Assembly: GCF_030269305.1 (NCBI RefSeq)
Contig: NZ_BSTC01000009.1
Location: forward strand, 248,001-312,000
Source: Kineosporia sp. NBRC 101731
GTDB taxonomy: Bacteria > Actinomycetota > Actinomycetes > Actinomycetales > Kineosporiaceae
DNA: 64,000 nt
Reading direction: 5' to 3'
In this document: positions 1-64,000 of the stretch, in pieces
How the letters are laid out: each line of letters opens with the position of its first letter
How positions within the stretch are numbered: position 1 is the stretch's first letter
Made by a program: the position numbers and the translations under genes
Notes under the pieces: model-generated
What the model was told of the DNA's origin: nothing
Database searches by the model: none
What the model saw: only the letters and a program-made list of their open reading frames with translations

Positions 1-3000
1 AGTATCGCCACAGCCGCCCACGGACGTCATCGCCTGTTCCAGGGCAGTGCGCAACGACCGTTGACCTCTGCGCTGCAGAGCGTGGCGACCGAGGCGGGCG
101 GCATCGGAGGGCTCGGGTTGCTGCGCCGCGCACTGGCGCTGGATCTGGTCCGGACGGCGCACCTGGCCCGGAACACCGCGATCGAGGCACTGGCCCACCG
201 CTTCAGCGAACCGGTTCTGCTGCCGGAACTTTCCCGGATGCTCGGGACGACGGTCGATCTTCCTCCCACGGTGCTGCCGGACGGACGCCGACTATTGCAG
301 CGGATGGGCGCGCAGGTCTTGACGGCGCAACGTACCGGTCGGGCCACGGATGTACCCGTACGGCTCGACGCCGGTACGTGGAACGCATTCTCCCAGGGGC
401 AGGGTCGCTCCGGGAGCGTGTCGTTCAGTGCGGGGGCCTGGATCAACCCCGATGCCTCGAGCACTCTCATGCCCTATTTCGTCGCCGGTGGCTCGTTCAC
501 GAGCGGCACGTCGACGGGGGTCGTGGGTTCTTCCGCCGGGGGCGCCGGCTACCGGACCACGTTCAGTGGTACCAGCGTGTCCTACCAGCTACGACTGGAT
601 GCCGAGGTGAGCAACCAGATCGTGAGTCCGATGCAGCAGGAGGACCGCCGTCCGGGCCCGGCCCCGCAGCCCGTACGCCAGGAACTGACTGTCACGCTCT
701 GGGTGCCGGAGGCGTTCGTCGAGGACTTCGAACGGGTTCTGGACGCACTGGGAGTCCCGGCTGAACCAACGGATACAACGGAGCCAACGGACACGGTTCC
801 GGTGGAGCAGCCGTCGCAGGCGCCGGAAGAAGTGGCGCCGGTGCTGTTGCGTGATCCACCCCCAGAGCTCAGCCGGGCGACCGGTCCGTCGGGTTTCACC
901 GGCCGACTGGGGCTGACCGGTGTTCAGGACCTGGCCCAGCAGTTCATGGCTGACCTGCGCGAGCTGGAGCACCATCGGGGTGAACCGATGCCCGAGGCCG
1001 CCGACCGCACGCCGGTGCGGGTTGACCGGTGGACGGTTCTGGAACGCAGAACGCTGTCCGAGTGGCTCAGCGCCCGGTTCGGCGCTCCGGACCTCCGTTT
1101 CCACCAGGACACCATCTTCTCCACCGGTGGGCTCACCGTGACCTACGAGCGGCAGTTGAGCAGCGGCGACGTCGAATACATCACCTTCCGTCTGGAGGGC
1201 CGGCGCGCGTCCTCGTCGCCCGACCGGGTGACCCGGGTCGATGATGTGAGCATCCTGGTCAAACCCAGTGGTTACAGCGAGCAGGACCGGTCCGCCTCCT
1301 CCAGTCGTGGTTTCCGGGGCACTCTGGGTGCTCGTGGATACCTCGACATCCCCTTGTCCTCAGAGCTGACCCTGAGCCTGCGGATGGCCGCCGGAGTGTC
1401 CGGGAACCTGTCGTCGAGCGGTGGAACCGGCGTCTATCAGAACGGTTACGTGGCCAAAGGACTGAGCTCGTCCGGTCCGGCGTGGGCCTTCCGGTATCCC
1501 GTCACCCTGACCACCCAGGTCTCGGTCGAACGGGTCCGGGGTCAGCGGGTACTACCGCTGCTCCTGGGCGGGATCGAGGCACTGGGGCGTGCCCTGACGG
1601 GTCGCCGTCAGCGAGTCTGGAGCCTGGCCGGCAGGGAGGGGACCGTCCCGGCAACAGCATCCTGGCTGGTCCCGGAGAACCGGACCGGGACCCCGCCCGT
1701 CAGGCCGCCCGTCAATCCGCCCGACCAGTTGCCGACGGGTCGGCAGGAAGATCAGGTGGACGCCACTGATGCTGACAGCGTTCCGGGAGGGACATCGTCC
1801 GTAGAGCTGGACCGCCCGGTGCGGGGAGGAGGCCTGCGGATCGGCGGCCGGCAGTTCGGTGGGGAATGGCTGGCGCAGCAGCTACACACGGGCGACGACC
1901 AGACCCGTGACGTGATCACCTCCCGCGATCGGGTGGTGTCGGTGGCGGGGATCGCCGATCTGCGGCTGGCCCTGGCCACGACCCTCATGAGGGTGGGACT
2001 CACCTCCGAAGCGGCGCATCGATGGGCCCGGACGGTGGTCACTCCCGAACAACTGAACGGCGTATTCGCCCTGGAGAAAGACGGTTTGGCCGGCCAGATC
2101 CGGCAGAGCCGGAGACTGGGCCTGCGGGAGGTGGAGTTCGCCGTCGTCCCGACGGTCGGTGAAGTCCAGGACGACGGTACCGAGGCCGATTTCATGACGG
2201 ACCTGGCGTCCGAGTACAGCGCTCTGACCTCGACCTCGGACTCTTGGTCCCGGGGCTGGTCGGTCGACGCCAACGTCAGGGTCGCGCTGAACCGGGCCCG
2301 TCGCACCGATGGCTTCGGCAACACGGTCGGTGAGGGCGGCTACCTTCAGCTCGGTCCGGGCTACAGCCGAAACACCACGACGAGCACCTCGAGCACACTG
2401 GACCGGTTCTCCGGGGGATCGGTGAGCGTGCCGATGCGTTACACCGGCCACACCGCTCCGGTCGACTGGCAGATCGTCGCGGTCTCCCGGATGTCCACGG
2501 CGAAAAACAGTTTTCGGCACAGCCATCAGTCCCACCGGCGGCGGGTCCGGGTGACCCGCGGCGTCACCTTCTTCTCGCCCGTGCCCGGCCGGTCACCGGT
2601 CGCCGGACCGATCGTCGACTCGACCGTCGGATCCGTCCTGCTGGCCGCCGACGAGCGGCAGAGTGCTCTTGACCGCCGGGTGCCCGAGTACCCGGTGCTG
2701 CCCCTGACCTCGGTGACGACGTCGTTGCTGCCCGTTCCCGGGGAGTCGTCCCTGACCTTGAACAACCCGGTTCTGGCCGAAGTCACCCGGCTGCTGCGCG
2801 AACACGCTCCCTGGTCTCTGGGGAGGTCGGCAGCGTTCGGGCTCTCCGGCACCACGGTGACAGCCGGGCTCGGCCGCATGCTGACCCCCGGTGTGCTGCT
2901 GAGCAACCTTCCGTTGCTGAGGGCCGGGGGAATGGAGTTCATCCTGGCGGGCGACGCTCTGCTGGGGGACCGGGTACTTCACCTGAGGCTACGAGCCGTT

Positions 3001-6000
3001 CGCGACCCCGAAGCCCGCGGGTATCAGCAGACACACGCGCACCCGGGCGCGACCGTGTCCAGCTACAACCGGGGCAGCGTGCGCCAGGGCACGGGCGAAG
3101 CCAGGTCGCGTAGCCTGACCCTGGGTTTCTCCACGGCGCAGACCTTCGACGGCCCGGCTCTGCCGACACTCTCCCGGGTTCAGCTGGTGACCGATCTCTC
3201 CACTACCAGGGTCCGCTCGGAACAGACGTCACGTTCCACCGGCGTCTACCGCTACGACGGTTTCGGGGTCACGGGTGACACCAGCTTTCTGGTGGGTGAC
3301 CTGGAGATCCAGATCGAGCTGGTGGTGGCCTGGCGGCCTTCCCCGGCCCTGAACGCGCTGACGCTGACCGCCGCCCACACCCTGGCCCGACGCGGTCAGA
3401 GGATGACCGGTGACCAGCCCTCGGCGGTGGCCACCCGGATTCCACCGGCCAAGGTCAGGATTCGCGAGACGGTGGCAGTTCCCACCGCCCAGCTGCGCCC
3501 GTCGCCTCCCACCACGGACCGCACCGCGGTCGTGACGCCGGTGACCGATTCCCTGCCGGACGAGATCCTCTTCACCGCGCAGCAGATCCAGAACCAGGAC
3601 GTGGTGCTGCGCCTGGATCCGGAGAAGCTCGGGCTGCTCCTGGACAGCTGGCACCGGTCGATCGCGAGTCACGGCGGGGATCACGCCGCCCTACAGGCCT
3701 GGGGCAACGCGGGCCGGGACGTCCTGCACATGCTGACCGACCCGGGTGTCCTGGAGAATCACCTGCTGCAGAACGGGACAGGTGGTCAGGCCTCGAACGT
3801 ATTCCTGCAGCAAGAGATCCGGGCTGACCGTCAGTTGACCGGGCGACTGGCGGTGAGTTTCGGGCTCACCGCGCCCACCACTGCGGGAACCTTCGCCGAT
3901 GCTTTCCTGCTCGGGGCGGCCGACACGATGCGGATGCGCGAGCACATGGGCAACAGCGGGGAGGGGAACGGCCAGAGCGGCAGTACCGGGTTCGGCGTGT
4001 GGGGCAACTTCAACGATCTCGCCCATATGCCGCCGGAGGGTTCGGACGAGCACCGGGTTCAGGTGCTGGCCCCGCCAGGGGCGACTCTGAGCAGCGACCG
4101 AAGTGTCCGGGCGGGGTCCGATCTGCGGACCTCCTCGGGTGTCGTCAGCAGCACCTTCAGCACGTTCTGGTACGGCCCGGTCTTCTTCGATGCCCAGGTC
4201 ACCTTCACGTTCGTGGCCACCCGGCAGGGAACCGCGTTCGGGACCACCGATGTTCCACTCGTCAGGTCGTTCCGGGTGCGCAACCTCCTGCAGGCCCTCT
4301 ACTCGCCGCAGATGGTGCTGGAACGCGCCGAGCTGGGGCAGCGGCTGCCGGTCCGGGTGCGATCGGGCTGGCTCCTGCCGGGACACGATCGTTCGCCGTC
4401 CCGGCTGAGCCGGGCCCAGCAGACGTCTGCGCTCGACGATCCCCGGATGACGATGGTTCAGCTCGACCTGACCCCAACAGCCGAGACCGTCGAGACAGCC
4501 GATGTGGGTGACCAGATGATCACCGCCTACGACGAGCAGCTGACACCCGCGCAGTTCGTCGCCCGCTACCTGGCGCCGATCGTGGACCATGACGATCGCA
4601 CCGAGGTGATGGTGCTGATGCCCAGCAGCGATCACCTGACCGGCCTGACTCTGCGAGCTCTGGCCGGCTCCGCCGGTCTGCGAGAAGGGCTGACGCTGGT
4701 GGCGCCGGTCGGTCCGGGGGTGTGGGAGGCGATCCGTTCCGGCGGTGACGGGGGCCGCCGGTTCTACGGGACCTGGCCGCGCGTCGCTGAACAGTTGCCC
4801 GCCCTGCTCCAGGAGCCGGACTCACTGGAGAGCCTGTACCAGGGGGTGCTCGGCGAACACGTCGTCCCGACAGAGAACCTGAGGCCGGACCCGGTCGATG
4901 GCGAGGTGCCCCGGCGGTCTCTGCTCAAGGTGATGACCGGTCCCGACGGCGAGGTGATGACCGGGGACGCCACCGATCCCAGGGTCAGGCAGACCCTGGT
5001 GGAGGAGTTCTCACGGCGAGGCGCCGAACTCGAGGGCGTCCGGGTGGCGGTCTCCCATGTTTCGGACGAACTGGCCCTCGAACTGGTCGCTGCCTCGGGC
5101 GCTTCCTTCTTCTACACGCCCGACGCCGTGCTGCGATCCGCCGACGGGTCGTTCTACGTGTCCACCGTCGTGCCCGGCCCACAGGTCCAGGGGCAGCCTC
5201 GGCCCGATGCCAGGAGCGGGGCCGGTTCGCAGAGCCTGCGCGGCTGGATGACGGCGGCACCGGTGACCCAGCTGGATCCGCAGACCCAGCAACCGGTTGA
5301 GAGTTTGCCGGACGGGTCGGGTCTGCTGATCCATGAAGGGGTGCTGTCCCAGCCGGTGGCACCCTGGGAGGAGCATCTGGCCGGTTCTCCCTACTTCCGG
5401 GACGGGACCTCTACCCGGTGGCACCAGATCGACGGTTCCACCGGAACGGCCCGCTGGACCTACGTCTTCCGGGTTGCCTCGGGTGTTTTCGTCACTGACC
5501 GGCCCGAACTCGACCGACAGGTGCTGGCGGAACCCCCGCAGGACCAGCTGGTCGTCCACACCCGCTTCACCGATCCCGGGCGGGCGCTGAGCGAGGTCGA
5601 GGTGACGACGCGGCATCTGCAGCTGTCGACCGTCGAAGTAGTGCACCGGGACGTACCGGGCGACCGTGCTACGGCATATTTCGTCGAGCGTCACGGGCTC
5701 GAGGTCGCCGGCGAGTGGGAGTTCGCCCGCATCCCCGCTCCCGAGACGACCGCCGTGTCACCGGACGTGGTCGACCTCCTGGAGCGGCTGCGTCAGGAGG
5801 TCGAGCCGGTCCAGTTCCGCTTCGTGGAGCGCACCCGGTGGGATGCACCCTCACAGCCGGATGCCCCCGCGAGGCTCCGGCGGATCCTGGACACGGAAGG
5901 AGAGCTGACGGCGCGGGACCTCGATTTCGCCCGCCGGATCCGGGCCCTGCTGACGGCCGCCCGTCCCGCGGTCCGGGTCGTCGGCTCGCAGCTGCCGCCG

Positions 6001-9000
6001 GTTCCTGCTGACGAAAAGCTGCTCACAGAACTGAGAAAAGCCGTCGATCAGGCCGGGCCGGATCTCGAGGGAATCCTGAACCGCTGGTCCGAGGCATCAG
6101 CGATGCAGTCAGGGCCGATGCAGCCCCGCACGGCCATGCTCTTCGAGGCCCGGGAGTATCAGCTTCCGGCCGAGGACATCCTGATGACCGATCAGGCTCC
6201 CGGACGTACCGTCACGGTGCTCGAACTGACGCAGATCATCCGTGTCGTGGGGCGCGAGGGGGTGACCGGTCAGCAGATCCAGGAGATGACGGAGCAGGTC
6301 CAGCAGGAGTGGGACCGAGCGGTGAACAACACGCCGGTGGTCTCGTACGCCGGGGAGCTGGTCCAGGTCCGATACCGCTGGGAGGTGGCCGAGAGCCACG
6401 GCCTGGCTCACCGGACGCTCGAGGTCTACCCACCCGGTGCTGTCCGACGTGCCGATGTCTCACGGGTCGGCCTGGACAGCGGGCCCGGCGTCGTGATCCA
6501 CGAGATCTTTCACGGATTCGGTGCGCCGGATCGCTACCTGGACCGCCGCCCCGTCGTCCCCGAAGACCCGGCCGCGCTGACCGGTGAGAATCCGGCCCGG
6601 TCGTGGAACGAGCGCACGCGACGTCTCGATGTTTTTCGTCGTGCGGACATTCAGGAGCACCGGCGCGAGGCGGGACCGGCCGGATTCATCCGGACGACCA
6701 CGACCAGAATTCCCCTCGCGCGCGATGTCGCACCCACCTTGATGGGGCGTGTGCCGGCCCGGCCCCGGATCACCATGCGGGATGTCTTCACCAGCATCGC
6801 CCTGGTCCGTGAGGCGGGGGCCGAGCACGACGTCGAGCCGGTGCGTCAGCTCTGGTCCGACTACCGCAGGCTTCGCACCGACGCGCAGGATGCGGCTACG
6901 GTCGGGGGCAGCACACCGGAACAGATCTCCGAGGTCCTGAGCGGCCTGACGCAGTCGTGGGTCCAGCGCGCCGAGCGGACGATGCGGAGCCTGGAGCGGG
7001 AACACAGCGCGATCGAACGCAGTCTGACGGTCACCGACCGGGACGGAGCCGATCTGACGCACCCACGGGCCGTAGAGCTCTCGGGACTGATGCGATGGAT
7101 CGACCGGCAGACCACGCGGGCCCGATCTCGTCCGCAAGCGTTCTGGCTGGCCGGAGCCGGCCAGGCCGAGGGGTTGGACGAAGGTGCGCACGAGGATGAC
7201 CTGGATCGGCCGGATCAGGACACCGAAACACCCGCGCAGGCACCGGACCCCGACGACATCGACGGTACCGACGACACCGAGTCTGCGGCGCAGCCCCGGC
7301 ACCGGCCCGGTGAACCGTGGATCACCTCTTCGGTCGCGACCTTCGGTAACGGGAGCTGGAGCCCGACGCGCTCGCTGGTCCACATCACACCGGTGCCGGA
7401 CACGGTGGTGACGCAGTTGCAGGAAGCAGTCATCGACCGGATCGTCGGGCCCGGTGGGCAGGACGTCGTGCTGAGGCGGGAGGTCCAATCGGTCCTGACC
7501 GCAAGGCTGCTGAGTACCGCCTGGGAGGCTTTGCTCTCCACGTCCGGCTATGCCCTACCGGTGATGCACGAGGGGAGGCGTTACCCGGTGGCTCTGCGGT
7601 TGAGTCTTTCCCAGCCTCGGGTGGAGGTCGTGAATCCGGACGAGGCGCAGCCCACCCCGATGGTCGCGGTGCAGCGCTGGACCTTCAGCCAGCCCGAGAA
7701 CGGCAGTACCGAGCGGACGTCGAACGTCCGCAGCGGTTCCGGCCGGGTCCCGTTCACCTTCGGGATCGGGTGGGGCTCTCTGCAGACGATGACTGTCTCC
7801 CCACAGCTGTCGGCGACGGTGAATCAGGTGTCGACCCAGGTGGACACCGGGATGAGCGTTCAGGCCTACTCCATCGAGCGCAGCCGGGAGCGTTCGTGGC
7901 GCTACTCGTTCACCATGCAGTGGCAGATGCAGCGACTGGACCGCGGCCTGGCCGACCTGGTTTCCGAGCAGCCGCAGCCCGCCGGTCTCTGGCGCACCGT
8001 GAATTCGACGACGGACGACCGCCTGGCGGTCTGGTTCCCGCACCACCTGGCCACCCACGAACCGGGTCAGACCAGAAAAGAGGAATTACCCCGTCTGGCG
8101 ACGCTGAAACTGGCCCCCGTGATCGAGGCGGAGAATTTTCCGAATGCACAGGCGCTGCTGCGGGACGTGATCACGGCATTCGAGTTCGGTCCGGGTGATC
8201 TGTCCGACATCGCCTGGGAGGGCCTGCGGACATTCCTCGATGAAGGAACCCTGCGGAGCAATCTGCCACTGATGCTCTGGGGCAACACGGTCGCCAGCCC
8301 ACTGCTCACCGATCGCTCCGGAACCGTAACCGGATACCTCCGGATGAGAGCGAGTTTCGCGGAGGAACTGGAGCCTGGCGGCGTCGCGATCGGTAACGGT
8401 GTACTGGAGTCGTACGTCGTGCGGTCCATGCGGGTCCAGCAGGTCACCACGACGCAGAATGCTCAGGGAATCGGTGTCAATCTTTCCCTCGGCTTCGGCA
8501 AACCTGACAAAGACCCCAGCTGGCAGATGTCTTTCGGAGCAGGAACAGCTCAGCGGCGCACTCACAACCTCTCGTCGGGGGGCAGCGCCCGGGTCGTGCG
8601 ATCGTTGCGGGTGGCGAACCGGATCCCACGGGCATCGGCGCAGTTGCGCCTGGAGGTGCAACTGGTGCGCCCTGAGGGGATCCCCCAGAACCCTCCGGCG
8701 GACTCATCTCTGGCTACGTCGACCTATCCGGTCGTTCTGCTGGTCGCCGGAAAGGAGCATCTCGAGGAAGGACCCTCGGAGGCGACCGGGAACGAGGCAA
8801 CGGAAGCGGCGGACCCGGGACGATTCCTGCCGCCGGAAATTCTGCACATGCGTAGCCTGGGCATGTCCACCACGCCGCTGGAGGTGGAGGGAGTCCAGGG
8901 GCTCTTCGACCGGGCGCAGGACCTACTGCGGGACAAGGGATTCCTGCCGGTACAGGAGCCCGGCCTCTTCACTGTGATGGGAAATTCCGTCACGGATCAG

Positions 9001-12000
9001 CACACGGTGCGAAACCTCATCGGCCCGGACGCCCTGGCCGCTGCGCGGCTGCAGAATCAGCGAACCTTCGACCAGGCGAGATCACGAGCGGCGCTACGCA
9101 CGGCACTGGACGATGCGGTGTCCGGTGGACATCTGATGGTCTTCCAGATGCCGGGGCCTACTCATGTCCGCCGGATGACGCTCGATCTGCGGATCCGGCG
9201 TAGGTACGACGATCCGGCGGCTCCTCATCGGGGAACGTCGATGACGTACCTCCTGCCCAAGACCCAGACCCTGAACTTCGTCGGGTCCAGCGTCGCCGGC
9301 GAGGAGACGTTCTCGCAGGTGCCGCGCAACGTCAACAGCAGCTTTGGGGTCACGTCCGGGTCCAACGTCACTGTGCAGGCTCTGGAGTACAGCTACGGCC
9401 GGAGCGAGAGTCGCGCATCAGGGCTCGGAAATGGGCACGAATACTACCTTCTCAGTCCCACCTCACAGGGCAGCGCCGTGTTCACCGTGCCGGTGACGTA
9501 CGGGATGAGCGTGGCCGAGACCTTCGGGAGCACGATCGAGTTACCGCCGGTGGACGGTGATATCACTCTGGCTGTGCCCGAATTCCGGCTGCTGGCAGCG
9601 CCCTCCGGCTCCACGGGGATGGATGATCCCAGGCCCCGCACGGTGACCGACCATGATGACACCGAGCTGAAAGCACTCTCCGGGCAGGAGCAAGATGCTG
9701 GGCCGGCGCCGGTCCCGGGGGAGACCGACAGCGTGGTGGTCGATGTCCCGGTCATGGACGACCCCGATTCCCCGGCCCTCATGACCCTTCAGCGCCTGGT
9801 CCTACCCGAGACTGCCATCGTCGACCGGATCGAGGGCGCCGGTCTGATCCAGAAGCTGGTCCTGGACGTATTGTCGACGAACGCTGCTGCGCAGCAGTCG
9901 GTACCGGATCGCGACGGCGGTGATGCAGAAGCGATGGATCGACAGGACTCGCCGGTCCCGTACGTGAGGATGGAGCAAGCGCCCGAGAACAGTGCGGTCA
10001 TCTGGGCCCGGGCCAGGGCCCGTGATGTGTCGGAGGTCGGCCGGTGGTTGCGCGATGGTGCGATCGGCACCGACATGACCAGTCCGGAGTCGTTCGGTCA
10101 TGAGGTGCTGCGCACTGCTCTGTCGACCGAGATGCTGCACGGCAACCTTTTCCGGATCTTGCGGGGCCGCTATGTGGTGGAGGGTGTGGCGACGGCCGGC
10201 TGGCTCGGAGGAACCGATGTCCAGATCGAGATCCAGGCATACCTGAGCGACGTGGAAGTCATGGAACGACCTCCGCTGATGGACGGCGAGCGCTGGCTCC
10301 AGTCAACGGTCTCGTCCACCCGGAGTACCAGCACCGGCCACGACGTCCGTACCGGTGTTTCGGTGAAGGGCGATCTCTCGGTTACTCATGATGACGAACG
10401 GAAGAAAGTTCTTTCGTCGGTCGGGATGTCCGGTCGCTACCTGGCCGGGCGCGGTGGGCAGCACAGCGAATCGTCGAGTGACACCAGCAGTGTGATGCGC
10501 GTGACCAGCGAGGACGATGTCCAGACGCATCGCTTCCGGGCTCAGGTGACGTACGTGGTGACGGTGCGTTCGGGCATCAACAACGCAGCGTTCTCCCAGT
10601 TGCCGCAACAGCTGGTGCGGCACCAGCAGGTCACGCAGTTGGCACTCGACCTCCCGAACGGTATCGAGTTCTACCTGGTCGACAACGATCTGCACCACTA
10701 TCCCGAACTGTCGGTGCTGACCCGTCCCACGGTTCCGCCGGCTGACGAGGCTGACGAGGTTGAGCGGACGGGTATCAACCGGCCACGGTTACCCGCCTGG
10801 TACGTGTCGAGCGGTGGCGAGCTCGGGTACGGCACGGTCACCGAGGTTCATCAGGCCGGTGGCCGCAGCGCTTTCGAGAACGAGATTCTCGGCCGGGTCG
10901 AGTCGGTGGCACCGGGTAGCACGAAACCCGGAAGTGCCACGTATGTTCCGGGTCTGGCGACCCGGATCAATGAGCATGCCTCCTCGCTCGGTCTGCGCAC
11001 ACAGGTCAACCTGGGGCCCAGCGGTGTGCTCCGTTTCCACTTCGTCTACCGCGGCTGGAAGGGACCACAGCTGGTCGAGATCGCGCTGCGGGCACATCCG
11101 CGAAGTCCGGGCACTCTGTCCGGGATCAGTGGCCATCGGGTGAAGGTCGGCGGACTGGACAACGTCAACTCTCACATCAGTGGAAAGGGTTCCCGACTGG
11201 GTGCCCCCGGGGTGACGCGGACCAGCGACACCAGTTCCCGAAGTCATGAGCTGAGCCTGGGGCTGACCCGCGGATACCCGCAGGAAGACGTGACCTGGCC
11301 CGGGGCGATCACCGCGACCAGTCGCAGTGACATCACCCAGGCCCGGACCTCGTCCCGCGAGCAGCGGACCTGGCAGCGGAACCTGCACGACACCAGTGAG
11401 TTCCTGGTGCCGTACGACTTCGAGGTCACCGTTGAGTCCAGGCTCATGACCGAGATGCTGATACCGCTGCTGGTGCAGTGGGTGGCCACCGCCGTGGTGC
11501 GGAGCGGGCCGGAGCTGGCTGCGGCGGTCGGGCTCGCCGTCATCAATCTGGTCAGGGTCCTGCAGTTGGGTGCGCAGGCGGAGCAGCAGGGGCCGGCTGA
11601 GGGCAGGGCCGATCTCCGCGACTCCGGCAGCGGTGTGGTCCAGGCCCAGGTCGCGATCCGTTTCCACACCAAGGAGACCGAACCGGGCACTGATCCCCTC
11701 GCCGAGCACGGCATTCGGCCCGCGGTGCTGGAGAACGACCCGCGCATCGCCGCGTCGGTGCGGCCCGATGAGGTGTCGATCGATATAGAGGACGAGGTGG
11801 ACGAGGGGGACGGGAACGGCGAGGCCGTCTCGCGGTCCTTGGTGCAGGAGGCGATCAACCGAGGCGAATGGACGCCTCGGCGCCCGGTGCAGGTGTACCG
11901 GCTCGACGGGATCGAGCAGCTGCAGGAGGCCCTGGTAGAGGTGGGAGCCGGCGGACTGAATCCCTCGCTACCGCCGACGAGTACATCCAGCGAGGGCATG

Positions 12001-15000
12001 TTCGTCCGGCTCAACCAGTTCATCGACGCCGGGGCGTTGGAGCTGGGCAGTGGTGGTGATGCGTTCCTCTCCGGTGGAAACGCTTCCGGTATCACGATCA
12101 GCCTCACCATCCATGGTGCTGAGGTAGATCGTCGCAGTAAGAACATCGGCATCGACCACATCGAGGTGAACAACGACGGATCGTTCGAGCAGACGGTCAG
12201 CCAGAACGGTGTGAACCTCGGATTCGCGCCCACTGTCGGGCTGGGGGATTCCACGAAGCTGGGTCTGTCGACTCCGGTGACCGGTGCGGTGACATCGCGG
12301 GGCAACCGGTCGGTGCTGAACAGCCAGCGCCGGGAAATTCTCCGGTTCGGAACCAGCACCGAGACGAATGCCGCTGCCACCTTCGGATACCTGGTCCGGG
12401 CGGTCGCGGTCCTGGAGATCAGGGGTGCCGGGAGGCAGCGCTGGGTGGTCAGCCCGATCCTGCTGCGCAGCACCGAGAAGCCCCCCGTGGAAACGGTGTC
12501 ATCCACTCAGGGGCAGGAACCTGGGGATACCGAGGTAGGGCCTGCGTCAATGGCCCAGGAAACCCAGGAAACCCAGGAAACCCAGGAAACCCAGGAGGCC
12601 CAGGAAGTCTCGGAAGTTGAAGCGCCATCAACGATTCCGGAAACGTTCGAAGTATCTGATGTTTCAGAAGATTCCGATCTGGTGGAGCCCTCCGATGCCG
12701 GGTTCTCCCCGTCTCCGGCGTCTCCGGCGTCTTCGGGGTCGTCACCGGGCCCGCGGGAGCGGGACCCGAGGGACCCCCGGGACTGGACCCGTCGCAAGCA
12801 GCCCGACCGGCAGTGGGCCGACCCGGTGCTCTCCGAGGAAACGGCGGTGTTCCACCGGAGCTGGGAAGCGCTACTGCCGTCGCAGATCTGGGCCCTGGAG
12901 TCGGCCGGTCTGCGAGGTGCCGCACGACACGAGCAGATGAGGCAGCAGGCGATCGATCGGGTCGCCGAGCTGAATCGCGCATACGGCGCCGGCTATCCGC
13001 TCGCCCGGGCGGCTCAGATCGTGGCTCAGGCACATCATCACCTGCGGACCTGGCCGATCGGGCAGGTCTACCCCTCGTCCACGGAGGCGCCCGGTGCCCT
13101 CGACACCATGGACTATTTCCTCAAAACGCTGACCCGGGAAGAATACTTCCCGACGTCCTGGCAGCGCCGTCCAGCGGATGGGGATCCGGCGGCCAACCGG
13201 GCTCAGGGGGTGGCGGAACAAGGCATGGGTTACGGGCAGGCTATGGTCCGGCGTTCCCCGGAGCAGTCGGAGGAAGACCATCACGACTCGTTCCTGGCGA
13301 AGCAGCCCGATCAGATGCCCACCTATGCTGTCCTCCTGCCGCGACCGGCCGGGCGCACGTCGGTGGTGTCCGGGCCGGGAATTGTTGTGACGATGGACGA
13401 GTCAGTTCGCGAGAGAGCGACGTTCACGCCCCTACCGAGCCGGGACTCTCTCGACGGATACACCGATCAGGAGCGTCTGTACAGTCTGATCGCCCTGGGC
13501 CCACCCGACCAGGTGCGCTACTTGCTGGGAGAGGCCACCGATTTCCGGTACGACCAAAAGCTTCACCAGGAAATCGATCTGGCCGATCCGTCGGCTCCGC
13601 CGGCGGCCTTCGAGGCCCAGATCCACGGCCCGCTCGGCTGGCACCAGGTGAGCGAGATCGTCATCGCCTGGGGGCCCGGTGATGAGGGGCAGACGGCGTT
13701 GAGCCAGGAAGACGCGGTGAAGTTCCAGCGTGACCTGCGCCGGTTCGCGCGGAGCAGGTCGCACGCCTTCACCGTCGAGATCGTGCGGGTGGCTCCGGAC
13801 GGGCCGTCGGTTCCGCCCCTCTCACCCGGCCGGCAACACCGTCATGGTCTCCTGAGCGATGCGCCGGCTGATCCGTCGGCACCCCTCGACCCGCATCAGG
13901 GACGGCCGGCCAGGAATGCCCGCTCCTGGTCCGACAGCGAGGAGGAGACCAAGGACGCCGAGATCTGGTCCGATGAGGAGTCCGAGGCGTCCGAGGATTC
14001 TCAGGAGACGCTCACCCCGGAGCCGGACCTGGAGATGACGGGCGAGTTCTCGCTGTCTGCCCTCCCTGGTCCGGACGGGCGGACGCAACAGACGCTGGTC
14101 TGGGTGGACCGTCAAGATCGGCCCATCGTCGTCGACGCCCGCGACCCCGCGGTGGCCGATCGGCTGACACTTTTCGCCGACCAGCGGCGCTCGGTGGGGG
14201 AGAGCCTCGACCAGGTGGTCATTCTCGCGGCCGGGGTGAGCCCGGACCTGGCCCGGCGCCTGGCCGGCACCGAGGGCGCGCAGGTCTGGTTCACCTCGGG
14301 CAACATCACCACGTTCGATGCGACCGGTGCACCGGCGTACCTGTCGGCCCCCTGGGCCCGGACGGCGCCGGCTCCCGGCTGGCGCTCGTCCGACGACACC
14401 ACGCCGCCCGGGACCCGACCGGAGCGTCTGTTCGTGCTGCCGGAACCGGCCTGGGCGACCGACGTCCGCGACCTCGTCGGATCCTTGGCCGGTCGTACCC
14501 CGTTCCTGCTCCTGCACCAGCTGGACGCCGCCTTCGCGGTTGCCGTCCACCTCCATGAGGTCCCCTCGGGAATCGTGCTGTCGGACCGGCCGGGCGCGCA
14601 TCGTCAGTACACCGACCGCGCGCCGGGCGCCCGGCCGGTGGTCCACCTCGCGTTCACCGCAGCGAACCTGCACCTGGCCGCGCGCCATCGGATCACCTCC
14701 GCGTTCGCGCAGAGGGGCCTGACCCCGGAGATTCTGAGTCACCGTCCGGGGCTGGAGACTGCGGGAGACGACGAGCACACGGTCTGGCCGGACCTGGCAC
14801 CCGGGCCGCTCATCGTGGCCACCGGAACAGCGAGGGCTCCGGTGAGCAACGAGTTCGGTGAGGTTCCCGAGGATCACCGGGTGCACCTGGCCGACAACCT
14901 GCAGAAGTACCGGCGGAGTCTGCACGGCTCCGACCTGGCGGGGGCCCGGTTGGTGATGTCCCGGACGCCTTCCTCCTTCGCCGCGAACCTGGCGGCAGCC

Positions 15001-18000
15001 ATCGGCACGCCGATCTGGTTCACCCGCGACCAGATCATGGCCGACACCGATCTGAACTCGCTGTACTTCGTCTCCACCCAGCTGGCCGACCCGGCGGCCG
15101 GATGGGTCCGGGCGCAACCCGGTATCGATCCGGATACGCCGGCCGGCACCGGATCCAGCCGGTACCTGAGTTACCCGATCACCGATCCTGAGCGACGTCT
15201 GGGTGCTCTGCCGTCCGCGGTCGACCATCTGGAGTCGGCGCTGCGGATCCGCGAGCCGCGCAGTGCTCTGCTCCGTACGATGAGGGTCTTCCGGATTGCT
15301 GCCGGCTGGCTGGTCAGCGAGCGGCCACGCCTGAACCGCAGTGCCTCTCTGATCGCCCCGGAGCACGAACAGCTGGTCGTGCTCTACGACATCGACGACG
15401 ACGATCTGGCCGCGGTGGCCCAGACGGCGATGCGAGAGCGGTGGGAGACGCTGTTCACCGGGCGTCCGTCCCGTACCCGCGACCGGGACGGCGAGGCACT
15501 ACCGGGAGCCGTCCTGCCCGTCGACCACCGACGGCTTCGGACGGCTGGATCCGATCCGGTATTCACCTATGAACCGTCGTCGTTCGTGGTGGACATGACC
15601 CGGCCCCGATGGCGCACCGCGGCCCCGTTCATCCGCACGCCGCTGTCACCGGAAGTGCTGGTGCCGATCGAGCTGGCCCGGGCCCGGACACCCGCCCGGC
15701 AGTTTGCCGCCGGCACGTACGACCCTCGTCAGGGGCGCCGCAGCGATGCTGTCGCGGCTGACACAGCAGCGATTCTGGACGGTCGGTCGGTACATCAGCT
15801 GACCCGGGCCCAACGAGACCTGGCCCGGCAGATGCTGGGTCTGATCGAGCAGATGGCGCGACCGATCGCGGGCCGGGCCCTCTCCGACGCCGACGTGCTG
15901 GCCTCGCTGCAGGTCGCGCTGGGACCGGTCGGCCTGGCCCGGATCATCGATCAACTGATCGCGGACAGCGGTCAGTTTCCGGAGCATGCTCTCGCCGGGC
16001 TCTCGCTGACGGAAGCCGGGTACGAGGAGCCGTCGGACGGGGCCGCGATCAGCACGGTCTCGCCGAGCGGGGCCCGGGTCTGGGCCGACCGGCTGGCCGC
16101 CCTGGTGACACGGGATCGTCGCCTGCACAACGGGCCGATCGATCCGCTGGCCCCCATGCCCTTCGAGTTCCGGACGTTCGCTCTGGACACCGGTACATCG
16201 GTGGTCGAGCTGAACCAGCAGGTGTACTTCGATCTCGACGACGGGGCGGACCACGAGGCGCTGAACTCGACGCTCGATGCTGTCGGCCGACGCTGGGACG
16301 ACGCCCTGAACGACGCTCCGCCTCTTGAGGTGGAGGGCCACCGATACCACCTGCGCTACCGCTGGGAACGCGTGGACGAACCGTTCGGGGCCCACCACAT
16401 CATGAGGGTGCGGGGAGCCGGTGACCCGATTGACCGGGAGCACACGTTCGTCATCAACGACTCCACCGAGGCGGGCGTGCTCCTGCACGAGATCGCCCAC
16501 GGATTCGCTCTGGAGGACCGCTACGAGGAGGGCTCCTCGGCGGTGCTGCGAGGAACGGTCCGGTACACCCCACGTCGGCAACGCCCGAGCACGTTCCTCG
16601 ACCTGGCGCCGAGCCTGATGGGCGGGCAACAAGGGGAACATGAGCTGGGAGACCGCATCACGATGCGCGATCAGCTGAGGAACCTGCTGATGGTGCTCGG
16701 GAAGGTCCCCTCCGACAGCGGCTGGCTGCAGGAAGTGATGGACAGCCGGGCCGAGGTGGTGAACCGCCTGAGAGATACGGATCTGCCGGACGAGGATCGC
16801 GCACAGGAGTGGCAACGTCACCACACGGTGCTGGAGAGGGTACGCACGGAACAGGTGGCGATCCGCGACCAGGCGCGGCAGGACCTGCGCTGGGAAGTGG
16901 TCACCGGTGCGCAGGACCGGCTCGCCTGGCTGGCCGCCCGGCAGAGCGACGTCGCCCGGCACCGGGACGCGTTCGGGAGGCTCCTCGTGCGTGATTCCGG
17001 ACGATCCGGTCACCGGGTGGCCGAATGGGTCGACGCGGCGTTCGGCCGGCAGCCCGACATCCAGCCGACCGGTTCCGTGACCGACCGGGTCGGTCGAGAA
17101 CTCGGTCGGGAACTGGGGAGCACCGACCTGACGGCGGACGAGCCCCTGGTCCTGATGATGTCGGGGTTCTCGGAACAACTGGCCCGGCAGACAACCACCA
17201 GCCACGGGGCTGCGTTCTTCTTCACCCCGGATCGGGTGAGGTTCTCCGGAGCTGACCACGGGGAGATCTACTACGCGGTGCCGGCCACGGCCCACTGGCC
17301 GGCCCTGGGCTGGCGCAGCATCGCCCCGGACCGCTACGACGGTGCTGTTCAGGGCCGCGAGCATCAGCTCTCCTGGCCGGCCCCGCCCTGGGACCAGCAG
17401 TTGGCCGACGTGTCTGGCGTACCGGTGGGGGAGTTCCGTCGTCGCCCGCTGGGAGGCGTACAGAATCAGCCGGCCGTGGTGACGTACGAGTACCGGGTGG
17501 CGTCCGGGCTCGTGGTGTCGGACCAGGCGCGGGTCACGACCACTCTTGAACAGGCCCCTGGATCGGTCCCGCTCATCCACACCGATATCGCCGCTCCGGA
17601 CTGGGCGGCGCTCGCCGCGGACAGCCTCGTCGATCGACTCGGCGCTGCCGGTCTGGCGACCGAGCGCGGCCAGGACCCGCACGAGGTGGCTGGACCGCGT
17701 CCGCCCGAACTGGCCTGGGCCGGGGCGGACGGAGAATTCGTCATCGCCGACGCCGGGGACCCAGGGGTGGCCGAGCGCCTCGTGGCCTTCTTCACCCTGC
17801 ACGGGGAACGGCTGAACCAGGCGGTGCTGCGGGTGTCTCACGTCTCGTCCGAGCTCGCCGCCCAACTGGTGGAAGCCTCGCGGGTGCCGTTCTGGTTCAC
17901 CCCGGACCAGATTCATCAGGCCGATGACGGCGCCTGGCTCGTGGTCGATTCCGTGCCGGCCGGCGGCTGGCGCCGGATCGAGCCGGATCTGGCCGGGCCG

Positions 18001-18963
18001 GGTGCACCGGTGGCCGGCCTGCCGTTGAGTCAGTGGTCCGCACCGACCACCCGGCCGGTGACCACCGGGCCGTTCGACGGCCTGACCCTGGAACCGGGCG
18101 TGGGCTGGGACCTGGCTCATGTGCGGTTGCGCTCGTGGAACGTGATTCCGGTGCGGTGGTCAGGCCGGACCACGCGTTGGGTGGCCTGGGTCAACGGTTA
18201 CGGTCAGGTGATGGTTCTGGACGGCACCCAGCCCGGCGTCATGACGGAGCTGTTCGGCGCTCTCACCCAGATCGGCCCGGAGGCGAACGGTTCGCTGCTG
18301 CTGATCTCCCGGGTCGAAGAGACGGTGGCGGTCGGTATGGCCACGATGTACGGACTCTCGTTCCAGTTCACCAGTGATGAGATCAGAGTCGTGCAGGAGG
18401 ATCAGCACCCGACCCGTTTCTTCGTCCGGCCGCAGTGGGGTCTGGACGCTCCGGCACCCTCCGGGGGCTGGTTGCGCACCGTGGTGGTCGACGAGGAAAC
18501 GGTGACCGTCGAACCGGTGAGTGCTCTCTCTCACCCCTCTCCGGGCCGGCTGGACGAGATCCTCGCCGGCGGGGCGTTCCACCAGGGGTTCCCCACGCGG
18601 TGGCAGGACAACGGGACCGGCCCGACGTTCTACCTCACTCTCACCCCCGCCGGACTGTTCGTGACCGACAGGATCGAGCCCGACCCGACCGTCATGGCGG
18701 ACGAGCCGGGTGACCGGATCCGGGTGGTGACCAGGTTCCAGGATCTTTCGGTGGGCCCCGCGATGCTGCCGCGCATCCTGCGTGACCTGGGGATGGAGCC
18801 CGACAGCCTGATCTTTGAGACGCTGGACGACGACCGTGCCGCGCTCTCCGACGACTCGTCAGATCAGGACGACGCAGACTCGATGTCGGACGACGACTCG
18901 TCTGATCAGAGTGATGACAGTTCGGAGGTCGAGATCTCCGATGTGGAGGAGAGGGTCTGGTGA
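1..18963 (+). CDS. Giant cysteine-free multidomain protein, 5' end outside window
   Basis: The frame is open from base 1 to the TGA at 18961, so at least 6,320 residues are present and the true start lies upstream. I found no Cys and only about 40 Lys. Order seen: Ser/Thr-rich beta-like modules (about 61-4500); first FTxD repeat (4939-5130); metzincin-like motif HEIFHGFGAPD with a TLMG Met-turn (6499-6747); acidic linker (about 7190-7310); more Ser/Thr modules (7320-12470); QET repeats and a Pro/Ser linker (12556-12830); a segment with EAQIHGP (13324-13671); acidic linker (13930-14040); two FTxD repeats; second metzincin-like motif (16486-16620); three more FTxD repeats; Asp/Ser tail (18820-18960). 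The function is unknown. The layout resembles the giant polymorphic-toxin or 'lonely Cys' type proteins of actinomycetes, and a surface or secreted role is inference. No co-directional partner gene follows closely. Confidence 0.9.
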   Translation, partial: SIATAAHGRHRLFQGSAQRPLTSALQSVATEAGGIGGLGLLRRALALDLVRTAHLARNTAIEALAHRFSEPVLLPELSRMLGTTVDLPPTVLPDGRRLLQRMGAQVLTAQRTGRATDVPVRLDAGTWNAFSQGQGRSGSVSFSAGAWINPDASSTLMPYFVAGGSFTSGTSTGVVGSSAGGAGYRTTFSGTSVSYQLRLDAEVSNQIVSPMQQEDRRPGPAPQPVRQELTVTLWVPEAFVEDFERVLDALGVPAEPTDTTEPTDTVPVEQPSQAPEEVAPVLLRDPPPELSRATGPSGFTGRLGLTGVQDLAQQFMADLRELEHHRGEPMPEAADRTPVRVDRWTVLERRTLSEWLSARFGAPDLRFHQDTIFSTGGLTVTYERQLSSGDVEYITFRLEGRRASSSPDRVTRVDDVSILVKPSGYSEQDRSASSSRGFRGTLGARGYLDIPLSSELTLSLRMAAGVSGNLSSSGGTGVYQNGYVAKGLSSSGPAWAFRYPVTLTTQVSVERVRGQRVLPLLLGGIEALGRALTGRRQRVWSLAGREGTVPATASWLVPENRTGTPPVRPPVNPPDQLPTGRQEDQVDATDADSVPGGTSSVELDRPVRGGGLRIGGRQFGGEWLAQQLHTGDDQTRDVITSRDRVVSVAGIADLRLALATTLMRVGLTSEAAHRWARTVVTPEQLNGVFALEKDGLAGQIRQSRRLGLREVEFAVVPTVGEVQDDGTEADFMTDLASEYSALTSTSDSWSRGWSVDANVRVALNRARRTDGFGNTVGEGGYLQLGPGYSRNTTTSTSSTLDRFSGGSVSVPMRYTGHTAPVDWQIVAVSRMSTAKNSFRHSHQSHRRRVRVTRGVTFFSPVPGRSPVAGPIVDSTVGSVLLAADERQSALDRRVPEYPVLPLTSVTTSLLPVPGESSLTLNNPVLAEVTRLLREHAPWSLGRSAAFGLSGTTVTAGLGRMLTPGVLLSNLPLLRAGGMEFILAGDALLGDRVLHLRLRAVRDPEARGYQQTHAHPGATVSSYNRGSVRQGTGEARSRSLTLGFSTAQTFDGPALPTLSRVQLVTDLSTTRVRSEQTSRSTGVYRYDGFGVTGDTSFLVGDLEIQIELVVAWRPSPALNALTLTAAHTLARRGQRMTGDQPSAVATRIPPAKVRIRETVAVPTAQLRPSPPTTDRTAVVTPVTDSLPDEILFTAQQIQNQDVVLRLDPEKLGLLLDSWHRSIASHGGDHAALQAWGNAGRDVLHMLTDPGVLENHLLQNGTGGQASNVFLQQEIRADRQLTGRLAVSFGLTAPTTAGTFADAFLLGAADTMRMREHMGNSGEGNGQSGSTGFGVWGNFNDLAHMPPEGSDEHRVQVLAPPGATLSSDRSVRAGSDLRTSSGVVSSTFSTFWYGPVFFDAQVTFTFVATRQGTAFGTTDVPLVRSFRVRNLLQALYSPQMVLERAELGQRLPVRVRSGWLLPGHDRSPSRLSRAQQTSALDDPRMTMVQLDLTPTAETVETADVGDQMITAYDEQLTPAQFVARYLAPIVDHDDRTEVMVLMPSSDHLTGLTLRALAGSAGLREGLTLVAPVGPGVWEAIRSGGDGGRRFYGTWPRVAEQLPALLQEPDSLESLYQGVLGEHVVPTENLRPDPVDGEVPRRSLLKVMTGPDGEVMTGDATDPRVRQTLVEEFSRRGAELEGVRVAVSHVSDELALELVAASGASFFYTPDAVLRSADGSFYVSTVVPGPQVQGQPRPDARSGAGSQSLRGWMTAAPVTQLDPQTQQPVESLPDGSGLLIHEGVLSQPVAPWEEHLAGSPYFRDGTSTRWHQIDGSTGTARWTYVFRVASGVFVTDRPELDRQVLAEPPQDQLVVHTRFTDPGRALSEVEVTTRHLQLSTVEVVHRDVPGDRATAYFVERHGLEVAGEWEFARIPAPETTAVSPDVVDLLERLRQEVEPVQFRFVERTRWDAPSQPDAPARLRRILDTEGELTARDLDFARRIRALLTAARPAVRVVGSQLPPVPADEKLLTELRKAVDQAGPDLEGILNRWSEASAMQSGPMQPRTAMLFEAREYQLPAEDILMTDQAPGRTVTVLELTQIIRVVGREGVTGQQIQEMTEQVQQEWDRAVNNTPVVSYAGELVQVRYRWEVAESHGLAHRTLEVYPPGAVRRADVSRVGLDSGPGVVIHEIFHGFGAPDRYLDRRPVVPEDPAALTGENPARSWNERTRRLDVFRRADIQEHRREAGPAGFIRTTTTRIPLARDVAPTLMGRVPARPRITMRDVFTSIALVREAGAEHDVEPVRQLWSDYRRLRTDAQDAATVGGSTPEQISEVLSGLTQSWVQRAERTMRSLEREHSAIERSLTVTDRDGADLTHPRAVELSGLMRWIDRQTTRARSRPQAFWLAGAGQAEGLDEGAHEDDLDRPDQDTETPAQAPDPDDIDGTDDTESAAQPRHRPGEPWITSSVATFGNGSWSPTRSLVHITPVPDTVVTQLQEAVIDRIVGPGGQDVVLRREVQSVLTARLLSTAWEALLSTSGYALPVMHEGRRYPVALRLSLSQPRVEVVNPDEAQPTPMVAVQRWTFSQPENGSTERTSNVRSGSGRVPFTFGIGWGSLQTMTVSPQLSATVNQVSTQVDTGMSVQAYSIERSRERSWRYSFTMQWQMQRLDRGLADLVSEQPQPAGLWRTVNSTTDDRLAVWFPHHLATHEPGQTRKEELPRLATLKLAPVIEAENFPNAQALLRDVITAFEFGPGDLSDIAWEGLRTFLDEGTLRSNLPLMLWGNTVASPLLTDRSGTVTGYLRMRASFAEELEPGGVAIGNGVLESYVVRSMRVQQVTTTQNAQGIGVNLSLGFGKPDKDPSWQMSFGAGTAQRRTHNLSSGGSARVVRSLRVANRIPRASAQLRLEVQLVRPEGIPQNPPADSSLATSTYPVVLLVAGKEHLEEGPSEATGNEATEAADPGRFLPPEILHMRSLGMSTTPLEVEGVQGLFDRAQDLLRDKGFLPVQEPGLFTVMGNSVTDQHTVRNLIGPDALAAARLQNQRTFDQARSRAALRTALDDAVSGGHLMVFQMPGPTHVRRMTLDLRIRRRYDDPAAPHRGTSMTYLLPKTQTLNFVGSSVAGEETFSQVPRNVNSSFGVTSGSNVTVQALEYSYGRSESRASGLGNGHEYYLLSPTSQGSAVFTVPVTYGMSVAETFGSTIELPPVDGDITLAVPEFRLLAAPSGSTGMDDPRPRTVTDHDDTELKALSGQEQDAGPAPVPGETDSVVVDVPVMDDPDSPALMTLQRLVLPETAIVDRIEGAGLIQKLVLDVLSTNAAAQQSVPDRDGGDAEAMDRQDSPVPYVRMEQAPENSAVIWARARARDVSEVGRWLRDGAIGTDMTSPESFGHEVLRTALSTEMLHGNLFRILRGRYVVEGVATAGWLGGTDVQIEIQAYLSDVEVMERPPLMDGERWLQSTVSSTRSTSTGHDVRTGVSVKGDLSVTHDDERKKVLSSVGMSGRYLAGRGGQHSESSSDTSSVMRVTSEDDVQTHRFRAQVTYVVTVRSGINNAAFSQLPQQLVRHQQVTQLALDLPNGIEFYLVDNDLHHYPELSVLTRPTVPPADEADEVERTGINRPRLPAWYVSSGGELGYGTVTEVHQAGGRSAFENEILGRVESVAPGSTKPGSATYVPGLATRINEHASSLGLRTQVNLGPSGVLRFHFVYRGWKGPQLVEIALRAHPRSPGTLSGISGHRVKVGGLDNVNSHISGKGSRLGAPGVTRTSDTSSRSHELSLGLTRGYPQEDVTWPGAITATSRSDITQARTSSREQRTWQRNLHDTSEFLVPYDFEVTVESRLMTEMLIPLLVQWVATAVVRSGPELAAAVGLAVINLVRVLQLGAQAEQQGPAEGRADLRDSGSGVVQAQVAIRFHTKETEPGTDPLAEHGIRPAVLENDPRIAASVRPDEVSIDIEDEVDEGDGNGEAVSRSLVQEAINRGEWTPRRPVQVYRLDGIEQLQEALVEVGAGGLNPSLPPTSTSSEGMFVRLNQFIDAGALELGSGGDAFLSGGNASGITISLTIHGAEVDRRSKNIGIDHIEVNNDGSFEQTVSQNGVNLGFAPTVGLGDSTKLGLSTPVTGAVTSRGNRSVLNSQRREILRFGTSTETNAAATFGYLVRAVAVLEIRGAGRQRWVVSPILLRSTEKPPVETVSSTQGQEPGDTEVGPASMAQETQETQETQETQEAQEVSEVEAPSTIPETFEVSDVSEDSDLVEPSDAGFSPSPASPASSGSSPGPRERDPRDPRDWTRRKQPDRQWADPVLSEETAVFHRSWEALLPSQIWALESAGLRGAARHEQMRQQAIDRVAELNRAYGAGYPLARAAQIVAQAHHHLRTWPIGQVYPSSTEAPGALDTMDYFLKTLTREEYFPTSWQRRPADGDPAANRAQGVAEQGMGYGQAMVRRSPEQSEEDHHDSFLAKQPDQMPTYAVLLPRPAGRTSVVSGPGIVVTMDESVRERATFTPLPSRDSLDGYTDQERLYSLIALGPPDQVRYLLGEATDFRYDQKLHQEIDLADPSAPPAAFEAQIHGPLGWHQVSEIVIAWGPGDEGQTALSQEDAVKFQRDLRRFARSRSHAFTVEIVRVAPDGPSVPPLSPGRQHRHGLLSDAPADPSAPLDPHQGRPARNARSWSDSEEETKDAEIWSDEESEASEDSQETLTPEPDLEMTGEFSLSALPGPDGRTQQTLVWVDRQDRPIVVDARDPAVADRLTLFADQRRSVGESLDQVVILAAGVSPDLARRLAGTEGAQVWFTSGNITTFDATGAPAYLSAPWARTAPAPGWRSSDDTTPPGTRPERLFVLPEPAWATDVRDLVGSLAGRTPFLLLHQLDAAFAVAVHLHEVPSGIVLSDRPGAHRQYTDRAPGARPVVHLAFTAANLHLAARHRITSAFAQRGLTPEILSHRPGLETAGDDEHTVWPDLAPGPLIVATGTARAPVSNEFGEVPEDHRVHLADNLQKYRRSLHGSDLAGARLVMSRTPSSFAANLAAAIGTPIWFTRDQIMADTDLNSLYFVSTQLADPAAGWVRAQPGIDPDTPAGTGSSRYLSYPITDPERRLGALPSAVDHLESALRIREPRSALLRTMRVFRIAAGWLVSERPRLNRSASLIAPEHEQLVVLYDIDDDDLAAVAQTAMRERWETLFTGRPSRTRDRDGEALPGAVLPVDHRRLRTAGSDPVFTYEPSSFVVDMTRPRWRTAAPFIRTPLSPEVLVPIELARARTPARQFAAGTYDPRQGRRSDAVAADTAAILDGRSVHQLTRAQRDLARQMLGLIEQMARPIAGRALSDADVLASLQVALGPVGLARIIDQLIADSGQFPEHALAGLSLTEAGYEEPSDGAAISTVSPSGARVWADRLAALVTRDRRLHNGPIDPLAPMPFEFRTFALDTGTSVVELNQQVYFDLDDGADHEALNSTLDAVGRRWDDALNDAPPLEVEGHRYHLRYRWERVDEPFGAHHIMRVRGAGDPIDREHTFVINDSTEAGVLLHEIAHGFALEDRYEEGSSAVLRGTVRYTPRRQRPSTFLDLAPSLMGGQQGEHELGDRITMRDQLRNLLMVLGKVPSDSGWLQEVMDSRAEVVNRLRDTDLPDEDRAQEWQRHHTVLERVRTEQVAIRDQARQDLRWEVVTGAQDRLAWLAARQSDVARHRDAFGRLLVRDSGRSGHRVAEWVDAAFGRQPDIQPTGSVTDRVGRELGRELGSTDLTADEPLVLMMSGFSEQLARQTTTSHGAAFFFTPDRVRFSGADHGEIYYAVPATAHWPALGWRSIAPDRYDGAVQGREHQLSWPAPPWDQQLADVSGVPVGEFRRRPLGGVQNQPAVVTYEYRVASGLVVSDQARVTTTLEQAPGSVPLIHTDIAAPDWAALAADSLVDRLGAAGLATERGQDPHEVAGPRPPELAWAGADGEFVIADAGDPGVAERLVAFFTLHGERLNQAVLRVSHVSSELAAQLVEASRVPFWFTPDQIHQADDGAWLVVDSVPAGGWRRIEPDLAGPGAPVAGLPLSQWSAPTTRPVTTGPFDGLTLEPGVGWDLAHVRLRSWNVIPVRWSGRTTRWVAWVNGYGQVMVLDGTQPGVMTELFGALTQIGPEANGSLLLISRVEETVAVGMATMYGLSFQFTSDEIRVVQEDQHPTRFFVRPQWGLDAPAPSGGWLRTVVVDEETVTVEPVSALSHPSPGRLDEILAGGAFHQGFPTRWQDNGTGPTFYLTLTPAGLFVTDRIEPDPTVMADEPGDRIRVVTRFQDLSVGPAMLPRILRDLGMEPDSLIFETLDDDRAALSDDSSDQDDADSMSDDDSSDQSDDSSEVEISDVEERVW
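6499..6747 (+). other. Metzincin-like zinc-protease motif 1 within giant protein
   Basis: The segment reads HEIFHGFGAPD, which matches the metzincin signature HExxHxxGxxH/D with Asp as third ligand, as in snapalysin-type proteases. It is followed 81 residues later by TLMG at 6736-6747, a plausible Met-turn, and then by ITMRD. An upstream strand-rich region (VRYRWE near 6370) is shared with the second copy. A zinc-protease fold is therefore likely, with both His, the Glu and the Asp present; activity is inference. Confidence 0.65.
12556..12609 (+). repeat. Tandem 9-bp repeat (CAGGAAACC) encoding Gln-Glu-Thr
   Basis: Six head-to-tail 9-bp units, the first four identical and the last two diverged, encode a QET ladder. 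The unit keeps the frame, so gain or loss of copies only changes linker length. It sits at the junction between the Ser/Thr-rich modules and the C-terminal third of the giant protein. Confidence 0.9.
16486..16620 (+). other. Metzincin-like zinc-protease motif 2 within giant protein
   Basis: The segment reads HEIAHGFALED, then SLMG with its Met at 16618-16620, then ITMRD. It is clearly homologous to the copy at 6499: both share an LRYRWE/VRYRWE strand upstream, DRY after the third ligand, and the (S/T)LMG plus ITMRD tail. The signature Gly before the third ligand is Ala here, so this copy may be less active or inactive. The spacing to the Met-turn is shorter than in copy 1. Confidence 0.6.
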
Positions 18964-19066
18964 CGGTCGGTGGCCTCGTCCCGCGGTCGTGATCATGCTG
19001 ATGTTGACGCCGGCTTTACTCAAGCAAAAGGTTCAGCCGTCGCCCCGGCTCCGCTTTTCGGCTTTC

Positions 19067-19090
19067 GTCAGAAGTTTTCGGAAATCTGAC
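19067..19090. promoter_or_regulatory. Imperfect palindrome upstream of the PL1 gene
   Basis: GTCAGA at 19067-19072 and TCTGAC at 19085-19090 are perfect 6-bp inverted arms around an AT-richer core. The site lies about 100 bp before the pectate lyase start in the 226-bp gap after the giant gene. It could be an operator. No clear -10/-35 pair is visible. Confidence 0.25.
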
Positions 19091-19189
19091 TTAGCCGGGC
19101 AACTTTCGGGCCCGGCGGCCCGTCTGAGTCGTCGACAGGAACCCGCAGGCAGCGGGGGCCGGACGGCGACGAAGGGCTGGACCACAACG

Positions 19190-20776
19190 ATGAAGCGACG
19201 GGGCAAGCGCGTACTGGGTGTTGGCGGCGCGGCTGCTATTGCAGTGGCTGCGGGCGCGACCGTGGCGGTCGTCAACCTGCAGGGCGCCACCGCGGCGGAG
19301 CCCAGTGGCGCGACCGGCTTCGCGGCGCAGAACGGCGGCACCACCGGTGGAGCGGGCGGCACCACGGTAAAGGCCACCACGGGCACGCAGATTCACGAGG
19401 CTCTGTGTGGCCGCGCCAGCACCAGCACGCCGATCACCATTCAGGTGGCGGGCACGATCACCGTCGCCAACACGGCGAAGGTCTCGGGCAGTGGCTGCAG
19501 CACGGCGGCCGGTGTGATCGAGCTGAAAGAGATCAGCAACGTCACTCTCGTCGGTGTCGGCAGCAGCGCGGTGTTCGACCAGATCGGTATCCACATCCGT
19601 GGTTCCAAGAACATCATCCTGCAGAACCTGCACGTGAAGAACGTGAAGAAGTCCGGCTCCCCGACCTCCAACGGTGGTGACGCGGTCAGCATGGAGTCCA
19701 CCGTGTCCAACGTCTGGGCCGACCACCTCACCCTCGAGGCTTCCGGTGGTGAAGACGAGGGCTACGACGGCCTTTTCGACATGAAGGCCGGAACCAAGTA
19801 CGTGACGCTGTCTTACAGCATCCTGAAGAACTCCGGCCGGGGTGGCCTGGTGGGTTCGAGTGACACGGACACGGGCAACGGCCCGATCACGTATCACCAC
19901 AACTACTACCAGAACATCGATTCCCGCGCACCGCTGCTGCGCGCCGCCACCGCACACATCTACAACAACTACTACGAGGGCCTGGCGAAGTCGGGTATCA
20001 ACCCCCGTAACGGTGGCAAGGCGCTCGTCCAGAACAACTACTTCAAGGACTCGACGAACGTTCTGGGCACGTTCTACACCAACCTCGGGGGCACGTGGCA
20101 GGCCTCGGGCAACGTGCTCGACAACGTCAGCTGGACCGCGGCCGACAGCGAGAACAAGCCGGCCGGCGCCTCGATGGCGTCCACCGGCACCGTCACCGTG
20201 CCCTACACGGCGACCCTCGACGCCGGTTCCTGCGTTCCCGCGGTGGTCAAGGCCACCGCCGGTGCCGGCACCGGCCTGAAGGTCTCGGACGGCACCTGCA
20301 CGCCGACCAGCGTGCCCACCACCAGCGCCGCGGGCTCCACCACCCCGCCGGTCACCAGCACCACGCCCCCGGTGACCAGCACCACGCCGCCGGTCACCGC
20401 CACGACCGCCCCGACGGGCACCAACCTCTCGATCGGTGCGGGCGCCGACGGCAGCAGCAAGGCCTCGGGCTCGAGCTTCGGCAACGTCATCGACGGCAAG
20501 ACGAGCACCTACTGGTCGCCCAGCGGCAGCACCGGTGACGTCTCGGTGAAGTGGTCGAGCGCCAAGACCGTCGGCTCGATCGTGATCAAGGAAGCCTCGG
20601 GCAGCAAGATCACCTCGTGGAAGCTGATCGACGAGACCAGCGGCAAGACGATCTCCACGGGCACGGCCGCGGGCACCAAGGCCTTCACCCCGATCTCGAC
20701 CAAGAAGCTGACCTTCGAGATCGTCTCCTCCTCGAGCACCCCGAAGATCACGGAGTTCGAGACCTACGCCAAGTGA
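19190..20776 (+). CDS. Secreted pectate lyase, PL1 family, with C-terminal F5/8C-like domain
   Basis: A 528-residue secreted pectate lyase expected to cleave polygalacturonate by Ca-dependent beta-elimination outside the cell. Residues 1-35 form a signal peptide (KRRGKR, hydrophobic core, cut near ATA-A). The PL1 beta-helix follows, with VWADHLTLE, the GYDGLFDMK calcium/active region and the RAPLLR catalytic Arg motif. A Thr/Pro linker with repeated TTPPVTS leads to a roughly 120-residue C-terminal domain resembling an F5/8 type C (discoidin-like) carbohydrate-binding module (NVIDGKTSTYWSP, then VGSIVIKE). ATG 19190 was chosen because the signal peptide starts there; the frame is open further upstream but implausible. 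The catalytic half is closely similar to the protein at 27386-28567, so the two are paralogues. Confidence 0.92.
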   Translation: MKRRGKRVLGVGGAAAIAVAAGATVAVVNLQGATAAEPSGATGFAAQNGGTTGGAGGTTVKATTGTQIHEALCGRASTSTPITIQVAGTITVANTAKVSGSGCSTAAGVIELKEISNVTLVGVGSSAVFDQIGIHIRGSKNIILQNLHVKNVKKSGSPTSNGGDAVSMESTVSNVWADHLTLEASGGEDEGYDGLFDMKAGTKYVTLSYSILKNSGRGGLVGSSDTDTGNGPITYHHNYYQNIDSRAPLLRAATAHIYNNYYEGLAKSGINPRNGGKALVQNNYFKDSTNVLGTFYTNLGGTWQASGNVLDNVSWTAADSENKPAGASMASTGTVTVPYTATLDAGSCVPAVVKATAGAGTGLKVSDGTCTPTSVPTTSAAGSTTPPVTSTTPPVTSTTPPVTATTAPTGTNLSIGAGADGSSKASGSSFGNVIDGKTSTYWSPSGSTGDVSVKWSSAKTVGSIVIKEASGSKITSWKLIDETSGKTISTGTAAGTKAFTPISTKKLTFEIVSSSSTPKITEFETYAK

Positions 20777-20790
20777 TCTGAACTACTGAA

Positions 20791-20809
20791 CGGCCCCTCG
20801 AAGGGGCCG
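20791..20809 (+). terminator. Hairpin after PL1 gene
   Basis: CGGCCCCTCGAAGGGGCCG forms an 8-bp GC stem 15 bases after the stop codon. There is no T-run, as is common in actinomycete terminators. Confidence 0.6.
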
Positions 20810-20821
20810 GCGTAGAACGCA

Positions 20822-20854
20822 GGAAGCCCCGGGCCGGCATGGTCCGGGGCTTCC
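20822..20854 (+). terminator. Second tandem hairpin after PL1 gene
   Basis: GGAAGCCCCGG (20822-20832) pairs with CCGGGGCTTCC (20844-20854), an 11-bp stem with an 11-base loop. Together with the hairpin before it, it separates the lyase gene from the tRNA. Confidence 0.6.
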
Positions 20855-20946
20855 GCTGCTCGGCCCTGAGCCGGGGGTGGTCAGGAGTGGTCCTCGGAGT
20901 GGGATATGCTCATGGAGCTTCCTGAGCAGGGCAACCAATCAGGGGC

Positions 20947-21022
<76 letters not shown>

Positions 21023-21256
21023 GAGGAGCCTTATTCGAACTTGTGTCGTGCTCCATGCGACCAGCGGAGAAGGCAGCAGAGGGACCGTAGATGAAGGTCC
21101 CTCTGTCTCGTTTGGGGGACTTTTTCTCGGGCTCGGGGTGGTGGGCAGCGGTCATGAGGTCGTGGACGGGCTCGGTGTAGCTCTGTCCGGCGATGGTGAC
21201 GTTGGGGTCTTCGGGGTCGAGGTCGATGAGGGTCGCTTCGGCGCTGTCCGGCGACC

Positions 21257-21720
21257 TCAGGTGGTGTAGTCGGCGTTGATCCGGATGTAGCCGTCCGTCA
21301 GGTCGCACCCGTAGACGGTGAACGATCCGTCCCCGATGCCGTCGATCTCCAGGCGGATCACCCCGGGCACGCGCCGCGCCAGATCGACTCCCTCGAAACC
21401 CACCAGTGTTCCACTGGTGGAGGTGAAGATCTCGCGGGCCGCAGCGCCGCGGACCGCCGCCACCCGGCCCGGCCTCAAGGTGGAAGGCAGATCACAGTGC
21501 GGGCGGATCGCCTCCTGCATCAGGTTCACGCCGGTCGAGACACTGACCAGACTGGTGATCGGGCTGCCGCAGATCCGCGGGTTCACCTCGATCACCTTCG
21601 GCCCCTCGCCGGTCAGGCGCAGCTCCACGTGCCGAACCCAAGATTGTGCCCGACGGCCTCCAGCGCCTGCAGGGCAACCAGACCCAAGATGCCACCGGGG
21701 CGCACGCCCAGCCGGCCAGC
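21257..21720 (-). pseudogene. ATP-grasp enzyme remnant, frameshifted and 5'-truncated
   Basis: The downstream frame ends with HVELRLTGEGPKVIEVNPR and an SPITSLVSVSTGVNL segment, the typical C-terminal ATP-grasp metal- and substrate-binding region, and stops at 21257. The matching upstream part (VALQALEAVGHNLGFG) is in another frame and joins at about 21631, where one base appears to be missing before CAC (His). Nothing upstream of 21720 continues the domain. What remains is about 150 codons of a carboxylate-amine ligase or carbamoyl-phosphate-synthase-like enzyme. It lies 235 bp past the tRNA. The enzyme class is inference. Confidence 0.65.
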
Positions 21721-22271
21721 GTCTGCACGGCACTGCTCTCAGCTACACATCCAGCCCGAGTATCGCGCTCCGTGGTCGCGGGGAATGGCCGCATCGTGCG
21801 CCTGGCTGCCACCGAAGACCGCCGACTGGCAGGCCATTCGGGGGTTTACTGGCCCGCCGACGCCGACCCAAGCTGGAAACTCGCGTTGACCGCAACCTGA
21901 TTGAGGGACTGGCTACCCGCCGATCCCTCGAGACCCGGTGCGTGATCCAGAATGCCTTCCTGGCAGTGGGTTTAGACCGGAAGACGGTCTGGCCACACGC
22001 TGCCAAGCCGGTGGACCGGACGGAACCGCCACGTATACGCCGACTCCAGTACCTCCTTGCGGCCCGTCCCTCAGGTCATCGGTTCGTCCCGACCTACTGG
22101 TTCTCACATTTGACTGACGGCGACGGCAAAGACCGCCCTTCCGGCACCCTTCAGCTGCCCCGAGGCGGAGCCGTTGAAGAAGGCGTCTGCTGAGACGTGG
22201 AACTGGCCGTCCCATGGCCAAGGTTCGCTGCGCATCTGCTCGGGCGACGGATCTGGGAGGGGAAACTGGGG
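21721..22271. other. Gap: no supported gene
   Basis: About 550 bp between the ATP-grasp remnant and the AbiEii gene. Short overlapping frames exist on both strands, but none shows a start with a ribosome-binding site, a recognisable domain or a coherent protein composition. It looks like decayed DNA. Confidence 0.5.
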
Positions 22272-23180
22272 TCACAGCAACCACTCGCTGATGGCTGGCT
22301 CCCAGACCTTGGTTCGCGCCTCGCCGGTCATGGCCGGCTCCAGGAACGTCGCCACGAGTTCGCAGGCGGAGTCGAAATTCTGGTGGTTGCTGCACCGAGG
22401 GGTTCTCCTGGCCAGAGGCAGATAGGTAGCCCGCCAGGGATCCGGGATGATTAGCTGGTCCTTGTGCGGCAGCTCGCGGTGCGCCCTTTCCGCTTTGATC
22501 GCAACGTAAAGGTCTTCTCCCAGGACTTTTTGGGTTCGTGCGAAGACGACGAGGTCGACCAAGTCACGGACCCGGCTGGACGTATTGCCGGAGCCGTAGA
22601 TCGCCTCGGTCGCGCACAACTTGTCAGCAACATGATCGACAACCGGGTAGAGATGCAGCGTCGGGGGTACCAGGCCGCTGATCTGAAGAGGGGTTTCGGC
22701 GACGCGTAGTTCTGGAGAGGCGGTCATGAGCGATCCCGCGACCTGATCGACACCGAAACTATCGCGGCGCGCGACGCCACAGAACGCAGTGATCTGGACG
22801 CGGGAACCTGTCACATGGGGTTGCTGGGTGGCGCCGCCGCCCGACTGAATGGGTCCAATAGCGAAGCGAAAATGATCAGACAGGTCCAGCGCACAAGCTC
22901 GTCGAAGTGCTGCCAGCGCCTCGTCGATGTCGCCGAGACGGCGCAAGAGGTCGACGTCCTTGCTGTGCCGCGCATCGTTGACCCGGGCGAGCACTGCGGT
23001 GCCGCCCTTCAGTACCCAGGGTTCGTGGGGGTCGGCGAAGACACGGGCGAGAAAACGGTCATAGACGAAGCGTCGCATCAGTTCTTGTGACGGGATGCTG
23101 GTCGCCCTCGACGTGGATTTGGCCTTGTCAGTGACGGCACGCCACATTGCCGCGCCATCTCGGTAGGCCGTCGGGCTCAT
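22272..23180 (-). CDS. AbiEii-type nucleotidyltransferase toxin
   Basis: A 302-residue protein of the AbiEii/AbiGii nucleotidyltransferase family (the DUF1814 group), the toxin of type IV AbiE toxin-antitoxin and abortive-infection systems. Visible motifs are LKGGTAVLAR near residue 57 (GG-T/S nucleotidyltransferase loop), the following KDVDLL acidic pair, and DKLCA...RVRDLVDLVVFA near residues 185-210, the conserved Lys and Arg-Asp motifs of this family. Related enzymes transfer nucleotides, in some cases to tRNA, and block growth or phage replication. Its ATG overlaps the antitoxin stop by 4 bases (ATGA), so the two are translationally coupled. Length and motifs suggest it is intact. The phage trigger is unknown. 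Confidence 0.85.
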   Translation of the reverse strand: MSPTAYRDGAAMWRAVTDKAKSTSRATSIPSQELMRRFVYDRFLARVFADPHEPWVLKGGTAVLARVNDARHSKDVDLLRRLGDIDEALAALRRACALDLSDHFRFAIGPIQSGGGATQQPHVTGSRVQITAFCGVARRDSFGVDQVAGSLMTASPELRVAETPLQISGLVPPTLHLYPVVDHVADKLCATEAIYGSGNTSSRVRDLVDLVVFARTQKVLGEDLYVAIKAERAHRELPHKDQLIIPDPWRATYLPLARRTPRCSNHQNFDSACELVATFLEPAMTGEARTKVWEPAISEWLL

Positions 23181-24181
23181 GGGGCCTCCTTCTTCGCGAC
23201 GGTCTGCATGGCTTGTGCAGCCGAAGCCAAGGCTTCGCGCATACCTGCTGAGTCGTAGATTCGTTGCGTCTGGGCGACTGCGGCCAGGGCCGTTCGCACC
23301 CCCGAGAGATCGATGCGCGCGACAGGAAAGCTGATCTGTCTGACCATCTCGAGTGTGTGAGCAAGTTCGTCGTTGGTGATCGTCGAATCCTTGATGACCT
23401 GAGCCAGTTGCGTGAGGGCGGCAAGTGTTTCCGGCGAACTGGACAGCAGATCGAGGGCCTGGAGCTCGGGTCGGCCTGATGCCCTGACGACCAGCTCTCG
23501 GCCGAGCTCGCTGTCGAGTAGTTGCCGCTCTAGATCGGCGGGGCTCATCCCCGCCAGGTCGAGCAGCAGGAGAAGAAGCGCTGAACCGTCGCGAACGTGG
23601 TGGCGGCGAGCCGCAGGGGCCAGGGCCGTTTCAAGGCTCGGACCGTCAGTCAGGTTCTGACGTAGGGAGTCGGCGATGATAGCCGCGACGTGCTCCAGCT
23701 CATGGCCGATGAGGAGGAGGTCGGCGACTGTACGGGCTGCCGTTGTCACGGGCAGGCCGTTCGAGATGGTGATCTCTTCCGGTTTCAGTGTGCCTCGGCG
23801 GACGCGGAGCCCTGCTCGTCTGGTCTGGTGACGATGGGGGACCGTGAACTCGTGCTCATCAGCGATCAGGTCGCCCACGCCTAGTAGCTGGGCCGCGCTT
23901 GCATGGGAGACGACGCCCGCAGCGGTGAGGTCCGTGAGACGGGCTTCGGCTGTTGCCTCGGGTGCGAGTGCGAGCCAGGCAGCACGCAGGTCCAGATATT
24001 GATCGGCCTGAACCCCGGGCGTGGCATAGACGCCGTGTATCACCCGGTCGAGCAGCCCGACCTTGACCATTCGTGTCAGTTGCATGCGGGCAATGCCGGC
24101 CTGCGATGCCTGGGCGGCGGTGATCAGGCCCCACTGGCTGGCAGCCAGTGAAGCAACTTCGACGGCAGCCATCACACTCAT
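23177..24181 (-). CDS. AbiEi-family antitoxin and autorepressor
   Basis: A 334-residue partner of the AbiEii toxin. Residues 19-56 are the N-terminal winged-helix 'AbiEi antitoxin' domain (LITAAQASQAGI, then GLLDRVIHGVYATPG). The middle part (FTVPHRHQTRRAGLRVRRG, then TISNGLPVTTAARTVADLL) is typical of the family; the C-terminal third is helical and less conserved. AbiEi proteins bind inverted repeats in their own promoter and repress the operon, and three 13-bp iterons lie directly upstream. The start may be ATG 24181 or the in-frame ATG 24172; neither has a clear Shine-Dalgarno sequence, so a leaderless start is possible. Confidence 0.85.
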   Translation of the reverse strand: MSVMAAVEVASLAASQWGLITAAQASQAGIARMQLTRMVKVGLLDRVIHGVYATPGVQADQYLDLRAAWLALAPEATAEARLTDLTAAGVVSHASAAQLLGVGDLIADEHEFTVPHRHQTRRAGLRVRRGTLKPEEITISNGLPVTTAARTVADLLLIGHELEHVAAIIADSLRQNLTDGPSLETALAPAARRHHVRDGSALLLLLLDLAGMSPADLERQLLDSELGRELVVRASGRPELQALDLLSSSPETLAALTQLAQVIKDSTITNDELAHTLEMVRQISFPVARIDLSGVRTALAAVAQTQRIYDSAGMREALASAAQAMQTVAKKEAP

Positions 24182-24182
24182 G

Positions 24183-24247
24183 CTGCAAATGTAACACTCA
24201 GATGGATACTTTTGCAGGTCGCATCCGGAGTTCTGTTACTTATGCAG
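24183..24247 (-). promoter_or_regulatory. Operator cluster of three 13-bp iterons before the AbiE operon
   Basis: CTGCAAATGTAAC (24183-24195) is an inverted copy of GTTACTTATGCAG (24235-24247), and GATACTTTTGCAG (24205-24217) is a direct copy of the latter, each pair matching at 11 of 13 bases. The first copy abuts the AbiEi start codon. AbiEi regulators are known to bind inverted repeats in their own promoters, so this is the likely autoregulatory site. Confidence 0.55.
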
Positions 24248-24956
24248 AACGACGATCACGTTGGAGGCTGCCTGCGCGTCTGGTGGGGTGGATGGCCTTG
24301 CTGGAGGAGGAGCAGGCTCAAGGGACGAAGGCGGTGCTGTCTGGCCAAGCCCACTCATGGTGACCCGGTCAATGTCCGTTTGGCGCCCATATCAGCTGCT
24401 AGAGCTCGTTCGCCGAGGCCCAGGTATGACGTGGTGGTGGAGCTGAAGAGAAGGGTCGAGAACCGCAAGTCGGTCCAGCCCTGTTCGTCCGCTGTGCGCC
24501 AGAAGTCGACGATCAGCGCCGCATCGCTGCCCGCCAGCCGATCGAGAGAAAACCCCCGAATGCGCGCACCGAAGCACTCGAGGAGGGAGAACTTGCCGGT
24601 CCCGTTGCATCTGTCGTGGCGTTGGGCACGGGTGAGCTGAACCAGGGTGAGAGGGCCCGGCTGGGCATCACCGCGGCAGCCTTCGTCACCGCCGTGTGCT
24701 TGCTTCCGCTGCAGCAGCTGGTGCAGGAGGGCGCCTGCTCGACCGTGAGCGCACTCTCTCGCCGGCGACGAGGCGGATGTTCGTCCACCAGGTCCGGGAC
24801 GACCCAGCAGATGATCTCGCTGAACACCGCCGGCTCCGAGGTGGCCGTGATCATTCTGGGTCGCTCCTGGGAGCCCTTGCGCCAGCGCCTCGAGCCCGGC
24901 CGCCGGGAAAGGGAAAATCGATCGCGTTCGGCTCCGCCGGCGAGGACGATACAGCC
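24248..24956. other. Gap: no supported gene
   Basis: About 700 bp between the AbiE operator and the small gene at 24957. A minus-strand frame over 24355-24600 has a protein-like composition (ARIRGFSLDRLAGSDAALIV...), but it has no start, ribosome-binding site or family I recognise. It may be a gene fragment. Confidence 0.4.
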
Positions 24957-25181
24957 ATGTCTGGTGCACCTGAAGGATTCACCCATCGCATCCGCAAGAA
25001 CGGGGACGTCGAGGTGCTCCACCACGGCCGCTCTGCGGCTGTACTTCGCGGCACCGCCGTGGCCCGCTTCTTGACCGACGTGGACAGCGACGATCCGCAG
25101 GAGTTGATGGCGCGCATCACCGGGAACTACAAACACGGCAACGAGCGGACCGCTCAGCAACATCCCCGCAACCGGCGCTGA
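24957..25181 (+). CDS. Small conserved-looking actinobacterial protein
   Basis: A 74-residue basic protein with the pattern FTHRIRKNGDVEVLHHGR, a ...LRG...FL...DPQELMAR middle and an ITGNYKHGNER end. I associate this pattern with short hypothetical proteins common in actinomycetes. No signal peptide, membrane segment or catalytic motif is visible, and the function is unknown. ATG 24957 is the first start after which the composition looks protein-like; the frame is open upstream but Arg-rich and shadow-like. A strong hairpin follows at 25338. Confidence 0.65.
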   Translation: MSGAPEGFTHRIRKNGDVEVLHHGRSAAVLRGTAVARFLTDVDSDDPQELMARITGNYKHGNERTAQQHPRNRR

Positions 25182-25337
25182 TAACACGCTGCTGGGCACG
25201 CCGGTGCTGGTTCCGGATGCCTTCTGCCAACCAGTCTTCCGGTTCGTCATCGGTGTGATCGAAGGGACCGTGAGAGGTTTCCGGACAGTCCCGATCCTGG
25301 ACGTCCGGGAAGGCCCTCTGGCCGGGGCAAAGCTACT

Positions 25338-25370
25338 GGCCGGGCCGACATTGTCGGCCCGGCCATTTTC
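25338..25370 (+). terminator. Strong hairpin with T-rich tail
   Basis: GGCCGGGCCGACA (25338-25350) and TGTCGGCCCGGCC (25352-25364) are perfect 13-base inverted arms, followed by ATTTTCT. This fits intrinsic termination of plus-strand transcripts. Transcripts from the convergent PL9 gene also run into it. Confidence 0.75.
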
Positions 25371-25451
25371 TCTGGGGGCGTTCGTAGCGCGTGGTGTTCT
25401 GTGTGCGCCGGTCCCGGCTCCGTGAAGCGGTGGATTCGTGGATCGGCTGGG

Positions 25452-27266
25452 TCAGAAGGTGACGACCTTGCCTCCGAAAGTGGTGACCAGCGTGCCGTTA
25501 GAGGCGAACGACCAGGCCAGCGCACCGCTGTAGGAAGCACAGCGCGATCCGTTGGTGCCGGTCCAGAACTGGTTCGTGCTGTCGACGGTGCCGACGGTCT
25601 TGTCGTTGGAACCGTCCACGGTGAACCGGCACGAGGTGTTGCTGCGGAAGGTGGAGGTGCCTTCGTCGAATGAGAAGTTGCGCTCGGCGTTGTCGATGCT
25701 GAGGTTGCTGGTGATCGTCATCGAGCCGGGGTTGCTGTTGTAGGTGAAGCCGTGGTGTCCGTTGTGGTAGGCAATGTTGCGCCGGATGATGTGGTTGACC
25801 TGGATGTCCTCGCCGCCGAGCTTGAAGCCGTTGCGGTCCCCGGCCGTGTTCACGGTCCCGTCGGTGAGGGTGCCGTTGTTGTAGGCCAGTGAGTCTTCGA
25901 TCGTCACCGGGCCGATCGCGCCGGTGTCGGTCTTGGTGTAGAGGTCCCAGCCGTCGTCGATGTTGTTGTGCGAGACGTCGTACCGGAAGACGTTGCCGGT
26001 GCCCACGGTGAGCTTGGCGGCGAAGCCGTCGGCGTCTTCACCGTCGGAGTCGGCGTTGTCGTGCGACTCGGAGCTGAGCACCTGGTTGTTGGCCGGCCAG
26101 GCCGAACTGGCAGTGGTGGAGGAAATGCGGGAGATCTGCAGGCCGCTGTCGTGGTTGAAGCTGGTGACGATGCGCTCGATGATGTTGTTGCTGCCACCGA
26201 CGAAGATGCCGTTGTCTCCGGCACGGGTGACCTGGATGCCGTAGACGTGCCAGTAGTTGCCGTTCAGGGCGAGGCCGCGGTTGGCGTCAGCCTCGGCCAT
26301 GGCCGAGAAGTTCAGCACCGGAGTCTCACCGGGGTAGGCCGAGAGCGTCTTGTAGGCGCTGGCAGTGCCGTTGTTGCCCGCCGCGATGGTCTGCGTCGTG
26401 GACAGCGAGTAGGTGCCACCGCGCAGGTAGATCGTCCCCCCGGCGGCGACCCGGGTGACCGCCGAGGCGAGGGTGGTCGGCGCCGAGATCGTGCCGGCCG
26501 CGCCGGCGGTGCCGCTCGGCGACACGTAGAGCGCGCCGTTGCTCGGCGCACTGGTGGTCGTCGGGGTGACGGGCACCGTCGTCGTCGGCACCGTGCCCGG
26601 CGTCGTCGGGGTGACCGGCGTCGTGGTGGGTGGCGTGGTCGTGCCGGTGCTCACCGTGACGTCGTCGAAGCCGGCGGACGCGTAACCGGTCTGCAGGCCG
26701 ATCCGGCCGGTGGCCGACACCGAACTCGTGCCCGAACCCACCCTCGTGCCGTCGATGGTGCCGGTGATCGTCGTCCCCGAGACCGTGAGGCCGAGCGTGT
26801 ACCAGGTGCCGGTGGAGACCGTCCGGCTCGAGGACGCCAGCACGGTGACGTTGCCGCTGTTCACGGACTGCAACTGCACCTGCCCGGAAAGCAGCGCGAG
26901 GCGGTAGAAAGTGGTCGAGCTGCTCGACCGCGAGAGCAGACCGACGAAGCCGCCGGAGCCGAACGAGAGCGGCTTGACCCTCGCGGTGGCGGTGTAGTCG
27001 GTCCATGAGGTGTCACCGGCGAACTCGCGGGCGTTCTCGCTGCTCGCGTTGGTCTGGCGCAGCGTCTGCGAGCCGTCGCTGACGAGTGACCAGGTGCCGC
27101 CCGACTTGGACCAGGCGCTCGTGCTGCCCGACTCGAAATCGGCAGTGAACACAGTGGCCGCCTGGGCGTTGCTGCTGGTGATGGCGATCCCGGCGGCGAT
27201 CAGCATGACCAGTCCGCCGGCGCCGGCGAGCCGGCGCAGCCCTCGGGCGCGTGGTGAGTGTGACAT
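25452..27266 (-). CDS. Secreted pectate lyase, PL9 family
   Basis: A 604-residue secreted enzyme. Residues 1-37 are a signal peptide (SHSPRARGLRR, hydrophobic core, AQAA). Residues 38-205 form a jelly-roll/LamG-like module (FTADFESGSTSAWSKSGG, then GFDDVTVSTG) as found beside glycan-active domains. A Thr/Pro linker leads to the PL9 parallel beta-helix (YVSPSGTAGAAGTISAPTT onward). The segment DSDGEDADGFAAKLT carries the acidic Ca-binding cluster and the Lys that serves as base in characterised PL9 enzymes; DVSHNNIDDGWDLYTK is also typical. It should cut polygalacturonate by beta-elimination outside the cell. AAGGAG lies 10 bases before the ATG. It follows a PL1 gene on the same strand, 119 bp apart, with a hairpin between them. 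Confidence 0.9.
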   Translation of the reverse strand: MSHSPRARGLRRLAGAGGLVMLIAAGIAITSSNAQAATVFTADFESGSTSAWSKSGGTWSLVSDGSQTLRQTNASSENAREFAGDTSWTDYTATARVKPLSFGSGGFVGLLSRSSSSTTFYRLALLSGQVQLQSVNSGNVTVLASSSRTVSTGTWYTLGLTVSGTTITGTIDGTRVGSGTSSVSATGRIGLQTGYASAGFDDVTVSTGTTTPPTTTPVTPTTPGTVPTTTVPVTPTTTSAPSNGALYVSPSGTAGAAGTISAPTTLASAVTRVAAGGTIYLRGGTYSLSTTQTIAAGNNGTASAYKTLSAYPGETPVLNFSAMAEADANRGLALNGNYWHVYGIQVTRAGDNGIFVGGSNNIIERIVTSFNHDSGLQISRISSTTASSAWPANNQVLSSESHDNADSDGEDADGFAAKLTVGTGNVFRYDVSHNNIDDGWDLYTKTDTGAIGPVTIEDSLAYNNGTLTDGTVNTAGDRNGFKLGGEDIQVNHIIRRNIAYHNGHHGFTYNSNPGSMTITSNLSIDNAERNFSFDEGTSTFRSNTSCRFTVDGSNDKTVGTVDSTNQFWTGTNGSRCASYSGALAWSFASNGTLVTTFGGKVVTF

Positions 27267-27324
27267 CAGGGTGTCTCTCCTTCTTCTCGCGAGGGATGGG
27301 GCTGAGGTTCGGGACGGGGCAGCA

Positions 27325-27354
27325 ATGGGCGGCCCTTGCGGAAAGGCCGCCCAT
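27325..27354 (-). terminator. Hairpin between the PL1 and PL9 genes
   Basis: ATGGGCGGCC (27325-27334) pairs with GGCCGCCCAT (27345-27354). It lies just after the PL1 stop and 59 bp before the PL9 start. There is no T-run, so it could terminate, attenuate or stabilise the mRNA. Confidence 0.5.
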
Positions 27355-27385
27355 GGCCCGGAAAACAGCGCGTCCTCGGGGACGG

Positions 27386-28567
27386 TCAGGACACGATGCC
27401 GGCCGTACCCGTGGCCTCACCCTGGAGCCCGAAAGACGTGGTTCCGGCCGCCGGGATGGCGGCCTGGACGGAACAGCTGCCGTCGGAGGTTTTCAGGCCG
27501 GTGCCGGCGCCGGCGGTGGCGGTGACGATCTGGGGCACGCAGGAGGCCGGGTCCAGGGAGTAGGAGTAGGGGATGCTGATGGTGGTGTTCGACACCGGGT
27601 TGGGTCCGGCCGGGTTGTTCTCGCTGCTCTTGGCCGTCCAGGTGATGTTGTCGAAGATGTTGCCGCTGACCTGCCAGTAGCCGGGTAGGTCGGTGTAGAA
27701 GGTGCCCAGGACGTCGTTGGAGTCCTTGAAGTAGTTGTTCTCGACCTTGGCCCGGCCGCCGTCCCGGGAGTTGATCCCGGACTTGGTGAGGTTCAGGTAG
27801 TAGTTGTTGTAGATGTGGGCGGTCGCCGCCCGCAGCAGCGGTGTGCGGGATTCGATGGTCGAGTACAGGTTGTGGTGGTAGGTGATCGGGCCGTTCCCGG
27901 TGTCGCTGTCGCTGGACCCGACGAGGCCACCACGGCCGGAGTTCTTCAGGACGCTGTACGAGAGGGTCACGTACTTCGTGTCAGCCTTCAGGTCGAACAG
28001 TCCGTCGTACCCGGCGTCCTCCCCACCGGAGGCGATCAGGGTCGCGTGGTCGACCCAGACGTTGTGAACGTTGGTCTCCATGCCGATGGCGTCGCCGCCG
28101 TTGGAGGTGGGGGAGCCGGACTTCTTCACGTTCTGGACGGTGACGTTCTGGACGATGATGTTCGAGGAGTTGCGCAGGTGGATCCCGATCTGGTCGAACA
28201 CCGCGCTCGAACCCACCCCGAGGATGGTGACGTTGCTGACGTCCTTGATCTCGATGACACCGGCGGCCGTGTTGCAGCTGCCGGAGACCTTGGCCGTGTT
28301 CCCCACGGTGATCGTGCCCGCGACCTCGATGACGATCGGGGTGCTGGCACTGGCCCGCCCGCACAGTGCCTGGTGGATCTGGGTTCCGGTGGTGGCCCGC
28401 ACCGTCACCCCACCGGCTCCACCCGTCGTTCCCCCGTTCTGCGTCGCGAACCCCGACGCCGAACCCACCGCTGAGGCCTGAGATGCCAAGAACGGCACAC
28501 CCATCACCGCCGCTGTCACCGATGCGGCCAGTGCCGAACGGAAGGGAAACCTTTTCGTTTTCGACAT
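27386..28567 (-). CDS. Secreted pectate lyase, PL1 family
   Basis: A 393-residue secreted pectate lyase, expected to act on polygalacturonate. A signal peptide covers about residues 1-33 (SKTKRFPFRS, hydrophobic core, ASQASA). The PL1 beta-helix carries VWVDHATL, GYDGLFDLKADTKYVTL and the catalytic-Arg motif RTPLLR. It is a paralogue of the gene at 19190 but ends after the catalytic domain, without the linker and F5/8C module. The ribosome-binding site is weak (GCGAG). A 35-codon ORF and a LacI-type palindrome lie upstream on the same strand, suggesting regulated expression. Confidence 0.92.
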   Translation of the reverse strand: MSKTKRFPFRSALAASVTAAVMGVPFLASQASAVGSASGFATQNGGTTGGAGGVTVRATTGTQIHQALCGRASASTPIVIEVAGTITVGNTAKVSGSCNTAAGVIEIKDVSNVTILGVGSSAVFDQIGIHLRNSSNIIVQNVTVQNVKKSGSPTSNGGDAIGMETNVHNVWVDHATLIASGGEDAGYDGLFDLKADTKYVTLSYSVLKNSGRGGLVGSSDSDTGNGPITYHHNLYSTIESRTPLLRAATAHIYNNYYLNLTKSGINSRDGGRAKVENNYFKDSNDVLGTFYTDLPGYWQVSGNIFDNITWTAKSSENNPAGPNPVSNTTISIPYSYSLDPASCVPQIVTATAGAGTGLKTSDGSCSVQAAIPAAGTTSFGLQGEATGTAGIVS

Positions 28568-28692
28568 TTTCGTCTCGCTTTCGTCGTTGAAGGCTGAGAT
28601 CGCTTTACTGTTGGACTTTTCGTGCTGGCGTCATTCGTGATCATGATCCGGCAGCTTGACGGTGTCGCTGAAGTCGGTGGTCGGGCTCGCGA

Positions 28693-28800
28693 TCATTTGG
28701 ATGAAACTGGCTTTCCAGAAAGACGAATCGTCTGATTGGTGCTCGCCGCGGTGAGGCTCGTCGTCGCGACCAGATGTTCACGGTTCTGTCTTCGGGGCAT
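28693..28800 (-). CDS. Possible 35-residue leader ORF upstream of PL1
   Basis: ATG at 28800 is preceded by GAGGAG with 6 bases spacing, a better ribosome-binding site than that of the lyase gene. The 35-residue product is basic and Thr/Ser-rich, with no recognisable domain. It ends 125 bp before the PL1 start on the same strand. It may be a translated leader or chance. Confidence 0.35.
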   Translation of the reverse strand: MPRRQNREHLVATTSLTAASTNQTIRLSGKPVSSK

Positions 28801-28853
28801 GGTGTCTCCTCATCGAGAACTGCCAGGGCGTCCGAACGTCAAGATCCGAGCTG

Positions 28854-28867
28854 GTGAGCGCTTACCA
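28854..28867 (-). promoter_or_regulatory. LacI-type operator palindrome
   Basis: GGTGAGCGCTTACC is a 14-bp palindrome with one mismatched pair, centred on GC within AGCGCT, the general form of LacI/GalR-family operators. On the minus strand TTGCCA precedes it as a possible -35. It sits 54 bp before the small ORF and about 290 bp before the PL1 start. Control by a pectin-responsive repressor is inference. Confidence 0.45.
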
Positions 28868-29449
28868 CATTGGCAAGCTAGGCGCGGTACAGGCCTAAGT
28901 CAAACGCCATTGGGCTGTTGAAGCCATTCTTCGATCCGTGCGAGAGCAGTCGAGCGGCACTGCGGTTGTTCTGGCGGAAGGCGCTTACCGCCTCCTATCA
29001 GAGACGACGGTCGCTGGGTGCATCCGGGCTGCCGCTGGAAGCGCTCTCGCAACTGCCCGCTCGCGGCCGGGCGGGACGGTGAAACTCTTTCATCACAGTC
29101 GATCTTCGCGCGCCCGAACCCTGTCGTCTGAACACCGAGCCGAACAGGTCTGGTTCTTCTGAATGAGGCGGTCACCCGGTCCACGGCGTGCCAACCGTCC
29201 CTGACCAGGTGTGCTCGCCGTCTCCGGACCACTGATCCGAGGCGGATCGTCAGCTAACCGTCAGGTTGCACGTCGGTCACCCGTCCAGCAGTAACGGTCG
29301 GATACCGGGTGACCGGACGAGAGCCGTCCGGGAATCGAACCCGAGGGTGACATGGCATCTGCTTCGAACTGTCTCGCCCCTCTCGTCCTGCCCACCAGGT
29401 ATCGGGGAGCCGGCTGGACGACCCGGGTGCCGGGCGAGGGGGTCCGGCG
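28868..29449. other. Gap: divergent intergenic region with an inverted repeat and a T-arm-like sequence
   Basis: No gene is supported here. GGTCACCCG (29275-29283) and CGGGTGACC (29306-29314) are perfect 9-bp inverted arms about 140 bp before the DUF2993 gene. On the minus strand 29330-29342 reads GGGTTCGATTCCC, like a tRNA T-arm, but no matching 5' half was found. Confidence 0.4.
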
Positions 29450-30310
29450 ATGAACCGCCGGCAGACCTGGGGCCGGATCAGCCGGCGGCGAGTGATGGCG
29501 GCCCTGACCGTCGTGGTGCTGCTGGTTGTCGGAATGGTGGTGGGAAACATCTTTCTGACCAGTAGGTTACAAGATCGGGTCCGTGCCCAGATGCGGTGCG
29601 TCAGTGGTGATGATTCGATCTCGCCGACCGTGTCGACAGGAAGTAAACCGCTGCTGCTGGATCTGGTGTCCGGCACGATCGGGACGGTGACCATCTCCGG
29701 GTTCCCGGCGTCCGGACTGGGCGTCGAGAACAAGGACGGTCAGGCTCGGGCCGCCGGGATGCTGGGGGACAGCGACCTGACGCTCACCCTGCACGATGTC
29801 GGCCTGCGGGGAGACCGCACACCCACGTCGGCCGAGGTGTCCGCCACCGTGAGCTGGTCGGCCATCTCCGACCGGCTGAGCCAGGCCGGTCAGGCTGATG
29901 ACGGGGACGATTCCGGTCAGGCGGTCGCAAACATGCTGGCAGGGGCGAAGATCTCCGAACGCGACGGGCAGCTCGCGGTGACCCTGCCCCAGCAGATGGC
30001 CGGGCAGTCGGTGCAGGTCTTGATGGTACTTGCGGTGTCAGAGGGTGACCTGACCCTGACCCCCGAGACGGTGGTGATCGGGCAGCGCGCGATCCGGGCG
30101 TCACTGCTGGCCGGCTTTGCCGGTGCCGGAGCGGGTGGGGCAGGAAGCGGCATCGCGAAAGCACTTCAACCCCGGACCATGGATCTCGACCTGCCGGACA
30201 ACGTGTCGTTGCAGTCCGCCGAGGCGACGCCGGAAGGGCTCGCGGTGAAGCTCGGTGTCGATCCGGACCGTCTCGAGCAGCCGAAACAGGCGTCCAAAAG
30301 CATCTGCTGA
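29450..30310 (+). CDS. DUF2993/LmeA-like phospholipid-binding protein
   Basis: A 286-residue protein with a short basic N-terminus, one membrane segment at about residues 14-35 (VMAALTVVVLLVVGMVVG), and an extracytoplasmic beta-rich domain. The pattern LVSGTIGTVTISG, then LGDSDLTLTLHDVGL, then ADDGDDSG, and the final TPEGLAVKLG matches the DUF2993 family, which includes mycobacterial LmeA, a periplasmic lipid-binding protein of mannan/lipoglycan assembly. The ligand here is unknown. GAGGGGG lies a few bases before the ATG. The MMPL transporter follows 111 bp later on the same strand, so a shared envelope-lipid role is possible. Confidence 0.75.
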   Translation: MNRRQTWGRISRRRVMAALTVVVLLVVGMVVGNIFLTSRLQDRVRAQMRCVSGDDSISPTVSTGSKPLLLDLVSGTIGTVTISGFPASGLGVENKDGQARAAGMLGDSDLTLTLHDVGLRGDRTPTSAEVSATVSWSAISDRLSQAGQADDGDDSGQAVANMLAGAKISERDGQLAVTLPQQMAGQSVQVLMVLAVSEGDLTLTPETVVIGQRAIRASLLAGFAGAGAGGAGSGIAKALQPRTMDLDLPDNVSLQSAEATPEGLAVKLGVDPDRLEQPKQASKSIC

Positions 30311-30373
30311 AGCGCAATTCACGATGGTGTGGACCGGAGGAGATCTGGCCCGCCCAGCGTTTTCACTGCCCTA

Positions 30374-30413
30374 CCCGATGAAACCCGACGAAATCCGATA
30401 AAATCCGATGAAG
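30374..30413 (+). repeat. Four tandem 10-bp repeats just upstream of an MMPL gene
   Basis: CCCGATGAAA, CCCGACGAAA, TCCGATAAAA and TCCGATGAAG run head to tail and end immediately before the ribosome-binding site (AGGAAAAG) of the gene at 30422. The 10-base period places the units on one face of the DNA helix. They may bind a regulator, or shape the 5' end of the mRNA. Confidence 0.8.
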
Positions 30414-30421
30414 AGGAAAAG

Positions 30422-32659
30422 ATGGGCACGCAAGACACACGGACAGAGCCGGTTTCGCCATCGGGTGGACCCCGGCCGGCCGGAACGGTTACGCCCCGGC
30501 CGGGGGCTCTGGGCCGCCTGGGCCACTTCTCGGCCCGGCACCGCTGGTGGGTGGTGGCGGCCTGGGTGCTGCTGGCCATCGTGACGCTGGTGGCCGGCCG
30601 GCAAGCAGGGGGCACCTATGCCGACGAGTTCTCCCTGCCGAACTCGCCATCCGTGACGGGCGCCGATCTCCTGTCCGAGCACAACCCCTCGGCCGGAGGC
30701 AAGAGCGGCCAGATCGTCTTCGCACTTCCCGACTCCTCGACGGAATCGCTGCAGGACCATCAGGATGTGATCGACGCATCGATGAAGGCGGTCGCCGACA
30801 TCGATCATGTGCTGTCGGCGACCGACCCGCTCCAGCAGGTGTCCGAGGACAAGACCGTGGCCTACTCCACGGTCCAGATCGCCGATGACCCGAAGCAGTA
30901 CGGCGACGATTACGTGGGGCTCTTCGACCAGGCCACCCAGACCGCGGTCGAGGACGGCATCCAGGTCAGCTACGGCGGGCTGCTCGGCCAGGCCGACCGG
31001 CCCAGCGGCGGCGAAAGACTGTCCGAGGGCGTCGGGATCCTGGTCGCCATCGTGGTGCTGCTGATCGGTTTCGGAAGCGTTTATGCGGCTGCTCTGCCCA
31101 TCCTGACCGCCGTGCTCGGGGGAATCGTGGGTCTGAGCCTGCTCGGTCTGGGCGCCGGGTTCCTGTCGCTGCCGACGGTCTCGCCGACCCTGGCGATCAT
31201 GATGGGTCTGGGCGTCGGCATCGACTACGCGCTGTTCCTGTCCACCCGGCACCGCCAGCAGGTCATGGACGGCGTCGATCCGATCGTGGCGGCGGGCCGG
31301 AGCGTGGCGACCTCCGGAGGAGCTGTGCTGACCGCGGCCCTGACCGTGGTGATCGCGCTGATGGGCCTGTACGCCTCGGGTCTGGGCTTCGTCGGCAAGC
31401 TGGGCCTGGCCGGCAGCGTCGGTGTGGCGGTGGCCGCCGCGGCCTCCCTCACCCTCGTCCCGGCGATGCTGGCGATAGCCGGGCACCGCATCGACCAGCT
31501 GAAGGTGCGTCGTCCGGTGGCCGAGCCGGGCGGCACCGGCTCCGTCTGGGTGCGGTATGCCGAAAGCGTCTCCCGCCGTCCGTGGCCGTTCCTGCTGGCC
31601 GGAGTGGTGGTCGTCGCGATCATGGCCGTGCCCATGCTGTCGATGCAGCTGGGTCACGTGGACGCTGGGGCCGACCCGCTGTCCTACAGCGACAAGCAGG
31701 CTTACGACGCGATCGAACGTGGGTTCGGCGCCGGCGCCAACGGACCGCTCACCATCGTCGTCCAGCCGCAGGACTCGATGAGCGCCGGCGACCAGGAAGA
31801 CCTGGCGAACTCCCTGCGCCAAGACCTCGCCGGCGTGGACAACGTCGCCTCGGTCGCTCCCTTCACCGCGACCCAGGACGGCGCTCTGCTGGTCGGTACG
31901 GTCATTCCCGCCGAGGGACCGCAGGACTCCGCCACGGACGAACTGGTCGGTACGTTGCAGGACGAGATCCTGCCCAAAACCCTGGGTAACTCCGCGACCG
32001 GTTATGTCACCGGAACCCTGGCCTCACAGCTGCAGTTCCGTGACACGGTGGCCGCTCGGCTACCGCTGATCATCGTGACCGTCATCGCGGCCTCTTTCCT
32101 GCTGTTGATCCTGGCCTTCCGTAGTCCCGTGCTGGCGGTCAAGGCGGCCCTGATGAACCTGCTGTCGGTGGGTGCCGCGTACGGAGTCATCGTTGCCGTC
32201 TTCCAGTGGGGCTGGGGCGGCTCGCTCCTGGGGGTCAGTGAGAAGGTGCCGATCGAGTCCTACATCCCCATGATGATGTTCGCCATCGTGTTCGGTCTGT
32301 CGATGGACTACGAGGTTTTCCTGCTCTCCCGGGTGCGCGAACGCTGGCTGGAGACCAGGGACAACACCGATTCGGTGGGCTATGGCCTGTCCCGGACCGC
32401 ACGCGTGATCAGCTGTGCGGCCCTGATCATGGCCAGCGTCTTCTTCGCCTTCGCGGCCTCACCCAACGTCGTCGTCAAGGTTCTCGCCGTGGGTCTGGGC
32501 GTCAGCGTGCTGATCGACGCGTTCGTCATCCGCCTGCTGCTGGTTCCCTCCAGCATGTTCCTGCTCGGGCGGGCCAACTGGTGGACGCCGCGCTGGCTGG
32601 ACCGCGTCCTGGGTGACTTCACCCTGGAGAGGCCTCCGCTCGAAGGAGCCGACGGCTGA
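30422..32659 (+). CDS. MMPL/RND family transporter
   Basis: A 745-residue inner-membrane transporter of the MmpL (RND) superfamily, normally proton-driven export of lipids or small hydrophobic molecules. The architecture is one N-terminal transmembrane helix (WWVVAAWVLLAIVTLVAG), an extracytoplasmic domain, five helices including GLGVGIDYALFLSTRHR, a second soluble domain and five more helices with FGLSMDYEVFLLSRVRERW. The two (G)xDY motifs are the expected proton-relay signatures. ATG 30422 was chosen for the adjacent GAGGAAAAG; four 10-bp repeats lie right before it. The substrate is unknown. Confidence 0.88.
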   Translation: MGTQDTRTEPVSPSGGPRPAGTVTPRPGALGRLGHFSARHRWWVVAAWVLLAIVTLVAGRQAGGTYADEFSLPNSPSVTGADLLSEHNPSAGGKSGQIVFALPDSSTESLQDHQDVIDASMKAVADIDHVLSATDPLQQVSEDKTVAYSTVQIADDPKQYGDDYVGLFDQATQTAVEDGIQVSYGGLLGQADRPSGGERLSEGVGILVAIVVLLIGFGSVYAAALPILTAVLGGIVGLSLLGLGAGFLSLPTVSPTLAIMMGLGVGIDYALFLSTRHRQQVMDGVDPIVAAGRSVATSGGAVLTAALTVVIALMGLYASGLGFVGKLGLAGSVGVAVAAAASLTLVPAMLAIAGHRIDQLKVRRPVAEPGGTGSVWVRYAESVSRRPWPFLLAGVVVVAIMAVPMLSMQLGHVDAGADPLSYSDKQAYDAIERGFGAGANGPLTIVVQPQDSMSAGDQEDLANSLRQDLAGVDNVASVAPFTATQDGALLVGTVIPAEGPQDSATDELVGTLQDEILPKTLGNSATGYVTGTLASQLQFRDTVAARLPLIIVTVIAASFLLLILAFRSPVLAVKAALMNLLSVGAAYGVIVAVFQWGWGGSLLGVSEKVPIESYIPMMMFAIVFGLSMDYEVFLLSRVRERWLETRDNTDSVGYGLSRTARVISCAALIMASVFFAFAASPNVVVKVLAVGLGVSVLIDAFVIRLLLVPSSMFLLGRANWWTPRWLDRVLGDFTLERPPLEGADG

Positions 32660-32749
32660 CATCGCCATGACCCTGCGCGCCGGCCTTGTCGCTGGGGGTG
32701 AGGATTTGCGCTCCTGGGGGTCATCGGGCGCTGACTGCGTGGGGAAAGC

Positions 32750-32779
32750 TTGGGTTCGTTCATAACTTTTCAGTACAGT
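32750..32779 (+). promoter_or_regulatory. Possible promoter of the T7SS-like cassette
   Basis: TTGGGT (32750-32755) and TACAGT (32774-32779) are spaced 18 bp apart and lie 27 bp before the first start codon of the cassette, in a locally AT-rich stretch. Confidence 0.35.
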
Positions 32780-32806
32780 GCGGCTTTCGTGCCAAGGGGG
32801 GGCGAA

Positions 32807-33202
32807 GTGGTGGAGAGTTTCCGAGCAGAACCCGGTCAGATGACGCAGGCCGGTGACAAGGCCCGGGCGCTGGCCGATGATGCCGCGGCGATCAAGCCGA
32901 ACATCGGGCCGGCCAAGAGCGCGATGCCGGGCAGCACATCGGCGGCCCTGATCGAGGCGGTGCAGTCGACCTTGGAAGGGACGCTCAAGGCCTGGTCCCT
33001 CGCGACGGACGGCTACGGAGTGGCGCTCGACGTGGCGGCGGCCGGGTACCGCAGCTCGGACCGCAGCGGCGTGCAGGGCTACCAGGGGGTCCAGGCCCCC
33101 GATGGCATGCCGACGCCGAGCAGCGCCCCGACCACGCCCAGCCTCCCGACCCCGGCACCCGGGCCGGCGCCGACCCCGGTGCCGACGGGGCAGGGCTCAT
33201 GA
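32807..33202 (+). CDS. EspC-like T7SS substrate with Pro-rich tail
   Basis: A 131-residue protein. The first 90 residues form a helical hairpin-like unit (FRAEPGQMTQAGDKARALAD, ending VALDVAAAGYRSSD) that fits the EspC/WXG100-like 'ESX secretion-associated' group. Residues 105-131 are Pro/Thr-rich. GTG 32807 is chosen because AGGGGG lies 6 bases upstream; GTG 32810 is an alternative. The stop overlaps the next start by 4 bases. A role as a secreted partner of the next protein is inference. The secretion machinery is not in this window. Confidence 0.6.
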   Translation: MVESFRAEPGQMTQAGDKARALADDAAAIKPNIGPAKSAMPGSTSAALIEAVQSTLEGTLKAWSLATDGYGVALDVAAAGYRSSDRSGVQGYQGVQAPDGMPTPSSAPTTPSLPTPAPGPAPTPVPTGQGS

Positions 33203-34503
33203 GCGTGCCCTGGGGTCAGCTGAAGACCTGGAAGGAAGAACCGCTGGAGACCGGCTTCCAGGAGGCCCGGCGGATCGAGGACGAGCTGCAGCGGGTCGAG
33301 GAGGCCCTGCCGGGAGCCAGCCCTCAGACCTGGGACGGCACCGCCGGGCAGGCGGCCAAGCAGGCCGCCGAGGTACTCACCAAGAGCCTGGCCGAGCACA
33401 TCGACTCGGTGTCCTCGCTACGCAAGGCCCTGGCCAGCGCCTCCGACGAGATGGCGGGCGTGGTCCGGGCGGTCGACGACGCCGAGGACTACGCGTCGCG
33501 CAAGGGTCTGACCATTGCCCACTCCGGCAGGGTGAGCGACGCGCTGACCCCGCCGACCGTGTACGGCGACCCGGCCGACGCGGCCGTCTACACGCAGGAA
33601 CGTCAGGAGTACGTGGACGAGGGGGTCCGTCTGGTCGAGGCGGCGCTGACCAAGGGGCAGACGCTCGACGACAACCTGACCGACGGCCTGGGCCCGTTGA
33701 TCTCCTACTGGAACACCTACTCGCCTCTGACCGACCTGGCCAGGAAGGCGGGAAAGGTCAGCATGGCCGTGGTGCTGGCCCGGTACGGCCTGGCGCCGTC
33801 CTCGGCCGCCCCCGAACGCGCCAAGTACCTCGAGAACCTGCGCAAGTACCAAGCTCTCAAGGGTGCTGCCCCGGACCTGTCCGACCCGAAGGTACTCAAG
33901 CAGTACAACAAGCTGGAGAAGGACGCCCTCAAGCTCTACAAGAAGGGTGCCGGCCTGCCGCTGGACGTGCGGCAGGCCCAGCTCGACGCCAAGCGGGCCC
34001 AGCTGCTGTACAAGTCGCTGCGCAAGCTCAAGGGCGACGGGCCGGCGATGAAAGAACTGCTGAAGAGGTACCCGGCACTGTCCGAGGCCGACGTCCTGGG
34101 CAAGGTCGGCAGGCTGGACAAGCTGACCAGGCCGCTGCGAACGGTCAGCCCGGTGCTGGCCAAAGTGCTCGGACCGGTGGCAGTGGTCTCCGGTGGGGCG
34201 GACATCTACTCCGCGATCACCGACACCGAGTCGGCCACCGACAACCGGGTGGCCCGGGGGATCGGTGGTGGTGCCTCGATCATCAGCGGCGGGGCAGCCA
34301 CTCTGCTCGCCTTCGGGCTGGTGTCCGGCCCGGCGATGCCGGTCGTCGTGGTCGGCGCGGGGCTGGTCGCGGCCGGGGCCTGGGCCTACGAGAACCGTGA
34401 GGCGATCGGGCACGCGCTCTCGAGCGGGGCGGATGCCGTCGGCGATGCGGCCGGCAAGGTGGGCGACGGTGCCAAGAAACTCTGGAAGGGCATGTTCGGA
34501 TGA
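33199..34503 (+). CDS. T7SS effector-like protein, WXG-type N-terminus with hydrophobic C-terminus
   Basis: A 434-residue protein. The N-terminal 100 residues are helical and contain SPQTWDGTAGQAAKQAA, a WXG-like turn, followed by a helix (SVSSLRKALASASDEMAGVV) as in LXG/WXG proteins. The middle is Lys/Leu-rich and helical (LRKYQALKG, LYKKGAGL). The last 120 residues hold Gly/Ala-rich hydrophobic stretches (VAVVSGGADIYSAI, then PAMPVVVVGAGLVAAGAWAY) of the kind found in pore-forming or pre-toxin regions. No nuclease or deaminase motif is visible. It is translationally coupled on both sides by ATGA overlaps. The toxin role is inference. Confidence 0.55.
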   Translation: MSVPWGQLKTWKEEPLETGFQEARRIEDELQRVEEALPGASPQTWDGTAGQAAKQAAEVLTKSLAEHIDSVSSLRKALASASDEMAGVVRAVDDAEDYASRKGLTIAHSGRVSDALTPPTVYGDPADAAVYTQERQEYVDEGVRLVEAALTKGQTLDDNLTDGLGPLISYWNTYSPLTDLARKAGKVSMAVVLARYGLAPSSAAPERAKYLENLRKYQALKGAAPDLSDPKVLKQYNKLEKDALKLYKKGAGLPLDVRQAQLDAKRAQLLYKSLRKLKGDGPAMKELLKRYPALSEADVLGKVGRLDKLTRPLRTVSPVLAKVLGPVAVVSGGADIYSAITDTESATDNRVARGIGGGASIISGGAATLLAFGLVSGPAMPVVVVGAGLVAAGAWAYENREAIGHALSSGADAVGDAAGKVGDGAKKLWKGMFG

Positions 34504-35300
34504 GTGTTGAACTGGTCGAAGGCCCCTCGGCAGAGGTCGCTGCCAGCCGGCTCGAGCTGCTCACCGTGGCGCTCGACGGCGCGCTGGAGCTGGGCAGTTA
34601 CACCGACGAGGAGCTGGTGGCGCTGGACGCCCCGGATGGCCGTCCGTTCGCGCCGAGTCCCTGGTTCTCCGCTCTGTCGGAGCAGGAGGGGCAGATCGCG
34701 GTGATCGCTGCGCTGCGCGGGCTGACCGCGCGGGGGGTCTACCGGGCCATCCCGGTGGACGAGGAGTCGGGCGAGATCACCTTCGAGGCCGACCCCGACC
34801 TGCTGGCCCTGCTCAGCCTCCGGCGGCAGGTACCGACCGTGGTGGTCGCCGAGCACCGGGCGCAGGAGCGGGTGCAGTGGTACGTCCTGTACAACCACCC
34901 CGAAGGGCTGTGGCTGGGTGAAAAGGTCACCCCGACAGGCCTTCACGAGTTCACCCTCGCCGATCGGGAACACTGGACGCGGGTGCTCGCCGAGTGGTCC
35001 GGCGCCACCGGCGCCGTCCAGGAACGCCCGGTGCTGGACGTGGTGGTTCCCCCGGTGAACGGCTCCGCGGCCGAGGCCGCCCCGCCGTACGTCGTGGCCG
35101 TCTGCGAGAAGTCCACGGTGATCACCCGTTTCGACGCCACCGGCGGAACGCCGAGGGAGACCTGGGGCAGCGTCCACACCGGGGCCGACGCTCACTACGT
35201 GGGCGCGGAAAGCCCCGGGGGTATGCACTATCTCGGTGCCACCGCCCGCGACGTGCGGGCACTCTGGGAAGACGTCCTGGAACCTCTGCAGGAGGTCTGA
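34500..35300 (+). CDS. Possible EspG-like chaperone or immunity protein
   Basis: A 266-residue soluble protein with no signal or membrane segment. Its pattern (SPWFSALSEQEGQIAVIAAL, then RGLTARGVY, then mixed beta strands such as QWYVLYNHPEGLWLGEK) recalls EspG-type ESX chaperones, but the match is weak. A position directly after an effector-like gene also suits an immunity protein. ATGA overlap upstream and TGATG overlap downstream show it belongs to the operon. Confidence 0.4.
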   Translation: MSVELVEGPSAEVAASRLELLTVALDGALELGSYTDEELVALDAPDGRPFAPSPWFSALSEQEGQIAVIAALRGLTARGVYRAIPVDEESGEITFEADPDLLALLSLRRQVPTVVVAEHRAQERVQWYVLYNHPEGLWLGEKVTPTGLHEFTLADREHWTRVLAEWSGATGAVQERPVLDVVVPPVNGSAAEAAPPYVVAVCEKSTVITRFDATGGTPRETWGSVHTGADAHYVGAESPGGMHYLGATARDVRALWEDVLEPLQEV

Positions 35301-36028
35301 TGGCCGCGACACCGTTCTTTCAGGTCGAGGGCCCGGACGACCCCGAGCTGGTTCCCGGCCTGGAGCGGTTCGTCATGCTCGATGCGTCGGAACTGGGCCG
35401 GGTGCGGGCCCGGTTCCGGACCGCGCCGACGGCCCGCCCGATGGCCGTGGTGCTGGTGATCTCGGTGATCCTGGCCGGCCTGGCGCTGCTGATCCCCGGG
35501 GCCCCGGAGAACGCCAACGTGGCGGTGGCGGTCCTGGTGTGCATGCCCGCGCTGTTCTACTTCGTCACCGTCCTGGTCGGCCTGGCCACCCGGCACTGGG
35601 TGCGGGACCGGGGGCTGGCCACCGGCTGGCACCGCCGGACCCGGCTGATGGTGCCCTGGGAGACGATCGACCCGGGTCGGGTGCACGTGGTCGAGAACGC
35701 CACCGCGGTGGTCTTCCACCCCGACTTCCAGGACCGTTCGCCCACCTACCTGAACAACCTGTCGGACCGGGCCCTGCTGGTCTGCGGCTTCAACTCGGCC
35801 ACCTTCGACCCGTTGTTCAGGTACTGGCTGCTCGGCACCCCGGATCCCGAGGGACTCGCCCAGCAGATCGAGAAGGCCATGGTGGACGCAGGCCTGGAGG
35901 CACACGGTCTGGCCGCCAATGCTTCCCGGACAGCTGTGCGGGCGCGCTACCGCAACGGCGGGACGCCCCTGCTGGGCGACCACCGGGAACCCTACGACCC
36001 GGTACTGGGAGTGCCTTCCCCCGGCTGA
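35300..36028 (+). CDS. Membrane protein of the T7SS-like cassette
   Basis: A 242-residue protein with two adjacent transmembrane helices at about residues 48-67 (AVVLVISVILAGLALLIPG) and 73-95 (NVAVAVLVCMPALFYFVTVL), flanked by cytoplasmic parts. The C-terminal half (WETIDPGRVHVVENATAVVF) has a PH-like feel, but no family is recognised. The ATG overlaps the preceding TGA and GGAGG lies just upstream. It is the last gene of the coupled cassette, and two hairpins follow. Confidence 0.6.
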   Translation: MAATPFFQVEGPDDPELVPGLERFVMLDASELGRVRARFRTAPTARPMAVVLVISVILAGLALLIPGAPENANVAVAVLVCMPALFYFVTVLVGLATRHWVRDRGLATGWHRRTRLMVPWETIDPGRVHVVENATAVVFHPDFQDRSPTYLNNLSDRALLVCGFNSATFDPLFRYWLLGTPDPEGLAQQIEKAMVDAGLEAHGLAANASRTAVRARYRNGGTPLLGDHREPYDPVLGVPSPG

Positions 36029-36031
36029 CTT

Positions 36032-36079
36032 CCGGGGCGGCCGAAACCCGCCCCGGGCCACCGGCGGTCGGACCGGTGG
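36032..36079. terminator. Two tandem hairpins between convergent genes
   Basis: CCGGGGCGG (36032-36040) pairs with CCGCCCCGG (36048-36056); CCACCGG (36058-36064) pairs with CCGGTGG (36073-36079). They lie between the plus-strand cassette and a minus-strand gene and can act in both directions. Confidence 0.65.
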
Positions 36080-36097
36080 CGGAAGGGACGATCCGGG

Positions 36098-37570
36098 TCA
36101 GCTCATCGGCATGACCCGGGCGACCTTGACCGAGCTGGTGGTGCTGCCCTCGGCCGGGTAGGCCACGCTGCCGTCCTCGTACTCCTTGAAAGCCGTGTAG
36201 TTGTGGTCCTTCACGGCCAGCGTGAGCGGTGAGCCGATCGCGGCGCCGGTGGAGCGGTTGAGGATCTGGGCCTGGGTGCTGCTGCCGGAGCCCCAGCTGA
36301 GCAGCATCCGGTCGGCACCGTACTTCACCAGGTGCGGGTGCTGGGTCGAGGCTCCTGGTTGCACGGTCTTGTCGGCGGCGCCGGTGGTGAAGTGGGAGAG
36401 CTTGGCGGTGCCGCCCTGGCTCCACGCCGTCCAGTAGCCGGTGTCGGCCAGCACCAGGTCACCGCCGAACAGGGTTCCGTCACAGGTGCTCGCCGCGACC
36501 GTTCGATACGGGTTGGGCTGGGCGATGCGACAGTCGTTGTCGGTGGCGCAGACCGTGACGAAGTCCTTCTTGGCCGGGGCGTAGACGATCCGGGAGGTCC
36601 AGGCGTGACTGCAGCCCACCTCGAATCCCCTGCCCGAAACCAGGTTGCCGGTGGAAGCGTTGACCACCTGCATCCGGTCGCCCTCGTGGATGTCGACGCA
36701 GTTCCCGTTCTTCACGGTGATGGCCACCCCGAAGTAGGCGGCGTAGTTCGTGCCGTCGTAGGCCAGGCGGCCGTGGTGCTGGTACCACCAGACGAAGCGG
36801 GCGCCGTCGCTGTAGCCCTTGCGGCTGTCGGTCAGGTTGGTGACCTGCTGGTCCCAGACCTGTTGACCCGTGGTGTCGAACCGGATCATGTGCATGGTGT
36901 TGCACGGGCTGGACTCGCCACCGCACAGCGGGCCGGTGCCGCAGTCGCCCTTCCTGGTGATCAGCAGCACGCCGCCCGAGCTGTCGGCCTGGACGTCCTG
37001 CAGATCGAAGCCGTCGTAGGTGACGGGCGTGCCGACCAGTTGGTCGTCACAGTTCAGCTGACCGAGGTGCACCTTCTCGTCGGTGCCGACCCAGGCGAGC
37101 CACGACGTGCCGCCCGGGGTGGAGGCGATCGCCACCGGCAGCACCTCGGTGTCGCTCTCCCCGCCGTAACCCTTGACGGTGGTGGGCAGTTTGACGTCGG
37201 TGACCTTGACCTCGGCCGTGGCGGAGGACGTGCGGGCGCAGACGTCGGCGACGGGTGCCGTGGTCGTCCCCGGTGTGGCCGCGGCGGGACTCGTGGTTGT
37301 GGTGGGGCTTGCGGTTGCTGTGGTCGCGGTTGCGGTCGGCGCTGCCGTGGGGCCGGCGGTCGTGGTCGCCGTGGCGGAAGCGGTGGGTGTGGACGAGGTG
37401 TGCGGCCGGGAGTGCGGTGTCCGGTTGTGATGGGAGGGCTGGCGAGCAGAAGCGGACTGCACCGCGACGGTCGTACCCGCGAGGGCGAGGACGACAGCGC
37501 CGAGGCCCAGGGTCCAGATTCGCCAGGAGGGGTGCTTGCGCCTACCGGGCGGCTGGGGAGAAGTTGGCAT
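36098..37570 (-). CDS. Secreted or membrane-anchored protein with Thr/Ala linker, function unknown
   Basis: A 490-residue protein. Residues 1-43 hold a basic start and one hydrophobic segment (WTLGLGAVVLALAGTTVAV), a signal anchor or signal peptide. Residues 44-108 are a Thr/Ala/Ser/Pro linker. The rest is a Cys-containing, beta-rich domain with repeated strand motifs (GGTSWLAWVGTDEKVHLGQL, LVLADTGYWTAWSQGG, RMLLSWGSGSS), suggesting a beta-propeller. No catalytic motif is recognised. The RTX gene lies upstream on the same strand with a 143-bp gap. Confidence 0.6.
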   Translation of the reverse strand: MPTSPQPPGRRKHPSWRIWTLGLGAVVLALAGTTVAVQSASARQPSHHNRTPHSRPHTSSTPTASATATTTAGPTAAPTATATTATASPTTTTSPAAATPGTTTAPVADVCARTSSATAEVKVTDVKLPTTVKGYGGESDTEVLPVAIASTPGGTSWLAWVGTDEKVHLGQLNCDDQLVGTPVTYDGFDLQDVQADSSGGVLLITRKGDCGTGPLCGGESSPCNTMHMIRFDTTGQQVWDQQVTNLTDSRKGYSDGARFVWWYQHHGRLAYDGTNYAAYFGVAITVKNGNCVDIHEGDRMQVVNASTGNLVSGRGFEVGCSHAWTSRIVYAPAKKDFVTVCATDNDCRIAQPNPYRTVAASTCDGTLFGGDLVLADTGYWTAWSQGGTAKLSHFTTGAADKTVQPGASTQHPHLVKYGADRMLLSWGSGSSTQAQILNRSTGAAIGSPLTLAVKDHNYTAFKEYEDGSVAYPAEGSTTSSVKVARVMPMS

Positions 37571-37713
37571 GACGACAGGGTTTCGGGGGCTGTCTTAAGC
37601 ACGTCTGGCGTACGGGCTAAATCCGGCATATCCACAGCCGGCTTCCAGAATCGTGTACTGTCCAGCCGGATCCCCGACCCGTGAAACCCGCGGTGTGACG
37701 GTCGGTATGTCTT

Positions 37714-38571
37714 TCAGGGGCGCAGTGTGTCCTTCCCCGGCCCGCCGCTGAACTTGTCCGTACCCGGCCCGCCGTCGAGCAGGTCGTTGCCACTGTTGCC
37801 GTAGAGGGAGTCCGTGCCCGCTTCGCCGTACAGCTTGTCGTTGCCCGGCCCACCGTAGAGCGTGTCCTTGCCGCCGCCCCCGCGCACCACGTCGTCACCC
37901 GCCCCGCCGCGCAGGAACTGGGAGCCCACGCCGGCCAGGATCGTGTCGTTGCCCCGGCCGCCGTCGACATCGCTGTAGCTGCCGGTGGTGGTGAGGGTGT
38001 CCGAGCCGTTGCCGCCCTGCACGGTGGAGACCGATCCGGTGGTGATCTGGTCGTCGCCGTTCTGGCCCCAGACGAAGCTGCCGTCGTTCGTGGCGGAGTG
38101 GCTGCTGTCGAAGGTGTCCTGGCCGTCGCCGAGCCAGAACTCGTTGAAGTAGTAGACCTGCGTGGTGTTGTTGTGGAACTCGACCGCGTCGTTCTTGTCG
38201 CGCAGGTTCATGCCCAGGCTGCCGTACGGGTCCGGGCTGTCGACGGGCTCGACCTCGCAGCGAATGCTGGTGTGGTCGTCGCCGATCGGGTAGGAGCAGC
38301 CCTTGCCGATCTTCACATCAACCGAATCATCAATCAGATAGACCAGTTTCGTTCGTTCGTCGTTCCAGGACACCGAGGCTACGACATGGTTGGTCTGGCC
38401 CTTCGCGGCCTGGTAGGTCAGCTTCCAACCGTGCGCGTTGACGCTCGCGGTGGCGGGGCCGGGTGCGGCCTGCGCGGTGCCGGCGGTCGCTACGAGAAGG
38501 GCCGCGGACGCGGCGCCCACCACGCCCACCACACGGTGCCGGGTGATGTGCCGGGAGATGTGCAGGGTCAT
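37714..38571 (-). CDS. Secreted RTX-repeat calcium-binding protein
   Basis: A 285-residue secreted protein. A signal peptide covers about residues 1-36 (RVVGVVGAASAALLVATAG, AQAA). The central domain is unrecognised. From about residue 185 to the end there are about nine RTX nonapeptides of the form GGxGxDxLx (GGNGSDTL, GGRGNDTIL, GGPGNDKLY, GGPGTDKFS), which form a Ca-binding beta-roll. GGAGG lies 6 bases before the ATG. The function is unknown; RTX repeats alone do not imply haemolysis. Confidence 0.8.
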   Translation of the reverse strand: MTLHISRHITRHRVVGVVGAASAALLVATAGTAQAAPGPATASVNAHGWKLTYQAAKGQTNHVVASVSWNDERTKLVYLIDDSVDVKIGKGCSYPIGDDHTSIRCEVEPVDSPDPYGSLGMNLRDKNDAVEFHNNTTQVYYFNEFWLGDGQDTFDSSHSATNDGSFVWGQNGDDQITTGSVSTVQGGNGSDTLTTTGSYSDVDGGRGNDTILAGVGSQFLRGGAGDDVVRGGGGKDTLYGGPGNDKLYGEAGTDSLYGNSGNDLLDGGPGTDKFSGGPGKDTLRP

Positions 38572-38865
38572 GACAGGCCTCCAGAGTGACTACTCTTGGT
38601 ACTGACGCTGGCACGTTACGCCACTGCGGCGGGCGGGGCAGATGTTCGTCACACATCCGCCCGGGAAGCTCGAGCGGTGATGAGGGCGGTCGCGGACGGC
38701 GACCTTCGCGGCCCTGGCCTGCAGCAGTGCGAAGGCTTCACCCGGATGGGCGAGCGGCTGGGCACCGCTGCACCGGCGTATCACGTCCCGGTTGGCGCTT
38801 GGCCGGGGCCGGGGCACGATGGCAGGGTGGGCGGCCTGTTGCGGACGAAGAGGGATGACCGACCG

Positions 38866-39510
38866 ATGAAGATTCGCCGGGCCCGGGTGGTGACGCTCGC
38901 CCCCAGCGGGCGCGTTGCCATGATCGAGCGCTATGTGCGCGGGCACCGCTTCCTCAGCGTGCCCGGAGGTCGCCTGGAACAGGGGGAGTCGCCCGAGCAG
39001 GCCGCGCTCCGGGAGATCCAGGAGGAGCTGGGGCTGCGCATCACCCTGGCCGGCCGCCTGCCCGATCACGAAGGCCAGGCCTACTTCCTCGCCGTCGTGC
39101 CCGAGGAGGCCCGGCTCGTCATGTCCGGCCCGGAGGCCAAGCACGAGAACCGGAACAACCGCTACACGCCGCGCTGGGTCGACGCGGCCACGCTCGACGG
39201 TCTGCCCCTGCGTCAGCCGGTGCGCCATCTGGTCACCACGGCGTCGATCGCCGTCGCGGCCACCATGGCGACAGTGAGACCCATGGTGGACGTCGACGAG
39301 ACCGCCGCTGCAGGCGTCCCTCATTCTGTGCTCGGGGAGCCGGTGATCGACCTCACCGACTCGCTGCTGGTGCCCGGACCCCTGCCGGATTTCGACCCGG
39401 CCGCAGCGACTTTCGAGTTCGGTCAGCGCATCCGGCGGCGGTTCGTGTTCCGCCGCCGCGACGACCACCGCAGCAACCGCACGGCCGAGCGATTCGGTGT
39501 GAGGCGCTGA
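38866..39510 (+). CDS. Nudix hydrolase
   Basis: A 214-residue Nudix-family hydrolase, expected to cleave nucleoside diphosphates linked to another moiety using a divalent metal. The complete Nudix box starts at the GG of GGRLEQGESPE and ends REIQEELGL, matching Gx5Ex7REUxEExGU. The C-terminal 90 residues go beyond the minimal fold and are not recognised. ATG 38866 has AGAGGG about 10 bases upstream. The substrate cannot be told from sequence. Confidence 0.85.
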   Translation: MKIRRARVVTLAPSGRVAMIERYVRGHRFLSVPGGRLEQGESPEQAALREIQEELGLRITLAGRLPDHEGQAYFLAVVPEEARLVMSGPEAKHENRNNRYTPRWVDAATLDGLPLRQPVRHLVTTASIAVAATMATVRPMVDVDETAAAGVPHSVLGEPVIDLTDSLLVPGPLPDFDPAAATFEFGQRIRRRFVFRRRDDHRSNRTAERFGVRR

Positions 39511-39795
39511 GGGACCGGAGTTGCCACCCCCCCCGGCGATGGCGTCGAGCAGTCGTCGCAAGAACTCTGACGCCACCACCGGCTCGTGTTGATGCGGCGT
39601 CCCAGAGGTGGTTGCCGGGTCTCGTGGAAATGGACCAGTGAGATCAAGCTCTCCGCCGGGGCTTGCGCCGACGGCGGGAGCCCCCAGTGGGGTCATCGTC
39701 CACCCTTTTCCCGATGACGGCAGAGATCCGGGTCGGTGGAGGACCTGCGGGCGGGTGGTTTCCCTCTTGTCCCGGTTCGTGCCGGAGGTCAGTGT

Positions 39796-41583
39796 GTGGT
39801 GGTGAGTTCGGCGTCGCTCGTCGTGACCGCGCCCTCGCCGTCCGTGCCACCTTCGGGCACGCGGCAGTGGTCGCGTACTTTCGCGTCGACGCTGGCGCTG
39901 TCGCTGCTGGGTGCGGTGTTCATGGGCCCGCTCTGGCAGGAGTATCCGGTCGTCGCCTTCGGTAGCCTGCTGTTCGGGGCGATGCTCACGTGTGCCGGGG
40001 TGATCCTCTGGGAAGAGCCCGGTCACCGGCGCGCCGCCGTGCTGCTGGTCGCGGCGGCGTTGCTGTGGGCGCTGGGCTGGAGTGAGGAGTGGGCCTTCGG
40101 GCCGCTGCCGTTGCTCTCGGGCCTCTCCAGCTTCCTCGCGCTGTCGCTCGCGGTGTGGGCCATGTTCCGCTATCCCGATCCGACGCTGATGAACCGCGCC
40201 GAAAGGGTTTTCGTTGCCTCGCTGGCTTTCGTGCTGGTCGGGGGCATCCTCGCGCAAGACCTCACCATGCGTCCGGAGTGGAAGGACTACGACCCGGGCA
40301 CCTGGTGGGTCACGCTGTACGCCGACCGGGGCCTGAACGATGCGGTCATCCGGGTCGCCAGTGCCGGGCAGCTGGTACTCGCGGTGCTGTTCACGGTGCT
40401 GTGGATGGTCCGGATCCGGCGGATGCGGGGTCTGGACCGGCAACTCTTGGCCCCGATGGCCCTGGCCGCCCCGGCCACCACGCTGGCGGCGGTCATTGTG
40501 CCGGTCGCCCAGCTGCTCGAGGTGCACGGCGACTGGAAGGACTACACGTTCGCCCTGCAGGCAACCCTGTTCGCCCTCGTCCCGATGGCCTTCCTGGCCA
40601 GCGTGGTGCGAAGACGGCTGGCCGACCAGGCGGTGCTGTCCCTGATCCGGCAGGTGCAGCGTCACCCGACCCCGGAGGCCGTGGAGAACGCCCTGCGCGA
40701 GGCTCTGCTCGACGAGTCGCTGCACGTGCGGTACTGGGCCCCCGAGCTCAACACCTATGTCGACACGACGGGCGCGCCCGACGGCAGCACCCCGATCGAT
40801 GAGAAACGCCTGTTGTTACCGGTCGCGTCGGCCTCCGGTGCCGCTCTGGCGGTCATCGACACCGACCCGGCCCTGCGCCGGCATCCCAACCTCGTCGCCA
40901 ACGCGGTGGCCGCGAGCGGCCTGGCCCTGGAGAACGCCCAGCTCCAGGCGGCGGTGCTCGGCCGGCTCAGCCAGGTGCGCTCGAACCGGATGCAGGCGGT
41001 GCGGGCGGGCGCGGCCGAGCGGCGGCGCATCGAGCGGGATCTGCACGACGGTGCCCAGCAGCGCCTGCTGGCCCTGAAACTGTTTCTGGCGGCGTCAGAC
41101 TCGAATGATCTCACGGAGACCTCGCGGGAGCGCCTGAAGGGGATCAGCCAGGAGATCTCCCGGGCCCTGGACGAGCTGCGCGATCTGGCCCGCGGTATCC
41201 ACCCGGCCCTGCTCAGCCAGGCCGGTCTGGGTGCGGCGGTCGAGGCGGTCGCCCAGCGTCAGCCGGGGCCGGTCGACGTGGCCCTGCCCAGTGCGCGATT
41301 CCCGGCGGCCACCGAGGAGACCGCCTACACCCTGATCTGCGCGGTGCTGACGGCGGCGCGGGAGCCGACGGGCAAGCAGGCGCGTCTGGAGATCCGGGGG
41401 CACGAGTCGGAGGGGGTGCTCATCATCGAGATCGAGGACGACGACGCCCGCCCGGCCCAGTTGCGCCTGGGGGCGGAATTGCCAGGGATGATCGATCAGG
41501 TGCGGGCGCTCGGTGGCGACGTGATGTTCTCCGCGCTCGGGCACGGTGGCTCGTTGATGGTTGCCGCGGTGCCGGGGGTCTGA
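39796..41583 (+). CDS. Orphan histidine-kinase-like membrane protein with degenerate ATPase
   Basis: A 595-residue NarL-class sensor kinase relative. About six to eight transmembrane helices fill residues 25-270, followed by a GAF-like region and a HisKA_3 dimerisation helix with an intact H-box, ERDLHDGAQQRLLAL, phospho-acceptor near residue 417. The ATPase domain looks broken: the N-box Asn is absent (AVLTAAREP), the DxGxG loop reads EDDDARP, and the second Gly box reads GAELPGM. It may be a pseudokinase or signal only as a scaffold. GTG 39796 was chosen because GGAGG lies 7 bases upstream. No response regulator is adjacent. Confidence 0.75.
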   Translation: MVVSSASLVVTAPSPSVPPSGTRQWSRTFASTLALSLLGAVFMGPLWQEYPVVAFGSLLFGAMLTCAGVILWEEPGHRRAAVLLVAAALLWALGWSEEWAFGPLPLLSGLSSFLALSLAVWAMFRYPDPTLMNRAERVFVASLAFVLVGGILAQDLTMRPEWKDYDPGTWWVTLYADRGLNDAVIRVASAGQLVLAVLFTVLWMVRIRRMRGLDRQLLAPMALAAPATTLAAVIVPVAQLLEVHGDWKDYTFALQATLFALVPMAFLASVVRRRLADQAVLSLIRQVQRHPTPEAVENALREALLDESLHVRYWAPELNTYVDTTGAPDGSTPIDEKRLLLPVASASGAALAVIDTDPALRRHPNLVANAVAASGLALENAQLQAAVLGRLSQVRSNRMQAVRAGAAERRRIERDLHDGAQQRLLALKLFLAASDSNDLTETSRERLKGISQEISRALDELRDLARGIHPALLSQAGLGAAVEAVAQRQPGPVDVALPSARFPAATEETAYTLICAVLTAAREPTGKQARLEIRGHESEGVLIIEIEDDDARPAQLRLGAELPGMIDQVRALGGDVMFSALGHGGSLMVAAVPGV

Positions 41584-41591
41584 GACGACGA

Positions 41592-41619
41592 ACGGCGGCG
41601 GGCCGGAGCCCGCCGCCGT
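41592..41619. terminator. Bidirectional terminator
   Basis: ACGGCGGCGGGC (41592-41603) and GCCCGCCGCCGT (41608-41619) form a perfect 12-bp stem with a CGGA loop. It lies between convergent stops at 41583 and 41637, with a T-rich stretch on the plus side. Confidence 0.8.
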
Positions 41620-41636
41620 CCATCATTCTGGTTCTT

Positions 41637-43895
41637 CTACTGACCGGCGGACACCGTCTCGCGGTGTCCCGACGGCGGACCGAGCTTCTCGAGCAGGGCC
41701 TCGCCCTCGATGTCGAGGTTCGGCAGCGCGCGGTCGAGCCACGTCGGCAGCCACCAGATGCCCTTGCCCGCGATAGCCATCACGGCGGGCACGATGAGCA
41801 TGCGCACCAGGAAGGCGTCGGCGATGACGCCTACGGCCAGGCCGAATCCGATGGTCTTGATCATCACGTCGTCGCCGAGGGCGAAGCCCGCGAACACGCC
41901 GAACATGATGATCGCGGCCGCCACCACCACGCGGGCGCTGTGCGAGAAGCCCTCGATCACGGCCTGCCGGGCCTCAGTCCCGTGCACGTAGGCCTCGCGC
42001 ATGCGGGTCACGAGGAAGACCTCGTAGTCCATGGCCAGGCCGAACAGCACACCGGTGAGCAGCAGCGGCAGGATGAACACGACCGGGGTGGTGACGTCCA
42101 GGCCGATCAGGTTGTTCAGCCAGCCCCACTGGAACACGGCCACCGTGGAACCCAGCGCGACCCCGACCGAGAGCAGGAAGCCCAGGGCGGCCTTGAGCGG
42201 CACCAGGATCGAGCGGAACACCAGCACCAGCAGGATGAACGCCAGACCGACGACCACCGCGAGGTAGAGCGGGAACACGTCGGTCAGTTTCTGCGAGATG
42301 TCCACGCCGACGGCCGTCTGGCCGGTGACCATGGCCCGGGCACCGGTGTCGCCCGGCAGTGACGCCAGGTCGTCGCGGATCGTGCCGACCAGTTCCTTGG
42401 TGGAGGAGTCGGCCGGGCCGCTCTTCGGGATCACCGTGATGCTCGCGAAGTCCACGGCCTGCAGCTGCTGCGACAACGCGCTCTGCACCGCGGCGTCCGG
42501 AGTGCCGGCCGGAACACCGGACAGCCCCACGCTGACCACGTCGCCCGAAATACCTTGCAGCGTGGTGAGGGCGCTGTTGGCCGCGCCGAGCGGGTCGGCC
42601 GCACCGGCCGTGTCGACGATGACCGTGAGCGGGCCGTTCGCCCCGGCGCCGAAGTTCTCGGCGATCAGGTTGTAGGCGATGTTGCTGTCACTGCCGGCCG
42701 GGGCGGTGGACTCGTCCGGGATCGCCAGCTCCATCTGGGTGACGGGGATGGAGATCACGGCGGCGAGGGCGACACCGAGCACCAGCGCGGGCCACTTGTA
42801 CCGGCTGACCCCCTCGACCCAGCGGCGGCCGTTGGTGCGTACGCCGTCGTCTTCGGGGTCACGCTGCTTGAGGAACTTGATGCCGCCCTTGAGCACCCTC
42901 GGCCCGGCGAAACCGAGCAGCGCGGGCAGCAGGGTGAGGGCGATGAGCACGGCGATCGCGACCATGACCCCGGCCGCGATCCCCATCTGGGTGAGGAACG
43001 TGATGCCGGTGATGCTCAGGCCGACCAGCGCGATGATGACGGTGAGCCCGGCGAAGATGACGGCGGAACCGGCCGTGCCGACGGCACTTCCGGCTGCGTC
43101 CGGCAGTGATCGGCCGGTGCGCACCTCGTGCTGGTAGCGGCTCATGATGAAGAGCGCGTAGTCGATCCCGACCGCCAGGCCCAGCATCGAGCCGAGCGCG
43201 GGTGTGACCGAGCTGAGCTCCACGAAACCGGTCAGTGTGGTGATGCCCGCCGCGCCGATACCGACGCCGATGATGGCTGTCAGCAGCGGCATCCCGGCCG
43301 CTACCAGCGACCCGAAGGTCACCAGCAGCACCACGAGAGCCACGGCCACGCCGACGATCTCGCCGGTCGGGGCGGCGGCCTCGGCGGCCACGGCATCACC
43401 ACCGAAGGCGGCGGTGAATCCGGCGTCCTGGGCGACCTCCTTAGCCTTCTCCAGGGCGTCCTTGTCCGCCGCGGTCACGTCGACCGCGGTCACGGTGTAG
43501 GAGAGGGTGGCGAGACCGACCTTCTTGTTCTCCGAGTACGTCACCGTGGTCAGCGGGTTGACGCCCTCGGTCTTCTGCACGTGAGCGGTCGCGGCCGCGG
43601 CCAGGGACGCGGAGATGACCTTCTGGTTCGCGTCCGTGTCGAGGGTCTGGCCCGGCGGGGCCTCGAACACCAGACGGGCCGTCGCGGCCTCTGCGTTGGT
43701 GCCGGGGCTGCGCTGCTCGATGAGGGCGAACGCGTCGGTCGACTCCAGCCCGGGCAGCGAGAAATTGTCGTTCGTCTGGCCGGCGAGGGTGGCCGAGCCT
43801 GCGCCCATGAGGACCAGGAGGGCGAGCCACACGGCCGTGACGATCCGGCGGTGGACGAACGACCACCTGCCCAGCCGGAACAAATGCCATGCCAT
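41637..43895 (-). CDS. MMPL/RND family transporter
   Basis: A 752-residue MmpL-type exporter. It has an N-terminal helix after MAWHLFRLGRWSFVHRR, two soluble domains and two helix bundles, with GLAVGIDYALFIMSRYQHEV and FGLAMDYEVFLVTRMRE as proton-relay signatures. The frame is open 88 codons further upstream, but that part runs into the divergent promoter, so ATG 43895 (AAAGG about 12 bases before it) is chosen. The divergent TetR gene and shared repeats suggest it is a TetR-controlled efflux pump. The substrate is unknown. Confidence 0.88.
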   Translation of the reverse strand: MAWHLFRLGRWSFVHRRIVTAVWLALLVLMGAGSATLAGQTNDNFSLPGLESTDAFALIEQRSPGTNAEAATARLVFEAPPGQTLDTDANQKVISASLAAAATAHVQKTEGVNPLTTVTYSENKKVGLATLSYTVTAVDVTAADKDALEKAKEVAQDAGFTAAFGGDAVAAEAAAPTGEIVGVAVALVVLLVTFGSLVAAGMPLLTAIIGVGIGAAGITTLTGFVELSSVTPALGSMLGLAVGIDYALFIMSRYQHEVRTGRSLPDAAGSAVGTAGSAVIFAGLTVIIALVGLSITGITFLTQMGIAAGVMVAIAVLIALTLLPALLGFAGPRVLKGGIKFLKQRDPEDDGVRTNGRRWVEGVSRYKWPALVLGVALAAVISIPVTQMELAIPDESTAPAGSDSNIAYNLIAENFGAGANGPLTVIVDTAGAADPLGAANSALTTLQGISGDVVSVGLSGVPAGTPDAAVQSALSQQLQAVDFASITVIPKSGPADSSTKELVGTIRDDLASLPGDTGARAMVTGQTAVGVDISQKLTDVFPLYLAVVVGLAFILLVLVFRSILVPLKAALGFLLSVGVALGSTVAVFQWGWLNNLIGLDVTTPVVFILPLLLTGVLFGLAMDYEVFLVTRMREAYVHGTEARQAVIEGFSHSARVVVAAAIIMFGVFAGFALGDDVMIKTIGFGLAVGVIADAFLVRMLIVPAVMAIAGKGIWWLPTWLDRALPNLDIEGEALLEKLGPPSGHRETVSAGQ

Positions 43896-43929
43896 AAAAG
43901 GCGCAACCTTTCGGGGGAAGGGGGAAAAG

Positions 43930-44007
43930 GTCACTACGCAGTCAGCAGTGACTGCCCGATCGGCACAGTATCCCGAAGTGGAAGTCACTACCAAGATGAC
44001 TCTCGCT
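43930..44007. promoter_or_regulatory. Operator region with TCACT/TGACT repeats between MMPL and TetR genes
   Basis: GCAGTCA-GCAG-TGACTGC (43938-43955) is a perfect inverted repeat. GTCACTAC recurs at 43930 and 43984, and AGTCA (43983) pairs with TGACT (43996). The cluster lies between divergent starts and is the likely TetR binding region for both promoters. Confidence 0.5.
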
Positions 44008-44022
44008 GTTAGTCTGCGCGTC

Positions 44023-44643
44023 ATGGGGCTCAGGGAGCGGAACGCCGCGCGCACGCGCGAGATGATCATCGACACCGCGCTGTCCTTGTTCCTCGAGCAC
44101 GGGTACGAGGCGACCAAGATGGAAGACATCGCCGAGGCCGCCGGGATCGGTACCTCCACGCTCTACCGGTACTTCCCGACCAAAGATCTGCTGATCATCG
44201 AGCCCCTCGCCTTCCGGGGAAAGCTGGCCGAGCGCCTGCGGAACCGGCCCGCCGACGAGCCGATCGACGTGGCCCTGGGCCAGACCATGCTCGGGCTCTT
44301 CGTCGAGCCCCGCGGTGACCGCGAACGCCTGCGGCGCATCAACTCCGTGGTGGAGAGCGCACCGGGCCCCCGCATGCGCCTGCTGGAGGAGTTCGTCAAG
44401 GAACGCGTGCTCCTGGAGGGCGCCATCGCCGAGCGCCTCGGTCGCGCGCCCGACGACGTCTACTGCGTGATGACGGCCCGGCTCGCCGCGGCCATGCTGG
44501 AGTACATCGCCGAGCTCACCTGGAACGTGCCCGGAGACGACAACGCCGTGGCCGAGCAGCACGTCCGCGATGTCTTCGCCTCGGTGACCTCCCAGATGTC
44601 CGCCGAACCCCCGGCGGTGCCCGTGCTCACAGCAGCGACCTGA
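44023..44643 (+). CDS. TetR family transcriptional regulator
   Basis: A 206-residue repressor. Residues 1-50 are the TetR helix-turn-helix (GLRERNAARTREMIIDTALS, then MEDIAEAAGIGTSTLYRYF); the rest is a helical ligand-binding and dimerisation domain. ATG 44023 gives the usual TetR N-terminus; an in-frame ATG at 43996 is possible but lies within the repeat cluster. Divergent from an MMPL pump, it probably represses the pump and itself until a ligand binds. Confidence 0.88.
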   Translation: MGLRERNAARTREMIIDTALSLFLEHGYEATKMEDIAEAAGIGTSTLYRYFPTKDLLIIEPLAFRGKLAERLRNRPADEPIDVALGQTMLGLFVEPRGDRERLRRINSVVESAPGPRMRLLEEFVKERVLLEGAIAERLGRAPDDVYCVMTARLAAAMLEYIAELTWNVPGDDNAVAEQHVRDVFASVTSQMSAEPPAVPVLTAAT

Positions 44644-44676
44644 CCTCCGGGGCCGCGATGCCCTTCACCCCATCCC

Positions 44677-45702
44677 TCACCGCGGCCGCCGGGTCCGCAG
44701 CGAGCGGTGCAGGATCTGCGGGTTGCCCAGCCGACGACGCAGCTCCTTCTCCAGACCGGCGATCGGGTAGAGGTTCTGCGGTGCGCGCGGATCCTTGATC
44801 TCGCTGCTCGCGTACCGCACCAGCACGGCCTGGCTCAGGTACGCCAGCTCGACGGCCTCGGTCACGGCCAGGTCGGCGCTGCACTCCACCCGCACGATCC
44901 CGGCCCAGGGCGCTCCCTCGCGGTAGGGCAGACGCAGGTACCAGGAGAACCGTTTCCAGTTCGTGCCCATCCGGAAGACCGGTGTGCGCTGCCCGGGTTC
45001 GAGCTGCGCGACGAGCCGGTTCTGTTCCACTTCCAGGTACCGGCTGTGATGGGTCTTGATGTAGCCGAGGGTTCGGGGGAGGTGCTGCCGGCCACGCAGC
45101 GGGCCGTCGACCACCAGCAGGTCGCCCTCCTGCTGAGAGGGGTCGAGCTGGTCGCGGGCCGCCACGGCCGTCACCACCTCGAGATCGGCCAGACGCTGTT
45201 GCAGCTCGGCCGACAACAGCTGCGGCAAAGGGGTGGCCGGGTCTGCGTCGGTGATGTGCGCCTGATAATTCCCGCCGGGGGCGTCGATGGTCGAGGCGGT
45301 GACCGCCGTGGTGAACAGTCCCCGCCGGATCTGGCTGCCCACGACCCGGGCGGTGTTCCCGGCCGCAGTGTGCTGGCACAACGTCACCCCGGAGGCGTAC
45401 GACGCGCAGAGACCGAGCGCGGCCCCGTCGTCCAGACCGTCCCCGCCGTCCAGCTCTTCGGGCTGGCTGATCCAGATCCGGGCGTCCACACGCCGCACCC
45501 CGTCCACGAAGAGCACGGTCTGCGGATGCTTCACACCCGGTCGAGGGGAGACCGCGCGCCACCGGTCGGCCGGGACCTCGATGTCCACCTCGAGCTCGGC
45601 CTCCGAACCGGCCAGCCCGTCCTGCTCCTCGGTGGCGAAGGTCGTGCCGTAGCTGGGATCCCATGCCTCGACCGAATAGGTCATGGGGACGGTGATCGTC
45701 AC
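44677..45702 (-). CDS. NurA-like 5'-3' nuclease
   Basis: A 341-residue protein with the NurA pattern. A first catalytic-type Asp lies in VLFVDGVRRVDARI (Asp67), a second in LLVVDGPLRG (Asp199), followed by GYIKTHHSRYL and a C-terminal RFSWYLRLPYREG...GIVRVE region. NurA nucleases resect DNA ends together with the HerA ATPase. GTG 45702 overlaps the Rad50/SbcC stop by 4 bases, placing it last in the HerA-Mre11-Rad50-NurA operon, which supports the call strongly. Start and end both look complete. Confidence 0.75.
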   Translation of the reverse strand: MTITVPMTYSVEAWDPSYGTTFATEEQDGLAGSEAELEVDIEVPADRWRAVSPRPGVKHPQTVLFVDGVRRVDARIWISQPEELDGGDGLDDGAALGLCASYASGVTLCQHTAAGNTARVVGSQIRRGLFTTAVTASTIDAPGGNYQAHITDADPATPLPQLLSAELQQRLADLEVVTAVAARDQLDPSQQEGDLLVVDGPLRGRQHLPRTLGYIKTHHSRYLEVEQNRLVAQLEPGQRTPVFRMGTNWKRFSWYLRLPYREGAPWAGIVRVECSADLAVTEAVELAYLSQAVLVRYASSEIKDPRAPQNLYPIAGLEKELRRRLGNPQILHRSLRTRRPR

Positions 45703-48700
45703 AGGTTCTGCCTCTCCACCCTCGAAGTCTGAGCATCTCGCCGCACGTTGAACCGCACGGGCACCCGGTCGGCCAGCGCCGGCACGTGCGTGATCACGCC
45801 GACCATCCGCTCGCCCCGCGCCAGGTTCTCCAGCGTGCCCGCCACCGTCTCCAGCGTGTCGGGGTCGAGCGTGCCGAAACCCTCGTCCAGGAAAATCGAG
45901 TCGAGCCGCGCACCGCCCGCGCTGGAGAGCTGCGACATCTGCGACGACAGGGCCAGCGCCATCGCCAGACTGGCCTGGAACGTCTCCCCACCGGACAGGG
46001 TCTTCACCGAACGCCGGGCGTCCGCGTCGGTGTGGTCCACCACCACCAGATCGCCCTTGTCGTCGTGGTCCAGGTCGAACTGCCCGTTGGACAGGCGCAG
46101 CAGGGTGTCCGACGCCTCGATCACCAGACTCTCCAGCGCCGCCGTGGCCAGCCAGCGCGGGAACTTGTCGGTGCGCAGCAGGTCACCGAGCATCTTCGCG
46201 ACGTGTGCGTTCTGATCCTGCGTCTCCCGCTCACCCACCACGGCCGCGGCCTGCGCCCGCCGCTCCCGGATCCGCTCCAGCGCGGCCCGGGCCTCGGCGT
46301 GCGCACCGGCCACGGCGGCCGGCGCGGTGGTCGCCAGGTCGTCGCCGGTCACCGGGATCGCGTGCTGCTGGAGGACGCCCATCAGCTCACCTCTGAGGGC
46401 CCCGACCTGCTCCCGCCGGATGCTGGTGGCCTCGCTAGCCCCGGTCAGCTCGGTCTCCCGGGCGTCCGCAGCCGCTGAACTCCAGGCCGTCAGACCGGTC
46501 CACGCCTCCAGCAGCCCTTCGGACGTCAGCTCCGGAGCTCCCAGTTGCACCACCTCGTCACGGGCGCGGCGCAGCCCCGCCCAGCCCTCACCGAGCCGGC
46601 CGTCGAGGTCACGCAGCTTCCGCTGAGCCTGTTCGCGGCCCTGGCGGGCCGAACGCAGGGCAGCGTCGGTCTGCCGGGCCGCCACCTCCAGGGCATCGAT
46701 CTGCCGGATCTGCTCCCGCGCGGAATCTTCCGCCGGTGCGTCCACGAGATCGGCTGTCAGCCGGGCGATGCGCTGCTCGGCCTGCCGCACCCGCTCGCGG
46801 ATCCGTTCGGCCCGGGCCAGCACGTTCGACTCGGCCGTCCGGGCCTTCCTCAGCTCGGCCTCGCCCGCCTCCAGCTCCTTGCCGGTGCTCTGCCGTTCGG
46901 CCTCGGCCCGCTCCAGGTCGAACCGGGCCGCGGCGAGCTCCGTGGCCAGGACCCCGGACCGCTCCGAGGCCCAATCGATCAGCCGGTGCCAGGCCTCGAC
47001 CAGCGAAAGAGCCTCGACCGCAGGAGCTCCCATGGCCACCAATGGATCCCGCGCCCGCCCCAGCTCACCCCGGATCCGGGCTTGCGCGGCGGCCAGCTGC
47101 TCTGCCTGCCGACGCGCCCCGTCGGCCCGGGCCCGGGCCTGCCGCACCAGGCGGCCGGACTCGCGCTGCCGGGCCTCGAGCGCCTCCAACTCACCCAGCA
47201 GCCGCTGCGCGGTCAGAAGATCAGGACACGCCCGGGGGACGTTGACCCGCAGTTCCTCCATCCGGCGCTTCGCCGTCTCCACCTGCGACTGCGCCGAACT
47301 CTCGGCCCGCGCAGCCGTGTTCCAGCGCGCCCGCGCCTTCTCGAGCGCACCCTCGGCCGAGACGATGAGCGCATCGGCAGCAGCGAGTTCGGCGTCCGCC
47401 GCCGCGAGACCCGGGTGACCGGCCGCCCGGGCGCCCGGACCCACCGTGTCCACCTTCGCCGGCGTCTCGATGGACGCAGAGACGACCCTGGGCACCACGG
47501 CCACGTTCTGCGCGCAGACCGGACAGTCCTCGCCGGCCACCAGATGCCCGCGCAACGTCGAGGCCGCGTGCCGCAGCTGCGCCTCGTCACGCCGCTGCCG
47601 GGCCTCACGCACCGCCGCGACGCCCTGGTCCACCGCGGCGGAGGCCTGCTGGGCCGCCTCCCGGGCCTTCTCGGCGTGGGCCTCGAGCTCCGCCAGCCGC
47701 CCGCCGAGCGTGGCGAGCTCTTCCAGCGTGACCTGGGCCCGCTCCAGCGGCACCCGCGGGGGACCGGCCTCGATCGCGGCCGTCGCCGCCTCGTCGGCCT
47801 TCTCCGCCTCGGCCAGCTCGGCCGTCGCCGACTCCAGAGCGGTACCGGCACTCGTCAGATCACGGTCCAGCTCGTCCAGACCCGACGGCAAGGACGGTCG
47901 CGTCAGCAGCTGGTGCTGGGCCTCCAGATCCCTCACCCGGCGCCCCGCCTCGTCGGCCGTGCGCGCAGCCCGTTCGGAGGCGGTCTGGGCCTGCAGGTAC
48001 TGAAGCTCCGCCGCCGTCACCAGATGCCCGGCCGCCACGTGCTGGTCGTGGGCCTGCGCCTGCGCCCCGCTCAGCGAGGGCAGTTCCACGGTGAGAGCGC
48101 CCAGCTCGGTGCGGTCCTTGACCGTCCGCTCCAACGGACCGCGGGCAGGAGCCGCCGAGAGCTGTTCCCGCGCGGCCGTGTCCGCCGCCTCGGCCGTGGC
48201 CTCGGCCGCGCTCGCGATGGAAGCCGCAGCCGACGCCTCGGACACCGCGCGGTCGATCTGCGACACCCCGTCGGGCACGACGATCGCGGCCAGCCGGTCA
48301 CGTTCAAGCCCGAGCCGCTCCTGCGTGCGCAGCGCCTCGGTCAGCGCGTCCTGCGCCGCGGCCAGTCCCGGAAGCGCAGCCCGGACCTGGTCGACCAGCC
48401 CGGAGACCTGCTGCTCCCGGGCGGCCGCGGCCGTCTCGGCCTCGGCCGTGGCGTCTCCGAGCTCGGTCAGCTGCCGGTCCAGGTGCTCCACCCGGTCGCG
48501 GGCTGACTGCGCCCGCTGGTTGGCCTCGCCCCGGATCAGCTCGTAGTGCTCGGCCCCGATCAACCGCAGCAGGATCTCCTGCCGGTCTTTCGGGGTGGAG
48601 TGCAGGAATTCGGCGAAGGCATTCTGCGGCAGCACCACACACTGCCGGAACTGCTCGAACGTCAGGCCCAGCAGCTTCTCGACGGCCTCGGTGACCTTGC

Positions 48701-49085
48701 TGTCGGCGGCGATCGACACCGTGTTCTCGTCCGGATCTCCCCGGCTCTCCAGCGACGGCAGCCGTTCCAGACGCTGGTTCTTGGCGCTGATCGAGGCGCC
48801 CGTACGCCGCACCTCGCGCGCCACCACGTACCGGTGCCCGGCCAGCTCGAACACCAGCCGCACCACCGCCCGGTTGCCGTGCGGCGACAGCGCCATGCTG
48901 ACCGCGTTCTTGCGTCCCCACCGCGGTGCCGACCCGAACAACGCGAACGTCATCGCGTCCACGATCGTCGACTTGCCCGAACCGGTGGGCCCGACGATCG
49001 CGAAGTAGTCGGCCTCCTCGAAATCGACCAGGGCGCGCTCCCGGAACGAGGCGAAGCCCTCCATCTCCAGCAGGACGGGCCTCAT
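45699..49085 (-). CDS. sbcC: Rad50/SbcC-type SMC-like ATPase
   Basis: A 1,128-residue ATPase that works with Mre11/SbcD in DNA double-strand-break processing. Walker A is at the N-terminus (IVGPTGSGKSTIVDAM), a long coiled coil follows with the zinc hook CPVC near residues 520-523 (GEDCPVCAQNV), and the C-terminus carries the ABC signature KTLSGGETFQAS and Walker B DSIFLDEGFGTLD. The length is normal for the family. It starts inside the SbcD stop (ATGA) and ends inside the NurA start (GTGA), so all three are co-translated. Confidence 0.92.
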   Translation of the reverse strand: MRPVLLEMEGFASFRERALVDFEEADYFAIVGPTGSGKSTIVDAMTFALFGSAPRWGRKNAVSMALSPHGNRAVVRLVFELAGHRYVVAREVRRTGASISAKNQRLERLPSLESRGDPDENTVSIAADSKVTEAVEKLLGLTFEQFRQCVVLPQNAFAEFLHSTPKDRQEILLRLIGAEHYELIRGEANQRAQSARDRVEHLDRQLTELGDATAEAETAAAAREQQVSGLVDQVRAALPGLAAAQDALTEALRTQERLGLERDRLAAIVVPDGVSQIDRAVSEASAAASIASAAEATAEAADTAAREQLSAAPARGPLERTVKDRTELGALTVELPSLSGAQAQAHDQHVAAGHLVTAAELQYLQAQTASERAARTADEAGRRVRDLEAQHQLLTRPSLPSGLDELDRDLTSAGTALESATAELAEAEKADEAATAAIEAGPPRVPLERAQVTLEELATLGGRLAELEAHAEKAREAAQQASAAVDQGVAAVREARQRRDEAQLRHAASTLRGHLVAGEDCPVCAQNVAVVPRVVSASIETPAKVDTVGPGARAAGHPGLAAADAELAAADALIVSAEGALEKARARWNTAARAESSAQSQVETAKRRMEELRVNVPRACPDLLTAQRLLGELEALEARQRESGRLVRQARARADGARRQAEQLAAAQARIRGELGRARDPLVAMGAPAVEALSLVEAWHRLIDWASERSGVLATELAAARFDLERAEAERQSTGKELEAGEAELRKARTAESNVLARAERIRERVRQAEQRIARLTADLVDAPAEDSAREQIRQIDALEVAARQTDAALRSARQGREQAQRKLRDLDGRLGEGWAGLRRARDEVVQLGAPELTSEGLLEAWTGLTAWSSAAADARETELTGASEATSIRREQVGALRGELMGVLQQHAIPVTGDDLATTAPAAVAGAHAEARAALERIRERRAQAAAVVGERETQDQNAHVAKMLGDLLRTDKFPRWLATAALESLVIEASDTLLRLSNGQFDLDHDDKGDLVVVDHTDADARRSVKTLSGGETFQASLAMALALSSQMSQLSSAGGARLDSIFLDEGFGTLDPDTLETVAGTLENLARGERMVGVITHVPALADRVPVRFNVRRDAQTSRVERQNL

Positions 49086-50269
49086 GCCGACAGCTCCGCG
49101 CCGTCGGCCGCGTCAGAGGCCGTCACCTCGTCGCTCAGCTGCGCGAACAGCCGCGACACCGCATCGTCTTTCGCCCCGGACTGTTCCATGTACCGCTCGA
49201 ACAGCTCCTGCGGGCTGCCCGTGGTGCGGTCACGGTGCCGTGCGGAACGCTCGGCCGACCCAGTGAACTCCGGATCGATGCGCACCTCCAGCGCGTTCGG
49301 CAGTACGTCGCTGACCGCCTCGCGCAGCCCGGCGCGGGCCGGCTCCCGCACCAGCACCCGCAGGTAGTCGTCACCAAGGTCTCCGGCCATCGCCTCCAGC
49401 TCGGCCACGGTGCCGTTCACCGTGCGCAGCCGGCGGGCCGAGGTGATCGGCACGTCGGTGACCTTGGCCGGGGTCGACGCCGTGGCCTCGACGATGCAGA
49501 CCACCGACGGATTGTCCTGCTCCCCGAAATCCACGGCGAGGGGAGAGCCGCTGTACACCACCGGGCAGGCCGCGGGCAGGGTCTGCCGCCGGTGCAGGTG
49601 GCCCAGCGCGGCGTAGCTGCACTCGGCCGGGAACACGGTGGCCGGCACCGAGTACTCGAAGATGGACTGGGCCATCCGCTCACCGCCGCCGAACGCCCCG
49701 TTGGTCATGGTCAGATGGGCCATCGCGAGATTCACCGTGTCGTCGTGGAACTCGCCGCACAGGGCGCCCAGGATCTCGCGCACCATCTGGTCGTAGGCGC
49801 CGGAGCTCTCCGCGGGCGTCTGCGTCATCAGGTGGGCGGCCCGCACCGCATACCTCTGGGACAGGAAGGGCAGCAGGGCCACGGCGGCGTCCTGCCCGTC
49901 GGACCGGGCCTTGAATTTGACCACACCGCCGGATCCGGGCGGCCGGATGTTGCCCAGCAGAGTGATGCCGGCCCGGCCCATCAGCGGCCGGTAGGCGTCG
50001 AAACTGCCTGGATGATCGTGGTTCCCGGCCAGCGCGATGACCTCACACCCCAGGTCGCGCAACGACATCAGCGTGCGCACCACGAGCTGCTGCGCACTCG
50101 CGCCCGGCACCGCGTTCTCGTACAGGTCTCCCGAGACCAGCACGGCGTCGACCTCGTGGTGACGCGCCACCTCGACGATCTCGCGCAGCACCGCCTTCTG
50201 CTCGTCGAGCCGGTCACGGCCCTTGAGCTGCTTCCCGACGTGCCAGTCGGACGTGTGCAGGAACTTCAC
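49082..50269 (-). CDS. sbcD: Mre11/SbcD-type nuclease
   Basis: A 395-residue calcineurin-like metallophosphoesterase, the nuclease subunit paired with SbcC/Rad50. Motifs in order are HTSDWHVGK (DxH), VLVSGDLYE (GD), LAGNHDHPG (GNHD) and ALGHLHRRQ (GHxH). The C-terminal 120 residues are the capping and Rad50-binding part. GTG 50269 has AAGGAG about 10 bases upstream and lies 30 bp after the HerA stop. Confidence 0.92.
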   Translation of the reverse strand: MKFLHTSDWHVGKQLKGRDRLDEQKAVLREIVEVARHHEVDAVLVSGDLYENAVPGASAQQLVVRTLMSLRDLGCEVIALAGNHDHPGSFDAYRPLMGRAGITLLGNIRPPGSGGVVKFKARSDGQDAAVALLPFLSQRYAVRAAHLMTQTPAESSGAYDQMVREILGALCGEFHDDTVNLAMAHLTMTNGAFGGGERMAQSIFEYSVPATVFPAECSYAALGHLHRRQTLPAACPVVYSGSPLAVDFGEQDNPSVVCIVEATASTPAKVTDVPITSARRLRTVNGTVAELEAMAGDLGDDYLRVLVREPARAGLREAVSDVLPNALEVRIDPEFTGSAERSARHRDRTTGSPQELFERYMEQSGAKDDAVSRLFAQLSDEVTASDAADGAELSA

Positions 50270-50299
50270 GGCGGCTCGACTCCTTACGAAAGAGCAGGA

Positions 50300-52045
50300 T
50301 CAGAAGGGGGGTTCGTCGTCCTCGAAAGTGGGAGGAAGGCGGGTGAAGACACTGGGGGCCGGATCGGCGGTGCTGCCCCGACCCGAGGGTGCGGGTGGAG
50401 CCACGAGGTCTCCCGGGATGCACTCGGACAGCCGGGTGGCCCAGGCCGGGAAGGGGAACTCCACGGCCAGCGGCACCGGGATCTCCGGCTGGGTGACGAA
50501 CATGGTGCCGGGTTTGGCCAGGGTGGCCCGCTGCCGCTGCGAGGGTGGCAGGAAGCCGTACTCCGGGCGGCTGGCCTCGGCCGGGTCGAGCCGGCCCACC
50601 ACCTTGATACTGCTGTTGCTGATGATGCGGCGCTCCACCTCGCTGGCGGTCTGCTGGGCACCGATCAGGATGATGCCGAGAGACCGCCCGCGCTCGGCAA
50701 TGTCGAGCAGCGTGTCTTTGATCGGGCTGTTACCCTCTCGGGGCGCGTACTTGTTCAGCTCGTCGATCATCGTGAACAGCAGGCTGCCCGTGCCGGAGGC
50801 CTCCTTGCGCCGGGTCTCGGAGGCCAGCACCACGCCCACCACGAACCGCTGACCCCGCTCCTGCAGGTTGTGCAGGTCGACCACGGTGATCTGCTGGCCC
50901 TCCGTGGACACGACGCGCTCGTCGGACTTCTGCAGATCGCCCCGCAGGATCTCGCGCAACGGCCGCACCGACGAGATGAGCCGCCGGATGAAGGCGTTCG
51001 CGGTGCCCTGCCCGATGGCCGGGCCGGCCCAGGTGCCGCGCGTGCTGTCGTCGCTGAGCTTCTCCACGACGAAGTCGACCAGGGCCTCGTAGGTGCGGAT
51101 CGTCTTGCCCTCGATGGTCACCGCGCCGTCGACCCCGGCCGCCAGGGCCTCGAACTTCAGGCGGGTGGCCACGTTGTGCACGACCATCGTGTACTGATTG
51201 CGCTCGTCCTCGACGTCGGCGAACACGTACGGCAGCAGGCCGTCGGCGCAGAACTCGGCCAGGGTCCACCAGAAGGCGCAGACACCGCTGGTGCGGCCGG
51301 TGACGTGAGGACGGCCCGTGGGGTCTTGCGGGGTCGGGGGAGCGAAGAACCCCACCGACTCGAACGGCACCGCGGGCAGGCCCAGCCCGGCGTAGTCGGC
51401 ACGCAGGTCGTCGTCCAGGCGCACGTTGGTCTTGTCGAGGAACAGCAGGTCTTCTCCCTTGACGCTGAACACCAGCGCCTTGGAGTTACGGCCGCCGCCC
51501 CCGAGCACGCCGGAACGGAAGATCGAGTGCATCAGCCACAGCGCGAAGCTGGTCTTGGTGGCGACGCCGGAGATACCGCTGATCGAGACGTGGGCGCCGC
51601 GCACACCGTTGAGGAACTCCAGGTTCAGGTACACCGGCTGCCCGTCACGGCCCAGCCCGACCGGAACCTTCTTGTCCATCTGGTCGAAGTACAGCGCCCG
51701 GGCCCGTTCCTCGCCCTGCGCCCGGCGCACCGGCTCACCCGGCCGCGGCGGCACGTAGACCTCGGGGTCGACGCGGGTGGTGGTGATCTCGGCGATCTCC
51801 TGCACCTGGGCCGGGAGCACGCCGTCGGCGATCAGGAAGACGTCGGAGCCGAAGCTGGCCCCCTCGTGCCGCGAGCGCACCTCGGTGACGATCCCCGACG
51901 TCATCACCGGCCCGACCCCGGGGATCAGGCGCTGGGTGACCACCACGTCGTCCAGCTGGAGGTAGGCGTCGGGTGCGACCGCGACGTGGAACTTCAGGGG
52001 TGTGGAGTCTTCGGTGCCGACCACCAACCCGACCGCGTCGCTCAC
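50300..52045 (-). CDS. HerA-like hexameric ATPase with variant P-loop
   Basis: A 581-residue HerA/FtsK-superfamily ATPase. Residues 1-90 are a HAS-barrel-like domain (VGLVVGTEDSTPLKFHVAV). The nucleotide loop is GISGVATKTS (Gly157-Ser166), one residue longer than the usual HerA GxxGxGKS and with Thr in place of the Gly before Lys164. Walker B is LLFTMIDELNKYAP (Asp428, Glu429). A conserved-type RSLGIILIGAQQTASEVERR segment follows. HerA pumps DNA to NurA and works with Mre11-Rad50. It is first in the operon; GTG 52045 has a GAGGGA element upstream, and the gene diverges from the DinB-like gene. Confidence 0.8.
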   Translation of the reverse strand: MSDAVGLVVGTEDSTPLKFHVAVAPDAYLQLDDVVVTQRLIPGVGPVMTSGIVTEVRSRHEGASFGSDVFLIADGVLPAQVQEIAEITTTRVDPEVYVPPRPGEPVRRAQGEERARALYFDQMDKKVPVGLGRDGQPVYLNLEFLNGVRGAHVSISGISGVATKTSFALWLMHSIFRSGVLGGGGRNSKALVFSVKGEDLLFLDKTNVRLDDDLRADYAGLGLPAVPFESVGFFAPPTPQDPTGRPHVTGRTSGVCAFWWTLAEFCADGLLPYVFADVEDERNQYTMVVHNVATRLKFEALAAGVDGAVTIEGKTIRTYEALVDFVVEKLSDDSTRGTWAGPAIGQGTANAFIRRLISSVRPLREILRGDLQKSDERVVSTEGQQITVVDLHNLQERGQRFVVGVVLASETRRKEASGTGSLLFTMIDELNKYAPREGNSPIKDTLLDIAERGRSLGIILIGAQQTASEVERRIISNSSIKVVGRLDPAEASRPEYGFLPPSQRQRATLAKPGTMFVTQPEIPVPLAVEFPFPAWATRLSECIPGDLVAPPAPSGRGSTADPAPSVFTRLPPTFEDDEPPF

Positions 52046-52201
52046 TGGTGCATCCCTCGTTCCGTCAGGTCGTGCGTGCGTTGCTCTGTCTGTGCTCGGT
52101 CTGTCGAAAAGAGACTAGGGAAGACCACCGACAAGATGGCTCCGGACTCACCGGGAACACGGTCGTCAAAAGGTGCATTTCGGGCCGCTACGCTGAGGTG
52201 T

Positions 52202-52687
52202 ATGACATCGCCGCAGGTGGAGACTCTGCTGTCGTCCCTGAATTCTCAGCGCGAACATGTGCTGGGAATCCTGGAAGGACTGCCGGAGGAAGACCTCCGA
52301 AGGCCGGCCCTGCCCTCCGGCTGGTCGTGTCTGGGCCTGGTGAGCCACCTGACCCACGACGTGGAGCGCTTCTGGTTCCAGGGCGTGGTCGCCGGTGTGA
52401 AGGAGGCGCAGGGGTCCGACGGCCATCCGGACTACTGGCAGGTGCCGGCGGGGAGTGAATCGTCCATCATTCTGGACGACTACCGAACCCACATCGCCCT
52501 CGCGAACGAGATCATCACCCGGACCGCGCTCGACCGGCCACCGGCCTGGTGGCCGGACTACTTCCCGGTGCGGCACCGCGACCTGCACGAGACGGTACTG
52601 CACGTGATCACGGAGACGGCCTGCCATGCGGGACATCTCGATGCGGCGAGAGAACTTCTCGACGGTCGCCGCTGGCTGGTGCTCTGA
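52202..52687 (+). CDS. DinB-superfamily protein (DUF664-like)
   Basis: A 161-residue four-helix-bundle protein. The metal-ligand His pattern is visible: SHLTHDVERFWF near residue 42, then HVITETACHAGHLDAARELL near the end. DUF664/DinB-like proteins of actinomycetes include mycothiol-dependent thiol transferases; the substrate here is unknown. ATG 52202 is preceded by GAGG at very short spacing. The stop is 6 bp from that of the convergent GNAT gene. Confidence 0.75.
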   Translation: MTSPQVETLLSSLNSQREHVLGILEGLPEEDLRRPALPSGWSCLGLVSHLTHDVERFWFQGVVAGVKEAQGSDGHPDYWQVPAGSESSIILDDYRTHIALANEIITRTALDRPPAWWPDYFPVRHRDLHETVLHVITETACHAGHLDAARELLDGRRWLVL

Positions 52688-52693
52688 CGGTGG

Positions 52694-53140
52694 TCAGGCC
52701 GTCGCCCGCCAGCTGTAGGTGGCGTCGGGCTCGTTCTCCTCGTTCCCGCTTCCGTCACTGCTCCCGGTCAGTTCGAACCCGTGCGCGCGGTAGAACGCGA
52801 TCGCCTCGTGATTGCGCTGAAAAACGTTGAGGCGTAATACCGGGGCCACGTCACGGACGTGGTGCAGCAGCGCCGTCCCGATCCCGCGACGGCGGACCTC
52901 CGGGAGCAGGTACAGGCCTTCCAGCAGGTCGCCCTCGAGCACCGCATATCCCAGCACCCGGTCGTCGACCGCGACCCACACCTGGGAGCTGGGCAGGACG
53001 ACGTGGGTGATCCAGGCCAGGGTCTCCTCGTCGCTGTGCAGGCGCGGCAGGTAGGGCATCGTCACCGCCCGGGAGACGAGATGTATCTCGGTGATGGCCT
53101 CGGCATCCGCGACGGTGGCCGGTCTGACCTGGACGGTCAC
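52694..53140 (-). CDS. GNAT family N-acetyltransferase
   Basis: A 148-residue acetyltransferase. Motif A, the acetyl-CoA loop, is LYLLPEVRRRGIGTALLHHV near residues 83-102; the C-terminal NHEAIAFYRAHGFELTG is the conserved GNAT end. GTG 53140 has AAGGAG 6 bases upstream and overlaps the MMPL stop by 4 bases (GTGA), so it is coupled to the transporter. The substrate is unknown. Confidence 0.85.
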   Translation of the reverse strand: MTVQVRPATVADAEAITEIHLVSRAVTMPYLPRLHSDEETLAWITHVVLPSSQVWVAVDDRVLGYAVLEGDLLEGLYLLPEVRRRGIGTALLHHVRDVAPVLRLNVFQRNHEAIAFYRAHGFELTGSSDGSGNEENEPDATYSWRATA

Positions 53141-55191
53141 GGTTTCTCCTTCGCACCGGAGGGCCACCACCAGTTGGCGGGGCCGAGAGCGGCGACCAGC
53201 GCCGGGGCCAGTATGCCCCGCACGATCGTCGCGTCGATGATGATGCCCAGGGCCAGACCGGTGGCGAGGATTTTCACGTCGGCGGTGGGGATCTGGCTCA
53301 GCGAGACGAAGGCCAGGAACAGGATCAGGGCGGCGCTGGTGACGAGGCGCCCGGTGCGGGCGACGCCGTGCACGGTGGCCTCGTCGGTGGTGTGGCCGGC
53401 ATCGTGCTCCTCCTTGATGCGGGAGAGCAGGAAGACCTCGTAGTCCATGGACAGGCCGAACAGGAAGGCGAAGATGGCGATGGGGATCCAGACCGTCACC
53501 GCGCCCGAGGGCTGACGGTCGAAGAGCAGTTCGGTGCCGTGGCCACCCTGCCAGATCCAGACCGTGATGCCGAACGCGGCGCCCAGCGAGACGACGTTCA
53601 GCAGCAGGGCCTTGGCGGGCAGCACGATCGAGCGCAGGGCCACGGCCAGCAGCACGAACGTGACCACGACGATGGCGATGACGATCCACCCGGCGCTGCC
53701 GTACACGGTGTCGATGAAGTCCGCGTCCTGCGCCGGGATACCGCCCACCCGGGCTCCGAGATCCTCGGCGACCGTGCGAATCTCGGCGGCCACGGCGGCA
53801 CCGGACGAGGAGTTGGCGTCGTCCTGCGTCCAGACGTCCACCACGGACTCCCCGGCACCCGAGCGCCACTGTCCGGGCGCGGCCACGCCGCCCACCCCGT
53901 CCACCGTCCGGATCTTCTCGACCACCTCGGACGGTGTGTCGGTCAGGATCTCGATCGGTGCGGAGAGCCCGGCCCCGGGACCGTTGCCGTCGAGGCTGCG
54001 GACGGCCGTGGCCGCCGGGCCCGACCCGGCGGCGAGCGCGTCGTTGGTGGCCTGGCCGAGCCGCAGCCCGAAACTCGGCACGGCCAGGATGATCAGGACG
54101 GCGGCGGACGCGATCGCGCAGACCCAGCGGTGGTGCACCACGAAACGGCCTACGCCGCGCCACAGTCGGCTCTCCGGATCGGTGGTGCGCCGGTGCGGCC
54201 AGCTCAGACGCCGACCCAGGATCAGCAGCAGCGCGGGCAACAGGGTGAGCGACGCCGCGACGCTGAGCACCGGGATGAGCAGACCGGTGTAACCGACGCT
54301 GCGGATGAAGGGCACCGGCACGGCGATGAGAGCCGCCAGACTGACGGCCACCGTGATGCCGGAGAACAAGATTGACCGTCCGGCCGTCGACATGGCCGTG
54401 CGCACAGCTTCTTCCGGGGTGGATCCGTTCCCCGTCTCCTCCCGCCAGCGGGTCACGAGCAGCAGGGCGTAGTCGATCGCTACGCCCAGGCCGATGAGGG
54501 CGAGAAGATATTGGACGACGAAACTGACGTCGGTGAGTGCGGTCAGTCCCCAGAGGATCAGGAAGGTTGTCAGGATCGAGGCGGCGGCGATGACCAGCGG
54601 CATCAGGGCCAGGAACGATCCGAACACCAGGGCCAGCACGATCGCGGCCCCGATCCCACCGGCGAGGGTCTCGGCGAGCGCGTTGCCGCCGGTGTCGCCC
54701 TCCGCGAAATTGAGCGCGTCCCGGCCGGTCACCACGACGGGCGTGCCCAGCTCCCGGGTGAGGTGCTCGGCGGCCGGCCGCAACTGCGCCAGTGCCGGGG
54801 CATAGGGCTGGTCCGCGGCGACGGGGATCGGATAGACCAGTACGACACCGGTTCTGCCGTCGTCCGCCAGCAGGTCGCTCTGATCGGCGTAGGTCGCGAC
54901 CCGCGCTCCCGGCGCGGCCTTCGCCACAGCCTCCGCGATGGGTGCGGCCGCCGGTACCTCGCTCGACCCGTCACCCACCACGAGCAGCACCGGAGCCCCG
55001 ACACCCCCGGACCCGAACGTCTTCAGGATGTCGACGTTGGCCTCGTACCCCGGCTGCCCCGGAAGCCCGAAGTCGAAGGTCAGCCGCTGGGTGGCCTGCG
55101 GCGCCGCGAACCCCCCGAGCGCGGCCAGCACGATCCACAGGGCCACCACCCACCAGCGTCCAGCGATCACCAGGCGGGAGAGGGCAGTCAT
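53137..55191 (-). CDS. MMPL/RND family transporter
   Basis: A 684-residue MmpL-type exporter, shorter than the other two in the window. The N-terminal helix is WWVVALWIVLAALGGF; the helix bundles contain GLGVAIDYALLLVTRWREET and FGLSMDYEVFLLSRIKEEHD. GGAGG lies 7-8 bases before ATG 55191. The GNAT gene is translationally coupled downstream, and an ABC/two-component operon diverges upstream. The substrate is unknown. Confidence 0.88.
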   Translation of the reverse strand: MTALSRLVIAGRWWVVALWIVLAALGGFAAPQATQRLTFDFGLPGQPGYEANVDILKTFGSGGVGAPVLLVVGDGSSEVPAAAPIAEAVAKAAPGARVATYADQSDLLADDGRTGVVLVYPIPVAADQPYAPALAQLRPAAEHLTRELGTPVVVTGRDALNFAEGDTGGNALAETLAGGIGAAIVLALVFGSFLALMPLVIAAASILTTFLILWGLTALTDVSFVVQYLLALIGLGVAIDYALLLVTRWREETGNGSTPEEAVRTAMSTAGRSILFSGITVAVSLAALIAVPVPFIRSVGYTGLLIPVLSVAASLTLLPALLLILGRRLSWPHRRTTDPESRLWRGVGRFVVHHRWVCAIASAAVLIILAVPSFGLRLGQATNDALAAGSGPAATAVRSLDGNGPGAGLSAPIEILTDTPSEVVEKIRTVDGVGGVAAPGQWRSGAGESVVDVWTQDDANSSSGAAVAAEIRTVAEDLGARVGGIPAQDADFIDTVYGSAGWIVIAIVVVTFVLLAVALRSIVLPAKALLLNVVSLGAAFGITVWIWQGGHGTELLFDRQPSGAVTVWIPIAIFAFLFGLSMDYEVFLLSRIKEEHDAGHTTDEATVHGVARTGRLVTSAALILFLAFVSLSQIPTADVKILATGLALGIIIDATIVRGILAPALVAALGPANWWWPSGAKEKP

Positions 55192-55372
55192 GGGCGTTCC
55201 TCCGGCAGCGTCAGGGACTGGCCAAGATCACGTACTCACCACGGGCACGTTACCCATACCGACCCGGCGTTGCCCGCCGAGGACCGTGCGGGTGCCGTAC
55301 ACCCAGAGATGTATCAGGGGTCCGATCTCCGGGCTGACGATTTCGCCCCCGTGGATTCCTACCGTTGCGGAC

Positions 55373-56110
55373 ATGATTTCCTGCAGGCACCTGACGAAGC
55401 ATTACGGCGGCAGGACCGCTGTCGAAGACCTGAGTTTCGATGTCCGGCCCGGCGTGGTCACGGCATTCCTCGGACCGAACGGGGCCGGCAAGTCAACCAC
55501 CTTGCGGCTCATGCTCGGACTGGATCACGGCGAGGGTGTCACCACGTTCGACGGCCTACGTCTGCGCGAGGTGGACGATCCGGCTCGCACCGTCGGTGCA
55601 GTACTCGGCGACCGCTTCTGGCATCCGGGCCGCACCGCACGAAATCATTTGCGCATGCTCGCCATCGGGGGCGCCATACCCGAGCGACGGGTGGACGAGG
55701 TGCTCACCCGGACCGGGTTGTCCGACGCGGCGGACCGGCGGCCGGGCGTGTTCTCGACGGGCATGGCGCAACGATTGAGCCTGGCCGCGGCACTGCTCGG
55801 CGATCCGGGCGCGATCATTCTCGACGAGCCGGAGAACGGGCTTGACCCACAGGGCATCCATTGGCTGAGAACCCTGCTGCGCAGCCTGGCGGACGAAGGA
55901 CGCATTGTGCTCGTGTCCAGTCATCAGCTCGCCGGGGTGGAGACAGTCGCGGACGACGTGGTGGTGCTGGGGCGTGGCCACGTCCTGGCCCAGGGAGGTA
56001 TGGCGCAGTTCGTGTCCGGGACCGGTGCCCCGGGACTCGAAGAGGCCTATCTGCGGGTCACGGAAGGAGCCGTGGAATATGTCGCGGAATCGGGGGACCG
56101 GCATGTCTGA
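55373..56110 (+). CDS. ABC transporter ATP-binding protein
   Basis: A 245-residue ATPase of the bacitracin/daunorubicin-type export class. Walker A is GPNGAGKST near residue 39, the signature is the variant FSTGMAQRLSLA, and Walker B is IILDEPENGLDP; the H-loop SSHQL is present. ATG 55373 was chosen because the domain begins right after it; there is no good ribosome-binding site, so it may be leaderless. The next gene starts 8 bases before its stop. Confidence 0.88.
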   Translation: MISCRHLTKHYGGRTAVEDLSFDVRPGVVTAFLGPNGAGKSTTLRLMLGLDHGEGVTTFDGLRLREVDDPARTVGAVLGDRFWHPGRTARNHLRMLAIGGAIPERRVDEVLTRTGLSDAADRRPGVFSTGMAQRLSLAAALLGDPGAIILDEPENGLDPQGIHWLRTLLRSLADEGRIVLVSSHQLAGVETVADDVVVLGRGHVLAQGGMAQFVSGTGAPGLEEAYLRVTEGAVEYVAESGDRHV

Positions 56111-56864
56111 CCAGCTGCGACATCAGTTACGGCCCGCGTTGGCGATGGAGTGGTACCGCCTGCGCACCCTGCGCAGCACCTGGCTGATCACCGGTCTGTG
56201 CCTGGCCTCGTCGGTCGGGCTGGCCTTCGCGGTCGTCATGGTCCACGACGGGCCGTTCGACGCCGATCTGGCCCGGTCGGTGCTGAACCCCGGGCAGCCA
56301 GCCCCGCTGGCCGTCCTGCTGGGCACGCTCGGGGTCCTGGCCTGGGGACACGACCACCGGTACGGCACGATCAGACCTCTTCTGACTCTCCTGCCCGACC
56401 GTCGTGTCCTGGCACTCGCCCGCACCCTGGTCATGACGGCTTACTTACTCAGCGTCGTGCTGGTGTGTGAGGCAGCGGCCTGGATCGCCGGAGTGCTGGC
56501 GACAGGCGGTGGCCTGGCCCGCTTCGCCTCCGACGGCCTGGTGCAGCGCAACGGTCTGGGTATGGTGGTGTTCGGCCTGGGGATCGGCTGGTTCGGTCTC
56601 GCGCTGGGCGTCTTGCTTCCCTCGCTGCCGGCGGCGATCGCGACGTACGTGATCTACCCGGCCGTGGTCGAGCCGATGGTGGCGATGCTTGTCGGTCAGG
56701 CGCATGAGGAGGCGCGACTCTGGCTGCCCTTCACGAGTTTCGGGTCGCTCATCGGAGTGGACGAGGGTGGGCCCTCGCCGTTCGTCGCGGCTGCGCTGTT
56801 CCTGGGCGTGATGATACTGCTCAACGTGGCCGGACTGGCCCGATTCCGTACCCGCGACGTCTAG
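56103..56864 (+). CDS. ABC transporter permease
   Basis: A 253-residue membrane protein with about six transmembrane helices (STWLITGLCLASSVGLAFAV, then VLVCEAAAWIAGVLATGGG, then FVAAALFLGVMILLNVAGL). It is the permease partner of the overlapping ATPase gene. GGGGGA lies just before the ATG. The substrate is unknown; the attached two-component genes suggest a stress- or antibiotic-responsive exporter. Confidence 0.8.
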   Translation: MSDQLRHQLRPALAMEWYRLRTLRSTWLITGLCLASSVGLAFAVVMVHDGPFDADLARSVLNPGQPAPLAVLLGTLGVLAWGHDHRYGTIRPLLTLLPDRRVLALARTLVMTAYLLSVVLVCEAAAWIAGVLATGGGLARFASDGLVQRNGLGMVVFGLGIGWFGLALGVLLPSLPAAIATYVIYPAVVEPMVAMLVGQAHEEARLWLPFTSFGSLIGVDEGGPSPFVAAALFLGVMILLNVAGLARFRTRDV

Positions 56865-56873
56865 GCTCGGGAC

Positions 56874-58031
56874 ATGAGCGACTGGCTACGCCGGTTCATC
56901 CGTGACCACCCCGTCCTGCCTGATCTGATAGTGGTGGCTACTGCTCTGGTCGCGGCCGGGGCCTCGGTGTACTACGTGGCCGAACAGATGGGATGGGGCT
57001 GGGCCCTGCCCCTCGCGATCGCGCCTGCGCTCGCTCTGTTCCGGCGTCGTCAGGAACCTTTCGCCGTGTTGGGAGTCGGGGTCGCGGCGGAGCTGGTGCA
57101 GTGGGTGTTCGGGCTTCCGGTCAACGGGGCACAGGTTGCTCTCCTGCTCAGCCTGTACACGATCGCCCGGTGCGAACCGGCCCGCTCCGGCCGGGTCGCG
57201 CTCGGGGTGTGCCTGGCCCTGGTCATGATCGCTCCGCTACGCCAGCCGTACCAGGGGCCGGTCAACACTGTTCTCCAGTTTCTCTGCGTGCTCGTGGTCT
57301 GGGTTCTCGGCACGAACGTTGCTCTTCGGCAGGGGTATCTGCGGGCTCTGGAAGAGAGGGCCTCCCGGCTAGAACTGGAGCGGGACACCGCGGTACTCAC
57401 CGCCACGCTGACCGAGCGCGCCCGGATCGCTCGCGAGATGCATGATGTGGTGGCCCATCACGTGAGTGTCATGGTGGTGCAGGCCGAAGGGGCGAGCTGG
57501 GCTATTGACACGGCGCCGGACCAGGCGCGGGCCGCGGTCGTAACGATCGCCGACACCGGGCGGTCGACTCTGGCTGAACTCCGGCGTCTTCTGGGAGTGC
57601 TGAGAGGCAACGAGGGGAAATCCGCTGCGCCACAACCTGGTCTTGATGACATCCGGGCCCTGGTCGAACGGTTCCAGCTGAGTGGACTGAACGTCGGCCT
57701 CGAAGCAGGACCGGATCCGGAGTTGGTGCCGGAAAGTGTTCAGCTGGCGACGTACCGGGTCGTGCAGGAGGGATTGACGAACGTGCTGAAGCATGTGGGC
57801 GCGGGAACACCAGCCCAGGTGGCTGTTCGTCTCGCCGATGGGGAGATCCAGGTGGAGATCAGGAATGAGGGACGCGGAAGTCCGCCGATCGTCTCCGTCG
57901 ATGAGAGGGCGGGTCACGGACTCATCGGGATTCGTGAGCGTGCTGCCCTTTTCGGTGGTCGGACGGACATCGGCCACGATCCGCACGGCGGTTTCGTCGT
58001 CCGGGCCTGGTTCCCGGTGGGCGTGGCATGA
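56874..58031 (+). CDS. NarL-class sensor histidine kinase
   Basis: A 385-residue kinase. Four to six transmembrane helices lie in residues 15-145, then a HisKA_3 domain with H-box AREMHDVVAHHVSVMV (His190) and an intact ATPase with N-box QEGLTNVLKH, DERAGHGLIGIRER and GGFVVRAWFP. There is no large sensory loop, as in 'intramembrane-sensing' kinases beside ABC exporters. It overlaps the response-regulator gene by 4 bases and starts 9 bp after the permease gene. Confidence 0.9.
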   Translation: MSDWLRRFIRDHPVLPDLIVVATALVAAGASVYYVAEQMGWGWALPLAIAPALALFRRRQEPFAVLGVGVAAELVQWVFGLPVNGAQVALLLSLYTIARCEPARSGRVALGVCLALVMIAPLRQPYQGPVNTVLQFLCVLVVWVLGTNVALRQGYLRALEERASRLELERDTAVLTATLTERARIAREMHDVVAHHVSVMVVQAEGASWAIDTAPDQARAAVVTIADTGRSTLAELRRLLGVLRGNEGKSAAPQPGLDDIRALVERFQLSGLNVGLEAGPDPELVPESVQLATYRVVQEGLTNVLKHVGAGTPAQVAVRLADGEIQVEIRNEGRGSPPIVSVDERAGHGLIGIRERAALFGGRTDIGHDPHGGFVVRAWFPVGVA

Positions 58032-58696
58032 TCCGGGTCGCGCTGGTGGACGACCAGGAACTCGTGCGCACCGGTTTCCGGATGGTGATCCAGGCTCAAT
58101 CAGACATGGAGGTGGTCGGTGAGGCCGCGGACGGGCTGAAAGCCCTCGATCTACTGAGGGGTGTCCGGGCCGATGTCGTCCTCATGGACGTACGGATGCC
58201 CCATCTGGACGGGGTCGAGACCACCCGCCGCCTGCTCGGAGCCGGAAGCGCACCGCATGTCATCATCCTCACCACTTTCGACCTGGATGAGTACGCCTAC
58301 GCCGGGCTCCAGGCCGGAGCGAGCGGCTTCCTGCTGAAAGACGTTCCCTCGGCCGAACTGCTGTACGGGGTCCGGGCTGTGGCCGGTGGTGACGCCATCG
58401 TCGCCCCGAGCACCACCCGCCGCCTGCTGGAGCATTTCGTGCCGCAGTTCGATGCTGCAGCCGGGGCGCATCAGCACCGCGGTGCCCGGCTCGATCTGCT
58501 CACCGAACGGGAGCGCGACGTTCTGGTCCTGATGGCGCGGGGCCTGCCGAACAGCGAGATCGCCGAGTACTTGGTGATCGCGGAGGCTACGGCCAAGACC
58601 CACGTGCACCGCATCCTGACCAAACTTGGTCTACGCGACCGGGTGCAGGCTGTGGTGCTCGCGTACGAGACCGGGCTGGTCCGCCCGAGCGGCTGA
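58028..58696 (+). CDS. LuxR/NarL-type response regulator
   Basis: A 222-residue regulator. The receiver domain has the acidic pair Asp8-Asp9, phospho-acceptor Asp54 (VVLMDVRMP), a Thr in ILTTF and a Lys in FLLKDV. The C-terminal LuxR helix-turn-helix reads LTERERDVLVLMARGLPNSE, then TAKTHVHRILTKLGLRDR. It is the partner of the overlapping kinase gene and probably controls the operon's own ABC exporter. Confidence 0.92.
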   Translation: MIRVALVDDQELVRTGFRMVIQAQSDMEVVGEAADGLKALDLLRGVRADVVLMDVRMPHLDGVETTRRLLGAGSAPHVIILTTFDLDEYAYAGLQAGASGFLLKDVPSAELLYGVRAVAGGDAIVAPSTTRRLLEHFVPQFDAAAGAHQHRGARLDLLTERERDVLVLMARGLPNSEIAEYLVIAEATAKTHVHRILTKLGLRDRVQAVVLAYETGLVRPSG

Positions 58697-58707
58697 CGGC
58701 CGGCCGG

Positions 58708-61032
58708 TTACGGCAACCGAGAGGACGCAGGAACTGCAGCCCACCACCCGGCCAGTACCCCGGGCGGGACGGGCCGGGAGAACAGGAAGCCCTGGCCGTA
58801 CCGATAACCCAGTTCCTGCAGGAGGCGGCACTGTTCCTCGGTCTCGATGCCCTCGGCGACCGAGGCCAGGTCCAGGGCGTTGGCCATCTGGCTCACGGCG
58901 GTGGCGACCGCGGCCTGCCGGCCGACGGTGGTGATCGACTCCACGAACGAGCGGTCCAGCTTGAGCGTGGTGACCGGGCAGGTGAGCAGCAGGCCGAGCG
59001 AGGAGGCCGCAGTACCGAAGTCGTCCAGGGCGAGCCGGACGCCCATCTCGCGCAGGCGGAGCATCGCGTCGGTGGACTCCTGGTCGCCCAGGACGGCGGT
59101 CTCCGTCACCTCGATGCTGAGGTTGGCCGCCGACATCTCGTTCTCGGCGAGCACCTTCAGCACCTCGTCGACGAACGTTCCGGTGCGCAGCTGACGACCG
59201 GCGACGTTGACCCCGATGACCAGGTGGTCGGCCTGGGGGTGGGCCTGCCGCCAGGCGGCGCCCTGGCGGCAGGCCTCGCCGAGAGCCCAGCGCCCGATGG
59301 GCACGATCAGCCCGGACTTCTCGGCCAGCGGGATGAAGTCGGAGGGGTTGATCAGGCCGCGGGTGGGGTGTTGCCACCGGATCAGGGCCTCGACACCGGT
59401 CATCTCCATGTCGTCCAACCGCACGATCGGCTGGTACTCCAGGGTGAACTGTCCTTCGTCGAGAGCGGTGGACATCTCGCGGACCAGGTCGGCCTCGCCG
59501 TTGATACGCATACCCATCTCGTCGGTGTACAGCGCCCACATGCCCTTGCCCCGCTGCTTGGCCTCGTACATGGCGATGTCGGCGTTCTTCAGCAGGGTCG
59601 ACGGATCGAAACCGGTCTGGGCCACGGCGATGCCGATGCTGGCCCGGACGGCGACGCTGTGCTCGAGCACGTCCACGTCGTCGGCGAAGTTGCGCAGGAT
59701 GTTCTCCGAGACCGAGAGGGCATCGCTGAGACCCGCGGCCGGCAGCAGTACCGCGAACTCGTCACCGCCCAGCCGGGACACCAGGTCGCCGGGCCGGACC
59801 GCTCCCTCGAGCCGCTGGGCCACCGAGACCAGCAGGGCGTCACCCGCGGCGTGGCCCATGGTGTCGTTGACCGTCTTGAAGTCGTCGAGGTCGATGAGCA
59901 AGACCGTGTGGGGCAGTTCCGGAGGGAGCAGACCCATCTCCTCCTGGAACCGCGTGCGGTTGACGAGGTCGGTGAGGGCGTCGTGCGTCGCCTGATAGCG
60001 CAGCAACGCGTCCTGGCCCTTCAGATCTCCGAGCGCGACGTCGAGACGCCGGATGAGACGGGTGTTGTCCTGGAAGGCGATCAGCTGCCGCCCGGCCACC
60101 AGGGCGGTGATCACCATGACGCCGGTGATCGCTCCCCACAGCTGGATGGACACGTCGGAGGGGAGCACCAGGAAGAACATCACGAAGGTGAACGCGACCA
60201 TGCTGTACGGCAGCAGGCTGTAGGGCCGGCGCTTGGGGCGCGGTTCGTTGCCCGAGATCCGGACCGTGACCTCCTGGATACGGGGGCCCACCGCGATCAG
60301 GAGCGAGGGCATCAGCCGGATGGCGAAGGCGTACGGCTGGTCCTGCTGGTCGAAGAGATTGAGCAGGAAGGTGCTCAGTCCCTGGACGATCGGGGCGGCG
60401 ACCATCGGCCAGGCGGCGATCCGGTCCATCGGCGGTGCGGGGCACAGGGCCACCTTGGTCGCCGCGAACGCGGCCACGATCACCAGGGCCACGGTGAGAC
60501 TGGCGGTAGCCCGGTCGGTGCTGCGGTCGATCGGGTTGACCGCGAAACACCAGGCCAGTACGGCTCCGCCGACCAGGACCGTGGCCGAGTCCATCCAGAA
60601 GATGACCTTCTCCCGGCCCGACTGCGGCCCCTGGGGGAAGATCAGGCAGGCCAGTACGTTGCTCGACATACCGACTGCGAAGAACGCGCTCTGGACGGCA
60701 CCGCCGTCCATCGAGGGCCGGTCGAGACCGAGCACCATCGCCGACGCCTGATAGCTGTCGCCGATGGTGAAAGCGGTGCCGGCGAAGGCGATGAACGACC
60801 AGAAGCGCCGGTACCGGACCGGTGCCAGGTGCCGGAGACGCCACGCGCCGACGGCCAGCGCCGCGTCCATCGGGAGCTGGCCGATCCAGTAGATCTGGGC
60901 CCGGCGGGTGACATCGCCGGGAAAGGCCAGGAACAAGAAGGCGAGCACCAGGGTCAGGGCCACCAGCGCGCGCAGCACCGGATCACGCAGGAGACTGGTC
61001 AGCGGACGCAGCGGTACAGCCTGCTCAGCCAC
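58708..61032 (-). CDS. Membrane GGDEF-EAL protein (c-di-GMP synthesis and breakdown)
   Basis: A 774-residue protein with about eight to ten N-terminal transmembrane helices (residues 20-320), then GGDEF and EAL domains. RLGGDEFAVLL lies near residue 420 with an RPGD inhibitory site just before it. The EAL part has GVEALIRWQHP near residue 547, GVNVAGRQL, SIEVTETAV, DDFGTAASSL (Ala where Gly is usual), TLKLDRSFV and VAEGIETEEQ, so the catalytic residues look complete. Both activities are plausible. GTG 61032 was chosen for GAGGAGG about 8 bases upstream; the frame is open 53 codons further. Confidence 0.85.
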   Translation of the reverse strand: MAEQAVPLRPLTSLLRDPVLRALVALTLVLAFLFLAFPGDVTRRAQIYWIGQLPMDAALAVGAWRLRHLAPVRYRRFWSFIAFAGTAFTIGDSYQASAMVLGLDRPSMDGGAVQSAFFAVGMSSNVLACLIFPQGPQSGREKVIFWMDSATVLVGGAVLAWCFAVNPIDRSTDRATASLTVALVIVAAFAATKVALCPAPPMDRIAAWPMVAAPIVQGLSTFLLNLFDQQDQPYAFAIRLMPSLLIAVGPRIQEVTVRISGNEPRPKRRPYSLLPYSMVAFTFVMFFLVLPSDVSIQLWGAITGVMVITALVAGRQLIAFQDNTRLIRRLDVALGDLKGQDALLRYQATHDALTDLVNRTRFQEEMGLLPPELPHTVLLIDLDDFKTVNDTMGHAAGDALLVSVAQRLEGAVRPGDLVSRLGGDEFAVLLPAAGLSDALSVSENILRNFADDVDVLEHSVAVRASIGIAVAQTGFDPSTLLKNADIAMYEAKQRGKGMWALYTDEMGMRINGEADLVREMSTALDEGQFTLEYQPIVRLDDMEMTGVEALIRWQHPTRGLINPSDFIPLAEKSGLIVPIGRWALGEACRQGAAWRQAHPQADHLVIGVNVAGRQLRTGTFVDEVLKVLAENEMSAANLSIEVTETAVLGDQESTDAMLRLREMGVRLALDDFGTAASSLGLLLTCPVTTLKLDRSFVESITTVGRQAAVATAVSQMANALDLASVAEGIETEEQCRLLQELGYRYGQGFLFSRPVPPGVLAGWWAAVPASSRLP

Positions 61033-61380
61033 CGTCGAGTCCTCCTCGCGAATACCTATGCCCCACGTCATCGGCTTCCGCACCGTGATTCTTGACATCT
61101 CAGGCACGGAACGGGCCCCTGGCGTCCTGAAGGATCGGGGACGGGTGTCCGTGCATGAGTTCCTCTCCCACCGGGCGTGTTGCTGAGGCAACTAGTTCCG
61201 GGCGATCCATCGACCGGAGACCGGCGGTGTTGAGTCGTCACCGTCTCCCTGAAGGGCGGACACCCAGATGGACCAGTATGTCACTCTGGGTCAGAACGCC
61301 CAGGTCGACGGTTCTCGAGGGTTATGCCGGTAACTGCCCTTAAGTACTATGGGCGGCTCCTGAGATGGGGGAGGGCCATG
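61033..61380. other. Gap: divergent promoter region
   Basis: About 350 bp between the GGDEF-EAL start and the EspC-like start. No gene is supported. TACTAT at 61345-61350 could be a -10 for the EspC-like gene, without a good -35. Confidence 0.35.
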
Positions 61381-61689
61381 ATGAAGGGGCAGTTCAGTGT
61401 GCTCGTGGGGGAACTACGAGCATCCGGGGGCAAGGCCGAGTCGGCGGCCGGTGTGGTCGGCAAGCTCGATCCCGGCAGTGAGCTGGAATCGGCGGGGAAG
61501 GGGATCCCCGGTGCCGACAGCATCACGGCGCTGACCCAGGTGGGCAGCAAGTGGGAGAGCCACCTCACGTCCTGGCGCGACCAGATGCAGACCTTCGGCG
61601 AGCACCTGGACGTCGCGGCCGACGACTACCAGCGAGGGGACGACGTGGGCGCCGAAGAGTTCTCGAAGCTGGTTCCCGGGGGTCCCTGA
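61381..61689 (+). CDS. EspC/WXG100-like small T7SS substrate
   Basis: A 102-residue helical protein. The N-terminal FSVLVGELRASGGKAESAAG, the central GSKWESHLTSWRDQM turn and the C-terminal LDVAADDYQRGDD fit the EspC-like ESX substrate group, here as a solitary gene. GGGGAGGG lies 5 bases before ATG 61381; ATG 61378 is the alternative but too close. No secretion genes are nearby. An 18-bp-arm palindrome follows 38 bp after the stop. Confidence 0.6.
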   Translation: MKGQFSVLVGELRASGGKAESAAGVVGKLDPGSELESAGKGIPGADSITALTQVGSKWESHLTSWRDQMQTFGEHLDVAADDYQRGDDVGAEEFSKLVPGGP

Positions 61690-61726
61690 GAGCGGCGCAC
61701 GTCCTCGTGGCAAGGGGGCGTGCGCG

Positions 61727-61774
61727 ATGTGTACACCTGGTACAAGCGGTACCGGATGTACCAGGTGTACACAT
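61727..61774. repeat. Long perfect palindrome, 18-bp arms
   Basis: ATGTGTACACCTGGTACA (61727-61744) and TGTACCAGGTGTACACAT (61757-61774) are perfect inverted arms around a 12-base spacer that itself holds GGTACC. It is AT-richer than its surroundings and has no T-run. It may be an operator, a recombination site or a stable RNA hairpin after the EspC-like gene. Confidence 0.9.
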
Positions 61775-61853
61775 GGCGAACCCGGCCACCCGGGATCGGC
61801 CGACCTCGAGGGCCCCGCCCTACGGGTGAAGGGGCGAGGCGGAAGAAGAGCCC

Positions 61854-61976
61854 TCAGTTCTCCGGGATCACGGTGTCGAACCGCTCCGGACGCGGGACGT
61901 CCGGGTCCGGGCCACTGCGCACGCCGGCGTCGAGGGCGTCGATCGCGGCCAGGTCCGGCGCGGACAGCTCGAATTC
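61854..61976 (-). pseudogene. Aldo/keto reductase C-terminal remnant
   Basis: Forty codons ending at 61854 read EFELSAPDLAAIDALDAGVR and then a GPDPD segment, the typical C-terminus of aldo/keto reductases of the 2,5-diketogluconate reductase type. The catalytic barrel is absent; the fragment begins inside the stop codon of the GGDEF gene, suggesting a deletion that removed the rest of the gene. Confidence 0.6.
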
Positions 61977-63528
61977 AGTCGACCTCGACCCGCTCCCGGC
62001 GGCGGTGCTTCATGGCGTAGAGCCCCTCGTCGGCCCGGGTGCTGAGGTGCTCGGCCGATTCTCCCGGCCGTCGTTCGGCAGACCCCACGCTGAATCCGAC
62101 CCCTTCCGGGTACGACCAGGCGGCCGAGAGCCGGTCCAGGATCGCCCGGGCGACCTCCGAACTGCCGCGCGTCAGCACGGCGAACTCGTCGCCACCGATC
62201 CGGCAGGCCAGGTCGGTGTCCCGCACGGAGGCCGTCAGCGACGAGGCGAAGGCCTGAAGCACCCGGTCCCCGGCCGAATGTCCCTGGGTGTCGTTGACCC
62301 CCTTGAAACGATCCAGGTCGAACAGCAGAAGGAGGGCGTCGTCCTCCAGGTTCGCCATGGCCTGCTCGAAGGCCCGCCGGTTCGAGACCCCGGTGAGCGG
62401 GTCCGTGGTCGCGGCCCGGTCGAGCTCCTCCACGTGCCGCACCCGCATCAGTACCGGCCCGGCCTGCAGCGAGAGCAGTTCCATCACCTGGGCGTCGAAG
62501 GGGTCCAGCTCGTTCACCGGCCTCGTCCAGAAGGCCACCATCACCCCGGCCAGCTGGTCGACGACCTCGACCGGGAGGAAGAGCGCCGAGGCCCAGCTCG
62601 TTTCGTTCCCGGTCGTCGGCAGGCTCACGGGAGAGTGCCGGGCATCGGGGACGAACAGGGGACGCCGGTCCCGGGTGACGGCACCGATGCCCGACTCGGG
62701 TGGGTGGTCACCGGACTGCACCGCGGCCACTTCCGAACCGAGCCCGGCGCCGCCCCGGGCGGTCAGCGAGGTGTCCCGCGCACTCGGCGGGCCGAACCGG
62801 TCGGCCACCAGGGTCACGACCCCGTCGGCACCGAGCAGGTCCAGCGCCTGCTCGCTGACCAGGCGGGCGGCCTCCGACTCGGAGTGGGCCGAGAGCAGTG
62901 GCCGCACCCCGGCGTGCAGGTGCTCCAGTTTCACGCGTTGCCGGTGCTGAGCCGCCATCGCGGCGGCGATCAGCTCACCGATCAGGGCGGCGAACAGGAT
63001 CGTCCCGGTGATCTCGACCAGGCTGTCGCGTTGCAGACCGAACCCGGCGACCGCCGCCAGCAGGGCCAGACTCACCCCGGCCACCTTCGCGGTCTGCCCC
63101 GGTCTCAGCACCAGCCCGGCATACCCCAGGGCCAGCAGGTAGATCGCCTGGTAGTGACCGAGCATGTTCGAAGAGCCGGAGCCGAGCGTGGTGAAGAAGG
63201 CGCTCGGCAGCACCGGCCAGATCAGCACCGAGTCGGGAACGCGCTGCCAGGGCAGCACCATCAGGGTGAGGGCCACCACGGCGACCGCGATCGCCACGAC
63301 CGTCTGCGACACCGGCGGATCGGGCGTCTGCCAGACGATCAGCGCACCGTAGACGGCGCCGCCCAGGTAGAGACAGGCCCCGATCCGCCCCTTGCGCTGC
63401 CGCTGGGAGTCGGCGTCCAGTCCTGCGGCGAACCAGCGACTGAGACTCCCGAACAGACCCGTTGCCGCGCGTCGGCTGGCTGCGCGGTCCTGGCTCACCA
63501 GGTGCCTGTCGGCCTGGCCGCTGAACAT
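61975..63528 (-). CDS. GAF-GGDEF diguanylate cyclase
   Basis: A 517-residue membrane protein. Several transmembrane helices lie in residues 45-190, a GAF-like domain in about 205-365, and a GGDEF domain at the C-terminus with CRIGGDEFAVL near residue 449 and the inhibitory site RDTD just upstream. It should make c-di-GMP. ATG 63528 lacks a clear ribosome-binding site, so a later start is possible. The aldo/keto reductase remnant abuts its stop. Confidence 0.85.
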   Translation of the reverse strand: MFSGQADRHLVSQDRAASRRAATGLFGSLSRWFAAGLDADSQRQRKGRIGACLYLGGAVYGALIVWQTPDPPVSQTVVAIAVAVVALTLMVLPWQRVPDSVLIWPVLPSAFFTTLGSGSSNMLGHYQAIYLLALGYAGLVLRPGQTAKVAGVSLALLAAVAGFGLQRDSLVEITGTILFAALIGELIAAAMAAQHRQRVKLEHLHAGVRPLLSAHSESEAARLVSEQALDLLGADGVVTLVADRFGPPSARDTSLTARGGAGLGSEVAAVQSGDHPPESGIGAVTRDRRPLFVPDARHSPVSLPTTGNETSWASALFLPVEVVDQLAGVMVAFWTRPVNELDPFDAQVMELLSLQAGPVLMRVRHVEELDRAATTDPLTGVSNRRAFEQAMANLEDDALLLLFDLDRFKGVNDTQGHSAGDRVLQAFASSLTASVRDTDLACRIGGDEFAVLTRGSSEVARAILDRLSAAWSYPEGVGFSVGSAERRPGESAEHLSTRADEGLYAMKHRRRERVEVD

Positions 63529-63621
63529 TCAAGGATCTTGCCGACCTCAGGCCACCCAGTGGTGCGTCCCGGTCCACAGGCGTTAGATGAAGGGATCAAG
63601 GCTAGGGTCGGCCGTCCTCGC

Positions 63622-64000
63622 CTACGGGGTCGTCGTCCTCAATCCCTGGTCGATGAACCGCACCATCCAGGTGAAACTGTCGTCGACGTCGATGCCGATC
63701 CGAAAGCCGCCGGTCGCCTCCAGGATCGCGAAGCCGTGAAGAATGCTGCGCAGCAGCCGCAGTACGTGGATCTCCTGATCGGGATCGAGCCGGTACCCGC
63801 GCAGCATGGCGGTCCAGGAGGCGAGCAGCCGGTCGACGGCCGGGTGGAGCGGGTCTTCGGCCCCGTTCGGCCGGGCCACGTTGCCTGCCGTGTACCGGCC
63901 GGGGTGTTTCAGTGCGTACGTGCGCATGGCGTTCGCGCCGGCGACCAGGGCATCGCGACCGGCTCGTCCCCGGGTGGCCTCACCGATCGTGTCGGCGATC
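63622..64000 (-). CDS. TetR family regulator, C-terminal part, cut by window end
   Basis: The last 125 codons of a minus-strand gene are open to the window edge. RAGRDALVAGANAMRTYALK, then HPGRY, and the final FTWMVRFIDQGL match the WHG-type C-terminal ligand-binding domain of TetR regulators. The DNA-binding half lies outside the window. Confidence 0.7.
   Translation of the reverse strand, partial: IADTIGEATRGRAGRDALVAGANAMRTYALKHPGRYTAGNVARPNGAEDPLHPAVDRLLASWTAMLRGYRLDPDQEIHVLRLLRSILHGFAILEATGGFRIGIDVDDSFTWMVRFIDQGLRTTTP

Follow-up and report, generated by a model that had tools for sequence, protein, structure and literature searches.

The window, a 64,000-nucleotide stretch of a contig from the soil bacterium Kineosporia sp. 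NBRC 101731 (NZ_BSTC01000009.1, positions 248,001 to 312,000), opens inside the gene for a giant protein. The gene begins 10.2 kb before the window, with an ATG at C9:237756, so the protein exceeds what the window shows and only the C-terminal 6,320 of its 9,735 residues lie within it. Base composition along the frame was of the coding type (GC1/2/3 = 0.71/0.51/0.82). Two cysteines were found in 9,741 codons, and none in either of the two domains of interest, M1 and M2. The features identified within the window were as follows.

1..18963, + strand: giant protein, C-terminal 6,320 residues (open-frame analysis; full gene G000:C9:237756-266963, 9,735 aa)
4930..5187, + strand: module A1 (self-BLAST and HMM repeats, alignment A5), alpha/beta in the model, no Cys, opening an A-B-M unit
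5344..5670, + strand: module B1, the ASGVFVTDRP region (self-BLAST repeats), beta-rich in the model
6118..6819, + strand: M1, first metzincin-like domain (metzincin matches cover model residues 421-654)
6499..6537, + strand: M1 putative zinc motif HEIFHGFGAPDRY, with two His, Glu, Asp as third ligand and a candidate Tyr switch (HEIFHGFGAPD at 6499-6531)
6736..6747, + strand: M1 TLMG Met-turn (sequence, family conservation)
6769..6783, + strand: M1 ITMRD, starting a predicted helix, with an Arg near-invariant in alignment A4
14095..14388, + strand: module A2 (self-BLAST and HMM repeats, alignment A5)
14860..15114, + strand: module A3 (same evidence), ~540 aa ahead of the M2 zinc motif
16171..16707, + strand: M2, second metzincin-like domain (metzincin matches cover model residues 36-214)
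16486..16524, + strand: M2 putative zinc motif HEIAHGFALEDRY, Ala replacing Gly (HEIAHGFALED at 16486-16518)
16612..16623, + strand: M2 SLMG Met-turn (sequence, family conservation)
16657..16671, + strand: M2 ITMRD (sequence)
17071..17319, + strand: module A4 (self-BLAST and HMM repeats, alignment A5)
17710..17979, + strand: module A5 (same evidence)
18181..18432, + strand: module A6 (same evidence)

All M1 and M2 motifs fall within the single open frame at 1-18963 of the + strand. The sequence-only reading had reported two metzincin-like motif sets in the giant protein, and both were found where it placed them; the range it gave, 6499..16620, has the motif positions right and stops just short of the M2 ITMRD. 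The metzincin motif is worded HExxHxxG/NxxH/D in a published account (PMC12237041), and the igalysins (M64) have the signature HExxHxxxGxxD. M1 matches the metzincin wording in full, while M2, as the same reading had pointed out, lacks the conserved Gly and has Ala at the Gly/Asn position. This loss is ordinary variation, since 10 of the 40 copies in the genus also lack Gly (Asn in 5, Thr in 2, Ala in 2, Phe in 1), Gly or Asn being present in 35 of 40. M1 and M2 share 29% identity in alignment A1 and 25% in alignment A4 and, judged by sequence, are divergent copies of one domain family.

Conservation across Kineosporia was assessed in the 40 copies that reach the zinc site, a count that spans all 44 genus places after removal of three duplicate rows, with five fragment matches falling short of the site; the profile that aligned the 40 copies was built from 28 of them. 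HExxH was retained in 39/40 copies and the Asp in 40/40, and the Met of the Met-turn, at the sequence level, in 37 of the 38 copies that reach it. The six most conserved columns were the two His, the Glu, the Asp, the Met and a Tyr. Mean column identity was ~25% in the 28 selected rows of alignment A4, which omits L036, L042, L044, L046, L048, L051 and later-fetched copies, some of them degenerate, and whose five invariant columns therefore flatter the family. Alignment A3 includes partial, poorly aligned rows. A profile search of the genome's own contigs with alignment A2 returned two loci, and a single 23,998-aa frame held seven profile matches, one of them a fragment without the zinc site. 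The family thus appears, from these alignments, to recur in comparable giants across the genus, and loss of an active-site residue is rare.

The metzincin-like assignment made in the initial reading was borne out by this family-wide pattern together with fold comparison of both domains. For each AlphaFold model, 50 of the 50 PDB matches listed were metzincins (Z moderate), and the predicted order of elements in M1 and M2 fits metzincins: a five-stranded sheet, a backing helix, an active-site helix and a C-terminal helix. Pfam and NCBIfam, the latter searched with the window part of the giant and with the C3 giant, gave no convincing match for the M domains. Membership in the snapalysins (M7) or in M6 was considered and rejected because sequence likeness ends at the active-site helix. 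Comparison of the M family with M7 by hhalign covered 22 columns (probability 95.9), PF02031 (M7) matched 1 of 11 copies (E 0.028), and it had no match in the organism's own genome at E 0.001. The Pfam M6 model matched 4 of 11 copies (best E 0.0014); M1 scored 14.1 bits against TIGR03296 (cut-off 110.8), and the C3 paralogue scored 14.6 against PF05547 (cut-off 22) and 21 against TIGR03296 (cut-off 110.8). By these Pfam, NCBIfam, M7 and M6 profile comparisons, the M1/M2 family is apparently unnamed. Four ordinary M6 matches occur elsewhere in the same genome.

The N-terminus of the giant is a WXG100_2 domain (PF25547, 53.4 bits; cut-off 27), and this domain was found at two loci in the genome, both encoding giants. 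Apart from it, Pfam gave only a sub-threshold EspC match on the giant, recognised toxin domains being found in relatives only. EccC, EccD and the N-terminal part of EccB are encoded upstream on the same strand, with no whole EccB at the giant locus; ten frames downstream were scanned with Pfam for context. In our tally of EccC-type loci, in which the ends of two giants are approximate and a seventh M-bearing frame (2,812 aa) is omitted, 5/9 lie under the curated cut-off. From its sequence and neighbourhood, the giant is probably a type VII secretion substrate.

In five giants, 11 of 12 M motifs are preceded by a module A at a spacing of 465-698 aa. We considered whether module A might be a cysteine-protease domain of the CPD or 'lonely Cys' type that has degenerated; Cys was present in 0 of the 20 A copies shown, and module A had no match among PDB profiles (best E 0.13). 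Fold prediction of modules A and B gave a weak model in which the PDB matches listed were all taken by M1.

Outside the genus, distant copies on Streptomyces plasmids share their proteins with an EndoU or a Gln-deamidase domain, and a plasmid search using M1 as query gave no match at E 0.01. Most relatives sit in very large frames and some distant ones in shorter frames (354 to 678 aa), one of which carries peptidoglycan-binding domains alongside M. Several copies beyond Kineosporia lack the Met of the Met-turn. Counts from the class and phylum searches are to be read as "at least", because at most 6 candidates were scored per genome.

A shared domain family, a predicted metzincin fold, conserved catalytic residues, a type VII-type N-terminus and the gene neighbourhood are the supported steps of our interpretation, and we consider it very probable that the domain is a peptidase of metzincin type and that the giant carrying it is linked to type VII secretion. 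On this view a zinc-endopeptidase domain of metzincin type occurs twice, as M1 and M2, in a giant that has almost no cysteine. Each copy is predicted to bind zinc through His-His-Asp above the Met-turn, the Glu serving as general base. The giant may be exported and act as a multi-domain toxin whose M domains, as proteolytic payload, would, once delivered, cut the proteins of a rival organism or of some other target. The chances are roughly even that this whole account holds, and likewise that payload, the reading we favour, rather than self-release is the main job of the M domains. The earlier suggestion of an effector or self-processing protease is plausible.

The main competing possibility, somewhat unlikely, is that the M domains are processing peptidases that cut the giant itself after export, in cis or in trans, and free neighbouring domains. 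An M directly N-terminal to EndoU in the S. atratus relative is in keeping with this, and the recurring A-then-M unit could set a cut site; the order varies, however, with the Gln-deamidase protein having its deamidase (4606-4705) ahead of M (4992-5162) and the eCIS protein having M towards its C-terminus, and several divergent copies per protein would exceed the need of one cleavage. The giant might also be a secreted or surface protein for nutrient scavenging or adhesion, with the M domains as general extracellular proteases and not toxins. Pectate lyase genes adjoin the giant gene, no family was assigned to most of the giant, and the short-frame relatives, including the one with peptidoglycan-binding domains, fit such a role, but the EndoU and Gln-deamidase domains in relatives, the type VII neighbourhood and the very large frames that hold most relatives make it improbable.

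It is very improbable that the M domains are catalytically dead and retained as structural or binding modules: one genus copy, L051, has lost both His, M2 lacks the motif Gly and the Met is missing in copies outside the genus, yet HExxH and the Asp are almost universally kept in the genus despite the low column identity, and neither M1 nor M2 is incomplete. That the motifs arose by chance in so long a protein can be practically dismissed. Two HExxH in 9,741 residues are not extreme alone, composition predicting ~0.3 over the whole frame (and 0.004 HExxHxx[G/A]xxD; two of each were found), but both domains are members of one family, in which the residues around the motifs are conserved, and they are predicted to fold alike.

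Open frames of the giants reach 23,998 aa, and several are nearly or wholly without cysteine. Within the window's protein, the near absence of Cys would exclude latency by a cysteine switch, and it hints at export under unfolded or oxidising conditions. A broader proposal, which we consider rather unlikely, is that Kineosporia and its relatives export huge multi-domain weapons by type VII secretion, many with arrays of divergent metzincins of a previously undefined family, so that one polypeptide would supply several proteases with different targets. If the interpretation is right, a metzincin family for which our searches found no Pfam or NCBIfam model is spread across actinobacterial giant type VII-linked proteins. 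This would help in working out what the giants do, yield zinc proteases of a new sort, and make it possible to test how chains of 10,000 to 24,000 residues leave the cell through a secretion system.

Among known systems, the snapalysins (M7, e.g. 1c7k, 4hx3) have two Cys that are invariant in 14 aligned sequences, whereas M1 and M2 have none. Immune inhibitor A (M6, thuringilysins) has the motif HExxHxxGxxDxY in common with the M family; the profile comparison aligns only 26 columns, and scores, where given, are under cut-off. CpnT-type type VII substrates would have the PF25547 N-terminal domain and the ESX gene neighbourhood in common with the giant, a likeness that may extend to CpnT itself; the giant is set apart by its size (9,735 aa) and its A-B-M units. 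The PVC/eCIS metallopeptidase (PF13699) is likewise a zinc-peptidase motif within secreted toxins, and occurs as a separate domain in one distant M relative, but its published signature is HExxHxxQ-E (PMC3482391), in contrast to HExxHxxGxxD plus a Met-turn in the M family. A further parallel is with the giant polymorphic toxins of actinobacteria, huge multi-domain proteins in which several peptidase domains occur. Such toxins of >10,000 aa with two anthrax-lethal-factor-like metallopeptidase domains, among them SACTE_5178 (13,652 aa), were described in 2012 (PMC3482391), so the sequence-only reading, which knew of no description of paired metzincin-like domains inside such a giant protein, is partly wrong on this point; no account of the present metzincin-like family or of its repetition was found in print. 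Like those toxins, M-family relatives co-occur with EndoU and Gln-deamidase domains; the peptidases of SACTE_5178 are ALF-like by that published description, and those here are metzincin-like with a predicted Asp third ligand. Most likely this is a new metzincin-type domain within a kind of protein already described, the giant actinobacterial multi-domain toxins.

The sequence-only reading had placed two metzincin-like motif sets inside one giant protein, and both were confirmed in a single open frame (+ strand, window 1-18963), whose codon-position GC is of coding type throughout the window part. The two domains, M1 (window 6118-6819) and M2 (window 16171-16707), belong to a 9,735-residue protein whose ATG is preceded by a ribosome-site-like AAGGA. 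Residue numbers of giants are open-frame codon numbers, the start Met of this giant being number 7. The genes leading up to it are listed in their order.

The giant gene and the genes before it
G000:C9:248001-312000: the window, on contig C9 of its own genome (G000)
Upstream of giant gene, same strand: EccC
Upstream of giant gene, same strand: EccD, E 9.5e-43
Upstream of giant gene, same strand: N-terminal part of EccB, 121 aa, E 3.9e-11
Upstream of giant gene, after the EccB part, same strand: 817-aa frame without a Pfam match
Upstream of giant gene, same strand: beta-helix and AAA protein
Upstream of giant gene, same strand: weakly ParA-like ATPase
Upstream of giant gene, same strand: YbaB-like protein
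Last before giant gene, same strand: 144-aa frame; PE match below threshold, E 0.004
C9:237756 (ATG, upstream of the window) to 266963, + strand: giant gene, 9,735 residues

The N-terminus of the giant is a WXG100_2 domain (E 3.7e-14), one of two such loci in the genome, each a giant. An EccC-type ATPase lies within 15 kb of four of six giants and at 27 and 171 kb from the remaining two; random placement put an average of 0.39 giants near such an ATPase, with four or more reached in 0.035% of 20,000 trials. Cysteine accounts for 2 of 9,741 codons in this giant, for 0/17,664, 0/6,131, 8/9,763 and 5/10,461 in four others, and for 29/5,301 in nine neighbouring frames, a scarcity that would fit a chain built for disulphide-free export. 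The two cysteine-free giants (G000:C9:1-52997 and C25:1-18398, respectively) are incomplete at the 5' end; contigs C9 and C25 open with identical giant coding sequence, a sign of a common repeat breaking the assembly. One of the two cysteines of the window's giant falls in residues 2763-2938, upstream of the window (18024-18551 of sequence piece L008), a stretch with 53% identity to part of the paralogous giant on contig C5; it had no match in the Pfam scan, and to the eye it appears papain-like. Between the PE-like frame and the giant gene start, an inverted repeat (CGGCCGTGACCA...TGGTCACGGCCG, L008 9675-9755) is possibly a terminator or attenuator. Close to the giant gene, the window also holds a pair of genes for pectate lyases (18815-20776 and 27386-28567) and, on the minus strand, an AbiEii nucleotidyltransferase and AbiEi antitoxin pair (22272-24181) and RTX calcium-binding repeats (37714-38571).

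Conservation of the active site was tallied over all 44 places in the genus found by profile search, giving 45 hits after removal of three duplicates, 40 of which reach the zinc region. The first His was kept in 39/40, Glu in 40/40, the second His in 39/40 and Asp in 40/40; a Tyr two residues after the Asp is present in 37/40, and the Met-turn Met in 37 of the 38 copies reaching that position. When columns were ranked over the 38 rows of sufficient length, these six residues also came out as the most conserved, followed by an Arg (0.92). M2 indeed lacks the conserved Gly, as first read, and is among ten such copies, Gly being present in the other 30 of 40. In one copy (L051) both His are lost, and some copies outside the genus lack the Met or carry Glu for Asp. 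The metzincin motif is worded as HExxHxxG/NxxH/D in PMC12237041, which gives Asp as the third ligand of snapalysins and thuringilysins and describes a possible 'tyrosine switch' close to zinc; the conserved Tyr of the M family fits that place. Asp-zincins can lack a Met-turn, according to PMC3890501, whereas the M family retains it.

In searches of Pfam, NCBIfam and PDB profiles the M domains did not join a named family. No Pfam or NCBIfam match above a shown cut-off was found in the window part of the giant, and the best Pfam matches among 11 M copies were M6 (four copies, E 0.0014) and M7 (one copy, E 0.028). A PDB profile search reached snapalysin at E 0.00082 across 20 residues, and hhalign gave probabilities of 95.9 for M7 (22 columns) and 91.2 for M6 (26 columns).

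The family recurs in giants. M1 as query had seven matches in its own genome, and an 11-row profile (A1) had 15, spread over seven open frames, the shortest 2,812 aa long and the longest at least 17,664 aa. Matches at E ≤0.001 were found in 9/58 genomes searched (own included), among them all six of the genus with 1 to 15 each, in frames of 1,369 to 23,998 aa; in a scan of named genomes, Kineosporia mesophila and K. babensis each had relatives. The longest frame, at about 465-513 kb of contig C12 in another Kineosporia genome (G005), holds seven matches, one a fragment. At E ≤1e-6, at least 11/394 genomes of the class and at least 8/396 of the phylum had a match (own included in both), both counts being minimum values, as the search scored only a few candidates in each genome. 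Class-level matches outside the genus again fell mostly in long frames, the largest of 19,630 aa, with some in frames of 640 and 678 aa; the phylum added short frames of 354, 572 and 624 aa. In a tree of 60 sequences M1 and the C5 copy form a pair (support 100), which M2 then joins (98). The M1 and C5 pair is under constraint, with dN 0.28, dS 0.99 and a ratio of 0.29 (188 codons; one pair).

In a self-comparison of the window part, a module A was present in six copies and a module B in several. Of the 12 M motifs in five of the genome's giants, 11 sit 465-698 residues downstream of a module A; the exception is at 2333 in the giant on contig C3, in which module A is weak. That giant also has a weak, below-cut-off TcdA/TcdB glycosyltransferase match (E 0.0028; residues 1554-1589 of piece L018 1502-10000). 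The A1-B1-M1 unit is best matched in the C5 giant (50% and 59% identity), close to the C-terminus there and mid-protein in the window's giant. It was matched at E 0.001 in two of six genus genomes (own included); matches in other species are weak, and the unit is therefore fast-evolving or patchy. At 24 loci outside the genus, no module A turned up closer than about 500 residues to M.

We propose that the giant would be exported through the adjacent ESX system as a multi-domain weapon, with M1 and M2 as predicted zinc endopeptidases. The M domains could be payload or could serve the self-release of neighbouring domains. When a distant M copy, taken from a different genome in the class, was searched against plasmids, it had matches in 14 records, every one from Streptomyces; five were examined for domain content. 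In S. atratus, a 4,787-aa relative adjoining eccC, eccD, eccB, WXG100 and YbaB genes carries M at 1238-1363, EndoU in two stretches (best 1460-1614) and a second, partial M-like stretch at 2002-2085; M before EndoU argues for release. In an 8,748-aa protein of Streptomyces sp. SAT1 with a sub-threshold WXG100_2 match, Gln_deamidase_2 (4606-4705) precedes M (4992-5162). A 2,887-aa protein of Streptomyces sp. NBC_00055 begins with WXG100_2 and carries an amidoligase (2527-2725), with no HExxH..D motif found; the remaining two are annotated as hypothetical proteins. In the 572-aa frame, which comes from a different class of the phylum, an eCIS core domain leads and M follows toward the C-terminus. 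We favour payload over self-release, since the order of M relative to other domains varies, M may lie near the C-terminus, and M copies within one protein diverge.

The idea that paired metzincin-like domains in such a giant protein are undescribed held in part. As a kind, giant toxins of actinobacteria are already known: those in PMC3482391, of which the longest measures 13,652 aa, carry two ALF-like metallopeptidases, caspases, ARTs and MCF1-SHE. Searches of the open-licence PubMed Central literature did not find the metzincin-like family, the A-B-M unit or the 23,998-aa frame.
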